From: Erythrobacter sp.
GTDB taxonomy: Bacteria > Pseudomonadota > Alphaproteobacteria > Sphingomonadales > Sphingomonadaceae
Assembly: GCF_011765465.1 (NCBI RefSeq)
Contig: NZ_CP050265.1
Coordinates: 1,612,001-1,676,000, forward strand
DNA: 64,000 nucleotides
Direction of reading: 5' to 3'
The notes under the pieces were generated by a model that saw only the letters and a program-made list of their open reading frames with translations, was not told where the DNA came from and did no database searches. The position numbers and the translations under genes are program-made. Within the stretch, counting starts at the first letter, position 1; each line of letters begins with the position of its first letter. Shown here one piece after another: positions 1-64,000 of the stretch.

Positions 1-731
1 GCGGCAAATCGGCGAACATCGTCCTCGCTTCGGCGGACCAGGAACGCGCGGTCGACGGTTCGCTGATGGGCATTTTCGCCGGAAACGGGGAGCAATGCCT
101 CGCCGGCTCGCGCATCCTCGTCGAGGAGAGCGTGGCGGACGAGTTCATCGCCCGCTTCACCGCGCGCGCCAAGGGATTGAAAGTGGGCGATCCCTTCGAT
201 CCGGCTACCGAGATCGGGCCGATGGCGTTCGCCGCGCATTTCGAGAAACTGCTCGCATTCGGCGAGACGGCACATTCGGACCCGGCCTACACCGTCCTTG
301 CGGGAGGCACGCGGGTGGAGGGCATGGACAAGGGCTATTTCTTCGCCCCCACGGTGGTCGAGGCGAGCGACAATGGCTCGGCGCTGTGCCAGACCGAATT
401 GTTCGGGCCTTTCGTCACGATCCAGCGGGTCGCCGATCTCGACGAGGCGCTGGCACTCGCCAACGACAGCGAATACGGCCTTGCCTCCTATATCTGGTCG
501 GACGACCTGCCTTCGGTCATGCGCGCGCGGCGGGTGCTGCGCGCGGGCACGGTGTGGGTCAACACGCCGATGGCGCGCGACCTGCGCTCGCCCTTCGGCG
601 GCTACAAGCAATCGGGCATCGGGCGCGACGGGCTTCCCGGCTCGATCGAACTCTTCACCGAGGAAAAGACGACGCTGATCCCGCAGGAACCGCTCGACCT
701 GCCGAAAATGGGCTGCGCCGGGGAGGATTGA
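1..731 (+). CDS. Aldehyde dehydrogenase, C-terminal part (5' end outside window)
   Basis: About 242 residues of an NAD(P)-dependent aldehyde dehydrogenase are visible, which would oxidise an aldehyde to its acid in the cytoplasm. The frame is open from the first base. The visible part begins at the GKSANIV segment that follows the catalytic Glu motif. It contains the catalytic Cys motif (NGEQCLAGSR), the EIGPM loop, the ELFGPFV motif and the terminal PFGGYKQSGIGRDG motif. The NGEQC variant resembles the 5-carboxymethyl-2-hydroxymuconate semialdehyde dehydrogenase branch, but the substrate cannot be fixed from this. The stop is 4 nt before the methyltransferase start at 736, so the two are probably co-transcribed. 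This is the first of three aldehyde dehydrogenases in the island (also 15764-17254 and 41724-43232). Confidence 0.93.
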   Translation, partial: GKSANIVLASADQERAVDGSLMGIFAGNGEQCLAGSRILVEESVADEFIARFTARAKGLKVGDPFDPATEIGPMAFAAHFEKLLAFGETAHSDPAYTVLAGGTRVEGMDKGYFFAPTVVEASDNGSALCQTELFGPFVTIQRVADLDEALALANDSEYGLASYIWSDDLPSVMRARRVLRAGTVWVNTPMARDLRSPFGGYKQSGIGRDGLPGSIELFTEEKTTLIPQEPLDLPKMGCAGED

Positions 732-735
732 GGCG

Positions 736-1878
736 ATGGGCAAGCACGACGTCATGACGCCGGATGTGGAGGAGGCGGGTTTCGGCTTTGCCCCCAATCA
801 CGACGAGGCCGCGCGGTTGGGCTTCGTCGGCGCGCTCAAGAAATTCGTCAATTTCGACGTCGAGAACCGGCTCGCTGCGCTGTTCGAGGAGGAACTCGTC
901 CCCGCCGCCGACAAGCCGCCCGAAACCCGCGCCGAGGCCGAGGCGCTGGTCGCCGGCCACCCGCTCTACCAGCTCTGGGGCACGCTCACCTTCCACAGTC
1001 AGAACCTGCTGTGGGATGCGGTGCAGGTCACGACCGACCGCACGATCGAGGCGCAGGTAGCGAAATATCGCGCGATCCGCGACAGCAACGCGGCGCAGGG
1101 CTCGATCGCCCTTTCCGACGAACTGCTGGTCAAGGCCCCCGTCGCCACCACGGAAATCCACCGCCAGCCCGGCGGCTACTGGCGCGAGAGGCGCGCGGAC
1201 GATCTCGAGGCGGCGCTCAATTATTCGGGCACGGTCGAGCTTTACCGCATCGCCAAGGGCATGGCCGCCGGGGAAAGCCCGCCCGCCGACAGCTTCGGCC
1301 GCTTCGTCGCCGCGGTCGCGCGCAAATACGCGCCCGATCTCGAGCCCAAGGCCGTGCTCGACATGGGCTGCGGCACGGGCGAGCAGACGCTCGCCTACAA
1401 GCGCGAATGGCCGGATGCCGAGGTCCACGGGATCGACGTCGCGCGGCCCTTCATCCGCTTCGCCCACGCCTATGCGGAAGATGCAGGCGTCCCGGTCCAT
1501 TTCGCCGAAATGGATGCGGGCGCGACGCATTACCCGGACGAAAGCTTCGACCTCATCGTGTCGATCATCATGTTCCACGAAACGAGCAAGGCGCAGGCGA
1601 GGGACATCATGCGGGAAAGCTGGCGGCTGCTGCGGCCCGGCGGGCTGGTGTGCCATCTCGACGTGCCCTACCAGCCGCACCGCGTCCCGCTCATCAAGCA
1701 GGTCACGAACCACTGGCAGGTGCGCCACAATGGCGAACCCTTCTGGAGCGGGTTCGCGGAACTCGATATGAAGGCCGAAGCCATCGCCGCGGGCTTCGAT
1801 CCCGACACCGCCTTTGCCACCTATGAATCGGTCGGGCCGGCCGCCTACCACTTCTTCGGCGGGCGCAAGCCGGCATGA
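736..1878 (+). CDS. SAM-dependent methyltransferase with long N-terminal domain (copy 1 of 3)
   Basis: A 380-residue class I methyltransferase. Motif I (VLDMGCGTG) is at about residues 207-215, followed by the acidic end of beta2 (GIDVA) and a post-motif FHE at 280-282 before the RLLRPGG segment. About 200 residues precede the SAM-binding fold, including a QPGGY motif near 144-148 that recurs in copy 2. The fold implies methyl transfer from SAM, but no substrate can be read. A GGAGG sequence in the preceding gene's end precedes ATG 736 well. The stop overlaps the start of a small helical-protein gene (ATGA at 1875-1878). Related copies lie at 10382-11467 and 25066-26115, each also coupled to a small gene. 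Repetition of the pair suggests a dedicated partner protein. Confidence 0.88.
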   Translation: MGKHDVMTPDVEEAGFGFAPNHDEAARLGFVGALKKFVNFDVENRLAALFEEELVPAADKPPETRAEAEALVAGHPLYQLWGTLTFHSQNLLWDAVQVTTDRTIEAQVAKYRAIRDSNAAQGSIALSDELLVKAPVATTEIHRQPGGYWRERRADDLEAALNYSGTVELYRIAKGMAAGESPPADSFGRFVAAVARKYAPDLEPKAVLDMGCGTGEQTLAYKREWPDAEVHGIDVARPFIRFAHAYAEDAGVPVHFAEMDAGATHYPDESFDLIVSIIMFHETSKAQARDIMRESWRLLRPGGLVCHLDVPYQPHRVPLIKQVTNHWQVRHNGEPFWSGFAELDMKAEAIAAGFDPDTAFATYESVGPAAYHFFGGRKPA

Positions 1879-2189
1879 GCGCCGAAGACAACGGGGCGCC
1901 TTTCCCCGAAGGCCCGCGGCCGGGCGAGCGCAACACCACCTTCACCGACGATCCGGTGAAGGAACACCTGCTGCGCGGGCTGGTGACGGTCGCGATGGAA
2001 CTGTCGGTCACGCGCGAGCGGGTCGCGACGCTGGAGGCGCTGCTGGTCGAAAGCGGCGCGCTCGAAAAGGGCGCGGCGGACGGTTACGAACCCGGCGGCG
2101 AGGACGCAGCGAAGCGCGCCGCCGAGCGCGAGAAACTGGTCCAGGCGATCCTTGCCCCGATCATGGAAAGCCTCGCCAAGGGGAGCTGA
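1875..2189 (+). CDS. Small helical partner protein A of methyltransferase (104 aa)
   Basis: Unrecognised 104-residue protein. A polar N-terminal arm (about residues 1-30) leads into an amphipathic helix from about 31 to 60, containing RV-x3-LE-x-LL (near 49-57) and ending in a Gly. A linker and a second helix follow (about 75-102). The same layout and the RVxxLExLL core occur in the proteins at 9981-10385 and 26112-26393, so the three are homologous. ATG overlaps the methyltransferase stop by 4 nt, implying translational coupling and probably stoichiometric production. I infer a coiled-coil or helical-hairpin subunit or regulator of the methyltransferase. No signal peptide or catalytic motif is visible. 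The stop codon directly abuts the stop of the convergent lyase gene. Confidence 0.8.
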   Translation: MSAEDNGAPFPEGPRPGERNTTFTDDPVKEHLLRGLVTVAMELSVTRERVATLEALLVESGALEKGAADGYEPGGEDAAKRAAEREKLVQAILAPIMESLAKGS

Positions 2190-3083
2190 TTACCCGGCGA
2201 GCCCGGCCCACTGCCGGTCGAGTTCATAGACCTCGTCGAAGCCGATCAGGCTGCACATCTCAGCGAAGGAGAAGAGTTCGACATCCTCGTGGATGCTGGT
2301 GCCCGTTTCCTTCAGCCGCCTCAAAGCGTGAATGCTTGCCGCCGCCGAGGCGAGCGCGGTGGTCGCGGGAAACAGCGCGCCCGCAAAACCCATTTCGGCA
2401 AGCGTCGCGGCGGGCAGGATGCGGGTGTTGCCCCCGTCCGCCATGTTGACGATGGCAGGCGCGGGCAGGCGCTCGGCGACGAAGCGCATTTCCTCCTCGT
2501 CCCCCAGCGCCTCGGGAAACAGCAGGTCCGCGCCTGCCTTGGCATAGGACTCGAGCCGCCGCAGCATCGAATCCAGTCCCTCGGGCGCCTTCGCGTCCGA
2601 GCGTGCGATGATGAGCGGGGGCGTCTCGCCTCTCAGCGCCTCGCGGGCGACGGTGAGGCGCGCGACCATTTCCTCTTGCGGGACCACCTTCTTGCCTTCC
2701 GAATGGCCGCAACGCTTGGGGAATTCCTGGTCCTCGAGCTGGATCGCGGCGACCCCCGCCTCCTCGTATCCGCGAACGGTGTGCCGCACGTTGAGCAGCC
2801 CGCCATAGCCCGTGTCGGCGTCGGCGATGATCGCCATGCCCTCGCTTGCGCGCACCAGCGTCGACACCCGCTCGAGCATCTGGGTGTAGGTCGCAAGGCC
2901 CACGTCCGGCAGCCCGTGGGCCGAGGCGGTGAGCCAGTAGCCGCTCGCGAAGCCGATCTCGAAGCCTGCGCGCCGCGCCAGTTTCGCCGCGATCATGTCG
3001 TGCATTCCGGGCGCGACGAAGAATTCGCCCGCTGCAAGCGCGTCGCGCAGGGCCGGTGGCGGGCTGGCGGGGGTGGTGGTCAT
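2190..3083 (-). CDS. Isocitrate lyase/PEP mutase family lyase
   Basis: A 297-residue TIM-barrel enzyme of the isocitrate lyase/phosphoenolpyruvate mutase superfamily. Visible motifs are the DADTGYG metal-binding loop (residues 88-94), the LEDQEFPKRCGH segment with the catalytic-loop Cys at 125, and a later RSDA segment. Members cleave or rearrange alpha-hydroxy diacids (methylisocitrate, 2,3-dimethylmalate, oxaloacetate). The KRCGH form and the length fit a 2-methylisocitrate or dimethylmalate lyase-like enzyme better than isocitrate lyase itself. I take ATG at 3081-3083 as the start because the family N terminus begins there; the frame is open further upstream. It is divergent from methylaspartate ammonia-lyase, with a candidate operator at 3164-3180 between them. 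A joint role in C5 diacid metabolism is inference. Confidence 0.85.
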   Translation of the reverse strand: MTTTPASPPPALRDALAAGEFFVAPGMHDMIAAKLARRAGFEIGFASGYWLTASAHGLPDVGLATYTQMLERVSTLVRASEGMAIIADADTGYGGLLNVRHTVRGYEEAGVAAIQLEDQEFPKRCGHSEGKKVVPQEEMVARLTVAREALRGETPPLIIARSDAKAPEGLDSMLRRLESYAKAGADLLFPEALGDEEEMRFVAERLPAPAIVNMADGGNTRILPAATLAEMGFAGALFPATTALASAAASIHALRRLKETGTSIHEDVELFSFAEMCSLIGFDEVYELDRQWAGLAG

Positions 3084-3163
3084 GGCTTTTTCTACTCCCA
3101 GTGCTGGCGCTGAAGGCCGATTGCGCCGGTGAGCGCGAATCGGCGAGGCCGGCCCCCCGATGC

Positions 3164-3180
3164 GCTCGCCTGTCGGATAG
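3164..3180 (-). promoter_or_regulatory. Candidate IclR-type operator in lyase/MAL divergent gap
   Basis: Read on the minus strand this is CTATCCGACAGGCGAGC, that is TCCG-N5-CGAG with a flanking TA. It lies about 80 nt upstream of the lyase start and 53 nt upstream of the ammonia-lyase start. It belongs to a set of similar sites found in every divergent gap of the island. Confidence 0.5.
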
Positions 3181-3232
3181 CCGCGCACCGGGCGCTGGTC
3201 TTTTCCGGACCTTGGGCGAAGCGAAAGGAATC

Positions 3233-4468
3233 ATGCGCATCGACAAGGTCATCTTCGCGCCCGCGCGCGGCGCGTTCTTCTATGACGATCAGGCGGCGAT
3301 CCGGGCAGGGCGCGAAATGGACGGCGTGGCCTATCTCGGCGAGCCGCTGACGCCGGGCTTCAAGCGCGTGCGCGAGCCGTCCCGCGCGCTCGGGATCGGG
3401 CTGGTGCTCGAAGACGGCGCGGTGGTCTGGGGCGACATGGTGAGCGTCCAGTATTCGGGTGCGGCGGGGCGCGATCCTGTGTTCGATCCGGAGAAGATCG
3501 AGGCGGTGTGCCGCGAGCGGCTTCTCCCCCGCCTGATCGGCATGGAAGCGGCGGCGGGGCCGGAGAACTGCGCGTTTGCCTTTGCGCATGAGGGCGAAGC
3601 GCGCCTGCCGCTCGCGATCGAATACGGCGCCAGCCAGGCGCTGCTGCGCGCCGCCGCCCATGCGAGGCGCGTGACCGTCGCCGAAGTGGTCGCCGAGGCA
3701 ATGGGCCTGCCCGCCCCGAGCGAGCCCGTGCCGATCTTCGCCCAGAGCGGGGACGACCGCAGGAACGCCGTCGACACGATGATCCTCAAAGGCGTCGATG
3801 TCCTCCCCCACGGCCTCATCAACTCGGCGGAGAAGTTCGGGCCGGACGGGGCAACTTTCATCGACTACGTCCGTTGGGTCGCCGCGCGCACCAGGGCGCT
3901 GGGCGAACCGGGTTACACGCCCGTCCTCCATTTCGACGTCTATGGCTGGATCGGCCTTGGCCATTCGACCGAGCCGCGCGCGGTCGCCGAGTTCATCGCC
4001 CGGCTCGCCGAGGACATACCCGACCACACGCTCCACATCGAATGCCCGGTCGATTACGGCTCGCGCCAGGCCACCATCGAAAACTATGCCGCAATCGTCG
4101 AGACGCTCGATACGCTGACCGACCGGGCGCGCGTGGTCGCGGACGAGCATTGCAACACGCTTGCCGACATCGAAGCCTTCATCGCCGCGCGCGCCGCGCA
4201 CGTCATCCAGGTCAAGACGCCCGATGTCGGCGACCTCATGGACACCGCCCGCGCGATCCGCGCTGCGCGCGAGGCGGGCATCGGCGCCTATTGCGGCGGG
4301 ACCAGCGCGGAGACCGACCATTCGGCGCGCGCCTGCGTCCACGTTGCGCTCGCCGCGCGGGCCAGCATGATGCTCGCGAAACCGGGGATGGGCGTGAACG
4401 AGGGGCTGACCATCGTCGGCAACGAACAGGCCCGCGCGCTCGCCGAAATCGCGGCGCGCGCCGGCTGA
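3233..4468 (+). CDS. Methylaspartate ammonia-lyase (EC 4.3.1.2)
   Basis: A 411-residue enolase-superfamily enzyme that eliminates ammonia from L-threo-3-methylaspartate to give mesaconate. The length matches the Clostridium tetanomorphum enzyme (about 413). H193 (DVLPHG) and K328 (QVKTPD) fall where that enzyme's catalytic His194 and Lys331 are expected, from memory. Acidic metal ligands fit HFDVYG, LHIECP and VVADEH, and the CGGTSAETD segment is a family hallmark. ATG 3233 follows an AAAGGA ribosome site. It is divergent from an isocitrate-lyase-family gene and followed by the IclR regulator. No glutamate mutase subunits are visible, so the classical methylaspartate route is not shown complete. 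A related beta-amino diacid could be the true substrate. Confidence 0.88.
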   Translation: MRIDKVIFAPARGAFFYDDQAAIRAGREMDGVAYLGEPLTPGFKRVREPSRALGIGLVLEDGAVVWGDMVSVQYSGAAGRDPVFDPEKIEAVCRERLLPRLIGMEAAAGPENCAFAFAHEGEARLPLAIEYGASQALLRAAAHARRVTVAEVVAEAMGLPAPSEPVPIFAQSGDDRRNAVDTMILKGVDVLPHGLINSAEKFGPDGATFIDYVRWVAARTRALGEPGYTPVLHFDVYGWIGLGHSTEPRAVAEFIARLAEDIPDHTLHIECPVDYGSRQATIENYAAIVETLDTLTDRARVVADEHCNTLADIEAFIAARAAHVIQVKTPDVGDLMDTARAIRAAREAGIGAYCGGTSAETDHSARACVHVALAARASMMLAKPGMGVNEGLTIVGNEQARALAEIAARAG

Positions 4469-4525
4469 AGCGGGAGCGCCCCTTCCCCAAGCGGCGGGAT
4501 TGCTCTACACCTTTTGGCTTGTTGG

Positions 4526-4542
4526 GATCGCAGGTCGGATGC
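4526..4542 (-). promoter_or_regulatory. Candidate autoregulatory operator upstream of iclR-family gene
   Basis: On the minus strand the sequence is GCATCCGACCTGCGATC (TCCG-N5-CGAT). It ends 39 nt before the regulator's ATG at 4582, a position suited to autoregulation. The match to the palindromic form is weaker than at 31163 or 43314. Confidence 0.4.
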
Positions 4543-4581
4543 GACCGGCCTCAAGGCCGCGCGCAGGGGAACAGGCGATAG

Positions 4582-5400
4582 ATGGAAAGAGGCGTACCGA
4601 TCAGGGCAATCAGCCGCGGGCTCGCGGTGCTGGCCGCGATCAACCGCGACGGGCCGATCTCGATGATGGGCATCGCCCGCGCGGCGGAGGTTCCCTACCC
4701 CACCGCCTGCCGCATCGTGCAGACGCTCCAGCACGAAGGGCTCATCGAAAAGGAACCGGCAAGAAAGCGCTACCGCGTGACATCGCTGGTCAAGACGCTT
4801 TCGACCGGCTTCCAGAACGAAGACCAGCTCGTCGCTGCAGGCCGCGACCATATCGAGGCGCTGTGCAAGGATGTCGGCTGGCCGATCTCACTCGTCACCC
4901 GCGTCGGCACGCGCATGATGGTGCGCGATTCCACCCACAAGATGACCTCGCTCACCTTCTCGCACTATTACCCCGGCTACACCCTCCCGATCGCCGAATG
5001 CGCCACCGGCAAGGTCTATCTCGCCTTCTGCGACGAGGAGGAGCGCAGCGCCATCGTCGAAGGCTGGAAGGCGATCGAGACCGAAGCCTCGAACATGGGC
5101 CTGCTGCTGCTGAGCGACGACTATATGCTCCAGAAGATCCGCCGCGAAGGCTATGCGCTGCAGGTGCGCAACGTCTACAACGCCGATCCGGGCAAGACCT
5201 CGAGCATCGCGGTGCCGCTGTTCGATGGCGAGGACCGGCTGATCGGGGCGCTGGGCCTCATCTATTTCGTCAGCGCGATGAGCGCGAACGAGGCGGCGGA
5301 GAAATACCTCGCGCCTCTTCAGGCGACCGCGCGCGCGATCCGGGGCAGCCTGCAAGAGCTTTCCGGCGGCGCGCCGGGCGCAGCCGAAGCCGCGGAATAG
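4582..5400 (+). CDS. IclR-family transcriptional regulator
   Basis: A 272-residue regulator. The N-terminal winged helix-turn-helix (about residues 8-70, with PYPTACRIVQTLQHEGLIEK as recognition region and wing entry) is followed by the IclR effector-binding domain (about 85-262, with LPIAECATGKVYLAF and KTSSIAVPLFD typical of the family). IclR proteins bind DNA as dimers or tetramers and respond to catabolic intermediates. It is the only DNA-binding regulator recognised in the 44-kb catabolic block. The similar TCCG-N5-CGGA sites in all eight divergent gaps, plus one just upstream of this gene, make it the best candidate for their regulator. It follows the ammonia-lyase in the same direction with 113 nt between. 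Its stop is 6 nt from the stop of the convergent flavoprotein gene. Confidence 0.93.
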   Translation: MERGVPIRAISRGLAVLAAINRDGPISMMGIARAAEVPYPTACRIVQTLQHEGLIEKEPARKRYRVTSLVKTLSTGFQNEDQLVAAGRDHIEALCKDVGWPISLVTRVGTRMMVRDSTHKMTSLTFSHYYPGYTLPIAECATGKVYLAFCDEEERSAIVEGWKAIETEASNMGLLLLSDDYMLQKIRREGYALQVRNVYNADPGKTSSIAVPLFDGEDRLIGALGLIYFVSAMSANEAAEKYLAPLQATARAIRGSLQELSGGAPGAAEAAE

Positions 5401-5406
5401 GCGCGC

Positions 5407-6822
5407 TCAGGCCGGTTCGCGCACCAGCGAGGCGGCGGCGTGCTCGCCCGCGAGCCGTCCCAGCGTCGTCGCGGTCAGCAGGCCATTGCCCGCGAGGTAT
5501 CCATCCGCCCCCGGCCCCGAAATCCCGCGCGCCGCGCCGCCGCCCGCGTAGAGATTGGGGAAAGGTTGGCCCGAGGCGCGCATTACCCGCGCATGGCCGT
5601 CGACCTCGAGCCCGCCCTGCGTATGGAACAGCGCGCCCGTCACCCGTACCGCGTAGAACGGCGCTTCGAGCGGGGCCTTGCCCGCGAAGCTCCGACCGAA
5701 ACGATCGCGCTCTTCGCTTTCGATCAGGCGGTGCGTTTCGGCCACGCTTGCCTCCAGCCCGGCCGCGTCGATCCCTGCCTTTTCGGCAAGCTCGGCAAGG
5801 CTGTCCGCGCGCATCAGGCACCCGGCCGCGCGCGCCTGCTGGTAGTCGTCGAACTGGCACATGATCTCGTGCCGGCGTTCATCGTAGATGCTCCAGGCGA
5901 CATGGCCTTCCTGCCGCAGCACCTCGACCGCCTGCTCGGAATAGCCCGAAGCCTCGTTGGCGAAGCGCTCTCCGGCGCGGTTCACCTGTATCCCGCCCTC
6001 GGCGATCAGCGGCCACAGGATCGGGATGCCGTATCCCGCGGCGAGCCCTGCGTGCCCCTGGTAGGCGGAAAGGTCGGCCATTGCCGCGCCCATCTCGCGG
6101 CCCCAGGCAATCGCATCGCCCTTGTTGCCCGGATGGCCGTGAAAGGTCGCGTGTTCGAGTTCGGGGATGAGCTCGGAAACCATCGCCTGATTGCCCGCGA
6201 AGCCGCAGCAGGCGAGGATCACGGCATCGCACCCGATCACGTCGCGCGCGCCGTCGGGCCGTGTGGCGGCAATGGCGATCACCCGGTCCTCGGCGTTGAC
6301 ATAGAGCGTATCGACGAGGCTGTCGGTCAGGATGTCGACGCCCGCATCCTCGCAGGCGCTCGCCAGCGCGCCCATCAGTTCGGAGCCGGAGCGCGACGGC
6401 ATCCCGTGCATTCTCAGAGCGGAATGGCCGGGATAGGTGAAGCCTTCGACGAGGCTGAGACCGATGCCGTGGCTTTCGACCAGCCAGTCGACCGTGCGCG
6501 CGGATTCGCGGGTGAGGCGCTCGACCAGTGCGGTGTCCACCGCGCCTTTCGTCTTGGCGACGATGTCGGCGGCGAATTGCTCGGGGGAGTCTTCAACGCC
6601 CTTGGCGCGCTGGATGCGGCTCCCGGCGGCGGGGATGAGGCCGGTCGACATCGCGGTGGTGCCCATCGGCTGGCCGTCGCGCTCGACCACCAGCACATCG
6701 GCCCCCGCATCGCGCACGGCGAGCGCCGCGGTGAGGCCCGTGCCGCCGCCGCCGATCACGATGACGGGAATGTGGGCGATGGTCTCCACGCTGTCGGTGC
6801 GGATCACGCGGGTTTCGGTCAT
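5407..6822 (-). CDS. FAD-dependent oxidoreductase, fumarate reductase/KSTD-like flavoprotein
   Basis: A 471-residue flavoprotein. A dinucleotide-binding GGGGTG motif lies near residues 22-29 (VIVIGGGGTGLTAALAVRDAG). A MGTTAMSTGLIPAAGSR substrate/FAD loop and a C-terminal NLYAGGGAARGISG ... GYLAGNGLL flavin motif follow. This is the architecture of fumarate-reductase flavoproteins and 3-ketosteroid delta-1-dehydrogenases, which reduce or introduce C=C bonds next to carbonyls. No signal peptide is visible, so it is cytoplasmic. The ATG (6820-6822) overlaps the stop of the upstream alcohol dehydrogenase (ATGA), and both follow the acyl-CoA ligase. The three minus-strand genes form an operon read from about 9834. 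The substrate is unknown. Confidence 0.88.
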   Translation of the reverse strand: MTETRVIRTDSVETIAHIPVIVIGGGGTGLTAALAVRDAGADVLVVERDGQPMGTTAMSTGLIPAAGSRIQRAKGVEDSPEQFAADIVAKTKGAVDTALVERLTRESARTVDWLVESHGIGLSLVEGFTYPGHSALRMHGMPSRSGSELMGALASACEDAGVDILTDSLVDTLYVNAEDRVIAIAATRPDGARDVIGCDAVILACCGFAGNQAMVSELIPELEHATFHGHPGNKGDAIAWGREMGAAMADLSAYQGHAGLAAGYGIPILWPLIAEGGIQVNRAGERFANEASGYSEQAVEVLRQEGHVAWSIYDERRHEIMCQFDDYQQARAAGCLMRADSLAELAEKAGIDAAGLEASVAETHRLIESEERDRFGRSFAGKAPLEAPFYAVRVTGALFHTQGGLEVDGHARVMRASGQPFPNLYAGGGAARGISGPGADGYLAGNGLLTATTLGRLAGEHAAASLVREPA

Positions 6823-7925
6823 ACGTGTTCCTCCTCGAAGGTCAGGACAGGCTTGATCACCGCGCCGCTCGCCGCATCGGCAAAGGCGCGGGCGATCTCG
6901 GCGAAGGGATAGGTGGCGATCAGGCGATCGACCGGCAGGTCGCCTCCGCCGTGATAGGCGAACAGGCGCGGCAGGAAGGTTTCGGGGACAGCGTCGCCCT
7001 CGATCACGCCGACGATCCGCTTGGTCAGGAAGTCGACCCCGCCCGGATGGGACACGGGCTCCTCGAAGGCACCGGGCAGGGTCAGCACGCCAAGCGTCCC
7101 GCCCGAATGGAGCGCACCGAGCGCGGCCTCGAAGGTCGCCTGCTTGCCCGCCGTATCGAGCGCGGCGGTGGCGCCGCCACCGGTGAGCTCGACCACCTGC
7201 GCGCTCCAGCCCGCATCGGACCCGTCGAAAGCGTGGCTCGCCCCCAGCGACAGCGCTAGCTCGCGCCGCGCGGCGAGCGGCTCGACCACGATCACCGGAT
7301 CGCAGCCCATGATCCGCCCGGCCATGATCGCAGCACACCCGACCGCGCCCACGCCAATCACCAGCAACGGACGGCCGGGCAGCGCGCCCAGCTGGTTGAA
7401 CACCGCCCCCGCCCCGGTCTGGATCCCGCAGCCGAAAGGCGCTGCGATGGGCGCGTCGAGCCAGTCGGGGAGCTTCACGCAATTGCGCTCGGTCGCAAGC
7501 GCATGGGTGGCAAAGCAGCTCTGCTGGAAGAAAGCGCCCTGCACAGGCGTGCCGTCGGGCCGGGTGAGCGACGGTTGCGCCCGCGCGCCTTCGAGATTGA
7601 GCGCGATCCCGTCGAAGCAATAGGCCGGCCGCCCCCCGGTGCAATTGGGGCAGGCCCCGCAATATCCGAAACTTGCCGCGACCCGGTCGCCTTTCTTCAG
7701 CCGCGTCACAGCCTTGCCGGTCGCAATCACCGTCCCCGCGCCCTCGTGGCCGAGCACGCGCGGCTCGGTGCTCCACGCGCCCACGCCGAGGTCGGTGTGG
7801 CAGATGCCCGCCGCCTCGACGCGCAGCACGACCTCGTCCGGGAGCGGATCGGCGAGCATCAGCTCCTCGATCACCGGGACCGCGCCGCCGCCCGGACTTA
7901 TCGCCGCCCTGATAGCGCGCGGCAT
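6819..7925 (-). CDS. Zinc-dependent alcohol dehydrogenase (MDR superfamily)
   Basis: A 368-residue medium-chain dehydrogenase. The catalytic-zinc Cys and GHE motif appear in AAGICHTD and VLGHEGAG. A four-Cys structural zinc lobe is visible in CGACPNCTGGRPAYC. The Rossmann motif GVGAVG precedes an acidic residue (VVVEP) that favours NAD. The layout resembles aryl-alcohol/benzyl-alcohol and class III dehydrogenases, so it probably oxidises an alcohol to an aldehyde. ATG 7923-7925 was chosen because the conserved domain starts there; the ribosome site is weak. It lies 16 nt downstream of the acyl-CoA ligase gene and overlaps the flavoprotein start by 4 nt, so the three are likely one operon. The aldehyde product could feed one of the island's aldehyde dehydrogenases. 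Confidence 0.9.
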   Translation of the reverse strand: MPRAIRAAISPGGGAVPVIEELMLADPLPDEVVLRVEAAGICHTDLGVGAWSTEPRVLGHEGAGTVIATGKAVTRLKKGDRVAASFGYCGACPNCTGGRPAYCFDGIALNLEGARAQPSLTRPDGTPVQGAFFQQSCFATHALATERNCVKLPDWLDAPIAAPFGCGIQTGAGAVFNQLGALPGRPLLVIGVGAVGCAAIMAGRIMGCDPVIVVEPLAARRELALSLGASHAFDGSDAGWSAQVVELTGGGATAALDTAGKQATFEAALGALHSGGTLGVLTLPGAFEEPVSHPGGVDFLTKRIVGVIEGDAVPETFLPRLFAYHGGGDLPVDRLIATYPFAEIARAFADAASGAVIKPVLTFEEEHV

Positions 7926-7941
7926 CAGGCGGCGCGTCCTG

Positions 7942-9834
7942 TCACGCGAAGATCGCCTCGATTTCGCCGAGCACGCCCGCATCCTCGATGGTCGGCGGCA
8001 CCTTGGGCTCCTCGCGGTCGGCGATCTCGCGGATCGTCTTCCTCAGGATCTTGCCCGAGCGGGTCTTGGGCAGGCGGGTGAGCACATGGACCCGCTTGAA
8101 CGCGGCGACCGGGCCGATCACGGAGCGCACGGCAGCGATCAGCTCGGCGGCGAGCTCCTCCTCCGCCATGTCCGCGCCCGCCTTGAGCACGACGAAGCCG
8201 ACGGGAACCTGCCCCTTCAATTCGTCCGCCATGCCGATCACCGCGCATTCGGCGACCGCCGGATGGGCGACCAGCACTTCCTCCATCGCGGAAGAGGACA
8301 GACGGTGGCCCGCGACGTTTATCACGTCGTCGATCCGGGCCATGATGTGGAGATAGCCGTCCTCGTCGATGAAGCCGCTGTCGCCGGTGAGGTAGCAACC
8401 GGGAAAGCGCTCGAAATAGGCCGCGCGAAACCGGTCGGGCGCGTTCCACAGGCCGGGAGTGAAGCCGGGCGGGAGCGGCAGGCGCGCGACGATCGCGCCG
8501 GTGGTTCCGACAGGCACCTCCTCGCCCTCCTCGTCGAGGCAGGCGAGATCCCAGCCGGGCATTGCCACGGTCGAGGAACCGGGCTTGATCGGCATCAGCT
8601 CGATACCCGCCGGGTTCGCGGTGATCGCGCTGCCCGTCTCGGTCTGCCACCAGTGGTCGATGACGGGGACACCGAGCAGCTCGCTCGTCCATTCGAGCGT
8701 GGCCGGATCGGTCCGCTCTCCGGCGAGGAAGACGGTCCTGAGGTTCGACAGGTCCGCGGCCTTCGCGAATTCGCCCTGCGGGTCGACCTGCTTGATCGCG
8801 CGCATCGCGGTGGGCGCTGTGAAGAAGCTGCGCACGCGGTGCTTTTCGATGATCCGCCAGAACACGCCCGCGTCCGGCGTGCCGACCGGCTTGCCCTCGA
8901 AGATGACGCTGGGGTTACGGTTCAGCAGCGGCGCGTAGCAGATGTAGCTGTGCCCCACGACCCAGCCGACATCGCTCGCCGCCCAGAAGGCTTCGCCCGG
9001 CGGGCAGGCATAGATGCCGGTCATGCTCCACAGCAGCGTCACGAGATGCCCGCCGGTGTCGCGCACGATCCCCTTGGGCGCGCCGGTGGTGCCCGAGGTG
9101 TAGAGGATGTAGAGCGGATCGGTCGCCGCCACGGGCACGCATTCGGCAGGCTCGGCGCTGGCGCAAACCGCGTCCCAGTCATGCTCGCCGACCCTGAGGT
9201 CGGCCCGGTGTTGCTCGCGCTGCCAGTAGATGCAGGCATCCGGACGATGCGCCGCAATGCCGAGCGCCTCGCGCAAAATCGGCTGGTAGGGCAGCACTTT
9301 CGCCCCCTCGATCCCGCAGCTCGCCGCGAGCACCACCTTGGGCGCGGCATCGTCGATCCGGCTCGCCAGTTCGCGCGCCGCGAAGCCGCCGAAGACGACC
9401 GAATGGACCGCGCCGATCCGCGCGCAGGCGAGCATCGCGATCACGGCTTGCGGAGAGTTCGGCATATAGACGAGCACCCGGTCGCCCTTTTCAACGCCCA
9501 TCGCCCGCATCGCCCCGCCCAATCGCGCGGTCGCGTCCTTCAGGTCGGCGAATGTGAGAGTGCGCGAGGTTCCCGTCACCGGGCTTTCGTAAAGCAGCGC
9601 GGGATCGCTGCCATGCCCCGCCTCGACATGGCGGTCGACGCAATTGTGGCAGGCGTTGATCTCGCCGCCGACGAACCAGCGCGGGATCGGCTGCGCGTCG
9701 TCATCCTCGGGTCGGCCCAGCACCCGGTCCCAGCGCCGGTGCCAGTCGAGCCGTTCGGCCTGCTCGGCCCAGAAGGCTTCGGGCTCGGCGATCGAACGGG
9801 CGTGAATCTTTGCGTAGGACGGCGGCTTGGTCAT
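7942..9834 (-). CDS. prpE: Propionyl-CoA synthetase-like acyl-CoA ligase
   Basis: A 630-residue AMP-forming acyl-CoA synthetase, the length of PrpE. The adenylation P-loop reads YTSGTTGAPKGIVRDTGGH, and the RDTGGH continuation is typical of propionyl-CoA synthetases rather than acetyl-CoA synthetases. Later motifs are WWQTETG, LTGDSGF and the C-terminal catalytic Lys in RSGKILRK. It would convert propionate or a similar short acid to its CoA thioester in the cytoplasm. The start follows an AAGGAG ribosome site. It heads the minus-strand operon with the alcohol dehydrogenase and flavoprotein, and the operator-like site at 9886-9902 lies about 52 nt upstream. Pairing with a methylisocitrate-lyase-like protein hints at propionate-type metabolism, but no methylcitrate synthase is in view. 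Confidence 0.88.
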   Translation of the reverse strand: MTKPPSYAKIHARSIAEPEAFWAEQAERLDWHRRWDRVLGRPEDDDAQPIPRWFVGGEINACHNCVDRHVEAGHGSDPALLYESPVTGTSRTLTFADLKDATARLGGAMRAMGVEKGDRVLVYMPNSPQAVIAMLACARIGAVHSVVFGGFAARELASRIDDAAPKVVLAASCGIEGAKVLPYQPILREALGIAAHRPDACIYWQREQHRADLRVGEHDWDAVCASAEPAECVPVAATDPLYILYTSGTTGAPKGIVRDTGGHLVTLLWSMTGIYACPPGEAFWAASDVGWVVGHSYICYAPLLNRNPSVIFEGKPVGTPDAGVFWRIIEKHRVRSFFTAPTAMRAIKQVDPQGEFAKAADLSNLRTVFLAGERTDPATLEWTSELLGVPVIDHWWQTETGSAITANPAGIELMPIKPGSSTVAMPGWDLACLDEEGEEVPVGTTGAIVARLPLPPGFTPGLWNAPDRFRAAYFERFPGCYLTGDSGFIDEDGYLHIMARIDDVINVAGHRLSSSAMEEVLVAHPAVAECAVIGMADELKGQVPVGFVVLKAGADMAEEELAAELIAAVRSVIGPVAAFKRVHVLTRLPKTRSGKILRKTIREIADREEPKVPPTIEDAGVLGEIEAIFA

Positions 9835-9885
9835 TTCCCTCTCCTTATCCGTGGCTCCTTTTGCACAAGGCCGCCGCGCCCGCCA

Positions 9886-9902
9886 TTATCCGTTGGGCGA
9901 AT
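9886..9902 (+). promoter_or_regulatory. Candidate IclR-type operator in prpE/partner-B divergent gap
   Basis: The sequence TTATCCGTTGGGCGAAT (TCCG-N5-CGAA) lies in the 146-nt divergent gap between the acyl-CoA ligase and the second partner/methyltransferase pair. Confidence 0.5.
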
Positions 9903-9980
9903 AGTGCGCGCAGCCCCCTGCCGCCGGACGGGGGTGTGCTGGTAGCTTCCGCCACGAAGACAAGGAGATCGGCGCAAGGC

Positions 9981-10385
9981 ATGGACGACAAACCCGCAAT
10001 CGACGTTCCCGAAACGCTCGGCGAAGAGATCGGCGGGCCGGGCAAGGCCTATTTCGACGATGTCGTGATCGACAATATCCTCGATGCGCTGCTCGAACTT
10101 TCGGCTGCGGTGTGGACCTATCACGACCGCGTCAACGTGCTCGAGACCGTGCTTGCCGAAAAGGGCATCGAGGTATCGGACGCGATCGAGGCGCACGTTC
10201 CTTCGGCCGAGGAAATCGCCCGGCGCGAGAAGGAACGCATGGCGCTGGTCGACCGCGTGTTCGGCGCCTTCCTGCGCCGTCCCACCCCGCGCGGACCCGC
10301 GCCGCTCGCGACCCCATCCGAGTCAGGCCCATCCGAGTCAGGCCCATCCGAGTCAGGCCCGACCGAGACAGGAGACGAGACATGA
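9981..10385 (+). CDS. Small helical partner protein B of methyltransferase, with SESGP repeats (134 aa)
   Basis: Unrecognised 134-residue protein homologous to the small proteins at 1875-2189 and 26112-26393. An N-terminal arm (1-30) is followed by a helix (about 31-61) with DRV-x2-LE-x-VL near residues 49-58, then a charged helix (about 72-98). Unlike the other two it carries a low-complexity C-terminal tail with three perfect SESGP units from a 15-bp tandem repeat (10314-10358). ATG 9981 follows an AAGGAG sequence 12 nt upstream. Here the small gene precedes its methyltransferase, the reverse of the other two pairs, but the ATGA overlap is kept (10382-10385). Role inferred as a methyltransferase partner. 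Confidence 0.78.
   Translation: MDDKPAIDVPETLGEEIGGPGKAYFDDVVIDNILDALLELSAAVWTYHDRVNVLETVLAEKGIEVSDAIEAHVPSAEEIARREKERMALVDRVFGAFLRRPTPRGPAPLATPSESGPSESGPSESGPTETGDET
10314..10358 (+). repeat. Tandem 15-bp repeat, three perfect units
   Basis: Three consecutive copies of CCATCCGAGTCAGGC (10314-10328, 10329-10343, 10344-10358) followed by a degenerate fourth. They encode SESGP in frame at the end of partner protein B, 23 nt before the next start codon. A change in unit number would keep the frame. Confidence 0.95.
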
Positions 10386-11467
10386 ACCGAGGCATGATCG
10401 GGGTCACACCCCGCCCCACCACGCTCGCCGATGAAAGCTATCTCGAATTCATCACCTCGTTCCGGCGGCTCGCGATCCAGCAGATGTTTCCCAAGGTCGC
10501 CGAACACGGCGAGGTGCGGCTCGCGCAGGCGATGGAAAGCGGCGCCGTCAAGGCCGAGAACGGAACCGTGCCGCTCGAGGAAATCCAGCGCATCTTCGGC
10601 GAAAACCCGGTGACGCCCACTTTCCAGCGTTTCGTGCGCACACAGCAGGAAATGATGTGGCGGCGCACCCGCGAAAGCTTCGTGCGCGATGCCGACAGCC
10701 TGATGGCATGGATGGAGGAAGCCGCGGCGAAAGCGCCCGAGCGGCTCCATATCGACCCCGATTTCACGCCGCCCGAATACACCCGCCGCGAAATCCACTG
10801 CCAGCCGGGCGGCTACACCGACGATCCGCTGGGCGGCGTCGTCTATCACTACGGGACCAAGGTCTTCTACGAGGGCTTCAACGACCAGGACGAGCTTCAC
10901 GCCGAACTGGTCGAGCGCGCCACCCCGCCCGCCGATGGCAAGGTCGAACGCGTGCTCGACATCGGCTGTTCCATCGGGCAGGCGACGACGCTGCTGAAGG
11001 ACCGCTTCCCAGAGGCCGAGGTGTGGGGTCTCGATGTCGGCGAGCCGATGATCCGCTATGCCCACGCCCGCGCGCTCGACCACGGCAAGGAAGTCCATTT
11101 CAAGCAGGCTCTGGCCGAGGACACGGGCTTCGATGCGGACAGCTTCGACATGGTGCTGAGCTACATCGTCTTTCACGAAGTGCCGGTGCAGAAAATGCGG
11201 GAAATCCTCGCCGAGACCTACCGCGTGCTGCGCCCCGGCGGGACGTTCACGATCTACGAATTCCCCAGCAACGACAAGGGACAGGTCAGCGCCTCGACCC
11301 GCTTCCTCGTCGACTATGACAGCCGCAACAATTGCGAGCCCTATTCGCCCGATTTCGTCGCTGCCGATTTCCGCGGGATCATTGCCGAAGCGGGCTTCGA
11401 GGTCGCTGACGGGCCGGGCCTGAGCAACACCTTCCTGCAGTCGATCGTCGCGACCAAGCCGGCCTGA
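10382..11467 (+). CDS. SAM-dependent methyltransferase with long N-terminal domain (copy 2 of 3)
   Basis: A 361-residue class I methyltransferase. Motif I (VLDIGCSIG) is at about 191-199, the acidic GLDVGEPMIRYAHA segment follows, and FHE is at 264-266 before RVLRPGG. The N-terminal 190 residues include IHCQPGGY (QPGGY at 141-145), matching copy 1 (IHRQPGGY). This indicates a common two-domain family rather than chance neighbours. Start ATG 10382 overlaps the stop of partner protein B by 4 nt, so translation is coupled. The stop lies 3 nt from the stop of the convergent FAD monooxygenase. Methyl acceptor unknown; the conserved FHE/LHE after motif IV in all three copies may mark the active site, which is inference. 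Confidence 0.87.
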   Translation: MNRGMIGVTPRPTTLADESYLEFITSFRRLAIQQMFPKVAEHGEVRLAQAMESGAVKAENGTVPLEEIQRIFGENPVTPTFQRFVRTQQEMMWRRTRESFVRDADSLMAWMEEAAAKAPERLHIDPDFTPPEYTRREIHCQPGGYTDDPLGGVVYHYGTKVFYEGFNDQDELHAELVERATPPADGKVERVLDIGCSIGQATTLLKDRFPEAEVWGLDVGEPMIRYAHARALDHGKEVHFKQALAEDTGFDADSFDMVLSYIVFHEVPVQKMREILAETYRVLRPGGTFTIYEFPSNDKGQVSASTRFLVDYDSRNNCEPYSPDFVAADFRGIIAEAGFEVADGPGLSNTFLQSIVATKPA

Positions 11468-11470
11468 GCG

Positions 11471-12622
11471 TCACGCCAGTTCGCAGCGCGCCGGGTCGTA
11501 GCTGAAGATGCCGAGCGCGTCTTCGTTCTGGGGCGGATTGTCGCGCAGCGCATAGGGGTCGAGCGCCTGCAGCCGGTCGCCGCCGAGATTGCTTTCGGAC
11601 TGCAGGAAAGAGGCGCGAGCGATCCGGGCCGCCTCGTAAAGCCGCAGCGCCTCGCCCGGGTCCGCAGGGGCGGCGGCGAAGCAGCGCCCCAGCACCACCG
11701 CGTCCTCGATCGTCGAGCTTGCCCCCTGCCCCATGTAAGGCAGCATCGGATGCGCCGCATCGCCCAAGAGGGCGATGCGCCCGCTCACCCAACTCGCCAG
11801 CGGCTCGCGCACGAACAGGCCCCAGCGATAGAGCGCGTCGGCGGGAATCGCGTCGATGACCTCGCGCACGTAGCCGGTCCAGCCGTCGAACAGCGCGGCG
11901 AGTTCATGCGGGGCGGCGCGGGCGTTCCAGCTCTCCTCGGCCCATTCGTCGGAGCGGGTCAGCGCGACCATGTTGACGAGCGCGCGCCCGCGCACCGGGT
12001 AGGTGACGAGGTTCCTTCCGGGGCCGATGTGATTGACGCTGGCAGGCTCGCTCGCGCGCTGCGGCAGCCGCTCCGCCGGGATCAGCGCGCGCCACGCGAC
12101 ATGGCCGGAAAAGCGCGGGCTCGCAGCGTCGAACAGCATCCCGCGCACCGCCGAGCGCAACCCGTCGGCGGCGATCGCCACGTCGGCCTCGGCCTCGCGC
12201 CCGTCCTCGAAGGCAAGCCGCACGCAGGGCGCATCCTGCTCGATCCGCTCAAGGCCCGCGCCCATCACGCAATCGCCGCCGAAAGCCTCGATCAGCCCGG
12301 CGAGGAGGTCCGCGCGGTGCATCTGGTAATAGGCCCCGCCATAGGTCCCGCGCGTCCTGCGGCGGTCGTAGCGCAGCAATTCCTCGCCGGTCTGCCAGTG
12401 GAACAGGAACTGGTCGAGCGGCTCGTTCGCGTGCGCCTCGAGGAAAGCGCCGAGGCCCAGCGCCTCCAGCCCCTTGACCGCATTGGGGCTCAGGGAAATC
12501 CCCGCCCCGACTTCGCCGAAGGCTTCCGCGCGCTCGTAGATGACAGGGTCGAAACCGGCCTGTCGCAGCGCGATCCCCGCGGTCAGCCCGCCGACCCCGC
12601 CGCCGATGATCGCGATCCTCAC
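11471..12622 (-). CDS. FAD-dependent aromatic monooxygenase (salicylate/3-hydroxybenzoate hydroxylase-like)
   Basis: A 383-residue PHBH-fold flavoprotein monooxygenase. The GxGxxG motif is at the N terminus (IAIIGGGVGGLTAGIAL), the DG motif is ADGLRSAVR, and the second FAD motif is RIALLGDAAHPMLPYMGQGA. The family uses NAD(P)H and O2 to hydroxylate an aromatic or similar ring, and the length and motif wording fit the salicylate-hydroxylase branch. The start is a GTG (complement of 12620-12622), forced by the N-terminal FAD motif, and overlaps the stop of the upstream FAD oxidase gene by 4 nt. The two form a minus-strand operon. It is the first of three PHBH-fold monooxygenases in the island. 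Confidence 0.9.
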   Translation of the reverse strand: MRIAIIGGGVGGLTAGIALRQAGFDPVIYERAEAFGEVGAGISLSPNAVKGLEALGLGAFLEAHANEPLDQFLFHWQTGEELLRYDRRRTRGTYGGAYYQMHRADLLAGLIEAFGGDCVMGAGLERIEQDAPCVRLAFEDGREAEADVAIAADGLRSAVRGMLFDAASPRFSGHVAWRALIPAERLPQRASEPASVNHIGPGRNLVTYPVRGRALVNMVALTRSDEWAEESWNARAAPHELAALFDGWTGYVREVIDAIPADALYRWGLFVREPLASWVSGRIALLGDAAHPMLPYMGQGASSTIEDAVVLGRCFAAAPADPGEALRLYEAARIARASFLQSESNLGGDRLQALDPYALRDNPPQNEDALGIFSYDPARCELA

Positions 12623-14232
12623 AGGCCGAGCGCCCCGGGATTGAGGATGCCGTGCGGGTCGAGCCGCTGCTTGAGATCGCGCAGCAGCCGCCCCGCCTCG
12701 CCCTCGCGCGTTTCGGCATAGGGATAGAGCCGCCCGAGCTGGAAATGCGTGGCCCCGTGCGCGCGCATCAGCAGGACGATCTGCCCGACCATTTCGCGCA
12801 CCAGCGCGCGCGCCTCGGGATTGTCGGGGTATTCCTGCGCGATGCCGCCCAGATAAGCGGGCGTGCGGCGCTTGTGATAGAGCATCGCGCTGTCGGGCCA
12901 GTAGAACACGGGTTCGTACAGCGTCCCCGCCCCCGCGACTCCGGCGAAGAATTCGGCCAGCGTCACGCCCGCCGCCTCCATCCGCGCGGCGAAATCGCCT
13001 TTCAGCGCGAGGTAATCGCGGTGGAATTCGGCGATCCGGCTGTCGGCGAGCACCCCGTGGATCGGCAGCAGCCGCCGCCCGTCCGGATGCGTCACCGGAA
13101 GCTCGGGAAAAGGCGTCGCGCGCGTCGCCAAGGGCACGGTGTTGACGATCTCGCGCGCCTTCCCCGCCAGCGCCCGGATCGCCGAAAGGCGGCTGCGGAT
13201 TTCCAGCGCGTCGCGCCCCTCGACCACGAAATGCACGGTGTAGAGCGCGCCTTCGAGAAAGCGCCGCCCGCCAAGGGCAATCCGGGCCATGCGCGACAAA
13301 GCGCTCGGCACGCTCCCCGCCGAACGGCCGATCCGCAGCAGCGCCTTCACGTCTTCCCTGAGGTTCGGCGGCCCGGCGTTCTGGCGCGCGACTTCGGCGT
13401 CCATCGCGATGATCTCGCTCGCCAGCCGCCGCAGCCGCACTTCGCGCAGCAGGTCCGCCATCACCTCGAAACTGTCGACCGCAAAGGAAACCCCGTCGAC
13501 CTTCTGCGGGCGCGGTTCGATCTCGAGCGTGGCGGCGGTCTTGATCCCCAGCGCGCCCGCGTCGTTTGCGAAGATGCCGGTGAGGTCGGGTCCGAAATTG
13601 CGATTGAACGGCCCGGTCCCGGTGCTCCCGTCGGAGCCGGTGTGCACCACCTCGCCGGTGCCGGTGACGATCTCGAAGCTCTTGACCGCATTGGCCGAAG
13701 CCCCCGCCTCGCCCGATCCGAACGTCACCGAGCCCTGGCTGAGCGAACCGCCGATGGTCGCCGTGCGCCCCGACATCGGCCCCCAGAAGCGCGCCCTCAT
13801 GCCGTGCGCGGCAAGCGCCTCGTCGAGCGCGGCCCAGGTGCAGCCCGCCTCGACGGTCACGTTGCCGTCCGCCGCATCAATGCTGCGGATCGCGGCAAGG
13901 TGCGAAAAATCGAGCACGACCGAACGGCCTGCCCGCGGCTGGAAGGCGTCGGTGTAGCTCATCCCCCCGCCGCGCGGGGCGATCGCGACGCCCTGCGCGG
14001 CGCACCAGCGCACCAGTTCGCTCACCGCTTCGGTCGATCCCGGCGAGACCACCGCCAGCGGCAGCGCGCCTTCGAAGAACAGGTCCTGCACCGCGAAACG
14101 GCGTTCTTCCTCGCGCGCTTCGACCGCTTCGGCCCCGAGCAGCGCCTCCAGCCCGGCGACGAGCACGTCCGCGTCGGGCACGCCTGCACCGGGCGCATCG
14201 TCGGGTGCTGGGGCAGGGGCGGATGCATTCAT
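12619..14232 (-). CDS. FAD-binding oxidase/dehydrogenase of the VAO/PCMH (FAD_binding_4) type
   Basis: A 537-residue flavoenzyme of the vanillyl-alcohol-oxidase/glycolate-oxidase fold. The N-terminal FAD-binding domain (about 45-230) contains PRGGGMSYTDA, VEAGCTW, the SQGSVTFGSG loop and ANDAGALGIKTAATLEI. The long cap domain ends with HGILNPGALGL, the standard C-terminal FAD contact. Such enzymes oxidise phenolic alcohols, hydroxy acids or aldehydes. ATG at 14230-14232 was chosen because the frame upstream lacks domain features and overlaps the divergent promoter gap. It is the first gene of the operon with the GTG-started monooxygenase. I see no unambiguous covalent-flavin residue. Substrate unknown. 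Confidence 0.87.
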   Translation of the reverse strand: MNASAPAPAPDDAPGAGVPDADVLVAGLEALLGAEAVEAREEERRFAVQDLFFEGALPLAVVSPGSTEAVSELVRWCAAQGVAIAPRGGGMSYTDAFQPRAGRSVVLDFSHLAAIRSIDAADGNVTVEAGCTWAALDEALAAHGMRARFWGPMSGRTATIGGSLSQGSVTFGSGEAGASANAVKSFEIVTGTGEVVHTGSDGSTGTGPFNRNFGPDLTGIFANDAGALGIKTAATLEIEPRPQKVDGVSFAVDSFEVMADLLREVRLRRLASEIIAMDAEVARQNAGPPNLREDVKALLRIGRSAGSVPSALSRMARIALGGRRFLEGALYTVHFVVEGRDALEIRSRLSAIRALAGKAREIVNTVPLATRATPFPELPVTHPDGRRLLPIHGVLADSRIAEFHRDYLALKGDFAARMEAAGVTLAEFFAGVAGAGTLYEPVFYWPDSAMLYHKRRTPAYLGGIAQEYPDNPEARALVREMVGQIVLLMRAHGATHFQLGRLYPYAETREGEAGRLLRDLKQRLDPHGILNPGALGL

Positions 14233-14284
14233 GCCGCCTATCGTTAGCCCTCGCCCCAATCCCGGCGAGGAGCCGCGCCGCAAT

Positions 14285-14301
14285 CTCCACCCTTCGGATA
14301 T
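14285..14301 (-). promoter_or_regulatory. Candidate IclR-type operator in oxidase/MFS divergent gap
   Basis: On the minus strand ATATCCGAAGGGTGGAG (TCCG-N5-TGGA). It lies at the centre of the 118-nt gap, about 50 nt from both start codons. Confidence 0.4.
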
Positions 14302-14350
14302 ATCGCCGCATTCCCATGCGCGCTTGCGCTGCTGCGCTAGGCCCGTGCCC

Positions 14351-15760
14351 ATGTCCGACGCGGCGACCAGCCCTGCCCTCCTTGCCGAGAGCGCGCCCGC
14401 GCCCGGAGCGCCTGCGCCCCCCGCCGAGCGCAGCGAGGCGCCCCCTCTCCCCTCGCTTGCACGCGCGTGGAGCGTTGCGGGCATCCTCTCGCTCGCCGCG
14501 ATCGTCAGCTATATCGACCGCCAAGTGCTCAACCTCTTGGTCGAGCCGATCAAGGCCGACCTCGGCCTTACCGACGTCGAGATCAGCGTTCTGCAGGGCT
14601 TCTCCTTCGCGCTGCTCTACGCGGTCCTCGCCATACCGCTGGCGTGGGTGGCGGACCGGTCCAACCGCAAGTGGGTGATCCTGGGCGGCCTCGTGTGCTG
14701 GTCGGGCGCGACTTTCATGAGCGGTTTCGCCGCCGGCTTCGCGGTGCTGTTCATCGCGCGGATGCTGATCGGCATCGGCGAGGCGACCCTGAGCCCCGCC
14801 GGCTTCTCGATGATCGCCGACTGTTTCGAAAAGGCCCGTCTGCCCGCCGCTCTCAGCGTTTTCACCGGGTCGGGCTTCATCGGGTCGGGCCTCGCGCTGG
14901 TGATCGGCGGGGCGCTTTATGCGAGCCTCGAGGCGGCGGGTCCGATGACGCTGCCCTTCGGCACGTTCGAGCCTTGGCAGCTCACCTTCTTCGCCATCGC
15001 CGCGCTCAGCGTGCCGCTGTTCGTCCTCATCCTGCTGTTCGTGCGCGAGCCCGCGCGCCAGCCGGACACGCTCGCCCCGCCGCCCGAAGACAACCCTTCC
15101 GCGTTCGAGATCCTCACCTTCCTCAAGGCCCATGCCGCAGTCTACCTCCCGCTCTTTTTCGGCTTTTCCAGCTTCGCCGCGGCGCAGTTCGGGATCGGGG
15201 CGTGGGCGCCCAGCTTCTTCATCCGCACGCATGGCTGGACCCAGCTCGAGGTCGGGCAGGCATTGGGCCCGGTGGTCATGGCGACGGGGCCGCTGGGCGT
15301 GGTCGCGGGCGGATTCCTTGCGGAAAGGCTGCTGCTGCGCGGTGTGCGCGATGCGACGCTCAAGCTGTCGATGGGCGCGATCGCCTGCGCCCTGCCTTTC
15401 GCGCTCGCCTTTCCGCTGGTCGAGGGCGGCGCGCTGTCGCTCGCGCTGCTCGCCGCGGTGCTTGCCTTCGGGACCGTGCCGTTCGGAGCCGGGGTCGCGA
15501 CCTTCCCGCTCATCACCCCCAACCGGATGCGCGCGCAGGTGATCGCGGTCTACCTGCTGGTGGCCAACCTGCTCGGCTATTCGGCCGGGCCGATCCTCGT
15601 CGCGTGGCTGACCGACGGCGTGTTCGCGGATCCTGCCGCGATCGACCTCTCGCTCGCCATCGCCGCGCCCGCCGTCATGGCAGCGGGCCTTGCCTTCATC
15701 GCCGCCGCGCTCGGCCCCTACCGGGCCCTGCTGGATGCGGCCCAGACAGCGGAGACCTGA
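14351..15760 (+). CDS. Major facilitator superfamily transporter
   Basis: A 469-residue inner-membrane transporter with about 12 hydrophobic segments. The loop 2-3 signature is visible as ADRSNRKWVILGG, the N-terminal helix carries SYIDRQVLNLL, and a 50-residue Ala/Pro-rich cytoplasmic tail precedes it. This wording is typical of the sphingomonad MFS group that imports aromatic or organic acids, but the solute is not determinable. ATG 14351 was chosen because 40 further codons upstream lie in the divergent promoter gap and lack a domain. It starts a five-gene plus-strand operon (MFS, aldehyde dehydrogenase, hydrolase, cupin, OCD-like) with gaps of 3-12 nt or overlaps. Confidence 0.92.
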   Translation: MSDAATSPALLAESAPAPGAPAPPAERSEAPPLPSLARAWSVAGILSLAAIVSYIDRQVLNLLVEPIKADLGLTDVEISVLQGFSFALLYAVLAIPLAWVADRSNRKWVILGGLVCWSGATFMSGFAAGFAVLFIARMLIGIGEATLSPAGFSMIADCFEKARLPAALSVFTGSGFIGSGLALVIGGALYASLEAAGPMTLPFGTFEPWQLTFFAIAALSVPLFVLILLFVREPARQPDTLAPPPEDNPSAFEILTFLKAHAAVYLPLFFGFSSFAAAQFGIGAWAPSFFIRTHGWTQLEVGQALGPVVMATGPLGVVAGGFLAERLLLRGVRDATLKLSMGAIACALPFALAFPLVEGGALSLALLAAVLAFGTVPFGAGVATFPLITPNRMRAQVIAVYLLVANLLGYSAGPILVAWLTDGVFADPAAIDLSLAIAAPAVMAAGLAFIAAALGPYRALLDAAQTAET

Positions 15761-15763
15761 CCA

Positions 15764-17254
15764 ATGGCCGTCATCGACCTAGCCCCCGAAACCCGCGCCT
15801 TCATCGGCGGCGACAAGAAGATGCTGATCGGCGGCGACTGGGCCGACCCGTCGCAGGATGCGGGCATCCCCGTCATCAATCCCGCCGACGGAGCCGCCCT
15901 CGCCCGGATCGCCGATGCCGCCGAGGCCGACGTGGACCGCGCGGTGAAGGCCGCCCGCCGCGCCTTCGACGAAGGCCCGTGGGGCACGATGAAGCCGGGC
16001 GAGCGCGCGCTCCTGCTCTACCGCATAGCCGATGCCGTCGAGGAACACGCCGAGCAGCTCGCCCAGCTCGAAACGCTCGACAACGGCAAGCCGATCAATT
16101 TCGCGCGCATGGATGTCCAGGCCGCGATCGGCGCGATCCGCTATTACGCCGGCTGGGCGGACAAGATCCACGGGACCACCCATTCGATCAATATGCCGGG
16201 CGAACACCACGTCTACACGGTTCGCGAGCCGGTCGGCGTCGCCGCGCTGGTCGTGCCGTGGAACTACCCGCTCGTCATGGCGGCGATGAAGCTCGGCCCC
16301 TGCCTTGCCGCGGGCTGCACCGCCGTGCTCAAGCCCGCCGAGGACACCTCGCTTTCCGCGCTGCGGCTGGGCGAGATCATGGTCGAAGCCGGCCTTCCCG
16401 AAGGCGTGCTCAACATCGTCACAGGCTACGGCCACACGGTCGGCAACGCGCTCGTCCACCATCCGGGGATCGACAAGATCGCTTTCACCGGTTCGACCGC
16501 GACCGGCAAGGTGATCGCCCACGCCGCCGCCGAGGGGCTGAAGAAGGTCAGCCTCGAACTGGGCGGCAAGTCGCCCAACATCATCATGCCCGACGCCGAC
16601 CTCGAAGCGGCGATCCCGGCGAGCGCGCTCGGCATCTTCTACAACAGCGGGCAGACCTGCACCGCGCCCTCGCGGCTCTATGTGCACGAGGACGTCGCCG
16701 ACACCGTGATCGAGGGCATCGCCGAGTTCGGGCGCAACATGAAGATCGCTCCCGGCCTCGACGAGGAAAGCATGATCGGCCCGCTCGTCAGCCAGAAGCA
16801 GTTCGACCGCGTGACGAGCTACGTCCAGAAGGGCGAGGCGGAAGGCGCGCGGATCGTCAGCGGCGGCCGGCGGCACGGCAATGAGGGCTATTTCCTCGAA
16901 CCCACGGTGATCGCCGACACCACCAACGACATGACCGTGGTGCGCGAGGAAATCTTCGGCCCCGTCCTCGTCACCCAGACCTTCACGAGCGAGGACGAGG
17001 CGATCGCGCTCGCCAATGACAGCACTTACGGCCTTGCGGGCTGCGTGTGGACGAAGGACATGACCACCGCGCACACCATGGCGAAGAAGATCAAGGCGGG
17101 CATCCTCGGCGTGAACACCGCGATGGGGGCGGACTGGGACGTGCCGCTGGGCGGCTACAAGCAGTCCGGCATCGGGCGCGAGAACAGCCGCGAGGGGCTG
17201 GAACTCTATCTCAACACCAAGTCGGTCTTCGCCCAGCTCAAGTCGGCATGGTGA
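15764..17254 (+). CDS. Aldehyde dehydrogenase family protein
   Basis: A 496-residue NAD(P)-dependent aldehyde dehydrogenase, full family length. The motifs are VPWNYP with the conserved Asn, KPAEDTS, FTGSTATGK, the catalytic Glu in LELGGKSPN, the catalytic Cys in NSGQTCTAPSRL, EEIFGPV and GGYKQSGIGREN. The pattern is close to betaine/aromatic aldehyde dehydrogenases. It follows the MFS gene by 3 nt and overlaps the hydrolase start at 17248. It may finish an alcohol-to-acid oxidation begun by the island's alcohol dehydrogenase or FAD oxidase, which is inference. Confidence 0.94.
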   Translation: MAVIDLAPETRAFIGGDKKMLIGGDWADPSQDAGIPVINPADGAALARIADAAEADVDRAVKAARRAFDEGPWGTMKPGERALLLYRIADAVEEHAEQLAQLETLDNGKPINFARMDVQAAIGAIRYYAGWADKIHGTTHSINMPGEHHVYTVREPVGVAALVVPWNYPLVMAAMKLGPCLAAGCTAVLKPAEDTSLSALRLGEIMVEAGLPEGVLNIVTGYGHTVGNALVHHPGIDKIAFTGSTATGKVIAHAAAEGLKKVSLELGGKSPNIIMPDADLEAAIPASALGIFYNSGQTCTAPSRLYVHEDVADTVIEGIAEFGRNMKIAPGLDEESMIGPLVSQKQFDRVTSYVQKGEAEGARIVSGGRRHGNEGYFLEPTVIADTTNDMTVVREEIFGPVLVTQTFTSEDEAIALANDSTYGLAGCVWTKDMTTAHTMAKKIKAGILGVNTAMGADWDVPLGGYKQSGIGRENSREGLELYLNTKSVFAQLKSAW

Positions 17255-18057
17255 GCGCAGCGCCGGAAATCCGCCGCGTCGATGTGGGTGACGCGGAAAT
17301 CCATACCGAGATAACGGGAAGCGGCCCGCCGGTCCTGCTCGTCGCCGGGCTCGGCGGGCGCGGGGCGTTCTGGTCCGAGCAGGTCGCGGCTTTCGCGGAT
17401 CACTTCACGGTCATCTCCTTCGACCACCGCGGCTGCGGCAATTCGACGCCTGACAAGGTCGTCTACGGCGCCGAGCACATGGCACGCGACGTGCTCGCGC
17501 TGATGGACGGGCTGGGGCTGGAGAAAGTCCGGCTGGTCGGCCATTCGACCGGCGGGGCGATCGGGCAGCATATCGCCTTGTCCGACCCGGAGCGGCTGGA
17601 ACGCCTCGTCCTTTCGTGCAGCTGGGCGGGGCCGGACACCTATCTTACCGAGCTGTTCCGCACCCGGCGCGAGATCCTCATCTCCTGCGGCCCGCTGGCC
17701 TATCTCACCACCGGCACATACCTCGCCATGCCGAGCCGCTATCTCCAGCCGCAGATGAAAAGCGCGCGCGCCTTCATGGAGGAACGCCTCGCCGCCTTCC
17801 CGGGGCTGGAAGTCGAGCTGTCGCGCATCAACGCGGTCTATACCCACGACCTGCGCAGCCGCCTGCACGAAATCACCGTTCCGACGTTCTGCATCGGCGC
17901 GATGGACGACCAGATCACCCCGCCCGGCTTCACCCAGGAACTCGCCCGGCTGATCCCGGATGCAAAGGAGCACCTGCTCGATCACGGCGGCCATTTCTGC
18001 CCGCGCGTGGTGACGGACGTCTATAACGAGGCCGTGCTCGACTACCTGAAGGCTTGA
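17248..18057 (+). CDS. Alpha/beta hydrolase
   Basis: A 269-residue alpha/beta-hydrolase-fold protein. The oxyanion region is LVAGLGGRG, DHRGCGNS is typical, the nucleophile elbow is GHSTGG, and the late acid and His fit GAMDDQITPP and HGGHFCP. Similar proteins act as enol-lactone hydrolases, C-C bond hydrolases or RutD-like amidases. ATG 17248 overlaps the aldehyde dehydrogenase stop by 7 nt. A GTG at 17251 is the next possible start. The operon position suggests it opens an ester, lactone or C-C bond of the island's substrate. Confidence 0.88.
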   Translation: MVSAAPEIRRVDVGDAEIHTEITGSGPPVLLVAGLGGRGAFWSEQVAAFADHFTVISFDHRGCGNSTPDKVVYGAEHMARDVLALMDGLGLEKVRLVGHSTGGAIGQHIALSDPERLERLVLSCSWAGPDTYLTELFRTRREILISCGPLAYLTTGTYLAMPSRYLQPQMKSARAFMEERLAAFPGLEVELSRINAVYTHDLRSRLHEITVPTFCIGAMDDQITPPGFTQELARLIPDAKEHLLDHGGHFCPRVVTDVYNEAVLDYLKA

Positions 18058-18069
18058 GAGGAGACCCTC

Positions 18070-18597
18070 ATGGCAAGCGAACCCGATCCGCACCCGCCGC
18101 AAGGCCACATCACGAAAGGCCGCTCGGTCATCGTCGGCCCGGACGAGGGCCGCTCGCTGTGGCAGCCCATGCCGAGCCGGGGCTATGTCACCGTCAACCT
18201 GACGCCCGACAATATGCCCTACGACACGTTCTCGTCGGGAATACAGGTCATGCCTCCGGGCGGCATGGTGCGCGAGCACGGGCACAGGCAGAACCACGAA
18301 CTCGTCTTCGTCTACGAAGGCACGGGCGAGGTCGATATCGACGGCGAGGTGACCGCGTTCGGTCCCGGCACGACGATCCTCTTCGCGCGCAACTGCACCC
18401 ACTGGATCAAGAACACCGGCGACACCGACATGAAGATGTTCTGGGTGTTCTTCCCGCCCGGGCTGGAGGACTGGTTCTACGCCATCGGGCGCGACCGCGC
18501 GCCGGGCGAGGCCATGCCCGAACCGTTCGACCGGCCAGACAATGTCGAGGAGGTCATGGCGAAGATGCGCTTTCTCCCGCCGCGCTCGCAAGGCTGA
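18070..18597 (+). CDS. Cupin-domain protein
   Basis: A 175-residue single-domain cupin. Motif 1 is visible as GGMVREHGHRQNHELVFVYEGTG, with the HxH pair and following Glu, and motif 2 as FARNCTHWIKNTG with its His. All ligands for a mononuclear metal are therefore present. Single cupins serve as dioxygenases, isomerases, decarboxylases or small-molecule sensors. The 40-residue tail after the barrel is rich in charged residues. GAGAGGAG precedes ATG 18070. It sits between the hydrolase and the OCD-like gene in the MFS operon. Specific reaction unknown. Confidence 0.82.
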   Translation: MASEPDPHPPQGHITKGRSVIVGPDEGRSLWQPMPSRGYVTVNLTPDNMPYDTFSSGIQVMPPGGMVREHGHRQNHELVFVYEGTGEVDIDGEVTAFGPGTTILFARNCTHWIKNTGDTDMKMFWVFFPPGLEDWFYAIGRDRAPGEAMPEPFDRPDNVEEVMAKMRFLPPRSQG

Positions 18598-18600
18598 GCC

Positions 18601-19599
18601 ATGCGCATCGTCCCCCAATCCGAGGTCGAGCGCCTGCTCCCGGTCGATGCCTGCGTCCCCGTCATGCGCGATGCGATGATCGCCGTGTCGCGCCGCGACG
18701 TCTCGCTCCCCATCCGCCAGTTCATGCCCGTGCCGGGAGCCGCCGGAAAGCTCGCGCTGATGCCCGGCTCGCTCGGAACGGCGGGTAAAGAGGAGGACGC
18801 GAGTTTCGGTATCAAGCTGGTGTGCAAGTACGAACGGCCTCACGACGACCCGCTCGGCACCCATGTCGGCATGGTGATGCTGTTCGATAGCGCAAAGGGC
18901 GTGCCTCTCGCCATGGTCGAAGGCTCCTCGCTCACCGCGATCCGCACTTCGGCGGCGAGCGCGCTTGCGACCGACCTCCTCGCGCGCGCGGACGCGAGGA
19001 CGCTCGCCATCATCGGCAACGGCGAACAGGCGATGCGGCATATCCCTGCGATGCAGGCGGTCCGCGACATCGAGCGGGTGCGGGTGTGGGGGCGCGATGC
19101 AGCGCGCGTTGCGGTCTTCGCCGGAGAGGCCAGCGCGCGCTTCGGCGTGCCGGTGGAGCCCGCATCGAGCGTGGCCGAAGCGGCGCGCGGCGCGGACATT
19201 ATCTGCACCACCACCTCGGCCAAGGAGCCGGTGCTTTTCGGGGCCGACCTCGAGGCCGGGCAACACGTGAACCTCGTCGGCTCTGCGATCCCGACCACCG
19301 CCGAGATCGATCACGAAGCGGTCCGCCGGATGCGCTTCTTCGTCGATTACCGCGAGGCCGCGATGGCGGCTGCGGGCGAACTTCTCGCAGCGATCGAGGC
19401 CGGCGTCGTCACCGAAAAGCACATCCTCGCCGAGATCGGCGAAGTCGCCGCGGACCCCGCACTCGGCCGGACCTCGTCCGACGAGATCACCTGCTACAAG
19501 TCGCTGGGCGTCGCAGCACAAGACCTTGCCGCCGCCCACGCCGTATGGCGCATGGCCGAGGCCGAGGGCGCCGGGACCGCAATCGACCTGCTCGCCTGA
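18601..19599 (+). CDS. Ornithine cyclodeaminase/mu-crystallin family protein
   Basis: A 332-residue NAD(P)-dependent protein. The N-terminal substrate domain includes GIKLVCKY, with the family Lys. The Rossmann domain reads LAIIGNGEQAMRHI (GxGxQA) and ICTTTSAKEP. The stretch NLVGSAIPTTAEID occupies the place where true ornithine cyclodeaminases carry a catalytic Asp (GSDxP), and here it is Ala. An imine or ketimine reductase, or an amino-acid dehydrogenase as in mu-crystallin relatives, is therefore more likely. Last gene of the five-gene operon; the hairpin at 19614-19647 follows. Confidence 0.87.
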   Translation: MRIVPQSEVERLLPVDACVPVMRDAMIAVSRRDVSLPIRQFMPVPGAAGKLALMPGSLGTAGKEEDASFGIKLVCKYERPHDDPLGTHVGMVMLFDSAKGVPLAMVEGSSLTAIRTSAASALATDLLARADARTLAIIGNGEQAMRHIPAMQAVRDIERVRVWGRDAARVAVFAGEASARFGVPVEPASSVAEAARGADIICTTTSAKEPVLFGADLEAGQHVNLVGSAIPTTAEIDHEAVRRMRFFVDYREAAMAAAGELLAAIEAGVVTEKHILAEIGEVAADPALGRTSSDEITCYKSLGVAAQDLAAAHAVWRMAEAEGAGTAIDLLA

Positions 19600-19613
19600 G
19601 GCGCAGAAAAGAG

Positions 19614-19647
19614 AAGGGGCGGCATCGATCCCACGATGTCGCCCCTT
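19614..19647. terminator. Bidirectional hairpin terminator between OCD-like gene and TonB receptor
   Basis: 14-bp stem (19614-19627 with 19634-19647, one G-T pair) and a 6-nt loop in the 71-nt convergent gap. On the minus strand it is followed by a T-rich run (TCTCTTTTC), so it is best suited to end the TonB receptor transcript. It can also serve the plus-strand operon. Confidence 0.75.
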
Positions 19648-19670
19648 CCCACCTCAAGCCCGCAGAAGGC

Positions 19671-22097
19671 TCAGAAATCCGCCGTCACGGTCGCGCCGAA
19701 AGTGCGCCTCTCGCCGAAGAACTGGCCGAAGGTGTTGCCGAAGGGCAGCAGCACGATGAAGGCGTTCGAGGTGTAGGTCTCGTCGAGCAGGTTCCTCGCC
19801 CAGATCCGCACCGAATAGCGATCGTCGAAGGTCAGCCCCGCGCTCGCGTTGACGAGGAAACGGTCGGGAATGATCGAGACATTCGCGCTGTCGCCGAAGA
19901 ACTCGCTCTGCCAGCTCGCATCGCCGCGCAGGAAATAGCTGTTCCCGTCCCCGAATTCGCCGTCCCACTGCGCCCCGAAGGAAGCCTGGGTCGGCGGGGT
20001 GCGCTCGACCTCGTTGCCGCCGACATTGCCGTTGGTGTTGCACACCACGTTGTCGCACGGAACCGTCACGCCCGGCACGCCGCGGCTGAAGCGGCTGTCG
20101 ACCGTGCCGTCGCCATAGGTCGCCTCGGTGTGGCTGAAAGTCGCATCGAGGCTGAAATTGTCGGTCGCCTGCCAGCGCGTCGCAAGCTCGATCCCGTAGA
20201 CTTCCGCATCGCCGAGATTGACGGTGATGTTGGGCACGTTGGGATCCGCCGGGTTGTCCGGGTCCTCGTCGGCGGCGTTGATCTGGATGTCGCTCCAGTC
20301 GGTGTAGAAGACCGAGGCGTTGAAGATCAGGTCGCCATTGAGGAACGCGCTCTTGATGCCCGCTTCGTAGGTCCAGTTGGTTTCGGGATCGAAAGTGCGG
20401 TCCTCGATCCGGCGCGCGGTGACGTTGAAGCCGCCCGCCTTGGCCCCGCGCGCGGCGGTGGCGAAGAGCAGGATGTCTTGGTCGAATTCGTATTCCACGG
20501 TGAAGCGCGGGGTGAACTCGTCGAAGGTCTCGTTCAGAGTCACCGCCCGGCGGTTGTCGATCGCGGTGATCTCGGTTTCCGAATAACGCGTCTCCGCGCC
20601 CAGCGTCAGCCGCCCGTCGGACGAGGTCCAGTAAAGCTCGCCGAACACCGAGACGACCTCGGTGCGCGTGTTCTCGTCCGCGAGCAGGATGTTGAACGGC
20701 CCGAACGGGTTGAGATTGGGAACCGGCGTTCCGAGCAGCGGCTGGAAATTGTTCGCGTCCGTGATCGGCTGGAGGTTGATGCTGGAGAAGCGGTTGATGT
20801 CCCTCCCGTCCGACACGAAGCCGCCGACCGAGGCGCGGATCTGGCTGTTGTCGAAGGTCAGCCGCGCTTCGTGCGTGTCGTAATCTATGCTGCCCACCGG
20901 GGTCTGCTGGAAGTTGCACAGCGGGGTGACGATGTTGACGACCGTGCCGCAATTGATCGGGTCCGGCTCGCCGCTGGTGCCGATGTTCACATCGCCGTTC
21001 ACGTTACCGAAGATGTAGTTGAAGGTGAGGTCCGAAGTGATCTCGGCGTTGATCTCGGCCCGGAAGATGCCGGTTTCGGACTGGTTGGCGAAGCTGCGCG
21101 GATCGACCGCGACGGCATCGCCGGGATCGGGAAATTCGCCCGCCAGAAGCGGGAAATTGCCGAAGCGCAGCGCGCCCGCATTGGTGATCGGTTCGAGCGC
21201 GAGGCTGCGCGAGGGATCGAGGATGCCGCCGGTCGAATCGGCGAAATAGCGCGAGGCGCGCGCCTCCTGGCTGACGTCGAAGTAATTGTAGGAGGCATTG
21301 AGCGTGATGCCCGGCGCGATTTCCGCCGCCGCGCTGACCGACAGCGCCTCGTTCTCCCAGCCGCCGACATTGCCGGTGGTGCTGGGCCCGTCCGCATTGA
21401 GCGTATCGGCGAAGGGATGGACGTTGTCCCACGTCCCGTCGAAGCTCGAATAATTGTAGCTCGCCGCGATCGCGAAATTCTCGACCGGCGACAGGTTGAT
21501 GAAGATGCCGCCGTCATAGCGTTCGTCCGAGCCGACCGTGGCGGTCAGTTCGCCGTCGATCTCGCCGGTCATCTCAGCCTTTTTCGGGATGTAGTTGATC
21601 GCGCCCGAGAACGCGTTGCGCCCGTAGCGCGCGCTTTGCGGGCCCTTGACGATCTCGATCCGCGACAGGTTCACCGTGCCGAGATCGACCGCCCAGGAAC
21701 GCGGGATGTAGATCCCGTCGAAGAAGGTCGAGACGTTCGATTCGAGCGCGGTCACGCGGGTCGTCGCCTGGCCGCGGATGACCGGCTGGGCGAAGCCGCC
21801 GGAGAAATCCTCGAAGCTGAAGCCGGGCGTGAAGCGGGCGACGTCGTCGAGTTCCTGCAGCGAGCGGCGGTCGATGTCCTCTTCGCCGAACGCCGTGATC
21901 GCGATCGGCACGTCCTGGATGTCTTCCGCCCGGCTGCGCGCCGTGACGATGATGGTGTTCGACGGCCGCTCGGTTTCGGCCTCGGCCTCTTCCATGTCCT
22001 GCGCGTTGGCCGCCTGCGGTGCGACCAGCGCCAGTGCCGTCGCGATGGCTCCGATGCTTGCCTGACGTCCGCCCGTTCCCCGTGTGAAGCGCGTCAT
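19671..22097 (-). CDS. TonB-dependent receptor (receptor 1)
   Basis: An 808-residue outer-membrane receptor. A Sec signal peptide (about residues 1-33, TALALVAPQAANAQ) is followed by an N-terminal TIIVTARSRAEDIQDVPIAI segment (TonB-box region and plug start). The plug includes VIRGQATTRV and IEIVKGPQSARYGRNAFSG, and a 22-strand-type barrel ends in an aromatic residue (TVTADF). ATG at 22095-22097 was chosen because GGGGAG lies about 6 nt upstream and the signal peptide begins there. It imports a ligand across the outer membrane using TonB energy. Sphingomonads use such receptors widely for organic substrates. It is divergent from a serine hydrolase/transporter/methyltransferase operon that may process the imported compound. 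Confidence 0.95.
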   Translation of the reverse strand: MTRFTRGTGGRQASIGAIATALALVAPQAANAQDMEEAEAETERPSNTIIVTARSRAEDIQDVPIAITAFGEEDIDRRSLQELDDVARFTPGFSFEDFSGGFAQPVIRGQATTRVTALESNVSTFFDGIYIPRSWAVDLGTVNLSRIEIVKGPQSARYGRNAFSGAINYIPKKAEMTGEIDGELTATVGSDERYDGGIFINLSPVENFAIAASYNYSSFDGTWDNVHPFADTLNADGPSTTGNVGGWENEALSVSAAAEIAPGITLNASYNYFDVSQEARASRYFADSTGGILDPSRSLALEPITNAGALRFGNFPLLAGEFPDPGDAVAVDPRSFANQSETGIFRAEINAEITSDLTFNYIFGNVNGDVNIGTSGEPDPINCGTVVNIVTPLCNFQQTPVGSIDYDTHEARLTFDNSQIRASVGGFVSDGRDINRFSSINLQPITDANNFQPLLGTPVPNLNPFGPFNILLADENTRTEVVSVFGELYWTSSDGRLTLGAETRYSETEITAIDNRRAVTLNETFDEFTPRFTVEYEFDQDILLFATAARGAKAGGFNVTARRIEDRTFDPETNWTYEAGIKSAFLNGDLIFNASVFYTDWSDIQINAADEDPDNPADPNVPNITVNLGDAEVYGIELATRWQATDNFSLDATFSHTEATYGDGTVDSRFSRGVPGVTVPCDNVVCNTNGNVGGNEVERTPPTQASFGAQWDGEFGDGNSYFLRGDASWQSEFFGDSANVSIIPDRFLVNASAGLTFDDRYSVRIWARNLLDETYTSNAFIVLLPFGNTFGQFFGERRTFGATVTADF

Positions 22098-22186
22098 GAT
22101 ATGCTCCCCGTTGTCTCGCATTGGGTGCGACCCCGGCATCGAAAATGACGCTCACTGTAACAATGTGTCGCCGCGATGCGTCGAAA

Positions 22187-22203
22187 CTCTCCGACTGGCG
22201 GTC
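22187..22203 (+). promoter_or_regulatory. Candidate IclR-type operator in TonB receptor/serine hydrolase gap
   Basis: The sequence CTCTCCGACTGGCGGTC (TCCG-ACTGG-CGGT) is central in the 183-nt divergent gap, about 90 nt from one start and 77 nt from the other. It shares the ACTGG spacer with the sites at 27880 and 36207. Confidence 0.55.
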
Positions 22204-22280
22204 AAATGAGGGTCATGGACCTGAAGCGGCAAAGCCTTTCGCTAGGTTTCGGTTATCGCACGAGGGCTTACGCACACGAT

Positions 22281-23642
22281 ATGGAACACGCCTCGCTTCG
22301 CATCCCGAGCCGTCCGCACCCCGCCCGCAGGCTGGTGAGCGCCAGCGGCGTCGCGATCCTTGCAGGCGCGCTGGCCGCGGGCGCGTGCGCGCAGGACAGC
22401 GGCGCGCAGGACATTGCCGCGCCCGCCCCCGCACCCGCCGCCATGGCCGAGGCGGAGAGCCGCACGGCTTACCCGCCCGAGGACGAGGCGCTCTATCTCG
22501 CTCGCTTCAACCAGCTGCTCGAAGCCGCGCGCACCGGCGCAGGGCTCGGTTCCTACGACCCGCTCGAGCCGGTCGCGGGCGCGAGCGACCCGCAGCCGCT
22601 CCCGCGCGCCGAACGGCCCGCGCTGTCGGCCGAGGCGCTGGCCGAGGCGGAAAGCTACGCCGCCGCGCGCAATTCGAGCGCCTTCATCGTGATGAAGGAC
22701 GGGGCGATCCAGCACGAGACCTATTTCGGCGAGACGACGCGCGACACGCCGATCGTCTCGCGCTCGCTCGCCAAGCCGGTCACCGCGCTGCTCGTCGGTC
22801 GCGCGATCATGCAGGGGCATATCGCCTCGCTCGACCAGCCGGTGGCGGATTTCATCACCGAATGGCAGGGCGATGCACAGCGCGAGAAAATCCTCGTGCG
22901 CCACCTGCTCGATATGCGCACGGGGCTCCTGCCGCAGGGCTTCTCGCGCGAGCCGGAGGACATCCTCAACCGCGCCTACCTCCACCCGCGCCACGACGAG
23001 GTCATCATCAACGACTACCCGCTCACCCATGAGCCGGGGACGCGCTACGAATATTCGAACGCCAATTCCGAACTGGTCGCGCCGGTCATCGAGCGCGCGA
23101 CGGGGATGCGTTATTCCGAGTATCTGACCGAGGCCTTGCTCGAACCCATCGGCGCGTCCGGCGGGGAGGTGTGGGTCAACCGCGAGGGCGGGACGGCCCA
23201 TTCGGGCTGCTGCCTGATGCTGCCCGCGCAAAGCTGGCTGCGCATGGCGATGCTGGTGATGAACGACGGCGAGTGGGAGGGCGAGCGGCTGCTGCCAGAA
23301 GGCTATGCCGAGGCCATGCGTACCGCGACCGACGAGAACCCGCATTACGGCATGGGCGTGTGGGTCGCAGGGCCCTACGTCCCCGAACGCGGCTTCGCCC
23401 ATCCGAGTGTGCCCTACGGCAAGGTCGCCCATTCGGAGCCCTATCTCGACCGTGACCTCACCCTGTTCGACGGCAACGGCAACCAGGTGGTCTACATGAT
23501 CCCCTCGCAGCGCATGATCGTGCTGCGGACCGGCAGCGCCCCGCCCAAGGACATGGCCTGGGACAACACGGTCCTGCCCAACCTCCTCATCCGCGACGCG
23601 GCGCGCCTTGCGGGCGAGCCGCTTCCCGAACCCCAGGAATAG
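22281..23642 (+). CDS. Exported serine hydrolase, beta-lactamase class C/6-aminohexanoate-dimer hydrolase-like (copy 1)
   Basis: A 453-residue protein. An N-terminal basic and hydrophobic segment (ARRLVSASGVAILAGALAAGACAQ) is a signal peptide, with a Cys that could be lipidated although the lipobox (AGAC) is imperfect. The catalytic SxxK is SLAK within SRSLAKP and the Tyr motif is YSN within YEYSNANS. These are the hallmarks of penicillin-recognising serine hydrolases, which also include esterases, NylB-type amidases and transesterases. It likely acts in the periplasm on an ester or amide. Start chosen at 22281 because the signal peptide begins there. A second SxxK hydrolase lies at 28916-30094. 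The GPH transporter gene follows by 17 nt. Confidence 0.87.
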   Translation: MEHASLRIPSRPHPARRLVSASGVAILAGALAAGACAQDSGAQDIAAPAPAPAAMAEAESRTAYPPEDEALYLARFNQLLEAARTGAGLGSYDPLEPVAGASDPQPLPRAERPALSAEALAEAESYAAARNSSAFIVMKDGAIQHETYFGETTRDTPIVSRSLAKPVTALLVGRAIMQGHIASLDQPVADFITEWQGDAQREKILVRHLLDMRTGLLPQGFSREPEDILNRAYLHPRHDEVIINDYPLTHEPGTRYEYSNANSELVAPVIERATGMRYSEYLTEALLEPIGASGGEVWVNREGGTAHSGCCLMLPAQSWLRMAMLVMNDGEWEGERLLPEGYAEAMRTATDENPHYGMGVWVAGPYVPERGFAHPSVPYGKVAHSEPYLDRDLTLFDGNGNQVVYMIPSQRMIVLRTGSAPPKDMAWDNTVLPNLLIRDAARLAGEPLPEPQE

Positions 23643-23659
23643 TCGAAAGAGCCCGGCCC

Positions 23660-25069
23660 ATGGCATCCACCGCCGCCCCGATCCCCGAGACGACGCGCGC
23701 CGCGCCTTCGGCCAAGCTGCCCTTCGCGCTCAAGCTCGGCTGGGGGTCGGGCGCCTTCGGCATCTCGCTGCTGATGAACGGGATTTCGGGCCTCATCCTG
23801 CTGTTCGCGGCGAGCATCCTGCAGATCGAGCCCGCGCTCGCCGGGACGGTCATCTTCCTTGCCAAGCTGGTCGATGTCGTCACCGACCCGCTGGTCGGCG
23901 TGTGGTCGGACCGCCACGAATCCCCGCGCGGGCGGCGGCGGCCCTTCCTGTTCTGGGGCGCGATCATGGCCGCGGCGAGCTTCGCGCTGATCTTCACCAC
24001 GCCGGTGCTGGGGGGCCAGTACCTGACCGCGGCCTACCTGTTCATCGTGCTCAGTTTCTACGCCATCGGCTACACGATCTACAACATCCCCTACATGGCG
24101 ATGCCCGCCGAAATGACCGAGGATTACCACGAGCGCTCCTCGATCCACGCCTTTCGCATGGTCTTCGTCTCGCTGGGCTCGCTGATCGCGGGCGCGGGGG
24201 TGAAGGTCGTGCTCGAATGGCTCGGCAAGACCGAGGCGCAGAGCTGGGCGATCGTCGGCCTCATCTGCGCCGCGCTGATCTTCGCCAGCCTGATGACCGC
24301 CTATTACGCCACGGCAGGCGCGCGCTTCACGCAAGGGGAAGGCAAGTCGGGCAAGAGCAACATGAGCCAGCTGGTCGAGGAATTCGGCGCGGTGAAGGCG
24401 AACCGCCATTTCCTGCGGCTCATCTCGGTCAAGTTCGCGCAGCTCATGGGCGTGCAGACGACGGCTGCGGCCTTCGCCTATTTCTTCGTCCAGAGCCTCG
24501 GGCGCGATTTCAACGTGCTGGCGATCTTCGGCGTCACCGTCACCGCCTCGACGATCCTGTGCGCGCCGCTGCTGGTGGCGCTGTCGCGGCGGATCGGCAA
24601 GAAGAACGCCTATTACCTCGCCGCCGGGACGAACGTGCTCTACGCGCTCAGCTGGTCGCTCGCCTCGGAAGGCGAGCCGATCTGGGCGATCGTGCTGCGC
24701 GGCGCGCTCGTCGGCCTCGCCTTCAGCGGCAATGTCGTCATGGCGATGTCGATGCTGACCGACATCATCAATGCCGATGCCGAGCGCACCGGCGTGCGCC
24801 GCGAAGGAGCCTTTACCGCGCTCTACAGCTTCGTCGAGAAACTGACCGGCGCGCTCGGCCCGCTGATCGTCGGCTTCGCCCTGTCCTTTGCGGGCTTCGA
24901 CAACAAGCTGCCCTTCGACGTGCCGCAGGGCGGGAATGTCGACACGGCGCTGCTGGTTTCGGTATCCTGGCTTCCGGCCGTGTTCGGCGTGCTCGCGATG
25001 CTGCTTCTGTCGGGATACCGGTTGAGCGAAGACGACTTCGCGGGCGACAAGCAAGGAGCAAGGACATGA
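23660..25069 (+). CDS. MFS transporter, GPH (glycoside-pentoside-hexuronide) cation symporter type
   Basis: A 469-residue inner-membrane protein with about 12 membrane segments. The family signature is visible in the first half as KLVDVVTDPLVGVWSDRHESPRGRRRPFLFWGA, with D and R residues of the loop 2-3 motif as in MelB-like carriers, and TIYNIPYMAMPAEMTEDYHERS follows. GPH carriers co-transport glycosides or other organic solutes with H+ or Na+. It comes after an exported hydrolase and overlaps the start of methyltransferase copy 3 (ATGA at 25066-25069). This suggests uptake of a hydrolysis product, for example a glycoside or sterol-like compound. The exact solute is unknown. Confidence 0.9.
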   Translation: MASTAAPIPETTRAAPSAKLPFALKLGWGSGAFGISLLMNGISGLILLFAASILQIEPALAGTVIFLAKLVDVVTDPLVGVWSDRHESPRGRRRPFLFWGAIMAAASFALIFTTPVLGGQYLTAAYLFIVLSFYAIGYTIYNIPYMAMPAEMTEDYHERSSIHAFRMVFVSLGSLIAGAGVKVVLEWLGKTEAQSWAIVGLICAALIFASLMTAYYATAGARFTQGEGKSGKSNMSQLVEEFGAVKANRHFLRLISVKFAQLMGVQTTAAAFAYFFVQSLGRDFNVLAIFGVTVTASTILCAPLLVALSRRIGKKNAYYLAAGTNVLYALSWSLASEGEPIWAIVLRGALVGLAFSGNVVMAMSMLTDIINADAERTGVRREGAFTALYSFVEKLTGALGPLIVGFALSFAGFDNKLPFDVPQGGNVDTALLVSVSWLPAVFGVLAMLLLSGYRLSEDDFAGDKQGART

Positions 25070-26115
25070 CGACCCCGTTCCAGAACCCCCGGCTGCGCCA
25101 GCGCGGGCGCGCCTCGGTCGATTTCCTCGCCGGCATGGCGGCGGCCTCCGGTCCCGTTCGCGCGAGCGTCGATGCGGCGATTGCCGAGAAGGTGCCTTCA
25201 CCGGACGCCCTGCCCGACAACCTCGACGAACGGCTCGTCCACATGGACGCGGCGCTGGCCGATTGCCCGGCCTGGCCGGTCCAGCAATTGCTCGGCGACT
25301 GGCACGGGCGGATGCACGGGCGCATTTCCGCCGAAGCCTTCGAGGAGGTCGAGGACGACCTCGCCCCGCTGTTCAAGGCGGCGGAGCAGGGCCCCGCGAC
25401 CCTGCGGCTCGACCCCGCCATGAAAGCCCCCGATTACTGGGACGGCGTCCATTTCCACCGCACCACCGGCGGCTGGGAAGGCCACGCGAACATGGGCTAC
25501 ATCCACGGCGAGATCATCCACAAGAAGCTCGTCGGGCGGTTCTTTCCCGGCGGCATCTTCCAGCAGCGCCGCGACGTCGCCGCGATGGCCCCGCGTGAGA
25601 CTTACAAGCGCATCCTCGACATGGGCTGCTCCTCCGGCCACTTCACCACCGCGCTCACCGAGACATACCCGCAAGCGCAGATCGTCGGGGTGGACCTGTC
25701 GGCGCGGATGCTCGAACACGCATGGCGCACGGCGAACGCGAACGGGTGGAACTGGCAGCTTTCGCAGCAAGCAGCCGAGGCGACCGATTTCGAGGACGCG
25801 AGCTTCGACCTCGTCGCAAGCTACATCATCCTCCACGAAATGCCGGCGGACGCGATCCGCAAGGTCTTCGCCGAGGCGTTCCGCCTGCTCGAACCCGGCG
25901 GCGACCTGCTGATGAGCGACGTCACGCGCTATGAGGACATGGACAAGCTCGCCGTGTGGAAGGCCGACCGCGGCGCGATGTTCGGAGGCGAGCCGCACTG
26001 GCGCGAAAGCGCGAGCCTCGATCTCGAGGCGGTCGCGCGCGAGGCGGGCTTCGTCGACGTGACGAGCAGCGGGCCCTATCCTTACGTCATCCAGGGGCGG
26101 AAAACAGAGGCATGA
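25066..26115 (+). CDS. SAM-dependent methyltransferase with N-terminal domain (copy 3 of 3)
   Basis: A 349-residue class I methyltransferase. Motif I (ILDMGCSSG) is near 183-191, GVDLSARMLEHA follows, and LHE is at 256-258 before RLLEPGG, matching FHE in the other copies. The N-terminal domain is the most divergent of the three: TTGGW replaces QPGGY. It overlaps the upstream transporter and the downstream small gene by 4 nt each (25066-25069 and 26112-26115), so all three are translationally coupled. Acceptor unknown. That a transporter and a methyltransferase are coupled suggests the acceptor is the imported compound or its derivative, which is inference. Confidence 0.87.
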   Translation: MTTPFQNPRLRQRGRASVDFLAGMAAASGPVRASVDAAIAEKVPSPDALPDNLDERLVHMDAALADCPAWPVQQLLGDWHGRMHGRISAEAFEEVEDDLAPLFKAAEQGPATLRLDPAMKAPDYWDGVHFHRTTGGWEGHANMGYIHGEIIHKKLVGRFFPGGIFQQRRDVAAMAPRETYKRILDMGCSSGHFTTALTETYPQAQIVGVDLSARMLEHAWRTANANGWNWQLSQQAAEATDFEDASFDLVASYIILHEMPADAIRKVFAEAFRLLEPGGDLLMSDVTRYEDMDKLAVWKADRGAMFGGEPHWRESASLDLEAVAREAGFVDVTSSGPYPYVIQGRKTEA

Positions 26116-26393
26116 AGGACCCGCGCGATTTCAATACGCCCGACAATCAGATCCTCGGGCCGGAACACGTCGACAATCTCGCGCGCGCGGTGCTTTCGCT
26201 GACGCGTGAGGTCGCGGTGCTGACCGACCGGGTGATGGTGATCGAGACGCTGCTCGAACGCGAGGGCCTGGTGACAGTCGAGGCGATCGACACCTTCGAA
26301 CCCGACGCTGCGTTCCAGAAGCGGGTCGACGAGGCGATGGCGACGATCACCGCCGGGGTGGTCGCGGCGCTGCAGGGCGCGGACCGGGACTAG
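26112..26393 (+). CDS. Small helical partner protein C of methyltransferase (93 aa)
   Basis: Unrecognised 93-residue protein, the shortest of three homologues (others at 1875-2189 and 9981-10385). The N-terminal arm (1-18) is followed by a helix (about 19-51) with DRV-x2-IE-x-LL at about 39-48 and Gly 52, a short linker with EP, and a second helix (about 68-88). ATG overlaps the methyltransferase stop by 4 nt. Its TAG stop and the TAG of the convergent monooxygenase gene share the palindrome CTAG (26390-26393), leaving no room for a terminator. Role inferred as a partner or regulator of methyltransferase copy 3. Confidence 0.78.
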   Translation: MKDPRDFNTPDNQILGPEHVDNLARAVLSLTREVAVLTDRVMVIETLLEREGLVTVEAIDTFEPDAAFQKRVDEAMATITAGVVAALQGADRD

Positions 26394-27829
26394 CCTCTCA
26401 GCACCGCGGTCATGGCCGCCGCGCCCGCCGCGAGCGAGCCGATCCCCACCATCTTCAGCCGCGCGTCCGTCCGCTCGATCGCGGCGCGCATTTCGCCATA
26501 GGTGAGGTCCGGGTCCTGCGTCAGGAAGAAGCCGGGGCGCGCGAAATATTTCGGTAGCGCCGCGTTCAGCCCGCGCCGCAGCAGGAAGCCCGCGATCCAG
26601 CGCCGCATCGCCCAGGGGCGGTGGTTGTACTGCTCGGGAAAGACGTGGGTGACGAGCCAGCACAGGTCGCGCGCTTCGGGCAGGCGCTCTTCGGCATAGG
26701 CGGTAAGCGCGGTGTCGAGATCGCCCGCCGCCTCGAGGTGCTCTGCCAGCTTGTCAACGTCCTGCAGGGCGGAGTTCACCCCCAGCCCGAGGTCGGGCGG
26801 GAAGGCGTGGGCCGCGTCGCCTAAAAGCAGGGCGCGGCTGCGCGTCGGGCCGTCTCCGAAGGATGCCAGCAGTTCGCGCGCATATTGCGGGGCGGGAAAG
26901 GCGCCCGCTTCGAGCGAAACGAAATCCTCCGCTTCCTCGCGGCTGACGAGGTCGCGCACGGCGAGTTGCGGGAAGGAGTCCTCGAGAAAGGCGAGGAGGT
27001 CGTCCGCCGTCTCCAGCGTCCACAATTCGTGGTCCGCCTCGCGGATCAGGTTGACGCTGCGCGGGTGGCTCGCATCGGCGACGGGGAAGGCGAACAGGGC
27101 GCAGGCTTTCGTGCGGTCCTTGTGGCGCGAGGGGAGGATGTAGCTCATCGACGGATCGTCCACCGCCGCCCCGCCCTTCGCCGCGAAACGCGAGGGCAGG
27201 TTGAGCACCTTGTAGCGCAGCCCCGTCGAAAGCGAGGGCGTGGCGATCATCTCGAACCGCGCGGGGTCGATGCCGGGAAGGCCTTGCAGCCCGGAGCGGA
27301 TCGCCGAGTTTAGCCCGTCGCAGGCGAGCACCAGCGTCGGCTCGAAGCTCTCGGAGCGGCCCTCGCCATCCTCGACCTCGACCGACAGCCCGCCCGCTTC
27401 GCTGCGGGTAAGCCCCGCGACCTTGTGCCCGTAAAGCAGCCGCACCTTGTCGCTCGCAGTCTCGCCGATCGCCTCGTAAAGCATGGTCAGCAGCGCGCGG
27501 CGCGTGGTCCAGTAACATACGGGCCGGTTCGGATCGATGATCGGCACGCCCTTGGTTTCGGCCTTGCCGTCGGGCGTTATCGTCGTCGCGGTGAATTCGC
27601 GCGTGGCGACGCCGACGGGCGGCAGGCGGTCCAGTATCTCGAGCCGCTCGAACAGGCGCTGCGAACGCTTGTCGACGAGGTAGTTGAAGCTCTTGTTCTT
27701 CTCGAAATCGGAAGGCCCGCTGCGGCGTTCGGCGAGCACGATTTCGTCCCAGCCGAGCCGGTCGAACAGCAGCGCCGCCGCCAGCCCCGCAGGTCCCCCG
27801 CCGCTGATGAAGACCGAACGTTTCGTCAT
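26390..27829 (-). CDS. FAD-dependent monooxygenase (kynurenine 3-monooxygenase-like)
   Basis: A 479-residue PHBH-fold monooxygenase. The N-terminal GGGPAG motif (FISGGGPAGLAAALLFDRLGW), the DG motif ACDGLNSAIR and the FAD motif ALLLGDAAHAFPPDLGLGVN are visible. A C-terminal hydrophobic stretch (VGIGSLAAGAAAMTAVL) could anchor it to the inner membrane, as in kynurenine 3-monooxygenases, which it resembles in overall plan. The reaction would be NAD(P)H- and O2-dependent hydroxylation or epoxidation. Start ATG 27827-27829 is fixed by the FAD motif, although the ribosome site is poor. It stands alone between a convergent overlap and a divergent operator-containing gap. No other kynurenine-pathway gene is present. 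Confidence 0.87.
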   Translation of the reverse strand: MTKRSVFISGGGPAGLAAALLFDRLGWDEIVLAERRSGPSDFEKNKSFNYLVDKRSQRLFERLEILDRLPPVGVATREFTATTITPDGKAETKGVPIIDPNRPVCYWTTRRALLTMLYEAIGETASDKVRLLYGHKVAGLTRSEAGGLSVEVEDGEGRSESFEPTLVLACDGLNSAIRSGLQGLPGIDPARFEMIATPSLSTGLRYKVLNLPSRFAAKGGAAVDDPSMSYILPSRHKDRTKACALFAFPVADASHPRSVNLIREADHELWTLETADDLLAFLEDSFPQLAVRDLVSREEAEDFVSLEAGAFPAPQYARELLASFGDGPTRSRALLLGDAAHAFPPDLGLGVNSALQDVDKLAEHLEAAGDLDTALTAYAEERLPEARDLCWLVTHVFPEQYNHRPWAMRRWIAGFLLRRGLNAALPKYFARPGFFLTQDPDLTYGEMRAAIERTDARLKMVGIGSLAAGAAAMTAVLRG

Positions 27830-27879
27830 GGGGGAAAGGGCTACCAGAACGCGCCCGCCAGCCGCCGCGCCGCTCGACG

Positions 27880-27896
27880 ATGTTCGACTGGCGGAC
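27880..27896 (+). promoter_or_regulatory. Candidate IclR-type operator in monooxygenase/lipoprotein hydrolase gap
   Basis: The sequence ATGTTCGACTGGCGGAC lies within TGTTCG-ACTGG-CGGACA (27881-27897), a near-perfect inverted repeat with 5-nt spacer. It is centred in the 118-nt divergent gap. Confidence 0.55.
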
Positions 27897-27947
27897 ACAT
27901 GGCGCCCCGGGCATGGAGGTCCGCTGCCCCGCTGCCAGTCTGACACC

Positions 27948-28919
27948 ATGCCGAAAGCCGCCCTTGCCGCCGCCGCCCTGACCCTTGCGGGCTGCGCCTC
28001 CCTCCCCCTCGCTGCCGCCCTCGATGCCGCCTCCGCCCAGCCGCCCGCCTGCGCCCAGCTGCTCGCGGGCGCAGCGCAGAGCTTCGCGCTCGACCGCACG
28101 GCGGCGGACGGGCGCACCGTCCCGCTCACCGTCTTCGCCCCCGCCGAGCCGGGCGAATATCCTCTCGTCGCCTTCTCGCACGGCGCTTTCGCGACGCCGG
28201 GGCGCTACGAAGCGATGCTCGAACCGCTCGCGGCGGCGGGCTTCGTCGTGCTCGCGCCGATGCATATCGATTCCGAGGAATATCCGAGGGCCGAGGGCGA
28301 GCCCGCGCGGCCCGCGCACCCGGTGACATGGGCGGGCCGCACCGCCGACATGGACCTGGCGCTTGCGCCCGATGCGGCGATCCGGACGGCGCTGGCGGAC
28401 AAGGGGTTGAGGCTCGAAGAGGGCAAGGTCATCGCACTCGGCCATTCCTACGGCGCGCTCATCGCGCAGCTTTACGGCGGCGCGGTGGCGGTGGAGCCGG
28501 ACGGCGGCAGCGTCGACCGGCGCGACCCGCAAGTCGATGCCGTGGTCGCCTTCTCACCGCCCGGCCCGATGCCGGGGCTGATGGCGAGCGAAGGCTGGGC
28601 GAGCCTTGCCGCGCCTGCGCTCACCATTACGGGCACGGCGGACGTTCTGCCCGGCTTCATCGACGACTGGCGCGCCCATCTCGCCGCGCATGAAGCCGCC
28701 CCGGAAGGCGCGCGTGCCGTGTGGATCGGCGAGGGGATCGACCACTATTTCGGCGGCAGTTTCGGCCGGCCCGGCGAGGTGGGCGCGGAGGAAGCCCGCC
28801 TCTTCGCCCGTGCGCTCGAACGCACGCTGGCTTTCATGCAGGCCCATGTGCAGGATGAACCCGCCTGCCGGGTCGGAGCGCCGATCCCCGGCGAAACCTA
28901 CGAGGAGGACGCGGCATGA
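27948..28919 (+). CDS. Predicted lipoprotein, alpha/beta hydrolase (dienelactone hydrolase/chlorophyllase-like)
   Basis: A 323-residue exported hydrolase. The N terminus is a lipoprotein signal with lipobox LAGC (Cys near residue 16). The fold shows FSHGAFATPGRY as oxyanion region, the nucleophile elbow GHSYGA and a late His in GIDHYFGG. Such proteins hydrolyse esters or short-chain substrates. The protein is predicted membrane-anchored and facing the periplasm. ATG 27948 is supported by the lipoprotein signal. It overlaps the following SxxK hydrolase gene by 4 nt (ATGA at 28916), so two exported hydrolases are made together, probably acting on one substrate outside the cytoplasm. Confidence 0.85.
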   Translation: MPKAALAAAALTLAGCASLPLAAALDAASAQPPACAQLLAGAAQSFALDRTAADGRTVPLTVFAPAEPGEYPLVAFSHGAFATPGRYEAMLEPLAAAGFVVLAPMHIDSEEYPRAEGEPARPAHPVTWAGRTADMDLALAPDAAIRTALADKGLRLEEGKVIALGHSYGALIAQLYGGAVAVEPDGGSVDRRDPQVDAVVAFSPPGPMPGLMASEGWASLAAPALTITGTADVLPGFIDDWRAHLAAHEAAPEGARAVWIGEGIDHYFGGSFGRPGEVGAEEARLFARALERTLAFMQAHVQDEPACRVGAPIPGETYEEDAA

Positions 28920-30094
28920 GGATCGCCCGCCGGCTCGCACCCGCCGCGCTCGCGCCCGTCTTGGCCCTCGCCCTTGCGAGCGGGGTCGCTGCGCATGGTC
29001 CGGACGAGCGCTATTCCGATCTCGACAACCCCATGACGCCCGCCGATATGCAGGGCGCCAGCGTGCTCGATGTCGATCGCTACCGTCCGACCTACGCACT
29101 CGAAGGCTGCGCGAGCGACTTTCCCGCAGCCGCCGGGCCCGACGCAAACCTCGCCGCGGCGCTGGCCGAAGCGCAGGCGTTTTCGGATTCGCACAAGGGG
29201 CTCGGCCTGCTCGTGCTCAAGGACGGCGTGCCGGTCCACGAAAGCTATGGCGGCGGGGCGAGCGTTACCAGCACCAGCGCCTCGGCCTCGATGATGAAGT
29301 CGCTCATCGGCCTGCTTTACGGCATCGCGATAGAGGACGGCGTGATCGCCTCGGTCGACGACCCGATCGGCGATTACATCGCGGAATGGGAGGACGACCC
29401 GCGCGGGGCGATCACCCTGCGCCAGATGCTGACCATGTCATCGGGCCTCGCCCCGTCCGATTTCATGAAAATCATCTTCGCCCCCGACATCGGTGCCGAA
29501 GCGCTGAAACTGGAACTGGCGGGCGAGCCGGGCAGCACCTTCTACTACAACAACGCGGTGACGAAGCTGCTCACCCTCGCGCTCGACCGCGCGCTTGCCC
29601 GGCAGGAAAAGGGCGGCGTGCTGGACTATCTCGAAAGCGCGCTGTGGTGCCCGCTCGGCAATGGCCCGGCGCGGGTGTGGGTCGATCCCGCCGGCAAGGC
29701 GCGCGGCTATGCCGGGATGCAGGCGACATTGCGCGACTGGGCGCGAGTGGGCGAGATGATCCGCAATTCGGGCCGCGCGGGCGGCGAGCAGATCGTGCCC
29801 GCCAGCTGGATCGCAGCAATGGCGAGCCCGTCGCAGGCCAACCCGCAATACGGCCTGCACGTCTGGCTTGGGCGCGAACACACCCTTGAGCGCGCCTACA
29901 ACGCGGACAATCCGGTGAAAGTGCCCCATTCCGAGCCCTTCGTGGCGGAGGACATCGTCTATTTCGACGGCTTCGGCGGGCAGCGGGTCTATGTCCTGCC
30001 CTCGCAGGGCTTCACGGTGGTGCGGATCGGCGAGGTCGACCTGACCTATGACGACGCGGTCATCCCCAACCTGCTGGCGCGCGCCGCCGAATAA
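28916..30094 (+). CDS. Exported serine hydrolase, beta-lactamase class C-like (copy 2)
   Basis: A 392-residue protein with a Sec signal peptide (LAPVLALALASGVAA). The catalytic motif SMMK (in SASMMKSLIG) and the Tyr motif YNN (in FYYNNAV) are intact. It shares the overall plan of the hydrolase at 22281-23642, including LRQMLTMSSGL versus VRHLLDMRTGL, HSEPF versus HSEPY near the C terminus and VYVLPSQ versus VYMIPSQ. The two are paralogues. Like that protein it probably cleaves an ester or amide in the periplasm. It is translationally coupled to the lipoprotein hydrolase. A hairpin at 30097-30114 follows the stop. Confidence 0.87.
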   Translation: MRIARRLAPAALAPVLALALASGVAAHGPDERYSDLDNPMTPADMQGASVLDVDRYRPTYALEGCASDFPAAAGPDANLAAALAEAQAFSDSHKGLGLLVLKDGVPVHESYGGGASVTSTSASASMMKSLIGLLYGIAIEDGVIASVDDPIGDYIAEWEDDPRGAITLRQMLTMSSGLAPSDFMKIIFAPDIGAEALKLELAGEPGSTFYYNNAVTKLLTLALDRALARQEKGGVLDYLESALWCPLGNGPARVWVDPAGKARGYAGMQATLRDWARVGEMIRNSGRAGGEQIVPASWIAAMASPSQANPQYGLHVWLGREHTLERAYNADNPVKVPHSEPFVAEDIVYFDGFGGQRVYVLPSQGFTVVRIGEVDLTYDDAVIPNLLARAAE

Positions 30095-30096
30095 CC

Positions 30097-30114
30097 GGGC
30101 GGATTAATTCGCCC
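30097..30114. terminator. Short hairpin in convergent gap
   Basis: A 7-bp stem (GGGCGGA with TTCGCCC, one G-T pair) and a TTAA loop fill the 22-nt gap between the serine hydrolase and the convergent PhyH-like gene. No T-run follows, so its terminator activity is uncertain. Confidence 0.4.
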
Positions 30115-30116
30115 TC

Positions 30117-31079
30117 TCAGTTCGCAGGCGCGGTGCTGCGGTCGGAGAGCGCGTTCGCGTCCTCTTTCGCCTTCATCTTCTTGAAGGTCTCGTATTCGTT
30201 GACCTCGCCCATCGTCTTCTTGGGCCAGCGGGTGGCGAAGCCGCGCGGATACTCCGCATCGCCCTCGCGCCGCCCGTCTTCCGACCACAGCAGCGGGAAG
30301 AGCGGGCCTTCGGGCTTTTCCCCGTCGAGCATTTCATCGAAGCTGCATCCGGCAATGTTGAGGCAGTCGGGCCGCGGAGCCCAGCGGATGTCGTCGCCGA
30401 ACACCCGGATCGAGACCGCCACGCGCCAGTCGTCGGTCGGATTGCCGGCCGAATAGTGCAGCGCCCAGGGATGGACGATGAGCATGTCGCCCGGGTCCAT
30501 TTCCCACTTGAGGAACCTCAGCCCCTCCTCGCCGCGCCTGCTTTCGATGTCGGGATGCGGCACGCGGTCGTCGGGCTTGATCATCTTGCGCGCGTTCGGG
30601 CTGAACAGCCAGTAGGGCACGTCGTCGTGTTGCGTCCCCGCAAGCACTTCGAGGCAGTTCTCCTCGACGATCGGCGTGAGCGGGATCCACAGCGAAGGCA
30701 CCATGAAGCCCTCGACCGGGAAGGCCATGCGGTCGCAGTGCCACAGGGTCGCGGCGTCGGATTGCGGGGGCTTGGCGAAGAATTCGTCGAAGAAGAAGCG
30801 GATTTCCTTCGACTGCATCACCTTGCCCGCGGCCTCGGCCACCGGGCCTTCGAAGACCAGCCGGCGATATTCCTCGATGCAGCGCGCCATGTAGCGGCCG
30901 GGAATCGTGGGCAGCAGGCCGACGTCCTTCTTGCCTACGATGACCTCGCGCGCGATCGGCTCCAGCGCCTCGACCCAGTCCTGCGAGAGCACCTTGCGCA
31001 GGCACACCGCGCCGTCGCGGCGATAGGTCTCGATGTCCTCGTCGGTGATGTCCACGAGCGGGCTGGTGTTGAAGGCCAT
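30117..31079 (-). CDS. Phytanoyl-CoA dioxygenase (PhyH) family protein
   Basis: A 320-residue Fe(II)/2-oxoglutarate-type dioxygenase. The metal triad is visible as HCD (in TLWHCDRMAF) and a distal His in IVHPWALHYSAGN, with a following Arg (RVAVSIRV) for 2-oxoglutarate binding. The family hydroxylates diverse lipids and natural products. Cytoplasmic, no signal. It is a single-gene unit, divergent from the monooxygenase/racemase/deacetylase/cytochrome operon across a 265-nt gap containing two operator-like sites. Together with three flavin monooxygenases it adds to the oxygen-dependent capacity of the island. Substrate unknown. Confidence 0.87.
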   Translation of the reverse strand: MAFNTSPLVDITDEDIETYRRDGAVCLRKVLSQDWVEALEPIAREVIVGKKDVGLLPTIPGRYMARCIEEYRRLVFEGPVAEAAGKVMQSKEIRFFFDEFFAKPPQSDAATLWHCDRMAFPVEGFMVPSLWIPLTPIVEENCLEVLAGTQHDDVPYWLFSPNARKMIKPDDRVPHPDIESRRGEEGLRFLKWEMDPGDMLIVHPWALHYSAGNPTDDWRVAVSIRVFGDDIRWAPRPDCLNIAGCSFDEMLDGEKPEGPLFPLLWSEDGRREGDAEYPRGFATRWPKKTMGEVNEYETFKKMKAKEDANALSDRSTAPAN

Positions 31080-31162
31080 GGCCGGTGTCCTCTTGCGCTG
31101 TCCTCGTCCCTTGCGCCCCCCCTACCAGTCCCGCCGCGCGCGGCTCGGGCCTGCCCGCGCGC

Positions 31163-31181
31163 CTATCCGCGCATCGGATAG
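31163..31181. promoter_or_regulatory. Perfect palindromic operator candidate (strongest of the set)
   Basis: CTATCCG-CGCAT-CGGATAG is a perfect 7-bp inverted repeat around a 5-nt spacer, 84 nt upstream of the PhyH-like start. It defines the symmetrical form of the motif seen, more degenerate, in the other divergent gaps. Confidence 0.6.
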
Positions 31182-31213
31182 TCGCGATGTAAAGCCTGCC
31201 TTGCCGCCCCCCA

Positions 31214-31230
31214 TTGTCCGCAGGGCGAGA
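31214..31230 (+). promoter_or_regulatory. Second candidate operator in PhyH/monooxygenase gap
   Basis: TTGTCCGCAGGGCGAGA (TCCG-N5-CGAG) lies 33 nt after the palindrome at 31163-31181 and 115 nt before the monooxygenase start. The largest divergent gap of the island (265 nt) thus holds two sites. I see nothing else in it that I can support. Confidence 0.45.
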
Positions 31231-31344
31231 AACGCATGGTCGCAAGGTTCGCAACCGCCGCCCGAGCGCCGAGACCGGCCAAAAGCGCACGGCGAACCGT
31301 GCCGATGACGAGCGTAAGAGAGAACAGGACGGAGCCGCGAAGGG

Positions 31345-32550
31345 ATGACAGAAATTCGCACGCAGGTCGCGATCGCGGGCGCAGGGCCGGTCGGCACGGT
31401 CGCGGCCTATTGCCTTGCGAGCCAGGGCGTCGATGTCGTCCTGCTGGAAGAAGGCGCGGACTGCGCGCTCGACCTGCGCGCCTCGACCTTCCACCCGCCG
31501 ACGCTCGAAATGCTCGACGAATTCGGGATCACGCGGCGGCTCATCGAAAGGGGCCTGAAAGCGCCGATCTACCATTTCCGCGAGCGCCGCACGGGCGAGG
31601 TGATCGATTTCGACATGAGCGAGCTCGCCGACGTGACGCGCTATCCCTACCGCGTCCAGTGCGAGCAGTATCACCTCTCGCGGATGCTGTCCGAACTGGT
31701 GCGCGAACAGGCGGGCGCCGAAGTCCTGTTCGGCCACCGCGTCGCCGCGGTCGAGCAGGGGCCGGACGAGGTCACGATCCACGCCGAGGCGCCGACCTCG
31801 ATCCTCACGATCAAGGCCGATTACCTGATCGGCGCGGACGGGGCGAACAGCACGGTGAGGAAATGGCTCGGGACCGAGTTCCACGGCTTCACCTATCCGG
31901 AAAAGTTCCTCTGTTTCACCACCGAGGAACCGCTGGAGGAGCACATTTCGGGCCTGTGCCACGTCAATTACGTCTCCGACCCGGAAGAATGGATGGTGCT
32001 GCTGCGCGTGCCTTCGCTGTGGCGGGTGCTGGTCCCTGCCGACATGGACACGCCCGACGAGGTGCTGCTTGCCGATCCCAAGAAGAACGACGTGTTCGAG
32101 CGGCTGATCGGGCGCGGCGAAGAGGTCGCGACGCATCACCGCACGATCTACCGGGTGCACCAGCGGGTGGCGAAGAGCTTTCTCGAAGGGCGCGTGGCGC
32201 TGATCGGGGACGCGGCGCATCTCAACAACCCGATCGGCGGCTTCGGCATGAACAGCGGCATCCACGATGCCTTCAACCTCGCCCGGCGGCTGGTGCGGGT
32301 GTTCAACGAAGGCGCGGATGCCGACAGCGAACTCGCCGCCTTCGAGCGCCAGCGCCGCACGACGACGCATGAATTCATCCAGGCCCAGACGATCCGCAAC
32401 ATGGAATATCTCAAGGAAGGCGAAGGCCAGCTCCACGCCCGCCGCAAGGCCGAGATGGAAGCGATCCGCGCCGATCCCGAACGACGCCGCGCCTTCCTGC
32501 TGCGGCAATCCATGATCGAATGCGTCGAGCGCGAAAGGATGGCCGCGTAA
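31345..32550 (+). CDS. FAD-dependent monooxygenase (aromatic-ring hydroxylase family)
   Basis: A 401-residue PHBH-fold monooxygenase. GAGPVG is at residues 9-14 or so (VAIAGAGPVGTVAAYCL), the DG motif is GADGANSTVRKW, and the FAD motif is VALIGDAAHLNNPIGGFGMN. The sequence style fits the 3-(3-hydroxyphenyl)propionate/phenol hydroxylase group. It lacks the long C-terminal thioredoxin-like domain of TfdB/MhpA types. It leads a four-gene plus-strand operon: its TAA shares one base with the next ATG (TAATG at 32548-32552). Probably NAD(P)H-dependent ring hydroxylation; substrate unknown. Confidence 0.89.
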   Translation: MTEIRTQVAIAGAGPVGTVAAYCLASQGVDVVLLEEGADCALDLRASTFHPPTLEMLDEFGITRRLIERGLKAPIYHFRERRTGEVIDFDMSELADVTRYPYRVQCEQYHLSRMLSELVREQAGAEVLFGHRVAAVEQGPDEVTIHAEAPTSILTIKADYLIGADGANSTVRKWLGTEFHGFTYPEKFLCFTTEEPLEEHISGLCHVNYVSDPEEWMVLLRVPSLWRVLVPADMDTPDEVLLADPKKNDVFERLIGRGEEVATHHRTIYRVHQRVAKSFLEGRVALIGDAAHLNNPIGGFGMNSGIHDAFNLARRLVRVFNEGADADSELAAFERQRRTTTHEFIQAQTIRNMEYLKEGEGQLHARRKAEMEAIRADPERRRAFLLRQSMIECVERERMAA

Positions 32551-33317
32551 TGCCGCTGAAGCCTCGCCCCGATCCCGACGTGCTCGGCCACCGGCGGCTG
32601 TTCGGCGTGCTCGGCCCGTCGACCAACACGGTGGTCCAGCCCGATTTCGACGACCTGCGCGTGCCCGGCGTCACAAATCATTACAGCCGCATCGTGGTCG
32701 ACGACGCGCAGGCGATTTCGGACGAGACCTTCATGGCGGGCACGCTCGAAATCAGCCGCAACACGATCGACGCGGTGCGCGGCGTTTTGACCTGCAATCC
32801 CGACTACCTCGTGATGGGGATGAGCGCGGTGACCTTCTACGGCGGCGCGGAGGGCGCTGCGAAATGGCGCGAGAACATCGAGAAGGAGGCGGGGCTCAGC
32901 CTGTGCACCGGCTCGCAATCGCTGATCGAGGCGTTCAACGCCTATGGCGGGATCAAGCGCATCGCGGTGATCTCGCCCTATTACCCCAGCGCCAACGCGC
33001 AGGTCGCGCGCTTCATGGCGGACCACGGCATCGAGGTCGTGCGCGACACCTGCCTGCAATGCCCGAGCTGGACCGCGATCGCGCAGGTTCCCGTCGCCAC
33101 CTTGCGCGAGGAACTGAAGAAGCTCGACGGCGACGATGTCGATGCGCTGGTGCAGGTCGGCACGAACCTGTCGATGGTGAAATTCGCCGCCGCGGCGGAG
33201 CTGTGGCTCGGCAAGCCCGTGATCGCGATCAACACCGCGACCTACTGGAACGCGCTGCGCCAGAACGGCATCATGGACAGAAAGCCCGGCTTCGGTCGGC
33301 TGATGGAAGAATTCTGA
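32550..33317 (+). CDS. Asp/Glu racemase superfamily protein (maleate cis-trans isomerase-like)
   Basis: A 255-residue protein with the LGPSTNTVVQPDF start typical of maleate isomerases and arylmalonate decarboxylases. The two positions that usually carry catalytic Cys appear changed: the first-half motif reads VMGMSAVTFYGG where GCTS is usual, and the second-half motif reads QVGTNLSM. Other Cys residues exist (CTGSQS, DTCLQCPSW) but not in the canonical motifs. An isomerase or decarboxylase role with altered chemistry, or an inactive relative, is therefore possible. It overlaps the preceding monooxygenase stop by one base and is 16 nt from the deacetylase-fold gene. Ring-cleavage or diacid processing is suggested only by context. 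Confidence 0.8.
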   Translation: MPLKPRPDPDVLGHRRLFGVLGPSTNTVVQPDFDDLRVPGVTNHYSRIVVDDAQAISDETFMAGTLEISRNTIDAVRGVLTCNPDYLVMGMSAVTFYGGAEGAAKWRENIEKEAGLSLCTGSQSLIEAFNAYGGIKRIAVISPYYPSANAQVARFMADHGIEVVRDTCLQCPSWTAIAQVPVATLREELKKLDGDDVDALVQVGTNLSMVKFAAAAELWLGKPVIAINTATYWNALRQNGIMDRKPGFGRLMEEF

Positions 33318-33333
33318 GGGGGATCGCCCGGAA

Positions 33334-34254
33334 ATGTTCGAATACGACTACGTGCCGCTTCCCGAGCGCGCGCCGCTGAAATGGCCGAACGGGGCGAAGG
33401 TGGCGCTGATGTTCACCTTCAACCTGGAAACCTGGGACCTCGTCAAGGACACCGACCAGCCCTATTACGCGGGCGGCCCGGCGCTGCTGCCCAACGCGCT
33501 TGCCGGGCGCATCCCCGATTATCCGAACTATTCCTGGCGCGAATACGGCCAGCGCGTCGGCGTGTGGCGGATGTTCGAGCTGTTCGACGAAATGGGCGCG
33601 AAGGCGGGCTGCACGGTCAACGCCGTCACTTTCGAGCGCCGCCGCGCGATGGCCGATGCCTGCCTCGAGCGGGGCTGGGAACTGATCGCCCATAATTACG
33701 AACAGGGCGAGCTGCTGACCGATTTCCACGACGACATCGATGCCGAACGCGACATCATCCGCCGCTCGGTCGAGATGTATGAACGCCACGCCGGAAAGAA
33801 GCCGAAGGTGTGGCTGTCGAGCTCGCTGCGCGGCACGCTCAACACGCCGACCATCCTCGTCGAGGAAGGGTTCAAGGCCTACTGCGACATCATGAACGAC
33901 GACCAGCCCTACATGATCCGCACCGATGCCGGGCCGATCGTCGCGACGCCTTATTCCAACGTCATCAACGACTTCACCATCCTCACCCGCAACGCGCGCA
34001 CGACCGACGAATACCGCGATATCCTGATCGAGGAGCTGAAAGTCCTCCACGAAGAGGGCGCCAAGACCGGACGCATCATGAATGTCGGCCTCCACCCGCA
34101 CGTCTCGGGCCGGGCCTACACGATCCGGGCGCTGCGCGAGTTCATCGAATACGCGCAGAGCCTCGACGGCATCTGGTGGGCCACCCGCGAGGAAATCGCC
34201 GACTGGTATGCCGAAAACCACGAAGGCCATTTTCCCGGCCAGCTCGGCGGATGA
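33334..34254 (+). CDS. Polysaccharide deacetylase-fold protein (PuuE/allantoinase-like)
   Basis: A 306-residue NodB-fold protein. It starts with KVALMFTFNLETWD, where metal-dependent deacetylases have TFDDG, and its second motif reads IAHNYEQGE rather than HxxxH. The family's Asp-His-His metal site is thus not evident. This is the pattern of the PuuE-like branch (cofactor-independent allantoinase or formamide/urate-related hydrolases). HPHVSGR near the C terminus matches that branch's conserved late His. It probably hydrolyses a C-N bond in the cytoplasm. It overlaps the following cytochrome gene by 4 nt (ATGA at 34251). True polysaccharide deacetylation is unlikely given the lack of a signal peptide. 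Confidence 0.82.
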   Translation: MFEYDYVPLPERAPLKWPNGAKVALMFTFNLETWDLVKDTDQPYYAGGPALLPNALAGRIPDYPNYSWREYGQRVGVWRMFELFDEMGAKAGCTVNAVTFERRRAMADACLERGWELIAHNYEQGELLTDFHDDIDAERDIIRRSVEMYERHAGKKPKVWLSSSLRGTLNTPTILVEEGFKAYCDIMNDDQPYMIRTDAGPIVATPYSNVINDFTILTRNARTTDEYRDILIEELKVLHEEGAKTGRIMNVGLHPHVSGRAYTIRALREFIEYAQSLDGIWWATREEIADWYAENHEGHFPGQLGG

Positions 34255-35501
34255 CCGGGGGCGCGGCCACGAGCGGGGAGAGCGCCCGCGCGCGGCTCGT
34301 CGGCTGGGCGTTCTGCCTTGCGCTGATCGCGCATTCCTTCCTCATCGTCGTCCTGCCGCGGCTCGACAAGGAATCGGCCGTGCGCGACCTTGCGAGAAGC
34401 TGGCACTACGCCATCGGCATCGCGCTGCTCGTCTTCGGCGTGTGGCGGCTGTGGCTGTGGTGGCGCGAGCGCGGGGCGATTGCGCCGGACATCCTGCCCC
34501 CGGCGGCGCGGTTCTGGCACCATGCGCTGTGCCTCGGCGTGCTGCTGCTGGTGGTGGTCGGCGGGCCATTGGGCTTCCTCTACGGCTGGACAGAGGGGCG
34601 CGCGATCAACCCGGCGGGCCTCTTCACCATCCCCGCGCCCATCGGCAAGGACCATGTCGTGTGGAAATTCACCGGCTACTTCCACTCGGCCAGCGCCAAT
34701 GCGACCGTGCTTCTCGCCCTCGCGGCGCTGGTGAGCGCGGGCTACACCTATGCGCGCTATGGCAAGGGGCTCCTCAGCGCCTTTCCGGCGGGCTTCGGCC
34801 TGCTCTTCCTCGTGCGCTCGGCGCTGTTCATCTACGCGATCAATTCCTTCGCCGCGCGCGAGCCGGGCTATATCGCCGCCGCGATCTTCCTTGCGATCTG
34901 CGCCGCCTTCTGGCTCGCCGTGCGCGCGCTGCGCAAGGGGCGGTTCGCCGCGACCGAGGGCAAGCGCGGCGGCATCGTGTGGAACACCGGCGCGCTTGCG
35001 GGCGTGGTGGCGGTGGTCGGCTTCGGGCTGACCATGCCCTATCTTCTCTTCCGCGTGACGCCCTTCTCCAGCGGCGTGGTGGTCGAGGCGGACCCCTCGA
35101 TCACCTGGCATCGCGAACGCGTCGCGCAAGTCGACTGGGCACCGCCCACCCAGTTCCAGCTCACCACCGGGCAAGAGACCTACAAGTGGTGCAAGTTCTG
35201 CCACACGATGGAGCCGGGCGAGGCGCATCTCGTCGGGCCAAACCTCGCCAACATCTTCGGCCAGCGCGCCGGAACCGTGCCCAATTTCCCCTATTCCCCC
35301 GCGCTCGCGGAGGCGGGTGCGAACGGCCTCGTCTGGAACGAGGAGACGATCAGGCAATATATCGGCGGGCCGGACGAATTCGTGCCGGGGACCAGCATGA
35401 TGATCTCGAGCGGGCCTGTCACCGATCCCGCGCTGCAGGACGCGGTGATCGCGAGCCTGAAGCGCGATACGATGTTCGCAGAGGGCGAGCAGCCCGAATA
35501 G
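34251..35501 (+). CDS. Cytochrome b561-type membrane domain fused to cytochrome c
   Basis: A 416-residue protein. The N-terminal 290 residues hold 6-7 membrane helices with His residues (SWHYAIG, FWHHALC, YFHSASAN) suited to b-haem ligation, as in cytochrome b561/hydrogenase cytochrome b. The C-terminal 120 residues form a periplasmic class I cytochrome c with CKFCH, VGPNLANIFGQRAG and a Met ligand in PGTSMM. Such a fusion could pass electrons from the quinone pool or a periplasmic dehydrogenase to c-type carriers. It is the last gene of the monooxygenase operon. Possible electron donors are the GMC or other dehydrogenases of the island (inference). The stop is 4 nt from the convergent SDR gene. 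Confidence 0.85.
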   Translation: MTGGAATSGESARARLVGWAFCLALIAHSFLIVVLPRLDKESAVRDLARSWHYAIGIALLVFGVWRLWLWWRERGAIAPDILPPAARFWHHALCLGVLLLVVVGGPLGFLYGWTEGRAINPAGLFTIPAPIGKDHVVWKFTGYFHSASANATVLLALAALVSAGYTYARYGKGLLSAFPAGFGLLFLVRSALFIYAINSFAAREPGYIAAAIFLAICAAFWLAVRALRKGRFAATEGKRGGIVWNTGALAGVVAVVGFGLTMPYLLFRVTPFSSGVVVEADPSITWHRERVAQVDWAPPTQFQLTTGQETYKWCKFCHTMEPGEAHLVGPNLANIFGQRAGTVPNFPYSPALAEAGANGLVWNEETIRQYIGGPDEFVPGTSMMISSGPVTDPALQDAVIASLKRDTMFAEGEQPE

Positions 35502-35505
35502 GGTT

Positions 35506-36132
35506 TCAGACCAGCATCACCGTGTCGTTCCCGAAAGGCAGGCTTTCGCAGCGCGTGAGGATGTAGTCGGCGACGTCCGCGCGGGCGATCATCTGCTTGC
35601 CTTTCGAGCGCTGGCCGCCGCGCAATTCGGTCCATTCCCCGCTCGCCTCGCCTTTTGTCAGCCCGCCGGGGCGCACGATGAGGTAGTCGAGCCCTGCGCG
35701 CATGATCGCCTCTTCCTGCCGCTCCTTGTCGGCCCAGATCTCCTTCGCCAGCGTCTTTATGATGAGCTTCATCAGGCGGCTGTTGACCTGGCCGTAGGAG
35801 TCCCCGCAGCCGAGCGAGGTGACCGCGGCGAAATGGCGCGTGCCCGCCTGCTCCATCGCGGCAAGGATCGCCTTCGTCGCATCGGACAGGACCGTGTTCG
35901 GCTTGCGGCTGGTCGTGCCGAGCGCGCTCACCGCGACATCCGCGCCGTCCAATGCGCGGGCGATGGCGGCGGTATCGGACAAGTCGCCTTCGACGCGCCG
36001 GATCGCGGGATCGAGATCGGCGATCTTGCCTGCATTGCGGCAATGCGCCGTGACCTCGTGCCCGCGCGCCAGCGCGCGCTCGCACAGCAGGCGGCCCGTG
36101 CGCCCGGTGCTTCCGAAAACCGCGATCCTCAT
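35506..36132 (-). CDS. NAD(P)-binding protein, atypical short-chain dehydrogenase/NmrA type
   Basis: A 208-residue Rossmann protein. The N-terminal GSTGRTG (in VFGSTGRTGRLLCERAL) is the glycine motif of atypical SDRs, with an Arg-containing HCRN after beta2 favouring NADPH. Further motifs are VEGDLSD, SALGTT and the RPGGL segment. It lacks a full YxxxK pair, as do NAD(P)H-binding flavin-reductase-like or NmrA-like members. ATG at 36130-36132 is fixed by the Rossmann start. Role unknown; perhaps a reductase or redox sensor. Divergent from the DUF1838 gene across an operator-containing gap. Confidence 0.83.
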   Translation of the reverse strand: MRIAVFGSTGRTGRLLCERALARGHEVTAHCRNAGKIADLDPAIRRVEGDLSDTAAIARALDGADVAVSALGTTSRKPNTVLSDATKAILAAMEQAGTRHFAAVTSLGCGDSYGQVNSRLMKLIIKTLAKEIWADKERQEEAIMRAGLDYLIVRPGGLTKGEASGEWTELRGGQRSKGKQMIARADVADYILTRCESLPFGNDTVMLV

Positions 36133-36206
36133 GGCCGTCCCCTGCCTTTCGCCTGTCCCGGGCAATGTGCCCTCATGCGAAGGATTTCCCCTCTCCCCGA
36201 CCGCGT

Positions 36207-36223
36207 CTGTCCGACTGGCGAGC
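36207..36223 (+). promoter_or_regulatory. Candidate IclR-type operator in SDR/DUF1838 gap
   Basis: CTGTCCGACTGGCGAGC (TCCG-ACTGG-CGAG) is central in the 160-nt gap. A second element, TTGGTCCGGACAA (36225-36237), lies just beside it, so two half-site pairs may be present. Confidence 0.55.
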
Positions 36224-36292
36224 ATTGGTCCGGACAAATCCGATGCACTCCCCCGCGCTCCTGTAGCTTCCCTAACGGAAAGGAGATCGACA

Positions 36293-37363
36293 ATGCATCG
36301 CAGAGACTTCCTCGCAGGCAGCACCGCCGCAGCCGCCGCCGGCCTCACGCTCACCCCCGGCATGGCGCAGGCCATGGAGAAGATGGGGGGCAAGGCGGGG
36401 TCGATGGACCGATCGCTGACCGGCGATTTCCTCGACCTGACCAAGCCCGAAGGCAACCGCGAAGCCTGGGCGCGCCTGCTCGGCAACACCGACACGCAGT
36501 CGACCAAGTACGGTTTCGCCGAAGGCATCATCCAGGGCGTGCGCCCGAACGAGGCGCTGCGCGACCTCGTCGGCTTCACCATGGTGTCGTGCGCGCGCCT
36601 GCTCCCGCACGAGGACGGGGTGGGCTATCGCAAGGTTCTGCGCGAAATCGGCTTCTACACCGACATCAAGACGGGCGAGATCCTGACCGAATGGGAAAAC
36701 CCCTACATGGGCGAGACGGTCAAGGTCGTGCCGATCGCCAATGACCCGTTCAACCACACGATCACCAATTTCTACCCCGAACCGCCGAGCTATGGCGGGT
36801 TGAACAAGGACAAGCCGCCGAAAATCCCGCTGATGCTCGATTTCCGGCGGCGCGGCGACCTCCTCAACCTCTTCAGCCACATCAACCTGTTCTATCCCAG
36901 CGCCCTCCAGCCGAGCCAGTGGCCGCGGGAATCCTCCGGCGAATTCAACCGGGTGACCGAGACCTTCCTCTATTTCATCGACTGGAACGAGATGCAGAAC
37001 CCTGACATCACCAGCGTCGAATACAACGGGACGTGGTCGCGGGTGACGCCGTGGCTGCCGTGGATGCTGATGGGGCCGAGCGAGGGGCACTGCGTCTATC
37101 AGACCTTCATGGGCGCGGTGGATTCGATCGACAAGCTGCCCAATCCGGCGACGGTCGAATATATCCGCGAAAACCATCCCAAGTATCTCGAAGCGCCCGA
37201 GAAATGGGAAGAGCCCTCGCTCTCCTCGCTCGAATGGTATGCCCGCCAGCAGAGCCCCGCCCCGCTTCCCGCGAGCGGCGAGATCCCGATGGCGCCGACC
37301 GCGGAGCTGCCCGAATGGTGGCAGCGCATGAAGGCCGCGCGCGCGGCCGGACAGGGCGGCTGA
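36293..37363 (+). CDS. DUF1838 family protein with Tat signal
   Basis: A 356-residue exported protein. The N terminus HRRDFLAGS is a twin-arginine motif followed by a hydrophobic Ala-rich stretch and AQA cleavage site near residue 25. The rest matches the DUF1838 type, with many Trp, Asn and Pro residues (FLYFIDWNEMQ, WSRVTPWLPWMLMGP, HCVYQTFMG). The function of the family is not known to me; Tat export suggests folding or cofactor binding before export to the periplasm. AAAGGAG lies 7-13 nt before ATG 36293. It is followed by a hairpin and then TonB receptor 2. Association with TonB receptors suggests handling of the imported compound, which is inference. Confidence 0.85.
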   Translation: MHRRDFLAGSTAAAAAGLTLTPGMAQAMEKMGGKAGSMDRSLTGDFLDLTKPEGNREAWARLLGNTDTQSTKYGFAEGIIQGVRPNEALRDLVGFTMVSCARLLPHEDGVGYRKVLREIGFYTDIKTGEILTEWENPYMGETVKVVPIANDPFNHTITNFYPEPPSYGGLNKDKPPKIPLMLDFRRRGDLLNLFSHINLFYPSALQPSQWPRESSGEFNRVTETFLYFIDWNEMQNPDITSVEYNGTWSRVTPWLPWMLMGPSEGHCVYQTFMGAVDSIDKLPNPATVEYIRENHPKYLEAPEKWEEPSLSSLEWYARQQSPAPLPASGEIPMAPTAELPEWWQRMKAARAAGQGG

Positions 37364-37376
37364 AAAGCCGAAGCCA

Positions 37377-37415
37377 GGGAGCGCGCGATCCGCAAGGGCG
37401 GACGCGCGCTTTCCC
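37377..37415 (+). terminator. GC-rich hairpin after DUF1838 gene
   Basis: Left arm 37377-37393, loop AAGG, right arm 37398-37415, with two small bulges. It lies 13 nt after the stop and is followed by five A residues rather than T. It could terminate or attenuate read-through into the TonB receptor gene. Confidence 0.5.
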
Positions 37416-37519
37416 AAAAACTCTGCCCGCAGAGCGGAGAAAGCAACAATGATGCAGGTATCGCAAGAGGAACGGTAACAAAACTGCAATTGGCTCAACA
37501 GCTATACGGGGAAATCACG

Positions 37520-40015
37520 ATGAGGGTATCCACAGGCTTCACCAAGGCCGGCATCCGCACACTCGGCCTTGCCACCGTTTCCACGCTTGCCCTGCACACC
37601 GGCGCGGCGCTCGCGCAGGACATGGAAGAGGACACCGATCCGCCCGAAAACCTCACCCGCGGCAATGCGATCATCGTCACCGCGCGAACCTTCGAGGAAG
37701 ACCTGCAGGACGTGCCGATCGCGGTCAGCGCGCTCGAAGGCGACGCGCTCACCCAGCGCGCGGCGGACGACCTCGGCGACATCGCGGACAACATCGTGGG
37801 CTTCGCATTCGAGGAATTCACCGGCCTGCTCGCCCAGCCGACCATCCGCGGCCAGACGAACCTGCGCGTGACCTCGCCGGTCAGCAATGTCGCGACCTAT
37901 CTCGACGGCATCTACATCCAGCGAAACTACCTGATCGACCAGGGCCTGATCGATCTCGAACGGGTCGAGGTCATCAAGGGTCCGCAATCAGCGCTCTACG
38001 GGCGCAACTCGTTTGCGGGCGTCATCAACCTCGTCAGCCGCACGCCCGATCTCGACGAGATCACCGGCTATGTGCGCGCCGGCATCGGGACGGACGAATA
38101 TTACGAGGCGAGCGGGACCATCAACATCCCGATCGTGCCGGGCAAGGTCGCCGTGCTCGCCCATGCCGCCTACCAGGAATTCGACGGGACCATCCCCAAC
38201 AGCCACCCGCTCGCCGACGAGGAAGGCTGCATCACCTGCGGCAATCTCGGCGGGTTCGAGCGCGAGACCTACCAGGTCACGCTGCTCGCCGACCTGTCCG
38301 AAGCCTTCCAGTTCCAGGCGAGCTATTTCCACACCGAGCGTTTCCAGGAACACGTCGCCAACGTGTCCTTCGGCACGGCCGGGCTCGACCCCTACAACTA
38401 CAACAACTGCAGCCCGGTGGGCGGTCAGAACCGGCTCTATTGCGGCGAGCTGCCGAACACGCCGAACTACGCGACCGGGGCGACCTCGAGCCCCTTCCTC
38501 GGCCCCGTGCCCGACCCGCGGCCCGAGGGTTTCCTCATCGACCCGCGCGCCTTCGGCCTGAGGGGGCCGACCGACGTCATCAGTGCCAAGGTCGATTTCT
38601 CGCCCGCCGACCCGCTCACGCTGACCTACCAGTTCGGCTACACTTTCGGGAATGTCGACGGGCGCGGCTCGACCTCGCGCAACCCGCTGCAGCCGGTGGT
38701 CTTCGGGCCGGTCGTGCTCGGCGCGCTGTTCGATTCCTCGGGCTCGGGCAGCGAGTTCGAAAGCTTCAGCCACGATATGCGCGTGACCTATGAAAGCGAC
38801 AATATCTACGGCTTCGTGGGCGTGAACTATTCGACCACCAGCGACATCGAATCGAACGCGACCGAGACCTATCCGGTCGGCACGCTGGAAACGCCCGGGC
38901 AGGACGACATCTTCTTCCCCATCGGCCCGGGCGAGCCCTTCCCGAATTTCTTCCTCGGGCGGCGCACCTTCCTCGAACGCGACGAGGATATCCTGTCGTT
39001 CTACGGCTTCCTCGAGGTGAGCCCGACCGACCGGCTCAACCTCACTTTCGAGGGACGCTACACGATCGAGGACCGCGCGACGATCGACCTTCTGACGCGC
39101 GATCCGAACGACCCGACGATCCAGGCGCTGAATCCGCCGCGCGACGACATCACGGAGGAATTCTTCACGCCGCGCTTCACCGCGTCCTACGAACTTACGC
39201 CCGACAACCTGCTCTACGCCTCGGCCGCGCGCGGGGTGAAGGCGGGCGGTTCCAATGGGCTCGGCGTGCCTTTCGAACCGCAGCAGCAATATGCGCGCGA
39301 GACGAACTGGACCTATGAAATCGGCTCGAAGAACTACTTCCCCGAAATCGGCCTGACGCTGAACGCGGCGCTGTTCTACACCGACTGGAACGACATCCAG
39401 ACGACCGAGGTGCGCCGCCTTGCCGACGGGACGATCCCGACGACCTTCTTCGTCCTCTCGACCGTCACCGGCAATGTCGGCAGCGTCACGGTCAAGGGCG
39501 CGGAAGTCGAAGGCGTGTGGCAGGTCAGCGACACGATCACTTTCGATTTCGGCGCGTCCTACAACGACGCGACCTATGACAGCGGGGTGATCTCGCAGCG
39601 CTTCGGCCTTGCGGGAACCTGCGACGGGACGGTGTGCCCGACGGGCGAGGTGCCGATCGGCGGCAACCAGGTCGAGCGCACGCCGGCCTTCGATGCCTAT
39701 GCCGGGCTGGGCTATCGCGACACTTTTGGCGAGGACGGCGAATTCTACCTGCGCGTCGACGGCTCCTACCAGACCAAGCAGTATGTCGACGAGGTCAACC
39801 TCGCCTGGGTGCCCGACCGCTTCCTGATGAACCTTCAGGCGGGCGTGAGCTTCGGCAATATCAACGTGCGCGCGGTGGTGCAGAACCTGCTCGACGAACG
39901 CTATGTCTCGAACTCGCTGTTCCTGATCGGCACGGGCGGGCTCGGCTCGTCGAGCTACGTGCCCATCTTCGGCCTCGACCGCACCGCGCGGGTCACGGTC
40001 GGCTACGAGTTCTGA
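37520..40015 (+). CDS. TonB-dependent receptor (receptor 2)
   Basis: An 831-residue outer-membrane receptor. The signal peptide (LGLATVSTLALHTGAALAQ) is followed by NAIIVTARTFEEDLQDVPIAV, then a plug with TIRGQTNLRV and VEVIKGPQSALYGRNSFAG. A long barrel ends in RVTVGYEF with the terminal Phe. Its plan is close to receptor 1 (19671-22097), so the island has two related importers. ATG 37520 is chosen over a TTG-started extension because GGGGAA lies upstream and the signal peptide begins there. It is preceded by DUF1838 and separated from the convergent GMC gene by a strong hairpin. Confidence 0.95.
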   Translation: MRVSTGFTKAGIRTLGLATVSTLALHTGAALAQDMEEDTDPPENLTRGNAIIVTARTFEEDLQDVPIAVSALEGDALTQRAADDLGDIADNIVGFAFEEFTGLLAQPTIRGQTNLRVTSPVSNVATYLDGIYIQRNYLIDQGLIDLERVEVIKGPQSALYGRNSFAGVINLVSRTPDLDEITGYVRAGIGTDEYYEASGTINIPIVPGKVAVLAHAAYQEFDGTIPNSHPLADEEGCITCGNLGGFERETYQVTLLADLSEAFQFQASYFHTERFQEHVANVSFGTAGLDPYNYNNCSPVGGQNRLYCGELPNTPNYATGATSSPFLGPVPDPRPEGFLIDPRAFGLRGPTDVISAKVDFSPADPLTLTYQFGYTFGNVDGRGSTSRNPLQPVVFGPVVLGALFDSSGSGSEFESFSHDMRVTYESDNIYGFVGVNYSTTSDIESNATETYPVGTLETPGQDDIFFPIGPGEPFPNFFLGRRTFLERDEDILSFYGFLEVSPTDRLNLTFEGRYTIEDRATIDLLTRDPNDPTIQALNPPRDDITEEFFTPRFTASYELTPDNLLYASAARGVKAGGSNGLGVPFEPQQQYARETNWTYEIGSKNYFPEIGLTLNAALFYTDWNDIQTTEVRRLADGTIPTTFFVLSTVTGNVGSVTVKGAEVEGVWQVSDTITFDFGASYNDATYDSGVISQRFGLAGTCDGTVCPTGEVPIGGNQVERTPAFDAYAGLGYRDTFGEDGEFYLRVDGSYQTKQYVDEVNLAWVPDRFLMNLQAGVSFGNINVRAVVQNLLDERYVSNSLFLIGTGGLGSSSYVPIFGLDRTARVTVGYEF

Positions 40016-40050
40016 TCTTCCCTCCCCGGCGTCCCCCGGGGAAATACGCG

Positions 40051-40082
40051 AACGGCCCGGTGCAGCGATGCGCCGGGCCGTT
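40051..40082. terminator. Strong bidirectional terminator hairpin
   Basis: A 14-bp stem (40051-40064 with 40069-40082, one T-G pair) is capped by a GCGA tetraloop of the GNRA type. It lies in the 87-nt convergent gap between TonB receptor 2 and the GMC oxidoreductase and is followed on the plus strand by a T-rich stretch (TCGCTTGTT). Confidence 0.8.
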
Positions 40083-40102
40083 TCGCTTGTTCGGGGGCTG
40101 CG

Positions 40103-41713
40103 TCAGCCGCGGTCCGACAGGATGAATTCGGCCGCCCGCTCGGCCACCATCAGCACCGCGCCATTGGTGTTGCCGCTGACATGGGCGGGAAAGACGGAGG
40201 CATCGACCACGCGGAGCCCCTCGGCCCCATGGACGACGAGGCGCGGGTCGACCACGCCCCCACTCGCGTCGGCGCCTGCCGTGGGCGCCATGCGGCAGGT
40301 TCCGACCGGGTGATAGGTCGGGTCCGTGGTGCGGCGCAGGTAATCTTCCCACTCGTCGTCGGTTTCGACCTCGGGTCCGGGCGCGATTTCCCCCTTGACG
40401 CGGGGCGCGATCGCGCCCTCTCGCATGATTGCGCGGGCAAAGCGCGCCGCGGCGGTGAGGTCGGCGATGTCGCGCGCGTCGGAGAGCATATCGAGCGCGA
40501 TGCGCGGCGGCTCGCGCCAGTCGGCGGAGCGCAGCGCAAGCGTGCCGGTGCTGCGCGCATAGGACAGGCCCACCACCAGCGTCACCATCGGCTTTTTCGA
40601 CGGGGTCACGCCCTCGGGGGTCAGCTCGAAGCCGAAGGGGCCGAACATAAGCTGCACGTCGGGCCTGTTCGTGCCCGCGCCCGAGCGGAAGAAACCGACC
40701 GCGTGCGGATAGGGACTGGTCGCGGGCCCGCGCCGCTGCACCAGCCAGCGAAGGCCGTGGAGCGCGACGCGGGCGGAGTTGATCTCCTGGTTGAAAGTGC
40801 GCGTGTCGACCGCGAAGGAAAGCTGGCTGCTGGGATGCTCCATCAGGTTCGCGCCGACGTGGCGCTGGTCGATGAGCGGCGCGATGCCGTGGTCGGCAAG
40901 TTGCTGCGCAGGCCCGATGCCCGACAGCATCAGCAGCTTGGGCGATTGCAGCGCGCCCGCCGACAGGATCACCTCGCGGCCGGCGCGCGCGATGTCCTCG
41001 CGGCCCTTTCGCATATAGCGCACGCCGACCGCGCGCCTGCCCTCGAAGACGATTTCCCGCGCCTGCGCGCCGGTCAGCACGGTGAGGTTGGAGCGACCCT
41101 TGGCGGGCTTCAGGTATCCGTCCGCCGCGCTCCAGCGCCGCCCCCGGTTCTGGGTGAGCTGGGGCGGGCCGATGCCCTCCTGCGTCTCGCCGTTGTAGTC
41201 GGCATTGGCGGGCATCCCGGCGGCCTCGGCGGCGGCGATGAAGGGCGCGGCGAGCGGGTGGACGGTGCGAAGGCGGTCCACCACCTGCGGGCCTTCGCGG
41301 CCCCGTTCCTCTCCGACCGGGAAGGCGCAGGCTTCCATCCGGCGGAAACAGTGCTCCACATCGTCGAACGCCCAGCCCTTGTTCCCCGCCGCCGCCCATT
41401 GGTCGAAATCCCCCCGCGCGCCGCGCACGTAGAGCATCCCGTTGATCGAGGACGACCCGCCCAGCACGCGGCCCGCCGGCCAGTAATCGCGCCGAGCGTG
41501 CCGGGTCGGGTCGGGCTCGACGTGGAAACCCCAGTCGTAGCGCGGATTGCCGATCAGCTTCACGATCGCGGCGGGGACGCGGACCAGCAGCGAGGCATCG
41601 CTCCCACCCGCTTCGAGCAGGAGAACGCGGCTCTTCCCGTCCTCGGTGAGGCGATTGGCAAGGACGCAGCCCGCCGAACCGCCGCCGACGATGACGTAGT
41701 CGTATTCGCTCAC
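40103..41713 (-). CDS. GMC family oxidoreductase (choline dehydrogenase-like)
   Basis: A 536-residue glucose-methanol-choline flavoenzyme. The N-terminal FAD motif (DYVIVGGGSAGCVLANRL), signature 1 (GRVLGGSSSINGMLYVRG), signature 2 (GALQSPKLLMLSGIGP) and the active-site region (YHPVGTCRM with catalytic His, SGNTNG with Asn) are all present. It oxidises primary or secondary alcohols to carbonyls, probably donating electrons to the respiratory chain. The start is GTG (complement of 41711-41713), directly before the FAD motif and after AGGGG. It is 10 nt downstream of an aldehyde dehydrogenase gene, giving an alcohol-to-aldehyde-to-acid pair in one operon. Confidence 0.93.
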   Translation of the reverse strand: MSEYDYVIVGGGSAGCVLANRLTEDGKSRVLLLEAGGSDASLLVRVPAAIVKLIGNPRYDWGFHVEPDPTRHARRDYWPAGRVLGGSSSINGMLYVRGARGDFDQWAAAGNKGWAFDDVEHCFRRMEACAFPVGEERGREGPQVVDRLRTVHPLAAPFIAAAEAAGMPANADYNGETQEGIGPPQLTQNRGRRWSAADGYLKPAKGRSNLTVLTGAQAREIVFEGRRAVGVRYMRKGREDIARAGREVILSAGALQSPKLLMLSGIGPAQQLADHGIAPLIDQRHVGANLMEHPSSQLSFAVDTRTFNQEINSARVALHGLRWLVQRRGPATSPYPHAVGFFRSGAGTNRPDVQLMFGPFGFELTPEGVTPSKKPMVTLVVGLSYARSTGTLALRSADWREPPRIALDMLSDARDIADLTAAARFARAIMREGAIAPRVKGEIAPGPEVETDDEWEDYLRRTTDPTYHPVGTCRMAPTAGADASGGVVDPRLVVHGAEGLRVVDASVFPAHVSGNTNGAVLMVAERAAEFILSDRG

Positions 41714-41723
41714 ACGCCCCTGC

Positions 41724-43232
41724 TCACACCACCGCGCACACGGTCTGCAGGTTGAGGTAGTTCTCGATCGCGACCTGCCCGCTGTCGCGGCCCCAGCCGG
41801 ACTGCTTGATCCCGCCGATGGGGAGCGAGGGGTCGTACATGGCGTGGGAATTGATCCACACCGTCCCCGCCTGAAGCCGCCGCGTGATGCGGGTGGCGGT
41901 CGAAAGGCTCTCGGTCCACACCCCCGCGGCGAGGCCGTAGTCGCTGTCGTTCGCGGCGGCGACGACCTCGTCGAAGTCGTCGAAGGGGGTCGCCACCACG
42001 ACCGGCCCGAACACCTCCTCGCGCACGATCCGCATATCGGGCGAGACGCCGGTGAGGATGGTGGGCGTGACGAAGCTTTCGTTCGGCCCCGTCGTCTCGC
42101 CGCCGACCAGCACGCTCGCGCCCGCCTTGCGCCCGTCGGCGACATAGTCCGCGACCTTGGCCGCGTGGCGCTTCGACACCAGCGGGCCCATCTGCGTCGC
42201 GGGGTCGAGCCCGTGCCCGAGCGTGATGCCCTTCGCCGCCTCGGCGACGCCTTCGACCACCCGGTCGAACACCGAGCGGTGCGCGTAGAGCCGCGAGCCC
42301 GCGATGCAGACCTGCCCGCCGTTGAAATAGATCGCGTTCGCCGCGCCCGGAATCGCCGCATCGAGGTCGGCGTCGTCCATCACGATCACCGGCGACTTGC
42401 CGCCCAGCTCCAGCGTCACGCGCTTCAGGTTGCCCTTCGCCGCATCGAGGATCGCGCGCCCCGTCGCGGTCGATCCGGTGAAGGCGATCTTGTCGACCCC
42501 CGGATGCGCCGCGAGCGCCGCGCCCGCTTCCGAACCGTAGCCGGTGACGAGGTTCACCACGCCTTCGGGCAGCCCCGCCTCCATCATAAGCTCGACCAGC
42601 CGCACGGCGGTAAGCGAAGTGTCCTCGGCGGGCTTCAGCACCACGGTGCACCCGGCGGCGAGCGCGGGGGCGAGCTTCATCGCGGTCAGCACGAGCGGCG
42701 AATTCCACGGCACGATCGCGCCCACCACGCCGACGGGCAGGTGCTGGGTGTAGGCGAAGACCTCCTTGCCTTCGGGCTGGTAATTGATCGAGGTCGGGAT
42801 GGTCGCGCCTTCGATCTTGGTCGCGAGGCCGGAGAAATAGCGGAACTGGTTGACCGCCCCCGGAATCTCCGCCCAGCGCCCGACATAAAGCGCCTTGCCC
42901 TGGTCCAGTGTTTCCAGCTCGGCCAGCTCGTCGATATTGGCCTCGAGCTTTTCGGCGATGTTCCAGAGCACCTTGGCGCGCTCCATCGGGACGAGGCCCG
43001 ACCAACGCCCATCCTCGAACGCTGTGCGCGCGGCGGCGACCGCAGCATCGACATCCTCCGCAGTCCCGCGCGCAAGCCGCCCGATCACTTCTCCGCTCGC
43101 CGGATCGCGCGTTTCGAAATGCCCGCCCGCGCGCGCATCGATCCACTCTCCGCCTATGAAATGACGCTGGGCCCCACGTGCGAGGAAAGCCTGCGCGGCG
43201 GCGCCCGGCGTGGCGGCGTTCGAGAAATCCAT
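41724..43232 (-). CDS. Aldehyde dehydrogenase family protein
   Basis: A 502-residue NAD(P)-dependent aldehyde dehydrogenase. The motifs are VPWNSPLV, KPAEDTS, FTGSTATGR, the catalytic Glu in LELGGKSPV, the catalytic Cys in NGGQVCIAGSRL, EEVFGPV and GGIKQSGWGRDS. ATG 43230-43232 is preferred because AAGGGG lies 9 nt upstream; an ATG at 43239-43241 sits directly against that ribosome site. It is first in the operon with the GMC oxidoreductase, so an alcohol is probably oxidised to its acid by the two enzymes. It is divergent from a membrane protein across an operator-containing gap. Confidence 0.93.
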   Translation of the reverse strand: MDFSNAATPGAAAQAFLARGAQRHFIGGEWIDARAGGHFETRDPASGEVIGRLARGTAEDVDAAVAAARTAFEDGRWSGLVPMERAKVLWNIAEKLEANIDELAELETLDQGKALYVGRWAEIPGAVNQFRYFSGLATKIEGATIPTSINYQPEGKEVFAYTQHLPVGVVGAIVPWNSPLVLTAMKLAPALAAGCTVVLKPAEDTSLTAVRLVELMMEAGLPEGVVNLVTGYGSEAGAALAAHPGVDKIAFTGSTATGRAILDAAKGNLKRVTLELGGKSPVIVMDDADLDAAIPGAANAIYFNGGQVCIAGSRLYAHRSVFDRVVEGVAEAAKGITLGHGLDPATQMGPLVSKRHAAKVADYVADGRKAGASVLVGGETTGPNESFVTPTILTGVSPDMRIVREEVFGPVVVATPFDDFDEVVAAANDSDYGLAAGVWTESLSTATRITRRLQAGTVWINSHAMYDPSLPIGGIKQSGWGRDSGQVAIENYLNLQTVCAVV

Positions 43233-43313
43233 TCGCTTCATCCCCTTGTCGCAGCAACCCTTTGCCGCAAGTTCTAAGCCCGAGCCGCGAGGAAAGGCCA
43301 GCATCGCCGCGCC

Positions 43314-43332
43314 CTGTCCGCTGGTCGGATAA
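43314..43332 (+). promoter_or_regulatory. Candidate IclR-type operator in ALDH/membrane protein gap
   Basis: CTGTCCG-CTGGT-CGGATAA, a near-perfect palindrome (TCCG-N5-CGGA with flanking T and A) in the 161-nt divergent gap. It is the second-best match to the palindrome at 31163. Confidence 0.58.
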
Positions 43333-43393
43333 CGCAGCGCCCGGCGCGCCCGCTCTTCCCAAGCGCACAAACCTATGTTTAGTCTCGCCCCCG

Positions 43394-44173
43394 ATGGACC
43401 TCTTCCACGCCCCGACGGACCTGTTCCACGCGCTCGTCCTGCTCCATATCGTGACCGGCACGCTCGGCCTCGTCGCCTTTTGGGTTCCGATCGCGACGAA
43501 GAAGGGCGCGAAGCCGCATCGCCGCTGGGGCCGGATCGCGTGCTACGGCTTTCTCGGCGCGGGCACGCTGGCGATTCTGATGGCGCTGCTGTCGCTCTAC
43601 GGACCCGAGGAGCGCATTCCCTCGGTCACCGACCGTACCCTGTTCGCCGGGCTGTTCGGCTGGATGATGCTCTATCTCGGCTTTCTCACCATCGGCTTCG
43701 TCGACTACGGCCTTGCCGTGGTGAAGCACGCCCGCGAGCGCACGAAGCTGCGCCGCGCGCGCTATCAGGCGGTGATCGCGGCGGTGATCGTCTCGGGCGC
43801 GTGGTGCGGGTGGTTCGGCGCGATGATCGGCCAGCCGCTGATGGTGCTGGTCGCGGTCGTCGGGATCGTCGCCATGGCCCTGCAGCAACGCTATATCTGG
43901 CGCCGCGAAGTCGCGCGCGGCTCCCACGTGGGCGAACATTTCCGCGCGCTCATAGGCATGGGCATTTCGGCCTACACGGCCTTTCTTTCGGTCGGCCTCG
44001 TGCGGAGCATTCCCGAGCACGTCTTCAACCCCGCGATCTGGGCCGGGCCGAGCGTAATCGGGGTTTCGCTGATCATATACTTCACCCTGCGCGCCCGCCG
44101 CAGCGCGCCCTCCAAACCCGGCGCGAAGCCCGCCTCCGCGGCGGCTTTCGGAGCCGAGCGCGCCGGGCCTTAA
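43394..44173 (+). CDS. Multi-spanning membrane protein, DUF2306-like
   Basis: A 259-residue inner-membrane protein with about seven hydrophobic segments. It begins LLHIVTGTLGLVAFWVPIATKKGAKPHRRWGRIACYGF. The pattern of a first helix with His, a basic loop (HRRWGR) and further helices is that of the DUF2306-type group of uncharacterised membrane proteins. The C-terminal 25 residues are Ala/Pro-rich and cytoplasmic. Start 43394 was chosen by the beginning of the hydrophobic topology. It is the last gene of the island on the right and is divergent from the GMC/aldehyde dehydrogenase operon. Function unknown. Confidence 0.78.
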   Translation: MDLFHAPTDLFHALVLLHIVTGTLGLVAFWVPIATKKGAKPHRRWGRIACYGFLGAGTLAILMALLSLYGPEERIPSVTDRTLFAGLFGWMMLYLGFLTIGFVDYGLAVVKHARERTKLRRARYQAVIAAVIVSGAWCGWFGAMIGQPLMVLVAVVGIVAMALQQRYIWRREVARGSHVGEHFRALIGMGISAYTAFLSVGLVRSIPEHVFNPAIWAGPSVIGVSLIIYFTLRARRSAPSKPGAKPASAAAFGAERAGP

Positions 44174-44252
44174 CGCGCCCTTCCCGCGCCCCCCGCGAAC
44201 ATCGCAGGAGCGCCGCCGAAAAACCTTAAGCAAATCACGCCATTGCGGCAGC

Positions 44253-46463
44253 GTGACCGAAGACGACCGCCTCGCCCATCTCGATCGCCTCGCGCTCGGC
44301 AGCGTCAGCGACACAGCGATATTCGACAAGATCACCCGGCTCGCCGCGACCATGCTCGCCTGCCCGGTCAGCCTCGTCTCGATCGTCGAGGCCGAGCGGC
44401 AGTGGTTCATCGGCCGCACCGGGATCGAGGTCGAGGAGACCCCGCGCGACTGGTCGTTCTGCTCGGTCTGCATCGCGCGCGGCGCCCCGCTGCTGGTCGC
44501 CGACGCGCGGGCCCACGAATTGTTCGCGGGCAGCCCGCTGGTCACGGGCGAGCCTTTCATCCGCTCCTATCTCGGCATTCCGATCGCGAGCGAGGACGGC
44601 GCGCTGCTCGGCACGCTGTGCGCGATAGGCCGCGAACCGGACGCTTTTTCGGCCGAGCACATTCCCGCTCTCAAGGTGCTGGCCGAGCTTGCCGAGCAAT
44701 GCATCACCACCCACGCCCGCACGCTCGACCTCAGCCGCGCGAACGCTTCGCTTTGCGAGCTCAACCGGGTGTTCAAGCAGGCCGAGCGCGCCGCCAATAT
44801 CGGCTCGTGGCGCGTCGATCTCGCCAGCGGCACGCTGCGCTGGTCGGACCAGGTCTATGCCATTCACGGGCTGGAACCGGGAACGCCGGTCGATGTCGAA
44901 CGGGCTGTCGGTTTCTACGTCCCCGAGGACCGCGCCACGGTCGAGGCCGCGATGAACGAGGCGATCGAGCACGGCGAGCCGTTCCAGTTCGAAGCCTATG
45001 TCAGCCGCCCCGACGGCGAACGCCGCCGGGTGCGCGCGGTAGGGGAACGGATCGACGCGGACGGCAGGCCCGAAAGCCTCGCCGGGGTGTTCCGCGACGT
45101 GACCGAAGAGCACCTCAGGAACGCCGCGCTGAAGCGCGCGGCCGAGCGCGACCGGCTGACCGGGCTCTACAACCGCGCGGTGTTCGACCGCAAGCTGGCC
45201 GAGACGGTGCGCCATGCGGGCGGAAAGCCGGTGACGGTGATGCTGCTCGACCTCGACGGGTTCAAGGACATCAACGACACGCTCGGCCACCTCGTCGGCG
45301 ACACCGTGCTCGCCGCGCTCGGCGACCGCCTGCTGGCCGAGACGCGCGGCGATGTCTTCGTCGCGCGCTGGGGCGGGGACGAATTCGCCTTCCTCTTCGC
45401 GCCGGGCACGCGGATCGAGCAGGCGACCGCCTTCGCCGAAAAGCTGGCGGAGGAATTGTCCGAACATCTCGAACTGGGCGAAGATGTCTTCGCGGTCGGG
45501 GCGACCTGCGGCATCGCGCAAATGGCGGGCGAGCCGCGCCGCGGCTGCGCCAGCCGGGCCGAGGAACTGGTCCGCCGCGCCGACCTTGCGCTTTACCACG
45601 GCAAGCGTTCGGAACGCGGCACGGTGCAGTGCTGGAGCGAGCAAATCGAGGATGCGCAGGACGCGCGGGCGAGCGCGATCGCGAGCCTCGCCTCGGCGCT
45701 GCGTTCGGAGCGCGCCTTTGCCGCCTACCAGCCGATCGTCGAACTCGATACGGGTCGCACGGTGTCCTTCGAGGCGCTCCTGCGGATGCGCGAGGAAGAC
45801 GGGCGCGTGCTCACCGCCGGGCAGGTTTCGCCCGCGCTGCTCGATCCGAAACTGTCGCGCCGGGTGTCGGATTTCATGCTCGAACGCGCGCTTGCCGAAG
45901 CCCCGCGCCTGATCGCGCTGCACGGGCCGGACACGCGGATCGGGCTGAACGTGACCGAGGCCGATCTGGCCCGCCGCGCGAACGGGGGCGGCTTCGTCGA
46001 CAGGCTGATGGCGATGGTCGCGAAAAGCCCGCTCGCCCCGCGCAATGTCACGATCGAAGTGACCGAGACGATGTTGCTGGTCGACGATGCGGGCCGCGTG
46101 CGCGAGGCGCTCCACCGGCTCGACGCGGCGGGGTTCACCGTCGCGCTCGACGATTTCGGGACGGGGTTCTCCTCGCTTACCCACCTGCGCGACTTTCCCA
46201 TCCGCAAGGTCAAGATCGACAAGGATTTCATCGCCAGCATCGCCGATGATCACCAGTCGCGGCTGATCGTCCAGGCGATCGTGCAGATGGGGCGCAGCCT
46301 CTCGATGCGGGTCGTCGCCGAAGGGGTCGAAACCGAGGACCAGGCGCGCTTCCTGCGCCAGGTCGGCTGCGGCCATGCGCAGGGCTATCTCTTCGGCCGG
46401 CCCGAAAGCCTCGCGGTGCATGAGGAAGCGCACGCCGCAGCGAAATGGCGCTGTGTAGGGTAA
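44253..46463 (+). CDS. GAF-PAS-GGDEF-EAL cyclic-di-GMP signalling protein
   Basis: A 736-residue cytoplasmic protein. A GAF domain (about 20-155) is followed by a PAS domain (about 175-290), GGDEF (about 295-465) and EAL (about 480-730). The GGDEF motif is intact (RWGGDEF near 372-377), but the RxxD product-inhibition site is not evident (TRGD at shifted spacing). EAL residues are present: FEALLRM, GLNVTE, VTETML, ALDDFGTGFSS, KIDKDF, EGVET and QGYLFG. Both cyclase and phosphodiesterase activity are thus possible. The start is GTG 44253. It stands alone between the catabolic island and the chemotaxis genes and probably links a small-molecule signal to motility. Confidence 0.92.
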   Translation: MTEDDRLAHLDRLALGSVSDTAIFDKITRLAATMLACPVSLVSIVEAERQWFIGRTGIEVEETPRDWSFCSVCIARGAPLLVADARAHELFAGSPLVTGEPFIRSYLGIPIASEDGALLGTLCAIGREPDAFSAEHIPALKVLAELAEQCITTHARTLDLSRANASLCELNRVFKQAERAANIGSWRVDLASGTLRWSDQVYAIHGLEPGTPVDVERAVGFYVPEDRATVEAAMNEAIEHGEPFQFEAYVSRPDGERRRVRAVGERIDADGRPESLAGVFRDVTEEHLRNAALKRAAERDRLTGLYNRAVFDRKLAETVRHAGGKPVTVMLLDLDGFKDINDTLGHLVGDTVLAALGDRLLAETRGDVFVARWGGDEFAFLFAPGTRIEQATAFAEKLAEELSEHLELGEDVFAVGATCGIAQMAGEPRRGCASRAEELVRRADLALYHGKRSERGTVQCWSEQIEDAQDARASAIASLASALRSERAFAAYQPIVELDTGRTVSFEALLRMREEDGRVLTAGQVSPALLDPKLSRRVSDFMLERALAEAPRLIALHGPDTRIGLNVTEADLARRANGGGFVDRLMAMVAKSPLAPRNVTIEVTETMLLVDDAGRVREALHRLDAAGFTVALDDFGTGFSSLTHLRDFPIRKVKIDKDFIASIADDHQSRLIVQAIVQMGRSLSMRVVAEGVETEDQARFLRQVGCGHAQGYLFGRPESLAVHEEAHAAAKWRCVG

Positions 46464-46653
46464 AGGCGCGCCTGTTGGTGCGCGCGGTGCAAGCGTAGGG
46501 CGGCCGCCTTGCGCGCACGAAACCCTATGCGCGCGGCGTTTGGGGGACGTGGGTGAAGGAAACCCGCCGGGCGGTTCCTACAGGGCGATTTGCAAAACCG
46601 CCAAGGGGGTATGAATTACGCGAACTTGCGTCCCGCGCACGCAAAGCCGCCGA
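46464..46653. other. Convergent intergenic region with weak hairpin
   Basis: 190 nt between the cyclic-di-GMP gene and the CheB-like gene. A 6-bp inverted repeat TTGCGT/ACGCAA (46626-46631, 46639-46644) lies 10 nt after the CheB-like stop on the minus strand and may help end it. An 8-bp pair GTGCGCGC/GCGCGCAC (46478-46485, 46511-46518) follows the other gene. No open frame here has recognisable content. Confidence 0.4.
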
Positions 46654-47694
46654 TCAGGCCGCGGCGGGCTTGGCCGCGGTCGCATCGAGGATCCAGTCGG
46701 CGAGCGCGTCCTGCTTGAGCTCGGCGACTTCGAGGCCGAGCGCGCGCACCGCTTCGTAGCGTTCCGACGGGGCATAGTCGGCGGGCAGCTGGACGAAGGC
46801 GCGGCCCTTGGCGGAGCTCAGGATCTGCAGCCCCTTCGCCCCGTCGGCACCCGTGCCGGGCAGCAGGCCGCCGACCACCGGCAACCCCGAACGCGCGAGC
46901 GAGCCGAGCAGCAGGTCGGCCGAGGGGCGAAAGCCGTTCACCGGATCGCGCTCGACCAGCCGCAGCACGGGCGCTTCGCCCTGTTCGACGATGACATGGC
47001 GCGATCGGTCATAGGCGAGATAGGCCGTGCCGGGGCGCAGGGTCATGCCGTCGACGACGTTCTCGATCTCGCAGGCGAGCGAGGAGCGCATCGCGCTCAC
47101 CGCGCTGTCGAGAGTGGCGGCGTCGGCATCGATGACGAGCACGGTCGGCGGGCAATTGGCCGGGAAGGCGGCGAGCAGGCGCTTGGCCGCGTCGATGCCG
47201 GCCGTCCCGCAGCCGATCGCGACCACGCTGCCGTCGCTTTCGTAGGCTCCGCCGGAGTCCGGCGTCGCATCGCCGCCCGCCCCCGGGCCGAGCTCGCCGC
47301 TATGCGCCTTGACCACGATCTCGCCGAGCTTTTCGACCGTGGCGTTGAATTCCTCGCGCGAGGTGTGGAGCGGCTTGGGAAAGCAGTGCACCGCGCCCAG
47401 CTCGAGCGCGCGCTGCGCCGTGCCGGTCCCGGCCTGGGTGATGCTGGAGAGCATGATGACCGGCATCGGGCGGGTCGCCATGATCTCCTCGAGGAATTCC
47501 ATCCCGCTCATCCCCGGCATTTCGACATCGAGCGTGAGCACGTCGGGCTTCGCCTCGTCCATCTTCTCGCGCGCTTCCTCGGCGCTTTTCGCGACGGCGC
47601 AGACATCGACGCCTTTCGCATTGTCGAGAATGTCGCAGAACAGGGCGCGCATCGCCGCGGAATCGTCAACCACCATCACTCGTGTGTTCGGCAT
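46654..47694 (-). CDS. CheB-like response regulator with degenerate methylesterase domain
   Basis: A 346-residue protein with the CheB plan. The receiver domain (about 1-125) keeps its acidic pocket, the phospho-acceptor Asp at about 56 (TLDVEMPG) and the Lys in FPKPLH. The C-terminal domain (about 155-340) aligns with the methylesterase domain of the CheB at 55445, but the catalytic motif IGASTGG is IGCGTAG (Ser to Gly at about 163) and QH is ID (His to Asp at about 189). Only the third Asp (TGADG, about 284) remains. It should not hydrolyse glutamate methyl esters. It may titrate phosphate from CheA or bind CheB substrates without cutting them (inference). It is divergent from MCP 1. Confidence 0.85.
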   Translation of the reverse strand: MPNTRVMVVDDSAAMRALFCDILDNAKGVDVCAVAKSAEEAREKMDEAKPDVLTLDVEMPGMSGMEFLEEIMATRPMPVIMLSSITQAGTGTAQRALELGAVHCFPKPLHTSREEFNATVEKLGEIVVKAHSGELGPGAGGDATPDSGGAYESDGSVVAIGCGTAGIDAAKRLLAAFPANCPPTVLVIDADAATLDSAVSAMRSSLACEIENVVDGMTLRPGTAYLAYDRSRHVIVEQGEAPVLRLVERDPVNGFRPSADLLLGSLARSGLPVVGGLLPGTGADGAKGLQILSSAKGRAFVQLPADYAPSERYEAVRALGLEVAELKQDALADWILDATAAKPAAA

Positions 47695-47872
47695 CTTTCT
47701 TTCCCGTCAGGCCCCGCCGCGCGCCGCTTTGGGGGGCGGGGGCGGTGGCAAAAAGTTCGGCGGGTCGAAGGCGGCCGGGCCGACAGGGGGAGGACGAGGG
47801 GATGGCCCGGGAGCCTCCGACCCGTTCGCAGGTCTACGCGCCCACCTGTTTGGAAAGCCTCACGCGCTCTCT

Positions 47873-47928
47873 AGGGGGCTTCGCATAGTGCGCGCCAAAC
47901 CCCGCTTTCAGCCGCTCGCCCTAGGCAT
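47873..47928 (+). promoter_or_regulatory. Conserved block upstream of MCP 1
   Basis: A stretch of about 56 nt resembles 49985-50041 upstream of MCP 2. Shared words in the same order are AGGGGCT/AGGGGGCT, GCATAGT, CAAAC, TTTCAGC, GCTCGC and TAGG. It lies about 65 nt before the GTG start. It is probably a promoter or regulatory site; I could not assign a sigma factor. The rest of the 297-nt divergent gap shows nothing I can support. Confidence 0.45.
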
Positions 47929-47991
47929 CCACCCTGCAATGGATCGGACGGAAACGGAACGGACGGGAACCGAGACCAGAAAGGGTGCGAA

Positions 47992-49845
47992 GTGACGATC
48001 AAGCAGATTTCCCGATATGTCGGCACGGGCCTCGTCGGCCTCCTCCTTATCGCGGGGGCGGTCGCTTTCTACAGCGTCGATACGATCCGCTTCGGCGGGC
48101 CGATCCAGCGCTCGAACCAGGAATTGTCCGACTTCCGCGCCGACATCAACCCGCCGCCGGGCTACCTCGTCGAAGCCTTCGCGCTCGCCAATGTCATGGC
48201 GGTCCACCCGGAGAGCTACGAGATCAACGACAACCGGCTGAACAATCTCGAACGCGACTGGCGCGAGACGGCGGCGAAGTGGGAGAAATCGAATCTCGAC
48301 CCCGCGCTCAGGGATGAATTCCGCCGCATCACCGAAAGCGATGCGACCGAGTTCTGGGACGAGGTCAACAACACGCTCAAGCCCGCGGTCCGGAACGACC
48401 GCGCAGCCGTGGTCGATGGCTCGCTCGACCGGCTGCTGACGATCTACCGCGCGCATCGCAGCAAGATCGACGACCTGCTGGAACGCACCGGCGACGTGCA
48501 GACGGGCCTTGCCACCTCGAGCGCGGGGACCGTGACCACCGCCTCGATCGTGCTGATCGGCCTGGGCGTGGTGCTGGTGCTGGCGATCGTGATCAGCCTC
48601 GCCGCCTTCGCGCGGCTGGTGCTGCGCCCGCTCGAAGAGACGGCGGGCACTATGGAGGAACTCGCGCGCGGCAATCTCGACGTCGCCCGGCGCGAGACGG
48701 AGCGCAAGGACGAGCTCGGCGTCATGGCCCGCGCGATCGAGACCTTCCGCAGCGCGCTCGCACGCGACAAGCACCGCGCCGAGACGCAGAACACCGTGGT
48801 CGAGGCGCTGTCGGCGGGGCTCGAGAAGCTCGCTGCGGGCGATCTCACGCATCGCATCGACGACTCGGTGAAAGGCGAATACGCGGCCCTGCGCGATGCC
48901 TATAATTCCGCCGCGGGCAAGCTCGGCGGGATCATCGGCCACGTTCGCCTCGCCGCGACCGGGGTGCGCACCGGATCGGACGAGATTCGGGTTGCCTCGG
49001 AAGACCTCTCCAACCGCAACGAGGAACAGGCCGCCAGCCTCGAGGAAACCGCCGCCTCGATGAGCGAGGTCACCAGCCTCGTGCGCAAGACCGCGGAAAA
49101 CGCGCGCGGCGTGCAGGCGTCGATCTCGAGCACCCACCAGCAGGCAACCCAGGGCGGTGAAGTGGTGAAGAAGGCGGTCGACGCGGTCGCCGCGATCGAA
49201 AGCTCCTCGCAGGAAATCACCCAGATCATCGAACTGATCGACGGGATCGCCTTCCAGACCAACCTGCTTGCCCTGAACGCGGGCGTGGAGGCCGCGCGCG
49301 CGGGCGAGGCGGGCAAGGGCTTCGCCGTGGTGGCCAACGAGGTCCGCGGGCTTGCCCAGAGGAGCGCCGATGCGGCGCGCGACATCAAGGTCCTGATCGA
49401 CAAGTCGACCGCCCATGTCGGCGACGGGGTCAATCTCGTCGGCGAAACCGGCACGCTGCTGGGCGAAATCGTCGCCCAAGTCGGCAAGGTGACGACACAG
49501 GTCGACGACATCGCGGAGATGGCCGCCTCGCAGGCGGTGAACCTCGAACAGGTGAACAGCTCGGTCGGGACGATGGACCAGATGACCCAGCAGAACGCCG
49601 CCATGGTCGAGGAAACCACCGCTTCCGCGCGCAGCCTCGCCGACGAAGCGCGCAGGCTGGGCGATCTCGTCGCGCAGTTCCGGGTCGAGGGGGCAGCCCA
49701 TGCAGCAGCCCCCGTGGCCGAAGTGCCCGCCCCTCGCAGCACCCCGCAAAGCAGCGCCGCGCCCCCGCCTGTAAGGGGCAATCTCGCGCTCAAGCCCGAT
49801 CCTGCGGCGAACGAAGCGGAGGAGCAGGACTGGAGCGAGTTCTGA
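47992..49845 (+). CDS. Methyl-accepting chemotaxis protein 1
   Basis: A 617-residue receptor. A first membrane helix (about 10-28) and a second (about 180-205) enclose a periplasmic domain of about 150 residues with no recognised name. HAMP (about 205-260) and the cytoplasmic hairpin follow, with tip sequence [21 protein letters not shown]. The last five residues are DWSEF, which fits the xWxxF tether bound by CheR in other bacteria. The start is GTG 47992. Its signalling half is nearly identical to that of MCP 2 (50107-52005), whereas the sensor domains differ. It opens the plus-strand chemotaxis region. Confidence 0.93.
49543..49652 (+). repeat. 110-nt perfect direct repeat, copy in MCP 1
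   Basis: Identical base for base to 51658-51767 in MCP 2, about 2.1 kb away and in the same reading frame. It covers the [14 protein letters not shown]-type end of the signalling helix. Identity at synonymous positions implies recent duplication or gene conversion. Confidence 0.9.
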
Positions 49846-49984
49846 TCCGGCCCCGCCGGGTCGCTTCCTTACCCTCGCCGCCCACCCGTGATGCCCCGGT
49901 CCGCGCCCCGCGCGCGCCGGGGCATTCGCCGTGCCTGCCTCCCCAACGCCCAAAGCCCGCCAGAACCGCCCCGCCCCCCCGCAT

Positions 49985-50041
49985 AAGGGGCTCTGCATAG
50001 TCCCGCTGCAAACGCCCTTTCAGCGCTCGCACCATAGGGAT
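49985..50041 (+). promoter_or_regulatory. Conserved block upstream of MCP 2
   Basis: Counterpart of 47873-47928, with the same ordered words (AGGGGCT, GCATAGT, CAAAC, TTTCAGC, GCTCGC, ATAGG). It lies 66 nt before the GTG start. The remaining part of the 261-nt gap between the two MCP genes shows no other clear element. Confidence 0.45.
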
Positions 50042-50106
50042 GCAGGCGGGATCGAGAATGCCTGCAACAGGCAATGGCTCGCACTCGGCAAGGGAAAGGG
50101 TACGCC

Positions 50107-52005
50107 GTGACTATCCAGCAGCTGTCCAGATATGTGTCCGCCGCCATCATCGGCCTGATCGGCATCGGCGGGCTCGTCGCCTTCTACGGCGTCAACGAAA
50201 TCCGCTTCGGCGGGGCGATGCAGCTCGAAAACGAGCGCATGGCCGCCTTCGAGGCCGCGATCAATCCGCCGCCGGCCTACCTGCTCGAGCCGTTCATGGA
50301 AGTGAACCTGATGGCGAACAACCCGGACAACCTTGCCGAGCACGCCGAATATCTCGGCCGGCAGAAGCGCGAATGGCAGGCCGCGACCGAAGCCTGGGCC
50401 GCTTCCGAACTCGACGAGGACCTCAAGCGCGGCCTGGCCGAGACCACCGCGACCCACGGCGCGGAGTTCTGGAACATCGTCGAGCGCGAGTTGATCCCCG
50501 CAATCCGGAACGACGAAATGGGCCGTGCGCGCGCGATCCTGCGCGAGCTTCTGATGGTCTACCGCGCGCATCGCGGGGCGGTCGACCAGCTGCTCGCCGA
50601 CACCGCCGCGCGCCGCGACGCGCTGGACACCGAAAGCGCGGGCACGGTGGCGACGATCACGACCATCCTCGTCGCGCTCGGCCTGATCCTCGCGGCCGCG
50701 CTGATCGCCTGCTTCGCCATGGTGACGCGCAAGGTGCTGCGTCCACTGGGCGAGACCGCTGGCGTGATGGAAGCCATGGCCTCGGGCGATCTCGAGGTCG
50801 GCCGCACGCACACCCACCGCGACGACGAGATCGGCACGATGACCCGCGCGATCGAACAGTTCCGCGCCTCTCTCAAGGCCGACAAGGAACGCTCCGCGGC
50901 GCAGGCCCACGTGGTCGAGACGCTGTCGGGCGCGCTCGGCAAACTGTCGGACGGCGATCTCGTCCACCGTATCGACGACAGCGTGACCGGCGAACACGCC
51001 GCGATCCGCGAGGCTTACAACACCTCGATCGGCAAGCTCGCGGCGATGATCGCCAGCGTGCGCTCCTCTTCCGCCAGCGTGCGCACCGGATCGGACGAGA
51101 TTCGCGTCGCGTCGGAAGACCTCTCCAACCGCAACGAGGAACAGGCCGCCAGCCTCGAGGAGACCGCCGCCTCGATGAGCCAGGTCACCGGCCTCGTTAA
51201 GAAAAGCGCCGAGAACGCCAAGAGCGCGCAGGAGGCGATGGGCCGCACCCACAAGCAGGCGACCGAGGGCGGCGAAGTCGTCGCCCGCGCGGTCGATGCC
51301 ATGGCCGCGATCGAAAGCAGCGCGCAGGAAATCACCCAGATCATCGAACTGATCGACGGGATCGCCTTCCAGACCAACCTGCTTGCCCTGAACGCCGGGG
51401 TCGAAGCCGCGCGCGCTGGCGAGGCGGGCAAGGGCTTCGCCGTTGTCGCCAACGAAGTCCGCGGGCTTGCCCAGAGAAGCGCCGATGCCGCGCGCGACAT
51501 CAAGGCGCTGATCGACAAGTCGACCGCCCATGTGGGCGACGGGGTCAACCTCGTCGGGGAGACCGGCACGCTGCTGGGCGAGATCGTCGCCCAGATCGGC
51601 AAGGTCACGGCGCAGGTCGACGACATTGCCGAAATGGCCGCCTCGCAGGCGGTCAATCTCGAACAGGTGAACAGCTCGGTCGGGACGATGGACCAGATGA
51701 CCCAGCAGAACGCCGCCATGGTCGAGGAAACCACCGCTTCCGCGCGCAGCCTCGCCGACGAAGCGCGGCGGCTGGGCGATCTCGTCGCGCAGTTCCGCAC
51801 CGGCGAGGATGCGCCCGCCGCAGCCGCTCTCGCGCCCGCCACACGCCCCGCCCCCGCGCGCCCAGCCGTGCAGCCGCGCCGCGCCGCGCCCCAGCCCGCG
51901 CCTGCGCCGGCGACCAGCGGCAATCTCGCGCTCAAGCCCGAACCGGCGGAGGAGATGCCTGTCGCCCCGGCAGAAATCGAGGAACAGGACTGGAGCGAAT
52001 TCTGA
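50107..52005 (+). CDS. Methyl-accepting chemotaxis protein 2
   Basis: A 632-residue receptor with the same layout as MCP 1: a helix at about 8-28, periplasmic domain, second helix near 180-205, HAMP and signalling hairpin with [21 protein letters not shown]. The tail ends in DWSEF (xWxxF type). I place the start at GTG 50107 rather than the upstream ATG 50074. The protein then begins TIQQLSRYV like MCP 1's TIKQISRYV, and AAAGGG lies just before it. The sensor domain is diverged from MCP 1, but DxxINPPPxYLxEPF is shared, so both may sense related ligands. The STAS gene follows by 58 nt. Confidence 0.92.
51658..51767 (+). repeat. 110-nt perfect direct repeat, copy in MCP 2
   Basis: Identical to 49543-49652 in MCP 1. 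A second near-identical stretch surrounds the [19 protein letters not shown] codons in both genes. Confidence 0.9.
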
Positions 52006-52063
52006 CCCCGGGGCGCGGCTGGCGCGCCCTCTCACCCGACCACCGACACACCCGGAGTACCCC

Positions 52064-52327
52064 GTGCAGACCATCACCCTGCCGAGCAAATGCGACCGCG
52101 CCGCGGCGAGCGCGCTGATCCCCGAAATGTGCGATGCGATAGGGGTCAGCCCGCTGGCGGTCGACGCCGCCAAGGTCGAGCGGATCGGCCAGGCCATGCT
52201 CCAGCTGCTCGTCTCGGCCGCGCGCACCGAAGGGGGCATCGCGCTCGCCAACCCGAGCGAGGCATTCCTTGCCGCGGTCCGGCTTGCCGGGCTCGAGACG
52301 GTTCTTCTCGAGGAGGCGGCGCGATGA
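52064..52327 (+). CDS. Small STAS-domain protein of the chemotaxis operon
   Basis: An 87-residue single STAS-like domain. The central segment VDAAKVERIGQAMLQLLVSAAR aligns with the anti-sigma-factor-antagonist signature (LDxSxVxxIDSAGLxLL), but the phosphorylated Ser position is occupied by Gln in GQAM. It is therefore probably not controlled by Ser phosphorylation. The start is GTG 52064, after GGAG. Its stop overlaps the cheA start (ATGA at 52324-52327), so it is made together with CheA. STAS-like proteins occur at this place in other alphaproteobacterial che clusters; the role is not established. Confidence 0.8.
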   Translation: MQTITLPSKCDRAAASALIPEMCDAIGVSPLAVDAAKVERIGQAMLQLLVSAARTEGGIALANPSEAFLAAVRLAGLETVLLEEAAR

Positions 52328-54528
52328 ACGAAGACGACATCCAGCAGATCTTCTTCGTCGAGTGCGAGGAATCGCTCGAAGCCGCCGAGGCCGGGCTCGA
52401 TGCCTGCCGCAACGGCACGCACGACGACGAGACGATCAACGCGATCTTCCGCGCGGTCCATTCGGTGAAAGGCGGCGCGGGGGCCTTCGGGCACCTCGCG
52501 ATGCAGGCGTTCACCCATTGCTTCGAGAACCTGCTGGGTGAAATCCGCGAACACAAGATCGAACTGACCCCGGCGCTGGTCGACCTCATGCTGACCGCGC
52601 TCGACCTGCTGCGCGACCACGTTGAAGCCGCCCGCAGCGGGGCCGAGGCGCCCGACGATGCCGCCCTTATCGGCCAGCTCGAAGCGGCGCAGGCGGGCGG
52701 CGACGGTGGCGGCGTCGTTGGCGAAGATGCGCCTGCCGCACCGTCCGAGCAGGAACCGGAGGCACCGCAGGCGCCGGAGGCTCCCTCGGCCTCCTCCGGC
52801 CTCGACGATCTCGACGCGCTGCTCGACGAACTCGCGGCCGATCCGGCCCCCGCTGCCTCGCCCGAGCCCAGCCCTGAACCCGAACCCGAACCCGAACCCG
52901 TCGCCGACTCCGCGCCTGCGGACGGTGCGACCGAAACCGGCGGCGGCGCGGAGTGGCTCGTGCACATCCGGCCCCATTCGGGCGCCATGGCGAACGGCAG
53001 CGAGCCGCTCTTGTGGCTGCGCGAACTGGCCGAGCTGGGCGGCACCTGCGAGGCGTGCGACGTCTCCGCGATCCCCGCGCTCGAACGGCTGCTGGTCGAG
53101 GAAGGCTATTTCGGCTGGACCTTCCGGATGCCCGCCCACGTCACCCGCGAACAGGTCGCGGACATCTTCGACTTCGCGGGCGAGGATGTCGCCGTCGCCT
53201 ATGGCGAGGACGGCCTGCCCGCGGTCAAGATCCCCCGCCGCGAAGCGCCCGTCGACCCGCCCGGCCAGCCCACCCCGCCGCTCACCGCCGAACGGCGCAA
53301 GCCGCAAGGCGCGTCCGGCGGGAGCAGCAGTCCTGCGGTCGGCGGGTCGCAATCGGTCCGCATCGACCTCAAGAAACTCGACCGCCTGATCGACGGCGTG
53401 GGCGAGCTCGTCATCGCGCAGGCCATGCTGACCCAGCGCCTCGCCGATGAAAACGTCGCCCATGTCGAGGAGCTCGCGATGCTCGACACGCTCGTGCGCG
53501 ACATCCAGGAACACGCGATGGCCTTCCGCGCCCAGCCGATCAGCGCGGTGTTCGGGCGCGTGCCGCGCCTGCTGCGCGAACTGGCGGGCAAGACCGGCAA
53601 GCACGTCAAGCTCGAGGTGACCGGCGAGACGACCGAGCTCGACAAGACCGTGATCGAGCGCCTGTCCGAGCCGATGACCCATCTCATCCGCAACGCGGTC
53701 GACCACGGCATCGAACCGGCCGAGGACCGCCAGGCGGCGGGCAAGGACCCCGAAGGCACGCTGTCGCTTTCCGCCGAACAGAAGGCGGGCCGCATCGTCA
53801 TCCGCATCGGCGACGACGGACGCGGGATCGACCGCGAGAAGATCCGCGCCAAGGCTGTCGCGAGCGGCATCATCGCCGAGGACGCGCAACTGTCGGACGA
53901 GGAATGCTGCCAGCTCGTCTTCGCCCCCGGCCTGTCGACCGCCAAGGAGATCTCGAACATTTCCGGGCGCGGCGTGGGCATGGACGTGGTCAAGCAGAAC
54001 GTGAAGGACCTGGGCGGGCGCATCACGATCGAATCCGAACCGGGCAAGGGCACGACCTTCGTCCTCGCCCTGCCGCTGACGCTGGCGATTTCCGACGGGA
54101 TGATCGTCGAGGTCGGCGACCAGTCGCTCGTCATCCCGCTGACCCACGTGATCGAAAGCCTGCGCCCCGCGGCGGACGAACTGAAAGGGCTTGGCACGCA
54201 GCGCCAGATGCTCAACGTGCGCGGCGCCTTCGTGCCGATCGTCTCGCTGGGCGCGATGACCGGCGCGCGCGACTGGGAGGCCGATCCGAGCAAGGGCGTG
54301 CTGGTGCTCGTCGAGACCGAAGGCAGCGGGCGCGCCGCGCTTCTGGTCGATGCGATCGCCGACCAGCGGCAATTCGTGATCAAGAGCCTCGATGCCCATT
54401 ACCGCGCGGTCGACAGCGTCGCGGGCGCGACGATCATGGGCAATGGCCAGGTCGCGCTGATCGTCGATGTCGATTTCCTCGTCCAGTCGACCGGTGCGCC
54501 GGCCCCCGGAATGGCGCACGCGGCATGA
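52324..54528 (+). CDS. cheA: Chemotaxis histidine kinase CheA
   Basis: A 734-residue CheA. The HPt domain (about 1-105) has the phospho-accepting His 46 in FRAVHSVKGGAG. A Pro/Glu/Ala-rich linker (about 130-200, including PEPEPEPEP) and an intermediate domain (about 205-305) follow. The dimerisation domain (about 340-400) starts at SVRIDLKKLDRLIDGVGELV, and the ATPase domain shows HLIRNAVDHGIE, DDGRGID, GRGVGMDVVK and GKGTTF. A C-terminal CheW-like domain (about 590-734) completes it. It autophosphorylates at receptor arrays and donates phosphate to CheY and CheB. Coupled by 4-nt overlaps to the STAS gene before and cheR after. Confidence 0.96.
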   Translation: MNEDDIQQIFFVECEESLEAAEAGLDACRNGTHDDETINAIFRAVHSVKGGAGAFGHLAMQAFTHCFENLLGEIREHKIELTPALVDLMLTALDLLRDHVEAARSGAEAPDDAALIGQLEAAQAGGDGGGVVGEDAPAAPSEQEPEAPQAPEAPSASSGLDDLDALLDELAADPAPAASPEPSPEPEPEPEPVADSAPADGATETGGGAEWLVHIRPHSGAMANGSEPLLWLRELAELGGTCEACDVSAIPALERLLVEEGYFGWTFRMPAHVTREQVADIFDFAGEDVAVAYGEDGLPAVKIPRREAPVDPPGQPTPPLTAERRKPQGASGGSSSPAVGGSQSVRIDLKKLDRLIDGVGELVIAQAMLTQRLADENVAHVEELAMLDTLVRDIQEHAMAFRAQPISAVFGRVPRLLRELAGKTGKHVKLEVTGETTELDKTVIERLSEPMTHLIRNAVDHGIEPAEDRQAAGKDPEGTLSLSAEQKAGRIVIRIGDDGRGIDREKIRAKAVASGIIAEDAQLSDEECCQLVFAPGLSTAKEISNISGRGVGMDVVKQNVKDLGGRITIESEPGKGTTFVLALPLTLAISDGMIVEVGDQSLVIPLTHVIESLRPAADELKGLGTQRQMLNVRGAFVPIVSLGAMTGARDWEADPSKGVLVLVETEGSGRAALLVDAIADQRQFVIKSLDAHYRAVDSVAGATIMGNGQVALIVDVDFLVQSTGAPAPGMAHAA

Positions 54529-55448
54529 CGGCGGAGCGCGCGGCGGGCACGCGAGGGGGCGAAGGGAGCGGCGGCGAGGCCGCGCTCGTCCCCGGCATCA
54601 GCCCGATGGTCTATTCCGAAGCAGACTTCCTTCGCATCGCCGAACTCGCGCGGGTCGAGGCGGGCATCGTCCTTTCCGAACGCAAGCGGATGCTCGCCTA
54701 TTCGCGCCTCGCCCCGCTGGTGCGGCGCAGCGGGCGGACGAGCTTCGGCGAATATCTCGACCTCATCGAAACCGACCCGGGCGAAGCGATGAACGCGATC
54801 GCCGCGATCACCACCAACCACACCTATTTCAACCGCGAGCCGCACCATTTCGAGCATTTCGAGGCCGAGGTCCGCCCCGGACTCGTCGCCCGCGCTTCGC
54901 AAGGCGGGCGCGTCCGATTGTGGTCGGCGGGCTGTTCGAGCGGGGAGGAGATCTGGACGCTGATGATGGTCCTGCTGGGCGAGGACAAGGGCGCGGGCAA
55001 GCGGCTCGCGACGCGCGACGTGGTTGCGCTCGCGAGCGACCTGTCGGGCCAGGCGCTCGCCAGCGCCAAGGCCGCGACCTACCCGGCCGAGGCGATTGCC
55101 GCCGTGCCCGAGCGCCTGCGCCGCCACTGGACCGCACCCGCCGCGCCTGCCGCCGCAAGCGGACCGGAACGGCTCTCCATCGGCCCGGAGCCGCGCGCGC
55201 TGGTGCGCTTCCGCCAGCTCAACCTTCTGCGCCCCTGGCCCTTCGCCAATGCCTTCGACGTGATCTTCTGCCGCAACGTGATGATCTATTTCGATGCCGC
55301 CTCGAAGGAGCAGCTCGTCCTCGCGCTCGCCCGCCAGCTTGCGCCGGGGGGCTATCTATACATCGGCCATTCCGAGCGCGTCTCGGGCGAGGCGAGCGCG
55401 CTGATCGATCCCGTAGGCCCGACGATCTACCGGCGGAGGGCGGCATGA
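54525..55448 (+). CDS. cheR: Chemotaxis protein methyltransferase CheR
   Basis: A 307-residue SAM-dependent glutamate methyltransferase acting on MCPs. The N-terminal helical domain is followed by TTNHTYFNREPHHF (the TTNxTxFFR family motif), the SAM motif LWSAGCSSGEE, SDLSGQALASA, and the FDVIFCRNVMIYFD segment. About 30 Gly/Ala-rich residues precede the domain. It overlaps cheA and cheB by 4 nt each. A docking partner may be the DWSEF tails of MCP 1 and 2. Confidence 0.95.
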   Translation: MTAERAAGTRGGEGSGGEAALVPGISPMVYSEADFLRIAELARVEAGIVLSERKRMLAYSRLAPLVRRSGRTSFGEYLDLIETDPGEAMNAIAAITTNHTYFNREPHHFEHFEAEVRPGLVARASQGGRVRLWSAGCSSGEEIWTLMMVLLGEDKGAGKRLATRDVVALASDLSGQALASAKAATYPAEAIAAVPERLRRHWTAPAAPAAASGPERLSIGPEPRALVRFRQLNLLRPWPFANAFDVIFCRNVMIYFDAASKEQLVLALARQLAPGGYLYIGHSERVSGEASALIDPVGPTIYRRRAA

Positions 55449-56545
55449 ACGCGGCGGTGAAACCTCCCCTGCGCGTCCTCGTGGTCGACGATTCGGCGGT
55501 GATGCGCGCGCTGCTTCAGCACCGCCTCACGCGAGAGGCCGACATCGAGGTCGTGGGCTCTGCCGCCAATGCGAACGAAGCGCGCGCGCTGATCAAGGCG
55601 CTCGACCCGGACGTGGTGACGCTCGACATCGAGATGCCGGGGATGGACGGCCTGTCCTTCCTCGAGAAGATCATGACCCTGCGCCCGACCCCGGTCATCA
55701 TTGTCTCCAGTGCGACCGAGGCGGGGGCGAGCGCGACCGCGCGGGCGCTGAGCCTGGGCGCGGTCGATTGCTACGCCAAGTCCGAACTCCAGCGCGGCAC
55801 GGGGCACGACGACGGCGGCGCGCTCGCGCGGATGGTGCGCGAGGCGGCCTCGGTCCGGCTCGGCCCGGCGCGCGGGGGGGACCGTCCCGCCGGGCGCCCC
55901 CGCGCGCCCGCTCCCCGGCCTGCATCCGCGCCGCAGCCCGCGCCCCCGCTGCGTCCCGGAGGTGCGCCCGAGCTCATCGCCATCGGCGCCTCCACCGGCG
56001 GGGTCGAGGCGCTTCACACCCTGCTCGCGCGGTTCCCCGAGGATTGCCCGCCGACGCTGATCGTCCAGCACGTCAACGCCTGTTTCGCCCCCGCCATTGT
56101 CCAGTCCCTCGGCCGGATCGCGCGCCCGCGCGTCATGCTCGGCGAAAGCGACCTGCCCCTCGCCCGCGGGACGGTCCTGCTCGCGCCGGGCGATGCCAAG
56201 CATATGCTCGTCGCGAGCGCAGGGGCGCGCGGCCACCGCTGCGTGCTGCGCGCGGGCGAGCCGGTCGCCGGCCACCGCCCGAGCGTCGATATCCTGTTTC
56301 GCTCGGTCGCCGAGCGGGTGGGCGCGCGCGCCTGCGGCGTCCTGCTTACCGGCATGGGCCGCGACGGCGCGGAGGGGCTTGCCGCCATGCACCGCGCCGG
56401 CGCGCACACCATCGCGCAGGACGAGGACAGCTGCGTCGTCTTCGGAATGCCGCGCGCCGCGATCGCGCTCGGCGCGGCAAGCGAAGTCCTACCGCTAGCC
56501 AGCATCGCCGATGCCCTGTTCACTCCCGAGGAGATCGCCCGATGA
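55445..56545 (+). CDS. cheB: Chemotaxis protein-glutamate methylesterase CheB
   Basis: A 366-residue CheB. The receiver domain (about 1-125) has phospho-acceptor Asp 61 (LDIEMPG). A Pro/Arg/Ala-rich linker (about 135-172) leads to the methylesterase domain with the full triad: Ser 183 (IGASTGG), His 209 (VQHVNA) and Asp 307 (TGMGRDG). It removes methyl groups from MCP glutamates and deamidates glutamines. It is the intact counterpart of the degenerate protein at 46654-47694. Overlaps cheR and cheD by 4 nt. Confidence 0.96.
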   Translation: MNAAVKPPLRVLVVDDSAVMRALLQHRLTREADIEVVGSAANANEARALIKALDPDVVTLDIEMPGMDGLSFLEKIMTLRPTPVIIVSSATEAGASATARALSLGAVDCYAKSELQRGTGHDDGGALARMVREAASVRLGPARGGDRPAGRPRAPAPRPASAPQPAPPLRPGGAPELIAIGASTGGVEALHTLLARFPEDCPPTLIVQHVNACFAPAIVQSLGRIARPRVMLGESDLPLARGTVLLAPGDAKHMLVASAGARGHRCVLRAGEPVAGHRPSVDILFRSVAERVGARACGVLLTGMGRDGAEGLAAMHRAGAHTIAQDEDSCVVFGMPRAAIALGAASEVLPLASIADALFTPEEIAR

Positions 56546-57126
56546 GCGCCCCGCTTTCCATACCCCCGTCGGACCTGGCGCAGGCCGACCTCGAAGCCCC
56601 TGCGCCGGTTCGGCTCACCATCCTGCAGGGCCAGGCGAAGGCCAGCGCCGACCCGGCGGTGGAAATGGGCACGGTGCTCGGCAGCTGCGTTGCGACCTGC
56701 CTGTTCGACCTGCGCGCGCGGGTCGGGGGGATGAACCACTTCCTTCTGGCAGAACCCCCCGAGCACGCAGACCGCGCCAGTTTCGACCGCGACTACGGCC
56801 TCTTCCTGATGGAGCTGCTGGTCAACGAGATGCTGCAACTGGGCGCGAGCAAGTCGCGCATGAAGGGGCGACTCTACGGCGGGGCGAACATCAATCCCGA
56901 CCTTGCGCCGATCGGTTCGGCGAATGCCGCCTTCGCCCGCGATTTCCTTCGCCGCGAGGGGATCGAGCAGGTCTACGAGGACCTCGAAGGGCGCCACGCG
57001 CGCCGCATCCAGTTCCGCCCCGCCTCGGGCCTCGTGCGCTGCCGGGTGGTCGCGCGCGATGCCGCACCTACGCAAAAACCACTGGCCCGGCCGCAATCGG
57101 CGATTGGGACGGTCGAGCTATTCTAG
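56542..57126 (+). CDS. cheD: Chemoreceptor glutamine deamidase CheD
   Basis: A 194-residue CheD. The catalytic Cys 49 (VLGSCVATCLFD) and His 66 (GGMNHFLL) are present, and the fold continues with KGRLYGGANIN. It deamidates Gln residues in MCPs. The start overlaps the cheB stop by 4 nt. The C terminus IGTVELF has the VELF-type ending common in CheD of this group. It precedes cheY by 17 nt. Confidence 0.94.
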   Translation: MSAPLSIPPSDLAQADLEAPAPVRLTILQGQAKASADPAVEMGTVLGSCVATCLFDLRARVGGMNHFLLAEPPEHADRASFDRDYGLFLMELLVNEMLQLGASKSRMKGRLYGGANINPDLAPIGSANAAFARDFLRREGIEQVYEDLEGRHARRIQFRPASGLVRCRVVARDAAPTQKPLARPQSAIGTVELF

Positions 57127-57143
57127 CACGAAAGGATCAGGAT

Positions 57144-57599
57144 ATGTCGCCAGCCCACGCTTCCTCGCCCCGCAGCGCGCCCCCGAATACCGCGCCCGCC
57201 GATACCGCCACCGCCGAGAACCCCGGCGGGGACGGATCGATCCGCGTGCTGACCGTCGACGACAGCGCCTCGATGCGCGCGCTGCTGCTCGCCGCGCTGT
57301 CCTCGCGCGGGTTCGCGGTCGAACAGGCCGAGGACGGGCAGGAAGCGCTCGAATGGCTGGCCACCAACGAGGTCGACGTCATCATCACCGACATCAATAT
57401 GCCGCGGCTCGACGGGTTCGGCCTGATCGAGAAACTGCGGGGAAGCGCGCTCCATGCCGACCGGCCGATTCTCGTGCTGACCACCGAAAGCTCGGACGAA
57501 AAGAAGGCGCGCGCCCGCAATGCCGGGGCGACCGGCTGGATCGTCAAGCCCTTCGATGCCGACAAGCTCACGACCGCGCTGCGGCGCGTGACCCACTGA
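57144..57599 (+). CDS. cheY: Chemotaxis response regulator CheY
   Basis: A 151-residue single receiver domain with an unusual 33-residue disordered N-terminal extension rich in Ala, Pro and Thr. The acidic pair DD (39-40), phospho-acceptor Asp 83 (ITDINMP), Thr/Ser 113-114 and Lys 135 (VKPF) are all present. AAAGGA lies 6-10 nt before ATG 57144. It carries the CheA phosphate signal to the flagellar motor. The gap to cheW is 37 nt. Confidence 0.93.
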   Translation: MSPAHASSPRSAPPNTAPADTATAENPGGDGSIRVLTVDDSASMRALLLAALSSRGFAVEQAEDGQEALEWLATNEVDVIITDINMPRLDGFGLIEKLRGSALHADRPILVLTTESSDEKKARARNAGATGWIVKPFDADKLTTALRRVTH

Positions 57600-57636
57600 G
57601 CCCGACCCCCACCCCCAGGAGCGGAAAAAGAGACCC

Positions 57637-58077
57637 ATGCGCTGCGAACTGATCACTTTCGGGATAGCCGACCAGCTTTTCGGCATCGACATCATGACGA
57701 TCCGCGAAATCCGCGCCTGGTCGCCTGTGACGCGCCTGCCGCGCGTGCCCGAATATGTCGCGGGCGTCGTCAACCTGCGCGGCGCGGTGCTGCCGGTGAT
57801 CGACCTGTCGATCCGATTGGGGTGGCAGGCGACCGAATGCACCCCGCGCAATCCCATCATCGTGACCGAATTCGAAGGCCAGTCGCGCGGGCTGATCGTG
57901 CACGATGTCAACGACATCGTCTCGCTCGACGCCGAAGACCTCCAACAACCCGACGCGGTGCAGAACGATTACATCACCAATTTCCTCGAAGGCGTGGCCC
58001 CGCTGGGCGACGACATGGTCATGGTGCTCGACCTCACCAAGCTGATGGCGAACGACGAGCTGGACCTTGCCGCATGA
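57637..58077 (+). CDS. cheW: Chemotaxis coupling protein CheW
   Basis: A 146-residue CheW. The fold begins LITFGIADQLFGIDIMTIREI and contains VAGVVNLRGAVLPVIDLSIRLG and VMVLDLTKLM. It couples CheA to receptors. An AGGAG lies 15-19 nt before ATG 57637. The stop overlaps the following small gene by 4 nt (58074-58077). Confidence 0.95.
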   Translation: MRCELITFGIADQLFGIDIMTIREIRAWSPVTRLPRVPEYVAGVVNLRGAVLPVIDLSIRLGWQATECTPRNPIIVTEFEGQSRGLIVHDVNDIVSLDAEDLQQPDAVQNDYITNFLEGVAPLGDDMVMVLDLTKLMANDELDLAA

Positions 58078-58343
58078 GCCAAGCCCTGCCCCAAGGCATC
58101 CACCCCGCCATCGCGCAATCGCTCGGCGCGCTCGCCAGCGATACCGAAGGCATGGGTCTCGCCCTGTGTTCCGATCCCGACATCGCGGCCCGGCACATGG
58201 AGCAGTTGCAGGCGATCGACCGCATCTCGCAGTCGCTGCGCGAACTCGCCCGCGTGCTGGCGGCGAGCGATCCCGAAGCGGCGGTGGGCGAGATCTGCCT
58301 CGGCGACCTGCGCGCGGCGCTGGAGGAGGCGTGTGCGTCCTGA
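58074..58343 (+). CDS. Small helical protein of the chemotaxis operon (89 aa)
   Basis: Unrecognised 89-residue protein, mostly helical. A central segment, LQAIDRISQSLRELARVLAA, is reminiscent of helices in CheZ-like or flagellar helper proteins, but this resemblance is weak. It is coupled to cheW by a 4-nt overlap and overlaps the next small gene by 11 nt (58333-58343). Being kept in the operon with overlaps argues that it is a real gene with a chemotaxis-related role. Confidence 0.65.
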   Translation: MSQALPQGIHPAIAQSLGALASDTEGMGLALCSDPDIAARHMEQLQAIDRISQSLRELARVLAASDPEAAVGEICLGDLRAALEEACAS

Positions 58344-58653
58344 GAAGATCATGCTCGCGGGCCACGTCGCCGCGCTCGGCTTCGCCTTCGCCACGGCGCT
58401 GCTCTGCCCGCGTCCTGGCGAGGCGGCGTTGCTGCTGCCGCTGCATGGCGCGGGGCCGGACGCGGCGCTCGCCTGGGCGGCCCGCGAGGAGGCGCGCTTC
58501 CTCGCGCTCGATACGGCCAGCGGACGCGTGGTCGCGCTGGTCCCCGATCACGGCAGCCTGTTGAGGGCGCTGGCTGCCGGCATCATCCCGATCGCGGCCG
58601 ACGGGACGGGCTGCGCGGGGGTTAAGGACGGAGAGACATCGTGGAAGAACTGA
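58333..58653 (+). CDS. Small protein with N-terminal hydrophobic segment (106 aa)
   Basis: Unrecognised 106-residue protein. A hydrophobic N-terminal stretch ([18 protein letters not shown]) could be a signal peptide or membrane helix, followed by a mixed domain. The start is GTG 58333 and lies inside the preceding gene. Its end overlaps MCP 3 by 13 nt. The frame is open over the whole gap, and the overlaps on both sides are operon-like, but no homologue is recognised, so confidence is moderate. Confidence 0.5.
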
Positions 58654-60167
58654 ACCGCCTGCGCCTCCAGGGCGTGCAATTGCTTGCGGGGCTTTCGGCC
58701 CTGTGCAGCGCGATCGTCGCGGGCTGGGCGCTCTATTCGGGCGCGCCCGCCTTCGCGTTGGCCGGGGCCGCGCTCGTCGCCCTGCCGCTGTTCTGCGCCG
58801 CCACGGGGCGTGCCGATGCCGCCGCGCGCATCGCGCTGGGGGCGACCTTCCCGCTCTATGCCGCGCTGTTCCTCGCGCTCGCCAAGGGGTCGGGCTGGAT
58901 CATCGACTGGCACATGACCTTCTTCGCCTTCCTCGCGACGCTTGCGATCATGGCCGACTGGCGGGTGATCGCCGCCGCGACAGTGACCACGGCGGTCCAC
59001 CACCTCGCGCTCAATTTCATCGCCCCGCTGTATGTCTTTCCCGACGGGGCGGACCTGCTGCGCGTCCTGTTCCACGCCGTCATCGTGCTGGTCGAGGCGG
59101 GCGTGCTCGTCATGCTGTGTCTCAGGCTCGAAGCGCTCGTGACGGGCCTGATGGCCGCGCGGCGCGAACAGTCCGAGCAGGAACAGCGCACCGCACGCGA
59201 GCGCGAGCGGATCGCGCACGAACAGAACGAGGTTCTCGCCGCGATGAGCGCCCGGCTGAAAGCGCTTGCCGCGGGCGACCTCAAGGCCCGGCTGCAAGAT
59301 CCTTTCCCCGGCGATTACGACAGCGCGCGCGTCATGCTGAACGACAGCTGCGCCGCGCTCGACAAGCTGGTCGGAGCGGTCGCGCACAACGCCGATCTCG
59401 TCGCCAGCGGGTCGCGCGAAATGCGCGAGGCGTCGAACGACCTCGCTTCCAAGACCGAGGAGCAATCCGCCTCGATCGAGAACGTCGCGCGCACCACCGC
59501 CGACCTGCTGCGCGAATTCAAGGAGAATTCGGAAGCCTGGTCCACCACCCGCACCACCGCGCTCGAGGCCAAGGCCGATGCCGACCGCGGCAGCGAGGCG
59601 ATCAAGGGCGCGGCCGAGGCGATGGAGCGGATCGAGGCGTCGTCCGCCCAGATCGGCGAGATGATCGCTTTCATCGATTCGATCGCCTTCCAGACCAACC
59701 TCCTCGCCCTCAACGCCGGGGTCGAGGCCGCCCGCGCGGGCGAGGCGGGCAAGGGCTTCGCGGTCGTCGCGGGGGAGGTGCGCGAACTCGCCCAGCGTTC
59801 GGGCGAAAGCGCGACCGCAATCAAGGAACTGATCCGCACCTCCAAGACCGAGGTCACGACCGGGGTGGAAAGGGTGCAGGAACTCGTCACCCTCTTGGGC
59901 GGTGTCGTCACCCGCTTCACCGAAATCGCCGAGCGGATCGACGAGATCGCGGGCAAGTCGGACCGCTCGCTCGCGGGGATCGAGCACATCAACGAGGCGA
60001 TGGAACTGCTCGAACGCGCGATGCAGCAGAACGCGGCGATGGCCGAACAGACCAGCGCCGCCTCGGCCCAGCTAATGCAGAGCGCGGGCGAGTTGAAAAG
60101 CCACGTGGCGAGCTTCGATCACGGGGCCGCGGGCGAAGGCCCCTCCGACCTGCGCGCCGCCGCCTGA
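58641..60167 (+). CDS. Methyl-accepting chemotaxis protein 3 (multi-spanning membrane sensor)
   Basis: A 508-residue receptor of a different class. The N-terminal 170 residues are 5-6 membrane helices without a large periplasmic domain. A coiled-coil linker (about 170-205, rich in Glu and Arg) and the signalling hairpin with [21 protein letters not shown] follow. It ends DLRAAA and lacks the DWSEF tail of MCP 1 and 2. The start is GTG 58641 after GGAGAG. A multi-spanning sensor suggests detection of a membrane-associated or energy-related signal. It is last in the che operon and is followed by a hairpin at 60182-60215. Confidence 0.92.
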
Positions 60168-60181
60168 GCGCGCCCCTTCTT

Positions 60182-60215
60182 GCCGCGGTGCGCTCCTTCG
60201 GGAACGCGGCGCGGC
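60182..60215 (+). terminator. Long hairpin with TTCG loop after the chemotaxis operon
   Basis: A 15-bp stem with two mismatches (60182-60196 with 60201-60215) is closed by a TTCG tetraloop. It lies 15 nt after the MCP 3 stop. There is no T-run, so it may be a processing or pausing element as well as a terminator. Confidence 0.6.
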
Positions 60216-60252
60216 CTGCCACCCGGTGAAGGCACCGGAACCCGTCGCCCTT

Positions 60253-60291
60253 CGCGGGGATGCCCCGATGAGTTTCATCGGCAGCCCCGCG
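60253..60291. promoter_or_regulatory. Nested hairpin upstream of the DUF1800 gene
   Basis: An outer 7-bp stem (CGCGGGG 60253-60259 with CCCCGCG 60285-60291) encloses an inner perfect 7-bp hairpin (CCGATGA 60265-60271, TCATCGG 60275-60281). It is 125 nt before ATG 60416. It could be a leader RNA structure or part of a terminator array; no riboswitch class is recognised. Confidence 0.35.
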
Positions 60292-60415
60292 GAGGGTTTG
60301 GCGTATCTCGCCCGTTCCCCCTTCGAGCCGCGCGACATTTCGCGACCGAGCGCGACGTGACAGGCATGGACGCGCAAGGCATCCTTGGCGGCGCGGCAGA
60401 AGAGGGAAAGGTGGC

Positions 60416-61870
60416 ATGAGGAAACGCAGCATTGCTCTCAACCGCTTCGGCTACGGCCTGCGCTGGCGGGATGGAGCGCGCGGGGCCACCGATCCCGAAG
60501 CCGCGCTGCTCGCCCAGATCGACCGCTTCGACCCCGCCCCGCCGGGCCTTGCCGGGCGCGCGGACACGTCGGGCAAGGCCGGCGAAATCCTCGAACTGCT
60601 GCGCCGCAACCGGATGATGCGCGAACGCGCCCCCGCAGGCGCGCAGACCGGGGCGATGATGGCTGGCGAAAGAATGGCAGACACTGCTCGCGGGCCGCTG
60701 GCCGACCTGCCGCCCGACATCCGTCGATCCTATATGGACGCGGGCCGGGTGCTGCGGCGGGACATCGCGCTCAAGGTCAACACCGCGGTGGTGAGCGACA
60801 CCCCCTTCATCGAGCGGCTGGTCCATTTCTGGTCCAACCACTTCAGCGTCTCCGCCGCGAAGCCCGGCACCCAGCACCAGGTCGGCAACCACGAATTCGC
60901 CGCGATCCGCCCGCGCGTGCTCGGGCGCTTTTCCGACCTGCTCAAGGCCGCGGTGCTGCACCCGGCGATGCTGCTCTATCTCGACCAGTTCCAGTCGGTC
61001 GGTCCCCATTCGCGCTTCCAGCAGCGCGCGCGGCGAGGCGCCGGGCGAGAGCGCGGCCTCAACGAGAACCTCGCGCGCGAAATCCTCGAACTGCACACGC
61101 TCGGCGTCGAGGGCGGCTATACGCAGGGCGACGTGACCGAATTCGCCCGCGCGCTGACCGGCTGGACGATTGCCGGGATCCGCCGGATCGAACGCTTCGC
61201 CGATCCGCAGCCGGGCGGCGCGGCCTTCGTCGCCTTCGCGCACGAGCCGGGAACGCGGCGAATCATGGGGCGCAGCTATCCGCAAACCGGGCCGGAGCAG
61301 GCGCTTGCCGTGCTCGATGACCTCGCCGCCCACCCCGCGACCGCGCGCCACGTTGCGACCAAGCTCGCGCGGCATTTCGCGGGCGATGCCCCGCCGACCA
61401 GCCTCGTCGCGCGGCTCGAGGCCGACTTCCTCGCCACTGGCGGCGACCTTGCCAGCCTGACCCGCACGCTCGTCGCCTCGCCCGAGGCGTGGACCGAAAG
61501 CCCCGCGAAATATCGCGCGCCGTTCGAATGGCTGGTCGCGGTGCTGCGCCTGACCGGCGTCGAGAACCTCGACGACAAGCGGATTGCGGGCGCGCTGCGC
61601 GAACTCGGCCAGGTGCCGTGGCGCGCGCCCTCACCCGCAGGCTACGACGATCTCGCGGCGAGCTGGGCCGGGCCGGACGCGCTGGTGCGGCGGGTGGAAC
61701 TCGCCGAAAGGGTCGCGCGCAATGTCCCGGCAGGCGACGTCATGGCGCGCGCCGAAGCGGCCTTTCCCGGCGCGCTGTCCGACAATACGCGCAGCTGGCT
61801 CGCCCGCGCGGAAAGCGGGACGCAGGCGCTCGGCCTGCTGCTGGTCGCGCCCGAGATGATGCGGAGGTGA
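60416..61870 (+). CDS. DUF1800 family protein
   Basis: A 484-residue protein of the DUF1800 family. The typical conserved parts are RFGYGL at the start, LVHFWSNHFSVSA, LREILELHTLGV-like LAREILELHTLGVEGGYTQ, and the C-terminal WAGPDALVRRVELAERVA. No signal peptide is evident. The family is nearly always next to DUF1501, as here (5-nt gap); the function is unknown to me, though exported redox or cell-surface roles have been proposed for the pair. AGGGAAAGG precedes ATG 60416. Confidence 0.9.
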   Translation: MRKRSIALNRFGYGLRWRDGARGATDPEAALLAQIDRFDPAPPGLAGRADTSGKAGEILELLRRNRMMRERAPAGAQTGAMMAGERMADTARGPLADLPPDIRRSYMDAGRVLRRDIALKVNTAVVSDTPFIERLVHFWSNHFSVSAAKPGTQHQVGNHEFAAIRPRVLGRFSDLLKAAVLHPAMLLYLDQFQSVGPHSRFQQRARRGAGRERGLNENLAREILELHTLGVEGGYTQGDVTEFARALTGWTIAGIRRIERFADPQPGGAAFVAFAHEPGTRRIMGRSYPQTGPEQALAVLDDLAAHPATARHVATKLARHFAGDAPPTSLVARLEADFLATGGDLASLTRTLVASPEAWTESPAKYRAPFEWLVAVLRLTGVENLDDKRIAGALRELGQVPWRAPSPAGYDDLAASWAGPDALVRRVELAERVARNVPAGDVMARAEAAFPGALSDNTRSWLARAESGTQALGLLLVAPEMMRR

Positions 61871-61875
61871 CTGCG

Positions 61876-63045
61876 ATGACCCACGGATTCGACCGCCGTT
61901 CGATGCTCACAGGATCGCTTGCGCTTTCCGCGGCGAGCCTCGCCCTGCCGCGCATGGCCTTCGCGCGCGGCCCGGGCAGCCGCAACCTGCTGTTCGTCCT
62001 GCTGCGCGGGGCGGCGGACGGGCTTGCCATGCTCGCACCCGTAGGCGACCCCGGCTTCGCGGCGCTGCGCGAGCGCGCCCTGCCCGATTACGCGGCGGCG
62101 CGGCGGGCGAACGGCTTCTTCGCGATCCACCCGGCGCTGGACGCGGTCGGCGCGGCCTATGAGCGCGGCGAGGCATTGTTCGTCCATGCCACCGCGACCG
62201 CCTATCGCGACCGCTCGCATTTCGACGGGCAGAACCTGATCGAGACGGGCGGCACGCGCCCCTATGGCCTAAAGGACGGCTGGCTCAACCGGCTGGTCGC
62301 GCTCACCGGCGAGGCTGCCGGCGCGCCGCCGCGCGCGCTCGCCATCGCACCGACCATGCCGCTTGCCCTGCGAGGGCCTGCGCCCGCGTCGAGCTATGCG
62401 CCTTCCGCCCTCCCGCAAGCGAGCGGGGATTTCATGGACCGCGTCGCGCAGCTCTATGCCGCCGACGAACAGCTCGCCGGGCTGTGGGCGCAGGCGATGG
62501 AGACGCGCGCCATGGCCGGGGCGAGCGAGGTCAAAAACCTGCGCGATGCGACCGCCGCGGGCGAGCTTGCCGCCTCGCTGATGCGCGAGGAGGACGGCGC
62601 GCGGATCGCGATGATCGAGCTGGGCGGGTGGGACAGCCACGCCAACCAGCCCGGCCAGTTCACCCGCGCCGCGCGCCAGCTCGACGCGCTGCTCGGCGCT
62701 TACGCGGCAGCGATGGGCAGCGCGTGGGGGCAGACGCTGGTGCTGGTCGCGACCGAGTTCGGCCGCACCGCGCGCTTCAACGGGACGAACGGGACCGACC
62801 ACGGCACGGCGGGCGCGGCGATCGCGCTGGGCGGGGCGGTGGCGGGACGGCGCGTGGTCGCCGACTGGCCGGGGCTTGGCGAGGCCGCGCTTTACGAGGG
62901 CCGCGACCTCGCCCCGACCATCGCGCTCGAAAGCGTGCTGGCGGGCGCGGTGGCGGAGCATTTCGGGCTCGATCCGAAAGCGGCCCTCGCCCGTCTCTTT
63001 CCGGGGCGCACCGCACAGCCGCTCGGCGGTATCGTGCACGGCTGA
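61876..63045 (+). CDS. DUF1501 family protein with Tat signal
   Basis: A 389-residue exported protein of the sulfatase-like alkaline-phosphatase superfamily branch DUF1501. The N terminus has FDRRSMLTGS, a twin-arginine motif, and a hydrophobic stretch with AFA cleavage. The core includes LLFVLLRGAADGL, HFDGQNLIETG, IELGGWDSHANQ and TEFGRTARFNGTNGTDHGTAG. It is coupled to the DUF1800 gene, and the two families co-occur widely. Substrate unknown. The stop lies in a hairpin shared with the convergent gene. Confidence 0.9.
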   Translation: MTHGFDRRSMLTGSLALSAASLALPRMAFARGPGSRNLLFVLLRGAADGLAMLAPVGDPGFAALRERALPDYAAARRANGFFAIHPALDAVGAAYERGEALFVHATATAYRDRSHFDGQNLIETGGTRPYGLKDGWLNRLVALTGEAAGAPPRALAIAPTMPLALRGPAPASSYAPSALPQASGDFMDRVAQLYAADEQLAGLWAQAMETRAMAGASEVKNLRDATAAGELAASLMREEDGARIAMIELGGWDSHANQPGQFTRAARQLDALLGAYAAAMGSAWGQTLVLVATEFGRTARFNGTNGTDHGTAGAAIALGGAVAGRRVVADWPGLGEAALYEGRDLAPTIALESVLAGAVAEHFGLDPKAALARLFPGRTAQPLGGIVHG

Positions 63046-63071
63046 GCCCGTGGGCGGGGCGCGCCTCAGCC
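63040..63071. terminator. Hairpin spanning both convergent stop codons
   Basis: A 7-bp stem (GGCTGAG 63040-63046 with CTCAGCC 63065-63071), with an inner CCCG/CGGG pair. The stop codon of the DUF1501 gene is in one arm and that of the YetF-like gene in the other. It can act for both strands. Confidence 0.5.
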
Positions 63072-63608
63072 CTTCCCCTCGCGCCTTTCGAGCGGCGGCC
63101 GGTCCACGCCTTCGAGCAGCGCCGGGTCGAGCGCGTCGCCCTTCACCACCGACACGTCGCCGGTCGTCTCGAGAATGACCGCGCGCACGTTCGACAGGTC
63201 CGAAACATTCGCCGCGCGCAGCTTCTCGAACAGGTCGGAGCGGGTGACGCGCGTCTCGTTCATCGCGTCCTGCTGGAACTCGCCGTCGCGCACCAGCACG
63301 ACCGGGCGGTTCTGCACGACGGTCTGAAAGCGCGGCCATTGGAAGCGCAGCTGGTTCATCGTCCATTGCACCGCGAACAGCGCCGCCATCGCCGCGAGCG
63401 CCTGGACGAAATCCGTCCACGCGGTGGCCACCCAAGCGCTCGCCACCAGGCTACCGAGCGCGATCGTCATCACAAAGTCGAAGTTCGACATTTTCGACAG
63501 CGACCTCAGGCCGTTGAGGCGGATCAGCGTCGTGACCCACAAGAGCGCGGCCCCCGCGAGGACAAGCCCCCGCAGCACCGTGTCGAGCATTGGTTCGTCT
63601 ACAAGCAT
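63066..63608 (-). CDS. YetF/DUF421-like membrane protein
   Basis: A 180-residue protein. Two or three N-terminal membrane helices (LRGLVLAGAALLWVTTLIRL, FVMTIALGSLVASAWVA, FVQALAAMAALFAVQWTM) are followed by a small cytoplasmic domain with NRPVVLVRDGEF and SDLSNVRAVILETTGDVSVV. This is the plan of the DUF421/YetF family. Start 63608 has GGAGGAG about 7 nt upstream. Function not established; convergent with the DUF1501 gene. Confidence 0.87.
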   Translation of the reverse strand: MLVDEPMLDTVLRGLVLAGAALLWVTTLIRLNGLRSLSKMSNFDFVMTIALGSLVASAWVATAWTDFVQALAAMAALFAVQWTMNQLRFQWPRFQTVVQNRPVVLVRDGEFQQDAMNETRVTRSDLFEKLRAANVSDLSNVRAVILETTGDVSVVKGDALDPALLEGVDRPPLERREGKG

Positions 63609-63657
63609 TCGCCGTCTCCTCCCTTACGGGAACGGAGGAGCGGCGCGCGGTTCCCGC

Positions 63658-64000
63658 TTACTGATCCATGATGGGAGGCGCGGAAGGCACCGTGCCGCCG
63701 GTCAGGATCGCGCGCGGCTCGTTGGCGAGGATGCCGACCACCTGCGTCCACACCGCGACGTTCTGGCGCAGCTGGTCGGGATTGATCTTGTCGAGCGTAT
63801 CGTCGGGCGTGTGGTGGAGGTCGAAATAGCGCAGCCCGTCCTGCTGCAGGTCGATGAGCGCGCCTTCCTGGTCGCGCACGATGTTGAGATCCGCCCCGCC
63901 GGTCGCGACCACGGTGGAATCGGCGACGCCGAAGCGCGCGACCGCCTTGGCCAGTTTCGCGTGGAGCTGCGGGTTGCTCTCGCGGAAATTGCTTTCGAAG
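63658..64000 (-). CDS. M28-family metallopeptidase, C-terminal part (5' end outside window)
   Basis: The last 113 residues or so of a zinc peptidase. The frame is open to the window edge (it reads FESNFRESNPQLHAKLAKAV before GGADLN). The segment YFDLHHTPDDTLDKINPDQLRQN carries the late metal-binding His of M28 peptidases (carboxypeptidase Q-like), with GGADLNIVRDQEGALIDLQQDG before it. The ATG inside the visible part is not the true start. It is probably exported and hydrolyses peptides. Confidence 0.85.
   Translation of the reverse strand, partial: FESNFRESNPQLHAKLAKAVARFGVADSTVVATGGADLNIVRDQEGALIDLQQDGLRYFDLHHTPDDTLDKINPDQLRQNVAVWTQVVGILANEPRAILTGGTVPSAPPIMDQ

Follow-up and report, generated by a model that had tools for sequence, protein, structure and literature searches.

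The 64,000-nucleotide window (the whole stretch of Erythrobacter sp. DNA analysed here) encodes a CheB paralogue, which we term pCheB, from which the classical Ser-His-Asp chemistry of the methylesterase is very likely absent to judge by its residues, and whose gene is shown by its substitution pattern to be kept under selection and not decaying. On phylogenetic grounds, pCheB is an old clade of one bacterial family and not a local accident, and it probably tunes the chemotaxis signal instead of cutting. In most cases its gene lies close to that of the intact enzyme. Few circuits in biology have been modelled as well as the chemotaxis feedback loop, in which CheB is the esterase; a dead CheB that has long been kept beside a working one means that these models leave out a component of sphingomonad adaptation or signalling. 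Furthermore, two cheB genes may amount to one enzyme, and counts of methylesterases based on annotation can mislead. The separate losses of Ser and His provide a natural series of what a response regulator keeps once its output chemistry is removed.

The initial annotation had described, at positions 46654-47694, a CheB paralogue without the catalytic Ser and His, in which the IGASTGG of intact CheB becomes IGCGTAG and VQH becomes VID, while the Asp and Lys of the receiver and the third catalytic Asp are retained. Each of these observations was recovered: the open reading frame is present, on the minus strand (which we add to the description), the alignment places G163 at the Ser position and D189 at the His position, and D10, D11, D56, S83, K107 and D284 are all in place (Table 1). 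Both domains score above their Pfam cut-offs (Response_reg, 78.4 bits; CheB_methylest, 90.1 bits), and pCheB aligns with the intact CheB encoded from position 55445 at 38% identity over 324 columns (E 2e-54). Further changes affect the active site: the Met of the GMG loop is replaced by Thr, the His of the HRPS motif by Phe, and the VVFGMP stretch is replaced as well. Among 71 comparison CheBs, the GMG Met is present in every one and the HRPS His in 70.

Table 1. Features of the pCheB gene and of the chemotaxis cluster beside it (positions are those of the window)
Feature	Position	Strand	Basis
pCheB, CheB paralogue with dead catalytic triad, 346 aa	46654..47694	-	Pfam
pCheB receiver domain, residues 1-118; D10, D11, D56, S83, K107 kept	47341..47694	-	
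Codon of D56, presumed phospho-acceptor	47527..47529	-	Computed; D56 conserved in 58/58
Methylesterase-fold domain, residues 158-332	46699..47223	-	Pfam PF01339, AlphaFold model
Codon of G163, catalytic Ser position	47206..47208	-	
Codon of D189, catalytic His position	47128..47130	-	
Codon of D284, third triad residue, kept	46843..46845	-	
MCP1, divergent from pCheB (297 bp gap), ends in DWSEF	47992..49845	+	
MCP2, ends in DWSEF	50074..52005	+	
Small STAS-like protein (CheS position)	52064..52327	+	STAS name by reading of the sequence
CheA	52324..54528	+	Pfam Hpt, H-kinase_dim, HATPase_c, CheW
CheR	54525..55448	+	Assigned by reading; position conserved
Intact CheB partner (Ser-His-Asp)	55445..56545	+	NCBIfam CheB models over cut-off
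CheD	56542..57126	+	Assigned by reading; position conserved
CheY, only one seen in the cluster	57144..57599	+	Assigned by reading; homologues counted
CheW	57637..58077	+	Assigned by reading; position conserved
89-aa helical DxxxQ protein, CheT-like candidate	58074..58343	+	

The curated NCBIfam model for CheB (NF001965) has a cut-off of 293 bits. The pCheB of the window falls short at 209.7 bits, and six of the seven pCheBs scanned fail, the exception being L057 with 310.6 bits, whereas all four intact CheBs scanned pass (367.3 bits for that of the window, 320.1 for L002, 378.9 for L204 and 403 for L207). Three proteins of the window genome carry a CheB_methylest domain, namely pCheB, its intact partner some 8 kb away, and L002. 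The latter, at C1:2122482, is a third CheB in which the GASTGG and QH motifs are intact, and it has a separate chemosensory locus of its own; proteins similar to L002 are the best match in many genomes of the genus that have no pCheB.

An AlphaFold model of pCheB, built from 41 sequences, reached a mean pLDDT of 90.9 and a pTM of 0.68. The effector domain of this model fits the CheB catalytic domains 1chd and 3sft with rmsd values of 2.0 Å and 1.8 Å, respectively, and the best PDB matches of the model are whole CheBs. The whole chain, when compared with closed CheB, fits poorly (rmsd near 12), which, together with the pTM value, indicates that the domain arrangement is either not closed or not defined. 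The methylesterase domain is predicted to fold, as part of a CheB-like two-domain architecture. Like the CheBs of Salmonella (1a2o) and Pectobacterium (6ymz), which are its best PDB relatives by sequence as well as by fold, pCheB consists of a receiver, a linker and a methylesterase fold; unlike the CheB enzyme, it has lost the Ser and His of the triad and several further active-site positions, and the protein of the window scores under the NCBIfam CheB cut-offs.

For the residue counts across the family, each protein was labelled pCheB or CheB according to the tblastn query that matched it best, independently of the state of the triad, and identical sequences were counted once (59 pCheBs reduce to 58, L053 and L163 being the same, and 72 CheBs to 71). 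The 58 include the pCheB of the window; the 71 exclude its CheB, which is also Ser-His-Asp, and among them L058 has a truncated start and L180 is without some receiver residues. CheB-like proteins of fewer than 250 residues were left out, which removed one copy truncated by a contig end (L015/L047/L060). The Ser-His-Asp triad occurs in none of the 58 pCheBs and in all 71 comparison CheBs, a contrast that, at the level of sequence, is far beyond chance. The states found in pCheB are GDD (13 proteins), SQD (10), GAD (7), SRD, SPD and DHD (6 each), and ten singletons.

The receiver, on the other hand, is intact throughout, with D10, D11, D56, S83, T86 and K107 present in 58 of 58 pCheBs. D284 is kept equally widely, which suggests a structural role, and is followed by P257 and H233 (57 each), C181 (56), S258 (55) and R256 (54). 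H233, S258 and C181 are about equally conserved in CheB (70, 69 and 62 of 71, respectively), which marks them as old residues of the fold and not as a replacement triad. Among 20 aligned pCheBs, few effector columns are invariant, and no Ser or His of the effector domain is. A triad shifted to other residues, named in the initial annotation as a finding that would overturn it, was thus not seen, the nearly invariant Ser, His and Cys being equally kept in CheB. T164, G165, Q188 and the GMG Met, all invariant in the 71 CheBs, are lost in many pCheBs.

Two observations on the receiver may be added here. At residue 70, all 58 pCheBs have Glu and all 71 CheBs have Lys or Arg, a full swap of charge. 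At locus L180 (genome G096), the CheB (9679-10710) keeps its triad and has ENDAR in place of the receiver residues DDDSK, while the pCheB (3602-4663) keeps its receiver and lacks the triad; the cheA and cheR matches of this locus are each split into two pieces in different frames, so that decay or sequence errors are possible there.

Phylogenetic analysis places the pCheBs in one clade (bootstrap 100, SH-aLRT 99) in a tree of 75 proteins chosen from 144, and likewise in a quick tree of all 144 proteins and in a receiver-only tree. The nearest relative of the clade in the 75-protein tree is the intact CheB L204 of G082 (98/92); the deeper branches of this tree show no clear order. L204 belongs to the sphingomonad Y-A-W-R-B-Y-D cluster type (L204, L207-L218), the CheBs of which, unlike pCheB, have an intact triad; in these trees, pCheB is not derived from the CheB of its own cluster. 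In the 75-protein tree the clade splits in two (support 100/100 and 98/83). One branch, of nine proteins, carries an acidic residue (Asp or Glu) at the Ser position, with the His kept in seven and the third triad residue, Asp, in all; the other, of 49 and including the pCheB of the window, has no triad His and keeps the Ser in 23. No lost residue is common to both branches, from which we infer an ancestor with both Ser and His and separate losses thereafter, though a residue may instead have been regained; the residue patterns point to a triad that was probably lost on two or more occasions. On a tree built without the triad columns, the fewest changes are three for Ser, four for His, and one for the intact triad as a whole.

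Within the genus, an orthologue was found in 12 of 37 genomes, one of these cut at a contig end, and the ten full copies besides that of the window have no internal stop and have all lost both Ser and His. A scan of the genome collection yielded, among the matches listed, relatives in Erythrobacter oryzae, Alteraurantiacibacter aquimixticola, Novosphingobium and Sphingomonas; 11 of the 80 loci listed fall into the pCheB clade and the other 69 are all Ser-His-Asp, numbers that say little on dead CheBs elsewhere since the scan is biased to pCheB-like receivers and covers listed matches only. When 298 genomes of the GTDB family were searched with a profile, a pCheB member was found in at least 39, a lower bound because below about 285 bits only the matches in L180 and L219-L221 were looked at; che clusters with low scores may be missed. 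Among genomes with a recognised A-R-B-D-Y-W che cluster, 35 of 36 carry pCheB, with the window genome included and G168 judged from matches alone; the exception is G240. A literature search, with subscription journals mostly outside its scope, returned no title or abstract start, among the matches listed, that mentions a catalytically dead CheB.

The constraint on the two domains was compared at the 44 loci that have both pCheB and CheB (946 pairs). The mean pairwise identity of the receiver is 0.625 for pCheB versus 0.608 for CheB, and that of the effector is 0.391 versus 0.568; effector dN is 0.688 for pCheB versus 0.424 for CheB. In 12 close pairs of pCheBs, several of which have dS above 1, dN/dS ranges from 0.012 to 0.117 in the receiver and from 0.017 to 0.201 in the effector, and in three of them (L035/L052, L188/L190 and L202/L203) the effector value is not above that of the receiver. 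By these measures, the pCheB receiver is as constrained as that of CheB, and the dead domain is faster-evolving yet under purifying selection. The low dN/dS and the constrained receiver indicate that selection preserves pCheB chiefly on account of its receiver, and that it acts on the dead domain as well, if less strongly. A kept function, which the initial annotation had read from the intact receiver, is therefore supported by clade-wide conservation and purifying selection, both of which are sequence evidence.

The surroundings of the gene link it to chemotaxis clusters. In 30 of 59 loci, pCheB lies 3' of cheW on the same strand, at 13-96 bp (distances taken from match edges), and 18 loci share the arrangement of the window, with pCheB and a receptor gene transcribed divergently; 47 loci adjoin one or the other, L201 counting in both and 12 in neither. 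A homologue of the STAS-like protein is found in 31 of the 43 complete clusters with pCheB. Taking as a single-domain CheY any receiver match that ends at most 45 residues from the protein end, we counted exactly one such receiver in 42 of the 43 complete cluster stretches that carry pCheB, where L053 and L163 represent a single genome; the remaining stretch owes its apparent second receiver to a truncated pCheB. The Y-A-W-R-B-Y-D clusters have two CheYs and no pCheB on the cluster (13 of 13). Eleven further complete clusters without pCheB on their stretch also have one CheY: four on draft contigs, three with pCheB elsewhere in the genome, two of other families, L196, and L206. For the draft contigs, three genomes carry pCheB on another contig and G023 (72% completeness) shows none; L206, of G240, has the A-R-B-D-Y-W order with pCheB absent. 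Four flagellate genomes of group g53 (G173, G232, G278 and G315) have FliM and FlhA, with pCheB beside a cheY, no partner CheB and only distant CheAs. In group g46, of 2 Mb genomes, the neighbours of pCheB are a receptor and a CheA-like protein.

FlhA was detected in 47 of the 50 pCheB genomes examined, and in 48 of 51 when all genomes examined are taken together, the window genome included. The FliM Pfam model gave nothing above its cut-off in the 37 genomes of the genus, the window's among them, and matched all seven other genomes; a non-flagellate reading of this result was rejected given FlhA in the window genome, and the absence of FliM is treated as a miss of the model in view of the 48 FlhA matches. 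The window genome also has two T2SSE and ten MCPsignal matches, which have no bearing on pCheB. On the other side of pCheB, and convergent with it, the window encodes a GAF-PAS-GGDEF-EAL protein (44253-46463, plus strand), found beside pCheB elsewhere only in L034 among the neighbourhoods compared.

We favour, at close to an even chance, the reading of pCheB as a second CheA-fed response regulator that acts as a phosphate sink. pCheB would then be a second response regulator of the flagellar chemotaxis pathway in sphingomonads: CheA would phosphorylate its receiver on D56, and pCheB, whose methylesterase domain is predicted to fold but by its sequence is not equipped for a Ser-His-Asp reaction, would mainly draw phosphoryl groups off CheY and CheB, shaping and ending the signal. 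It would thereby occupy the place of the sink CheY1 in Sinorhizobium meliloti, and the small DxxxQ protein, which many loci encode behind it, may perhaps help to drain it. One kinase with two response regulators is described as a sink design in S. meliloti, where CheY1 takes up phosphoryl groups of CheA and its action is sharpened by CheS (PMC4214558). The likeness lies in a second receiver beside one output CheY and, for CheS and CheT, in the STAS-like and DxxxQ proteins of many of the same clusters; CheY1, however, is a lone receiver, whereas pCheB is a two-domain CheB paralogue to which phosphotransfer is putative. Gene content and residues do provide what a sink calls for, that is, a phosphorylatable-looking receiver together with one CheA and a separate output CheY, but with its full-length effector pCheB is not a single receiver of the CheY1 kind. 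The occurrence of one CheY with pCheB versus two without it suggests that pCheB fills the slot of the second receiver; this contrast compares two related cluster groups, and is close to one evolutionary event, which is a weak point for the sink, as are the occurrence of the DxxxQ protein in clusters without pCheB and its failure to match a CheZ-like fold. Also counting against it are the g53 pCheBs, with neither partner CheB nor a close relative of the window's CheA, and the one-CheY clusters with no pCheB on their stretch, L206 included. Finally, a full-length effector under purifying selection speaks against a pure sink, which needs the receiver only.

That last point leads to the main rival, a substantial possibility although we would not bet on it, in which pCheB is a non-catalytic binder gated by phosphorylation. 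As in CheB, phosphorylation would open the pair of domains; the dead one would then bind a partner (receptors, CheB, CheD or another), and thereby shield methylated sites or serve as a scaffold. Besides the preserved effector, this agrees with the high per-residue confidence of the CheB-like two-domain fold, with the retention of D284, P257, H233, S258 and R256 despite the lost triad, and with the position of pCheB beside cheW or a receptor gene in 47 loci; it agrees less well with an effector that diverges much faster than that of CheB and has few invariant columns, and with a pocket residue, at position 134, that is mostly not basic. In 40 of 58 pCheBs this position, part of a modelled pentapeptide pocket in E. 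coli (PMC8609364), holds Asn, Glu or Lys; Arg or Lys occupy it in 16 of 58 pCheBs versus 38 of 71 CheBs. Comparison of positions 126-138 showed no clear retention in pCheB. The pentapeptide site is described as varying among CheBs generally (PMC7698151, PMC12654446), so the comparison is a weak test of competition for receptor tails. Of the two roles suggested in the initial annotation, the phosphate sink is hence the one favoured, by gene content, and competition at receptor tails is not favoured by sequence, with the weakness of that test in mind. Sink and binder roles can hold together. A narrower proposal, which we consider unlikely, makes pCheB an adaptation antagonist gated by phosphorylation, which opens and occupies the methylation regions of receptors without cutting. 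If it were true, CheA activity would switch on the esterase and also arm the esterase's decoy, and a pseudo-enzyme would have arisen inside the core feedback loop of a bacterial family through separate losses of Ser and His.

Continued catalysis through a rebuilt active site, for instance with an Asp nucleophile in the Asp-His-Asp branch, appears very unlikely. The branch of nine, with its Asp or Glu for Ser and its mostly kept His, would allow it, as would H233, S258 and D284 in nearly all pCheBs; yet the other 49 pCheBs have no His at the triad place, T164, G165, Q188 and the GMG Met are lost in many, and the remaining Ser and His are kept equally in CheB. That pCheB is a functionless duplicate in decay is the least probable reading, and we give it hardly any weight: the pCheB of G030 is long-branched, has lost its HRPS residues and occurs in a genome without FlhA, che cluster or partner CheB, and may be a relic, but the purifying selection in close pairs, the full-length frames, the 58 intact receivers and the single old clade all argue against decay of the family.

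The protein encoded at 58074-58343, proposed above to drain the putative sink, is a candidate CheT/CheZ-like phosphatase of sphingomonads, on the strength of its motif and position. CheT of S. meliloti, which bears a DxxxQ motif, is described as speeding the dephosphorylation of one CheY (PMC12654446). The motif is present in 70 of 70 matches in che loci. Pfam gave no match for this protein or for two homologues, and its model is helical (pLDDT 91), with no PDB match of E under 0.001 in a search for CheZ-like folds. The DxxxQ protein is encoded directly downstream of pCheB in 38 of 59 pCheB loci; in the other 21, it is elsewhere on the stretch in 13, and 8 have none on the stretch. It is also present where the cluster has no pCheB, in all 13 clusters of the Y-A-W-R-B-Y-D type as well as in L206, and is therefore not specific to pCheB. 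In groups g46 and g53 it has moved together with pCheB. At L188, a module apart from the main che cluster (1094-6093) comprises a protoglobin receptor, a CheA-like protein, pCheB and the DxxxQ protein, with Pfam identifying the protoglobin domain in the receptor and no Hpt in the CheA-like protein; similar modules occur in L186, L190 and L192.
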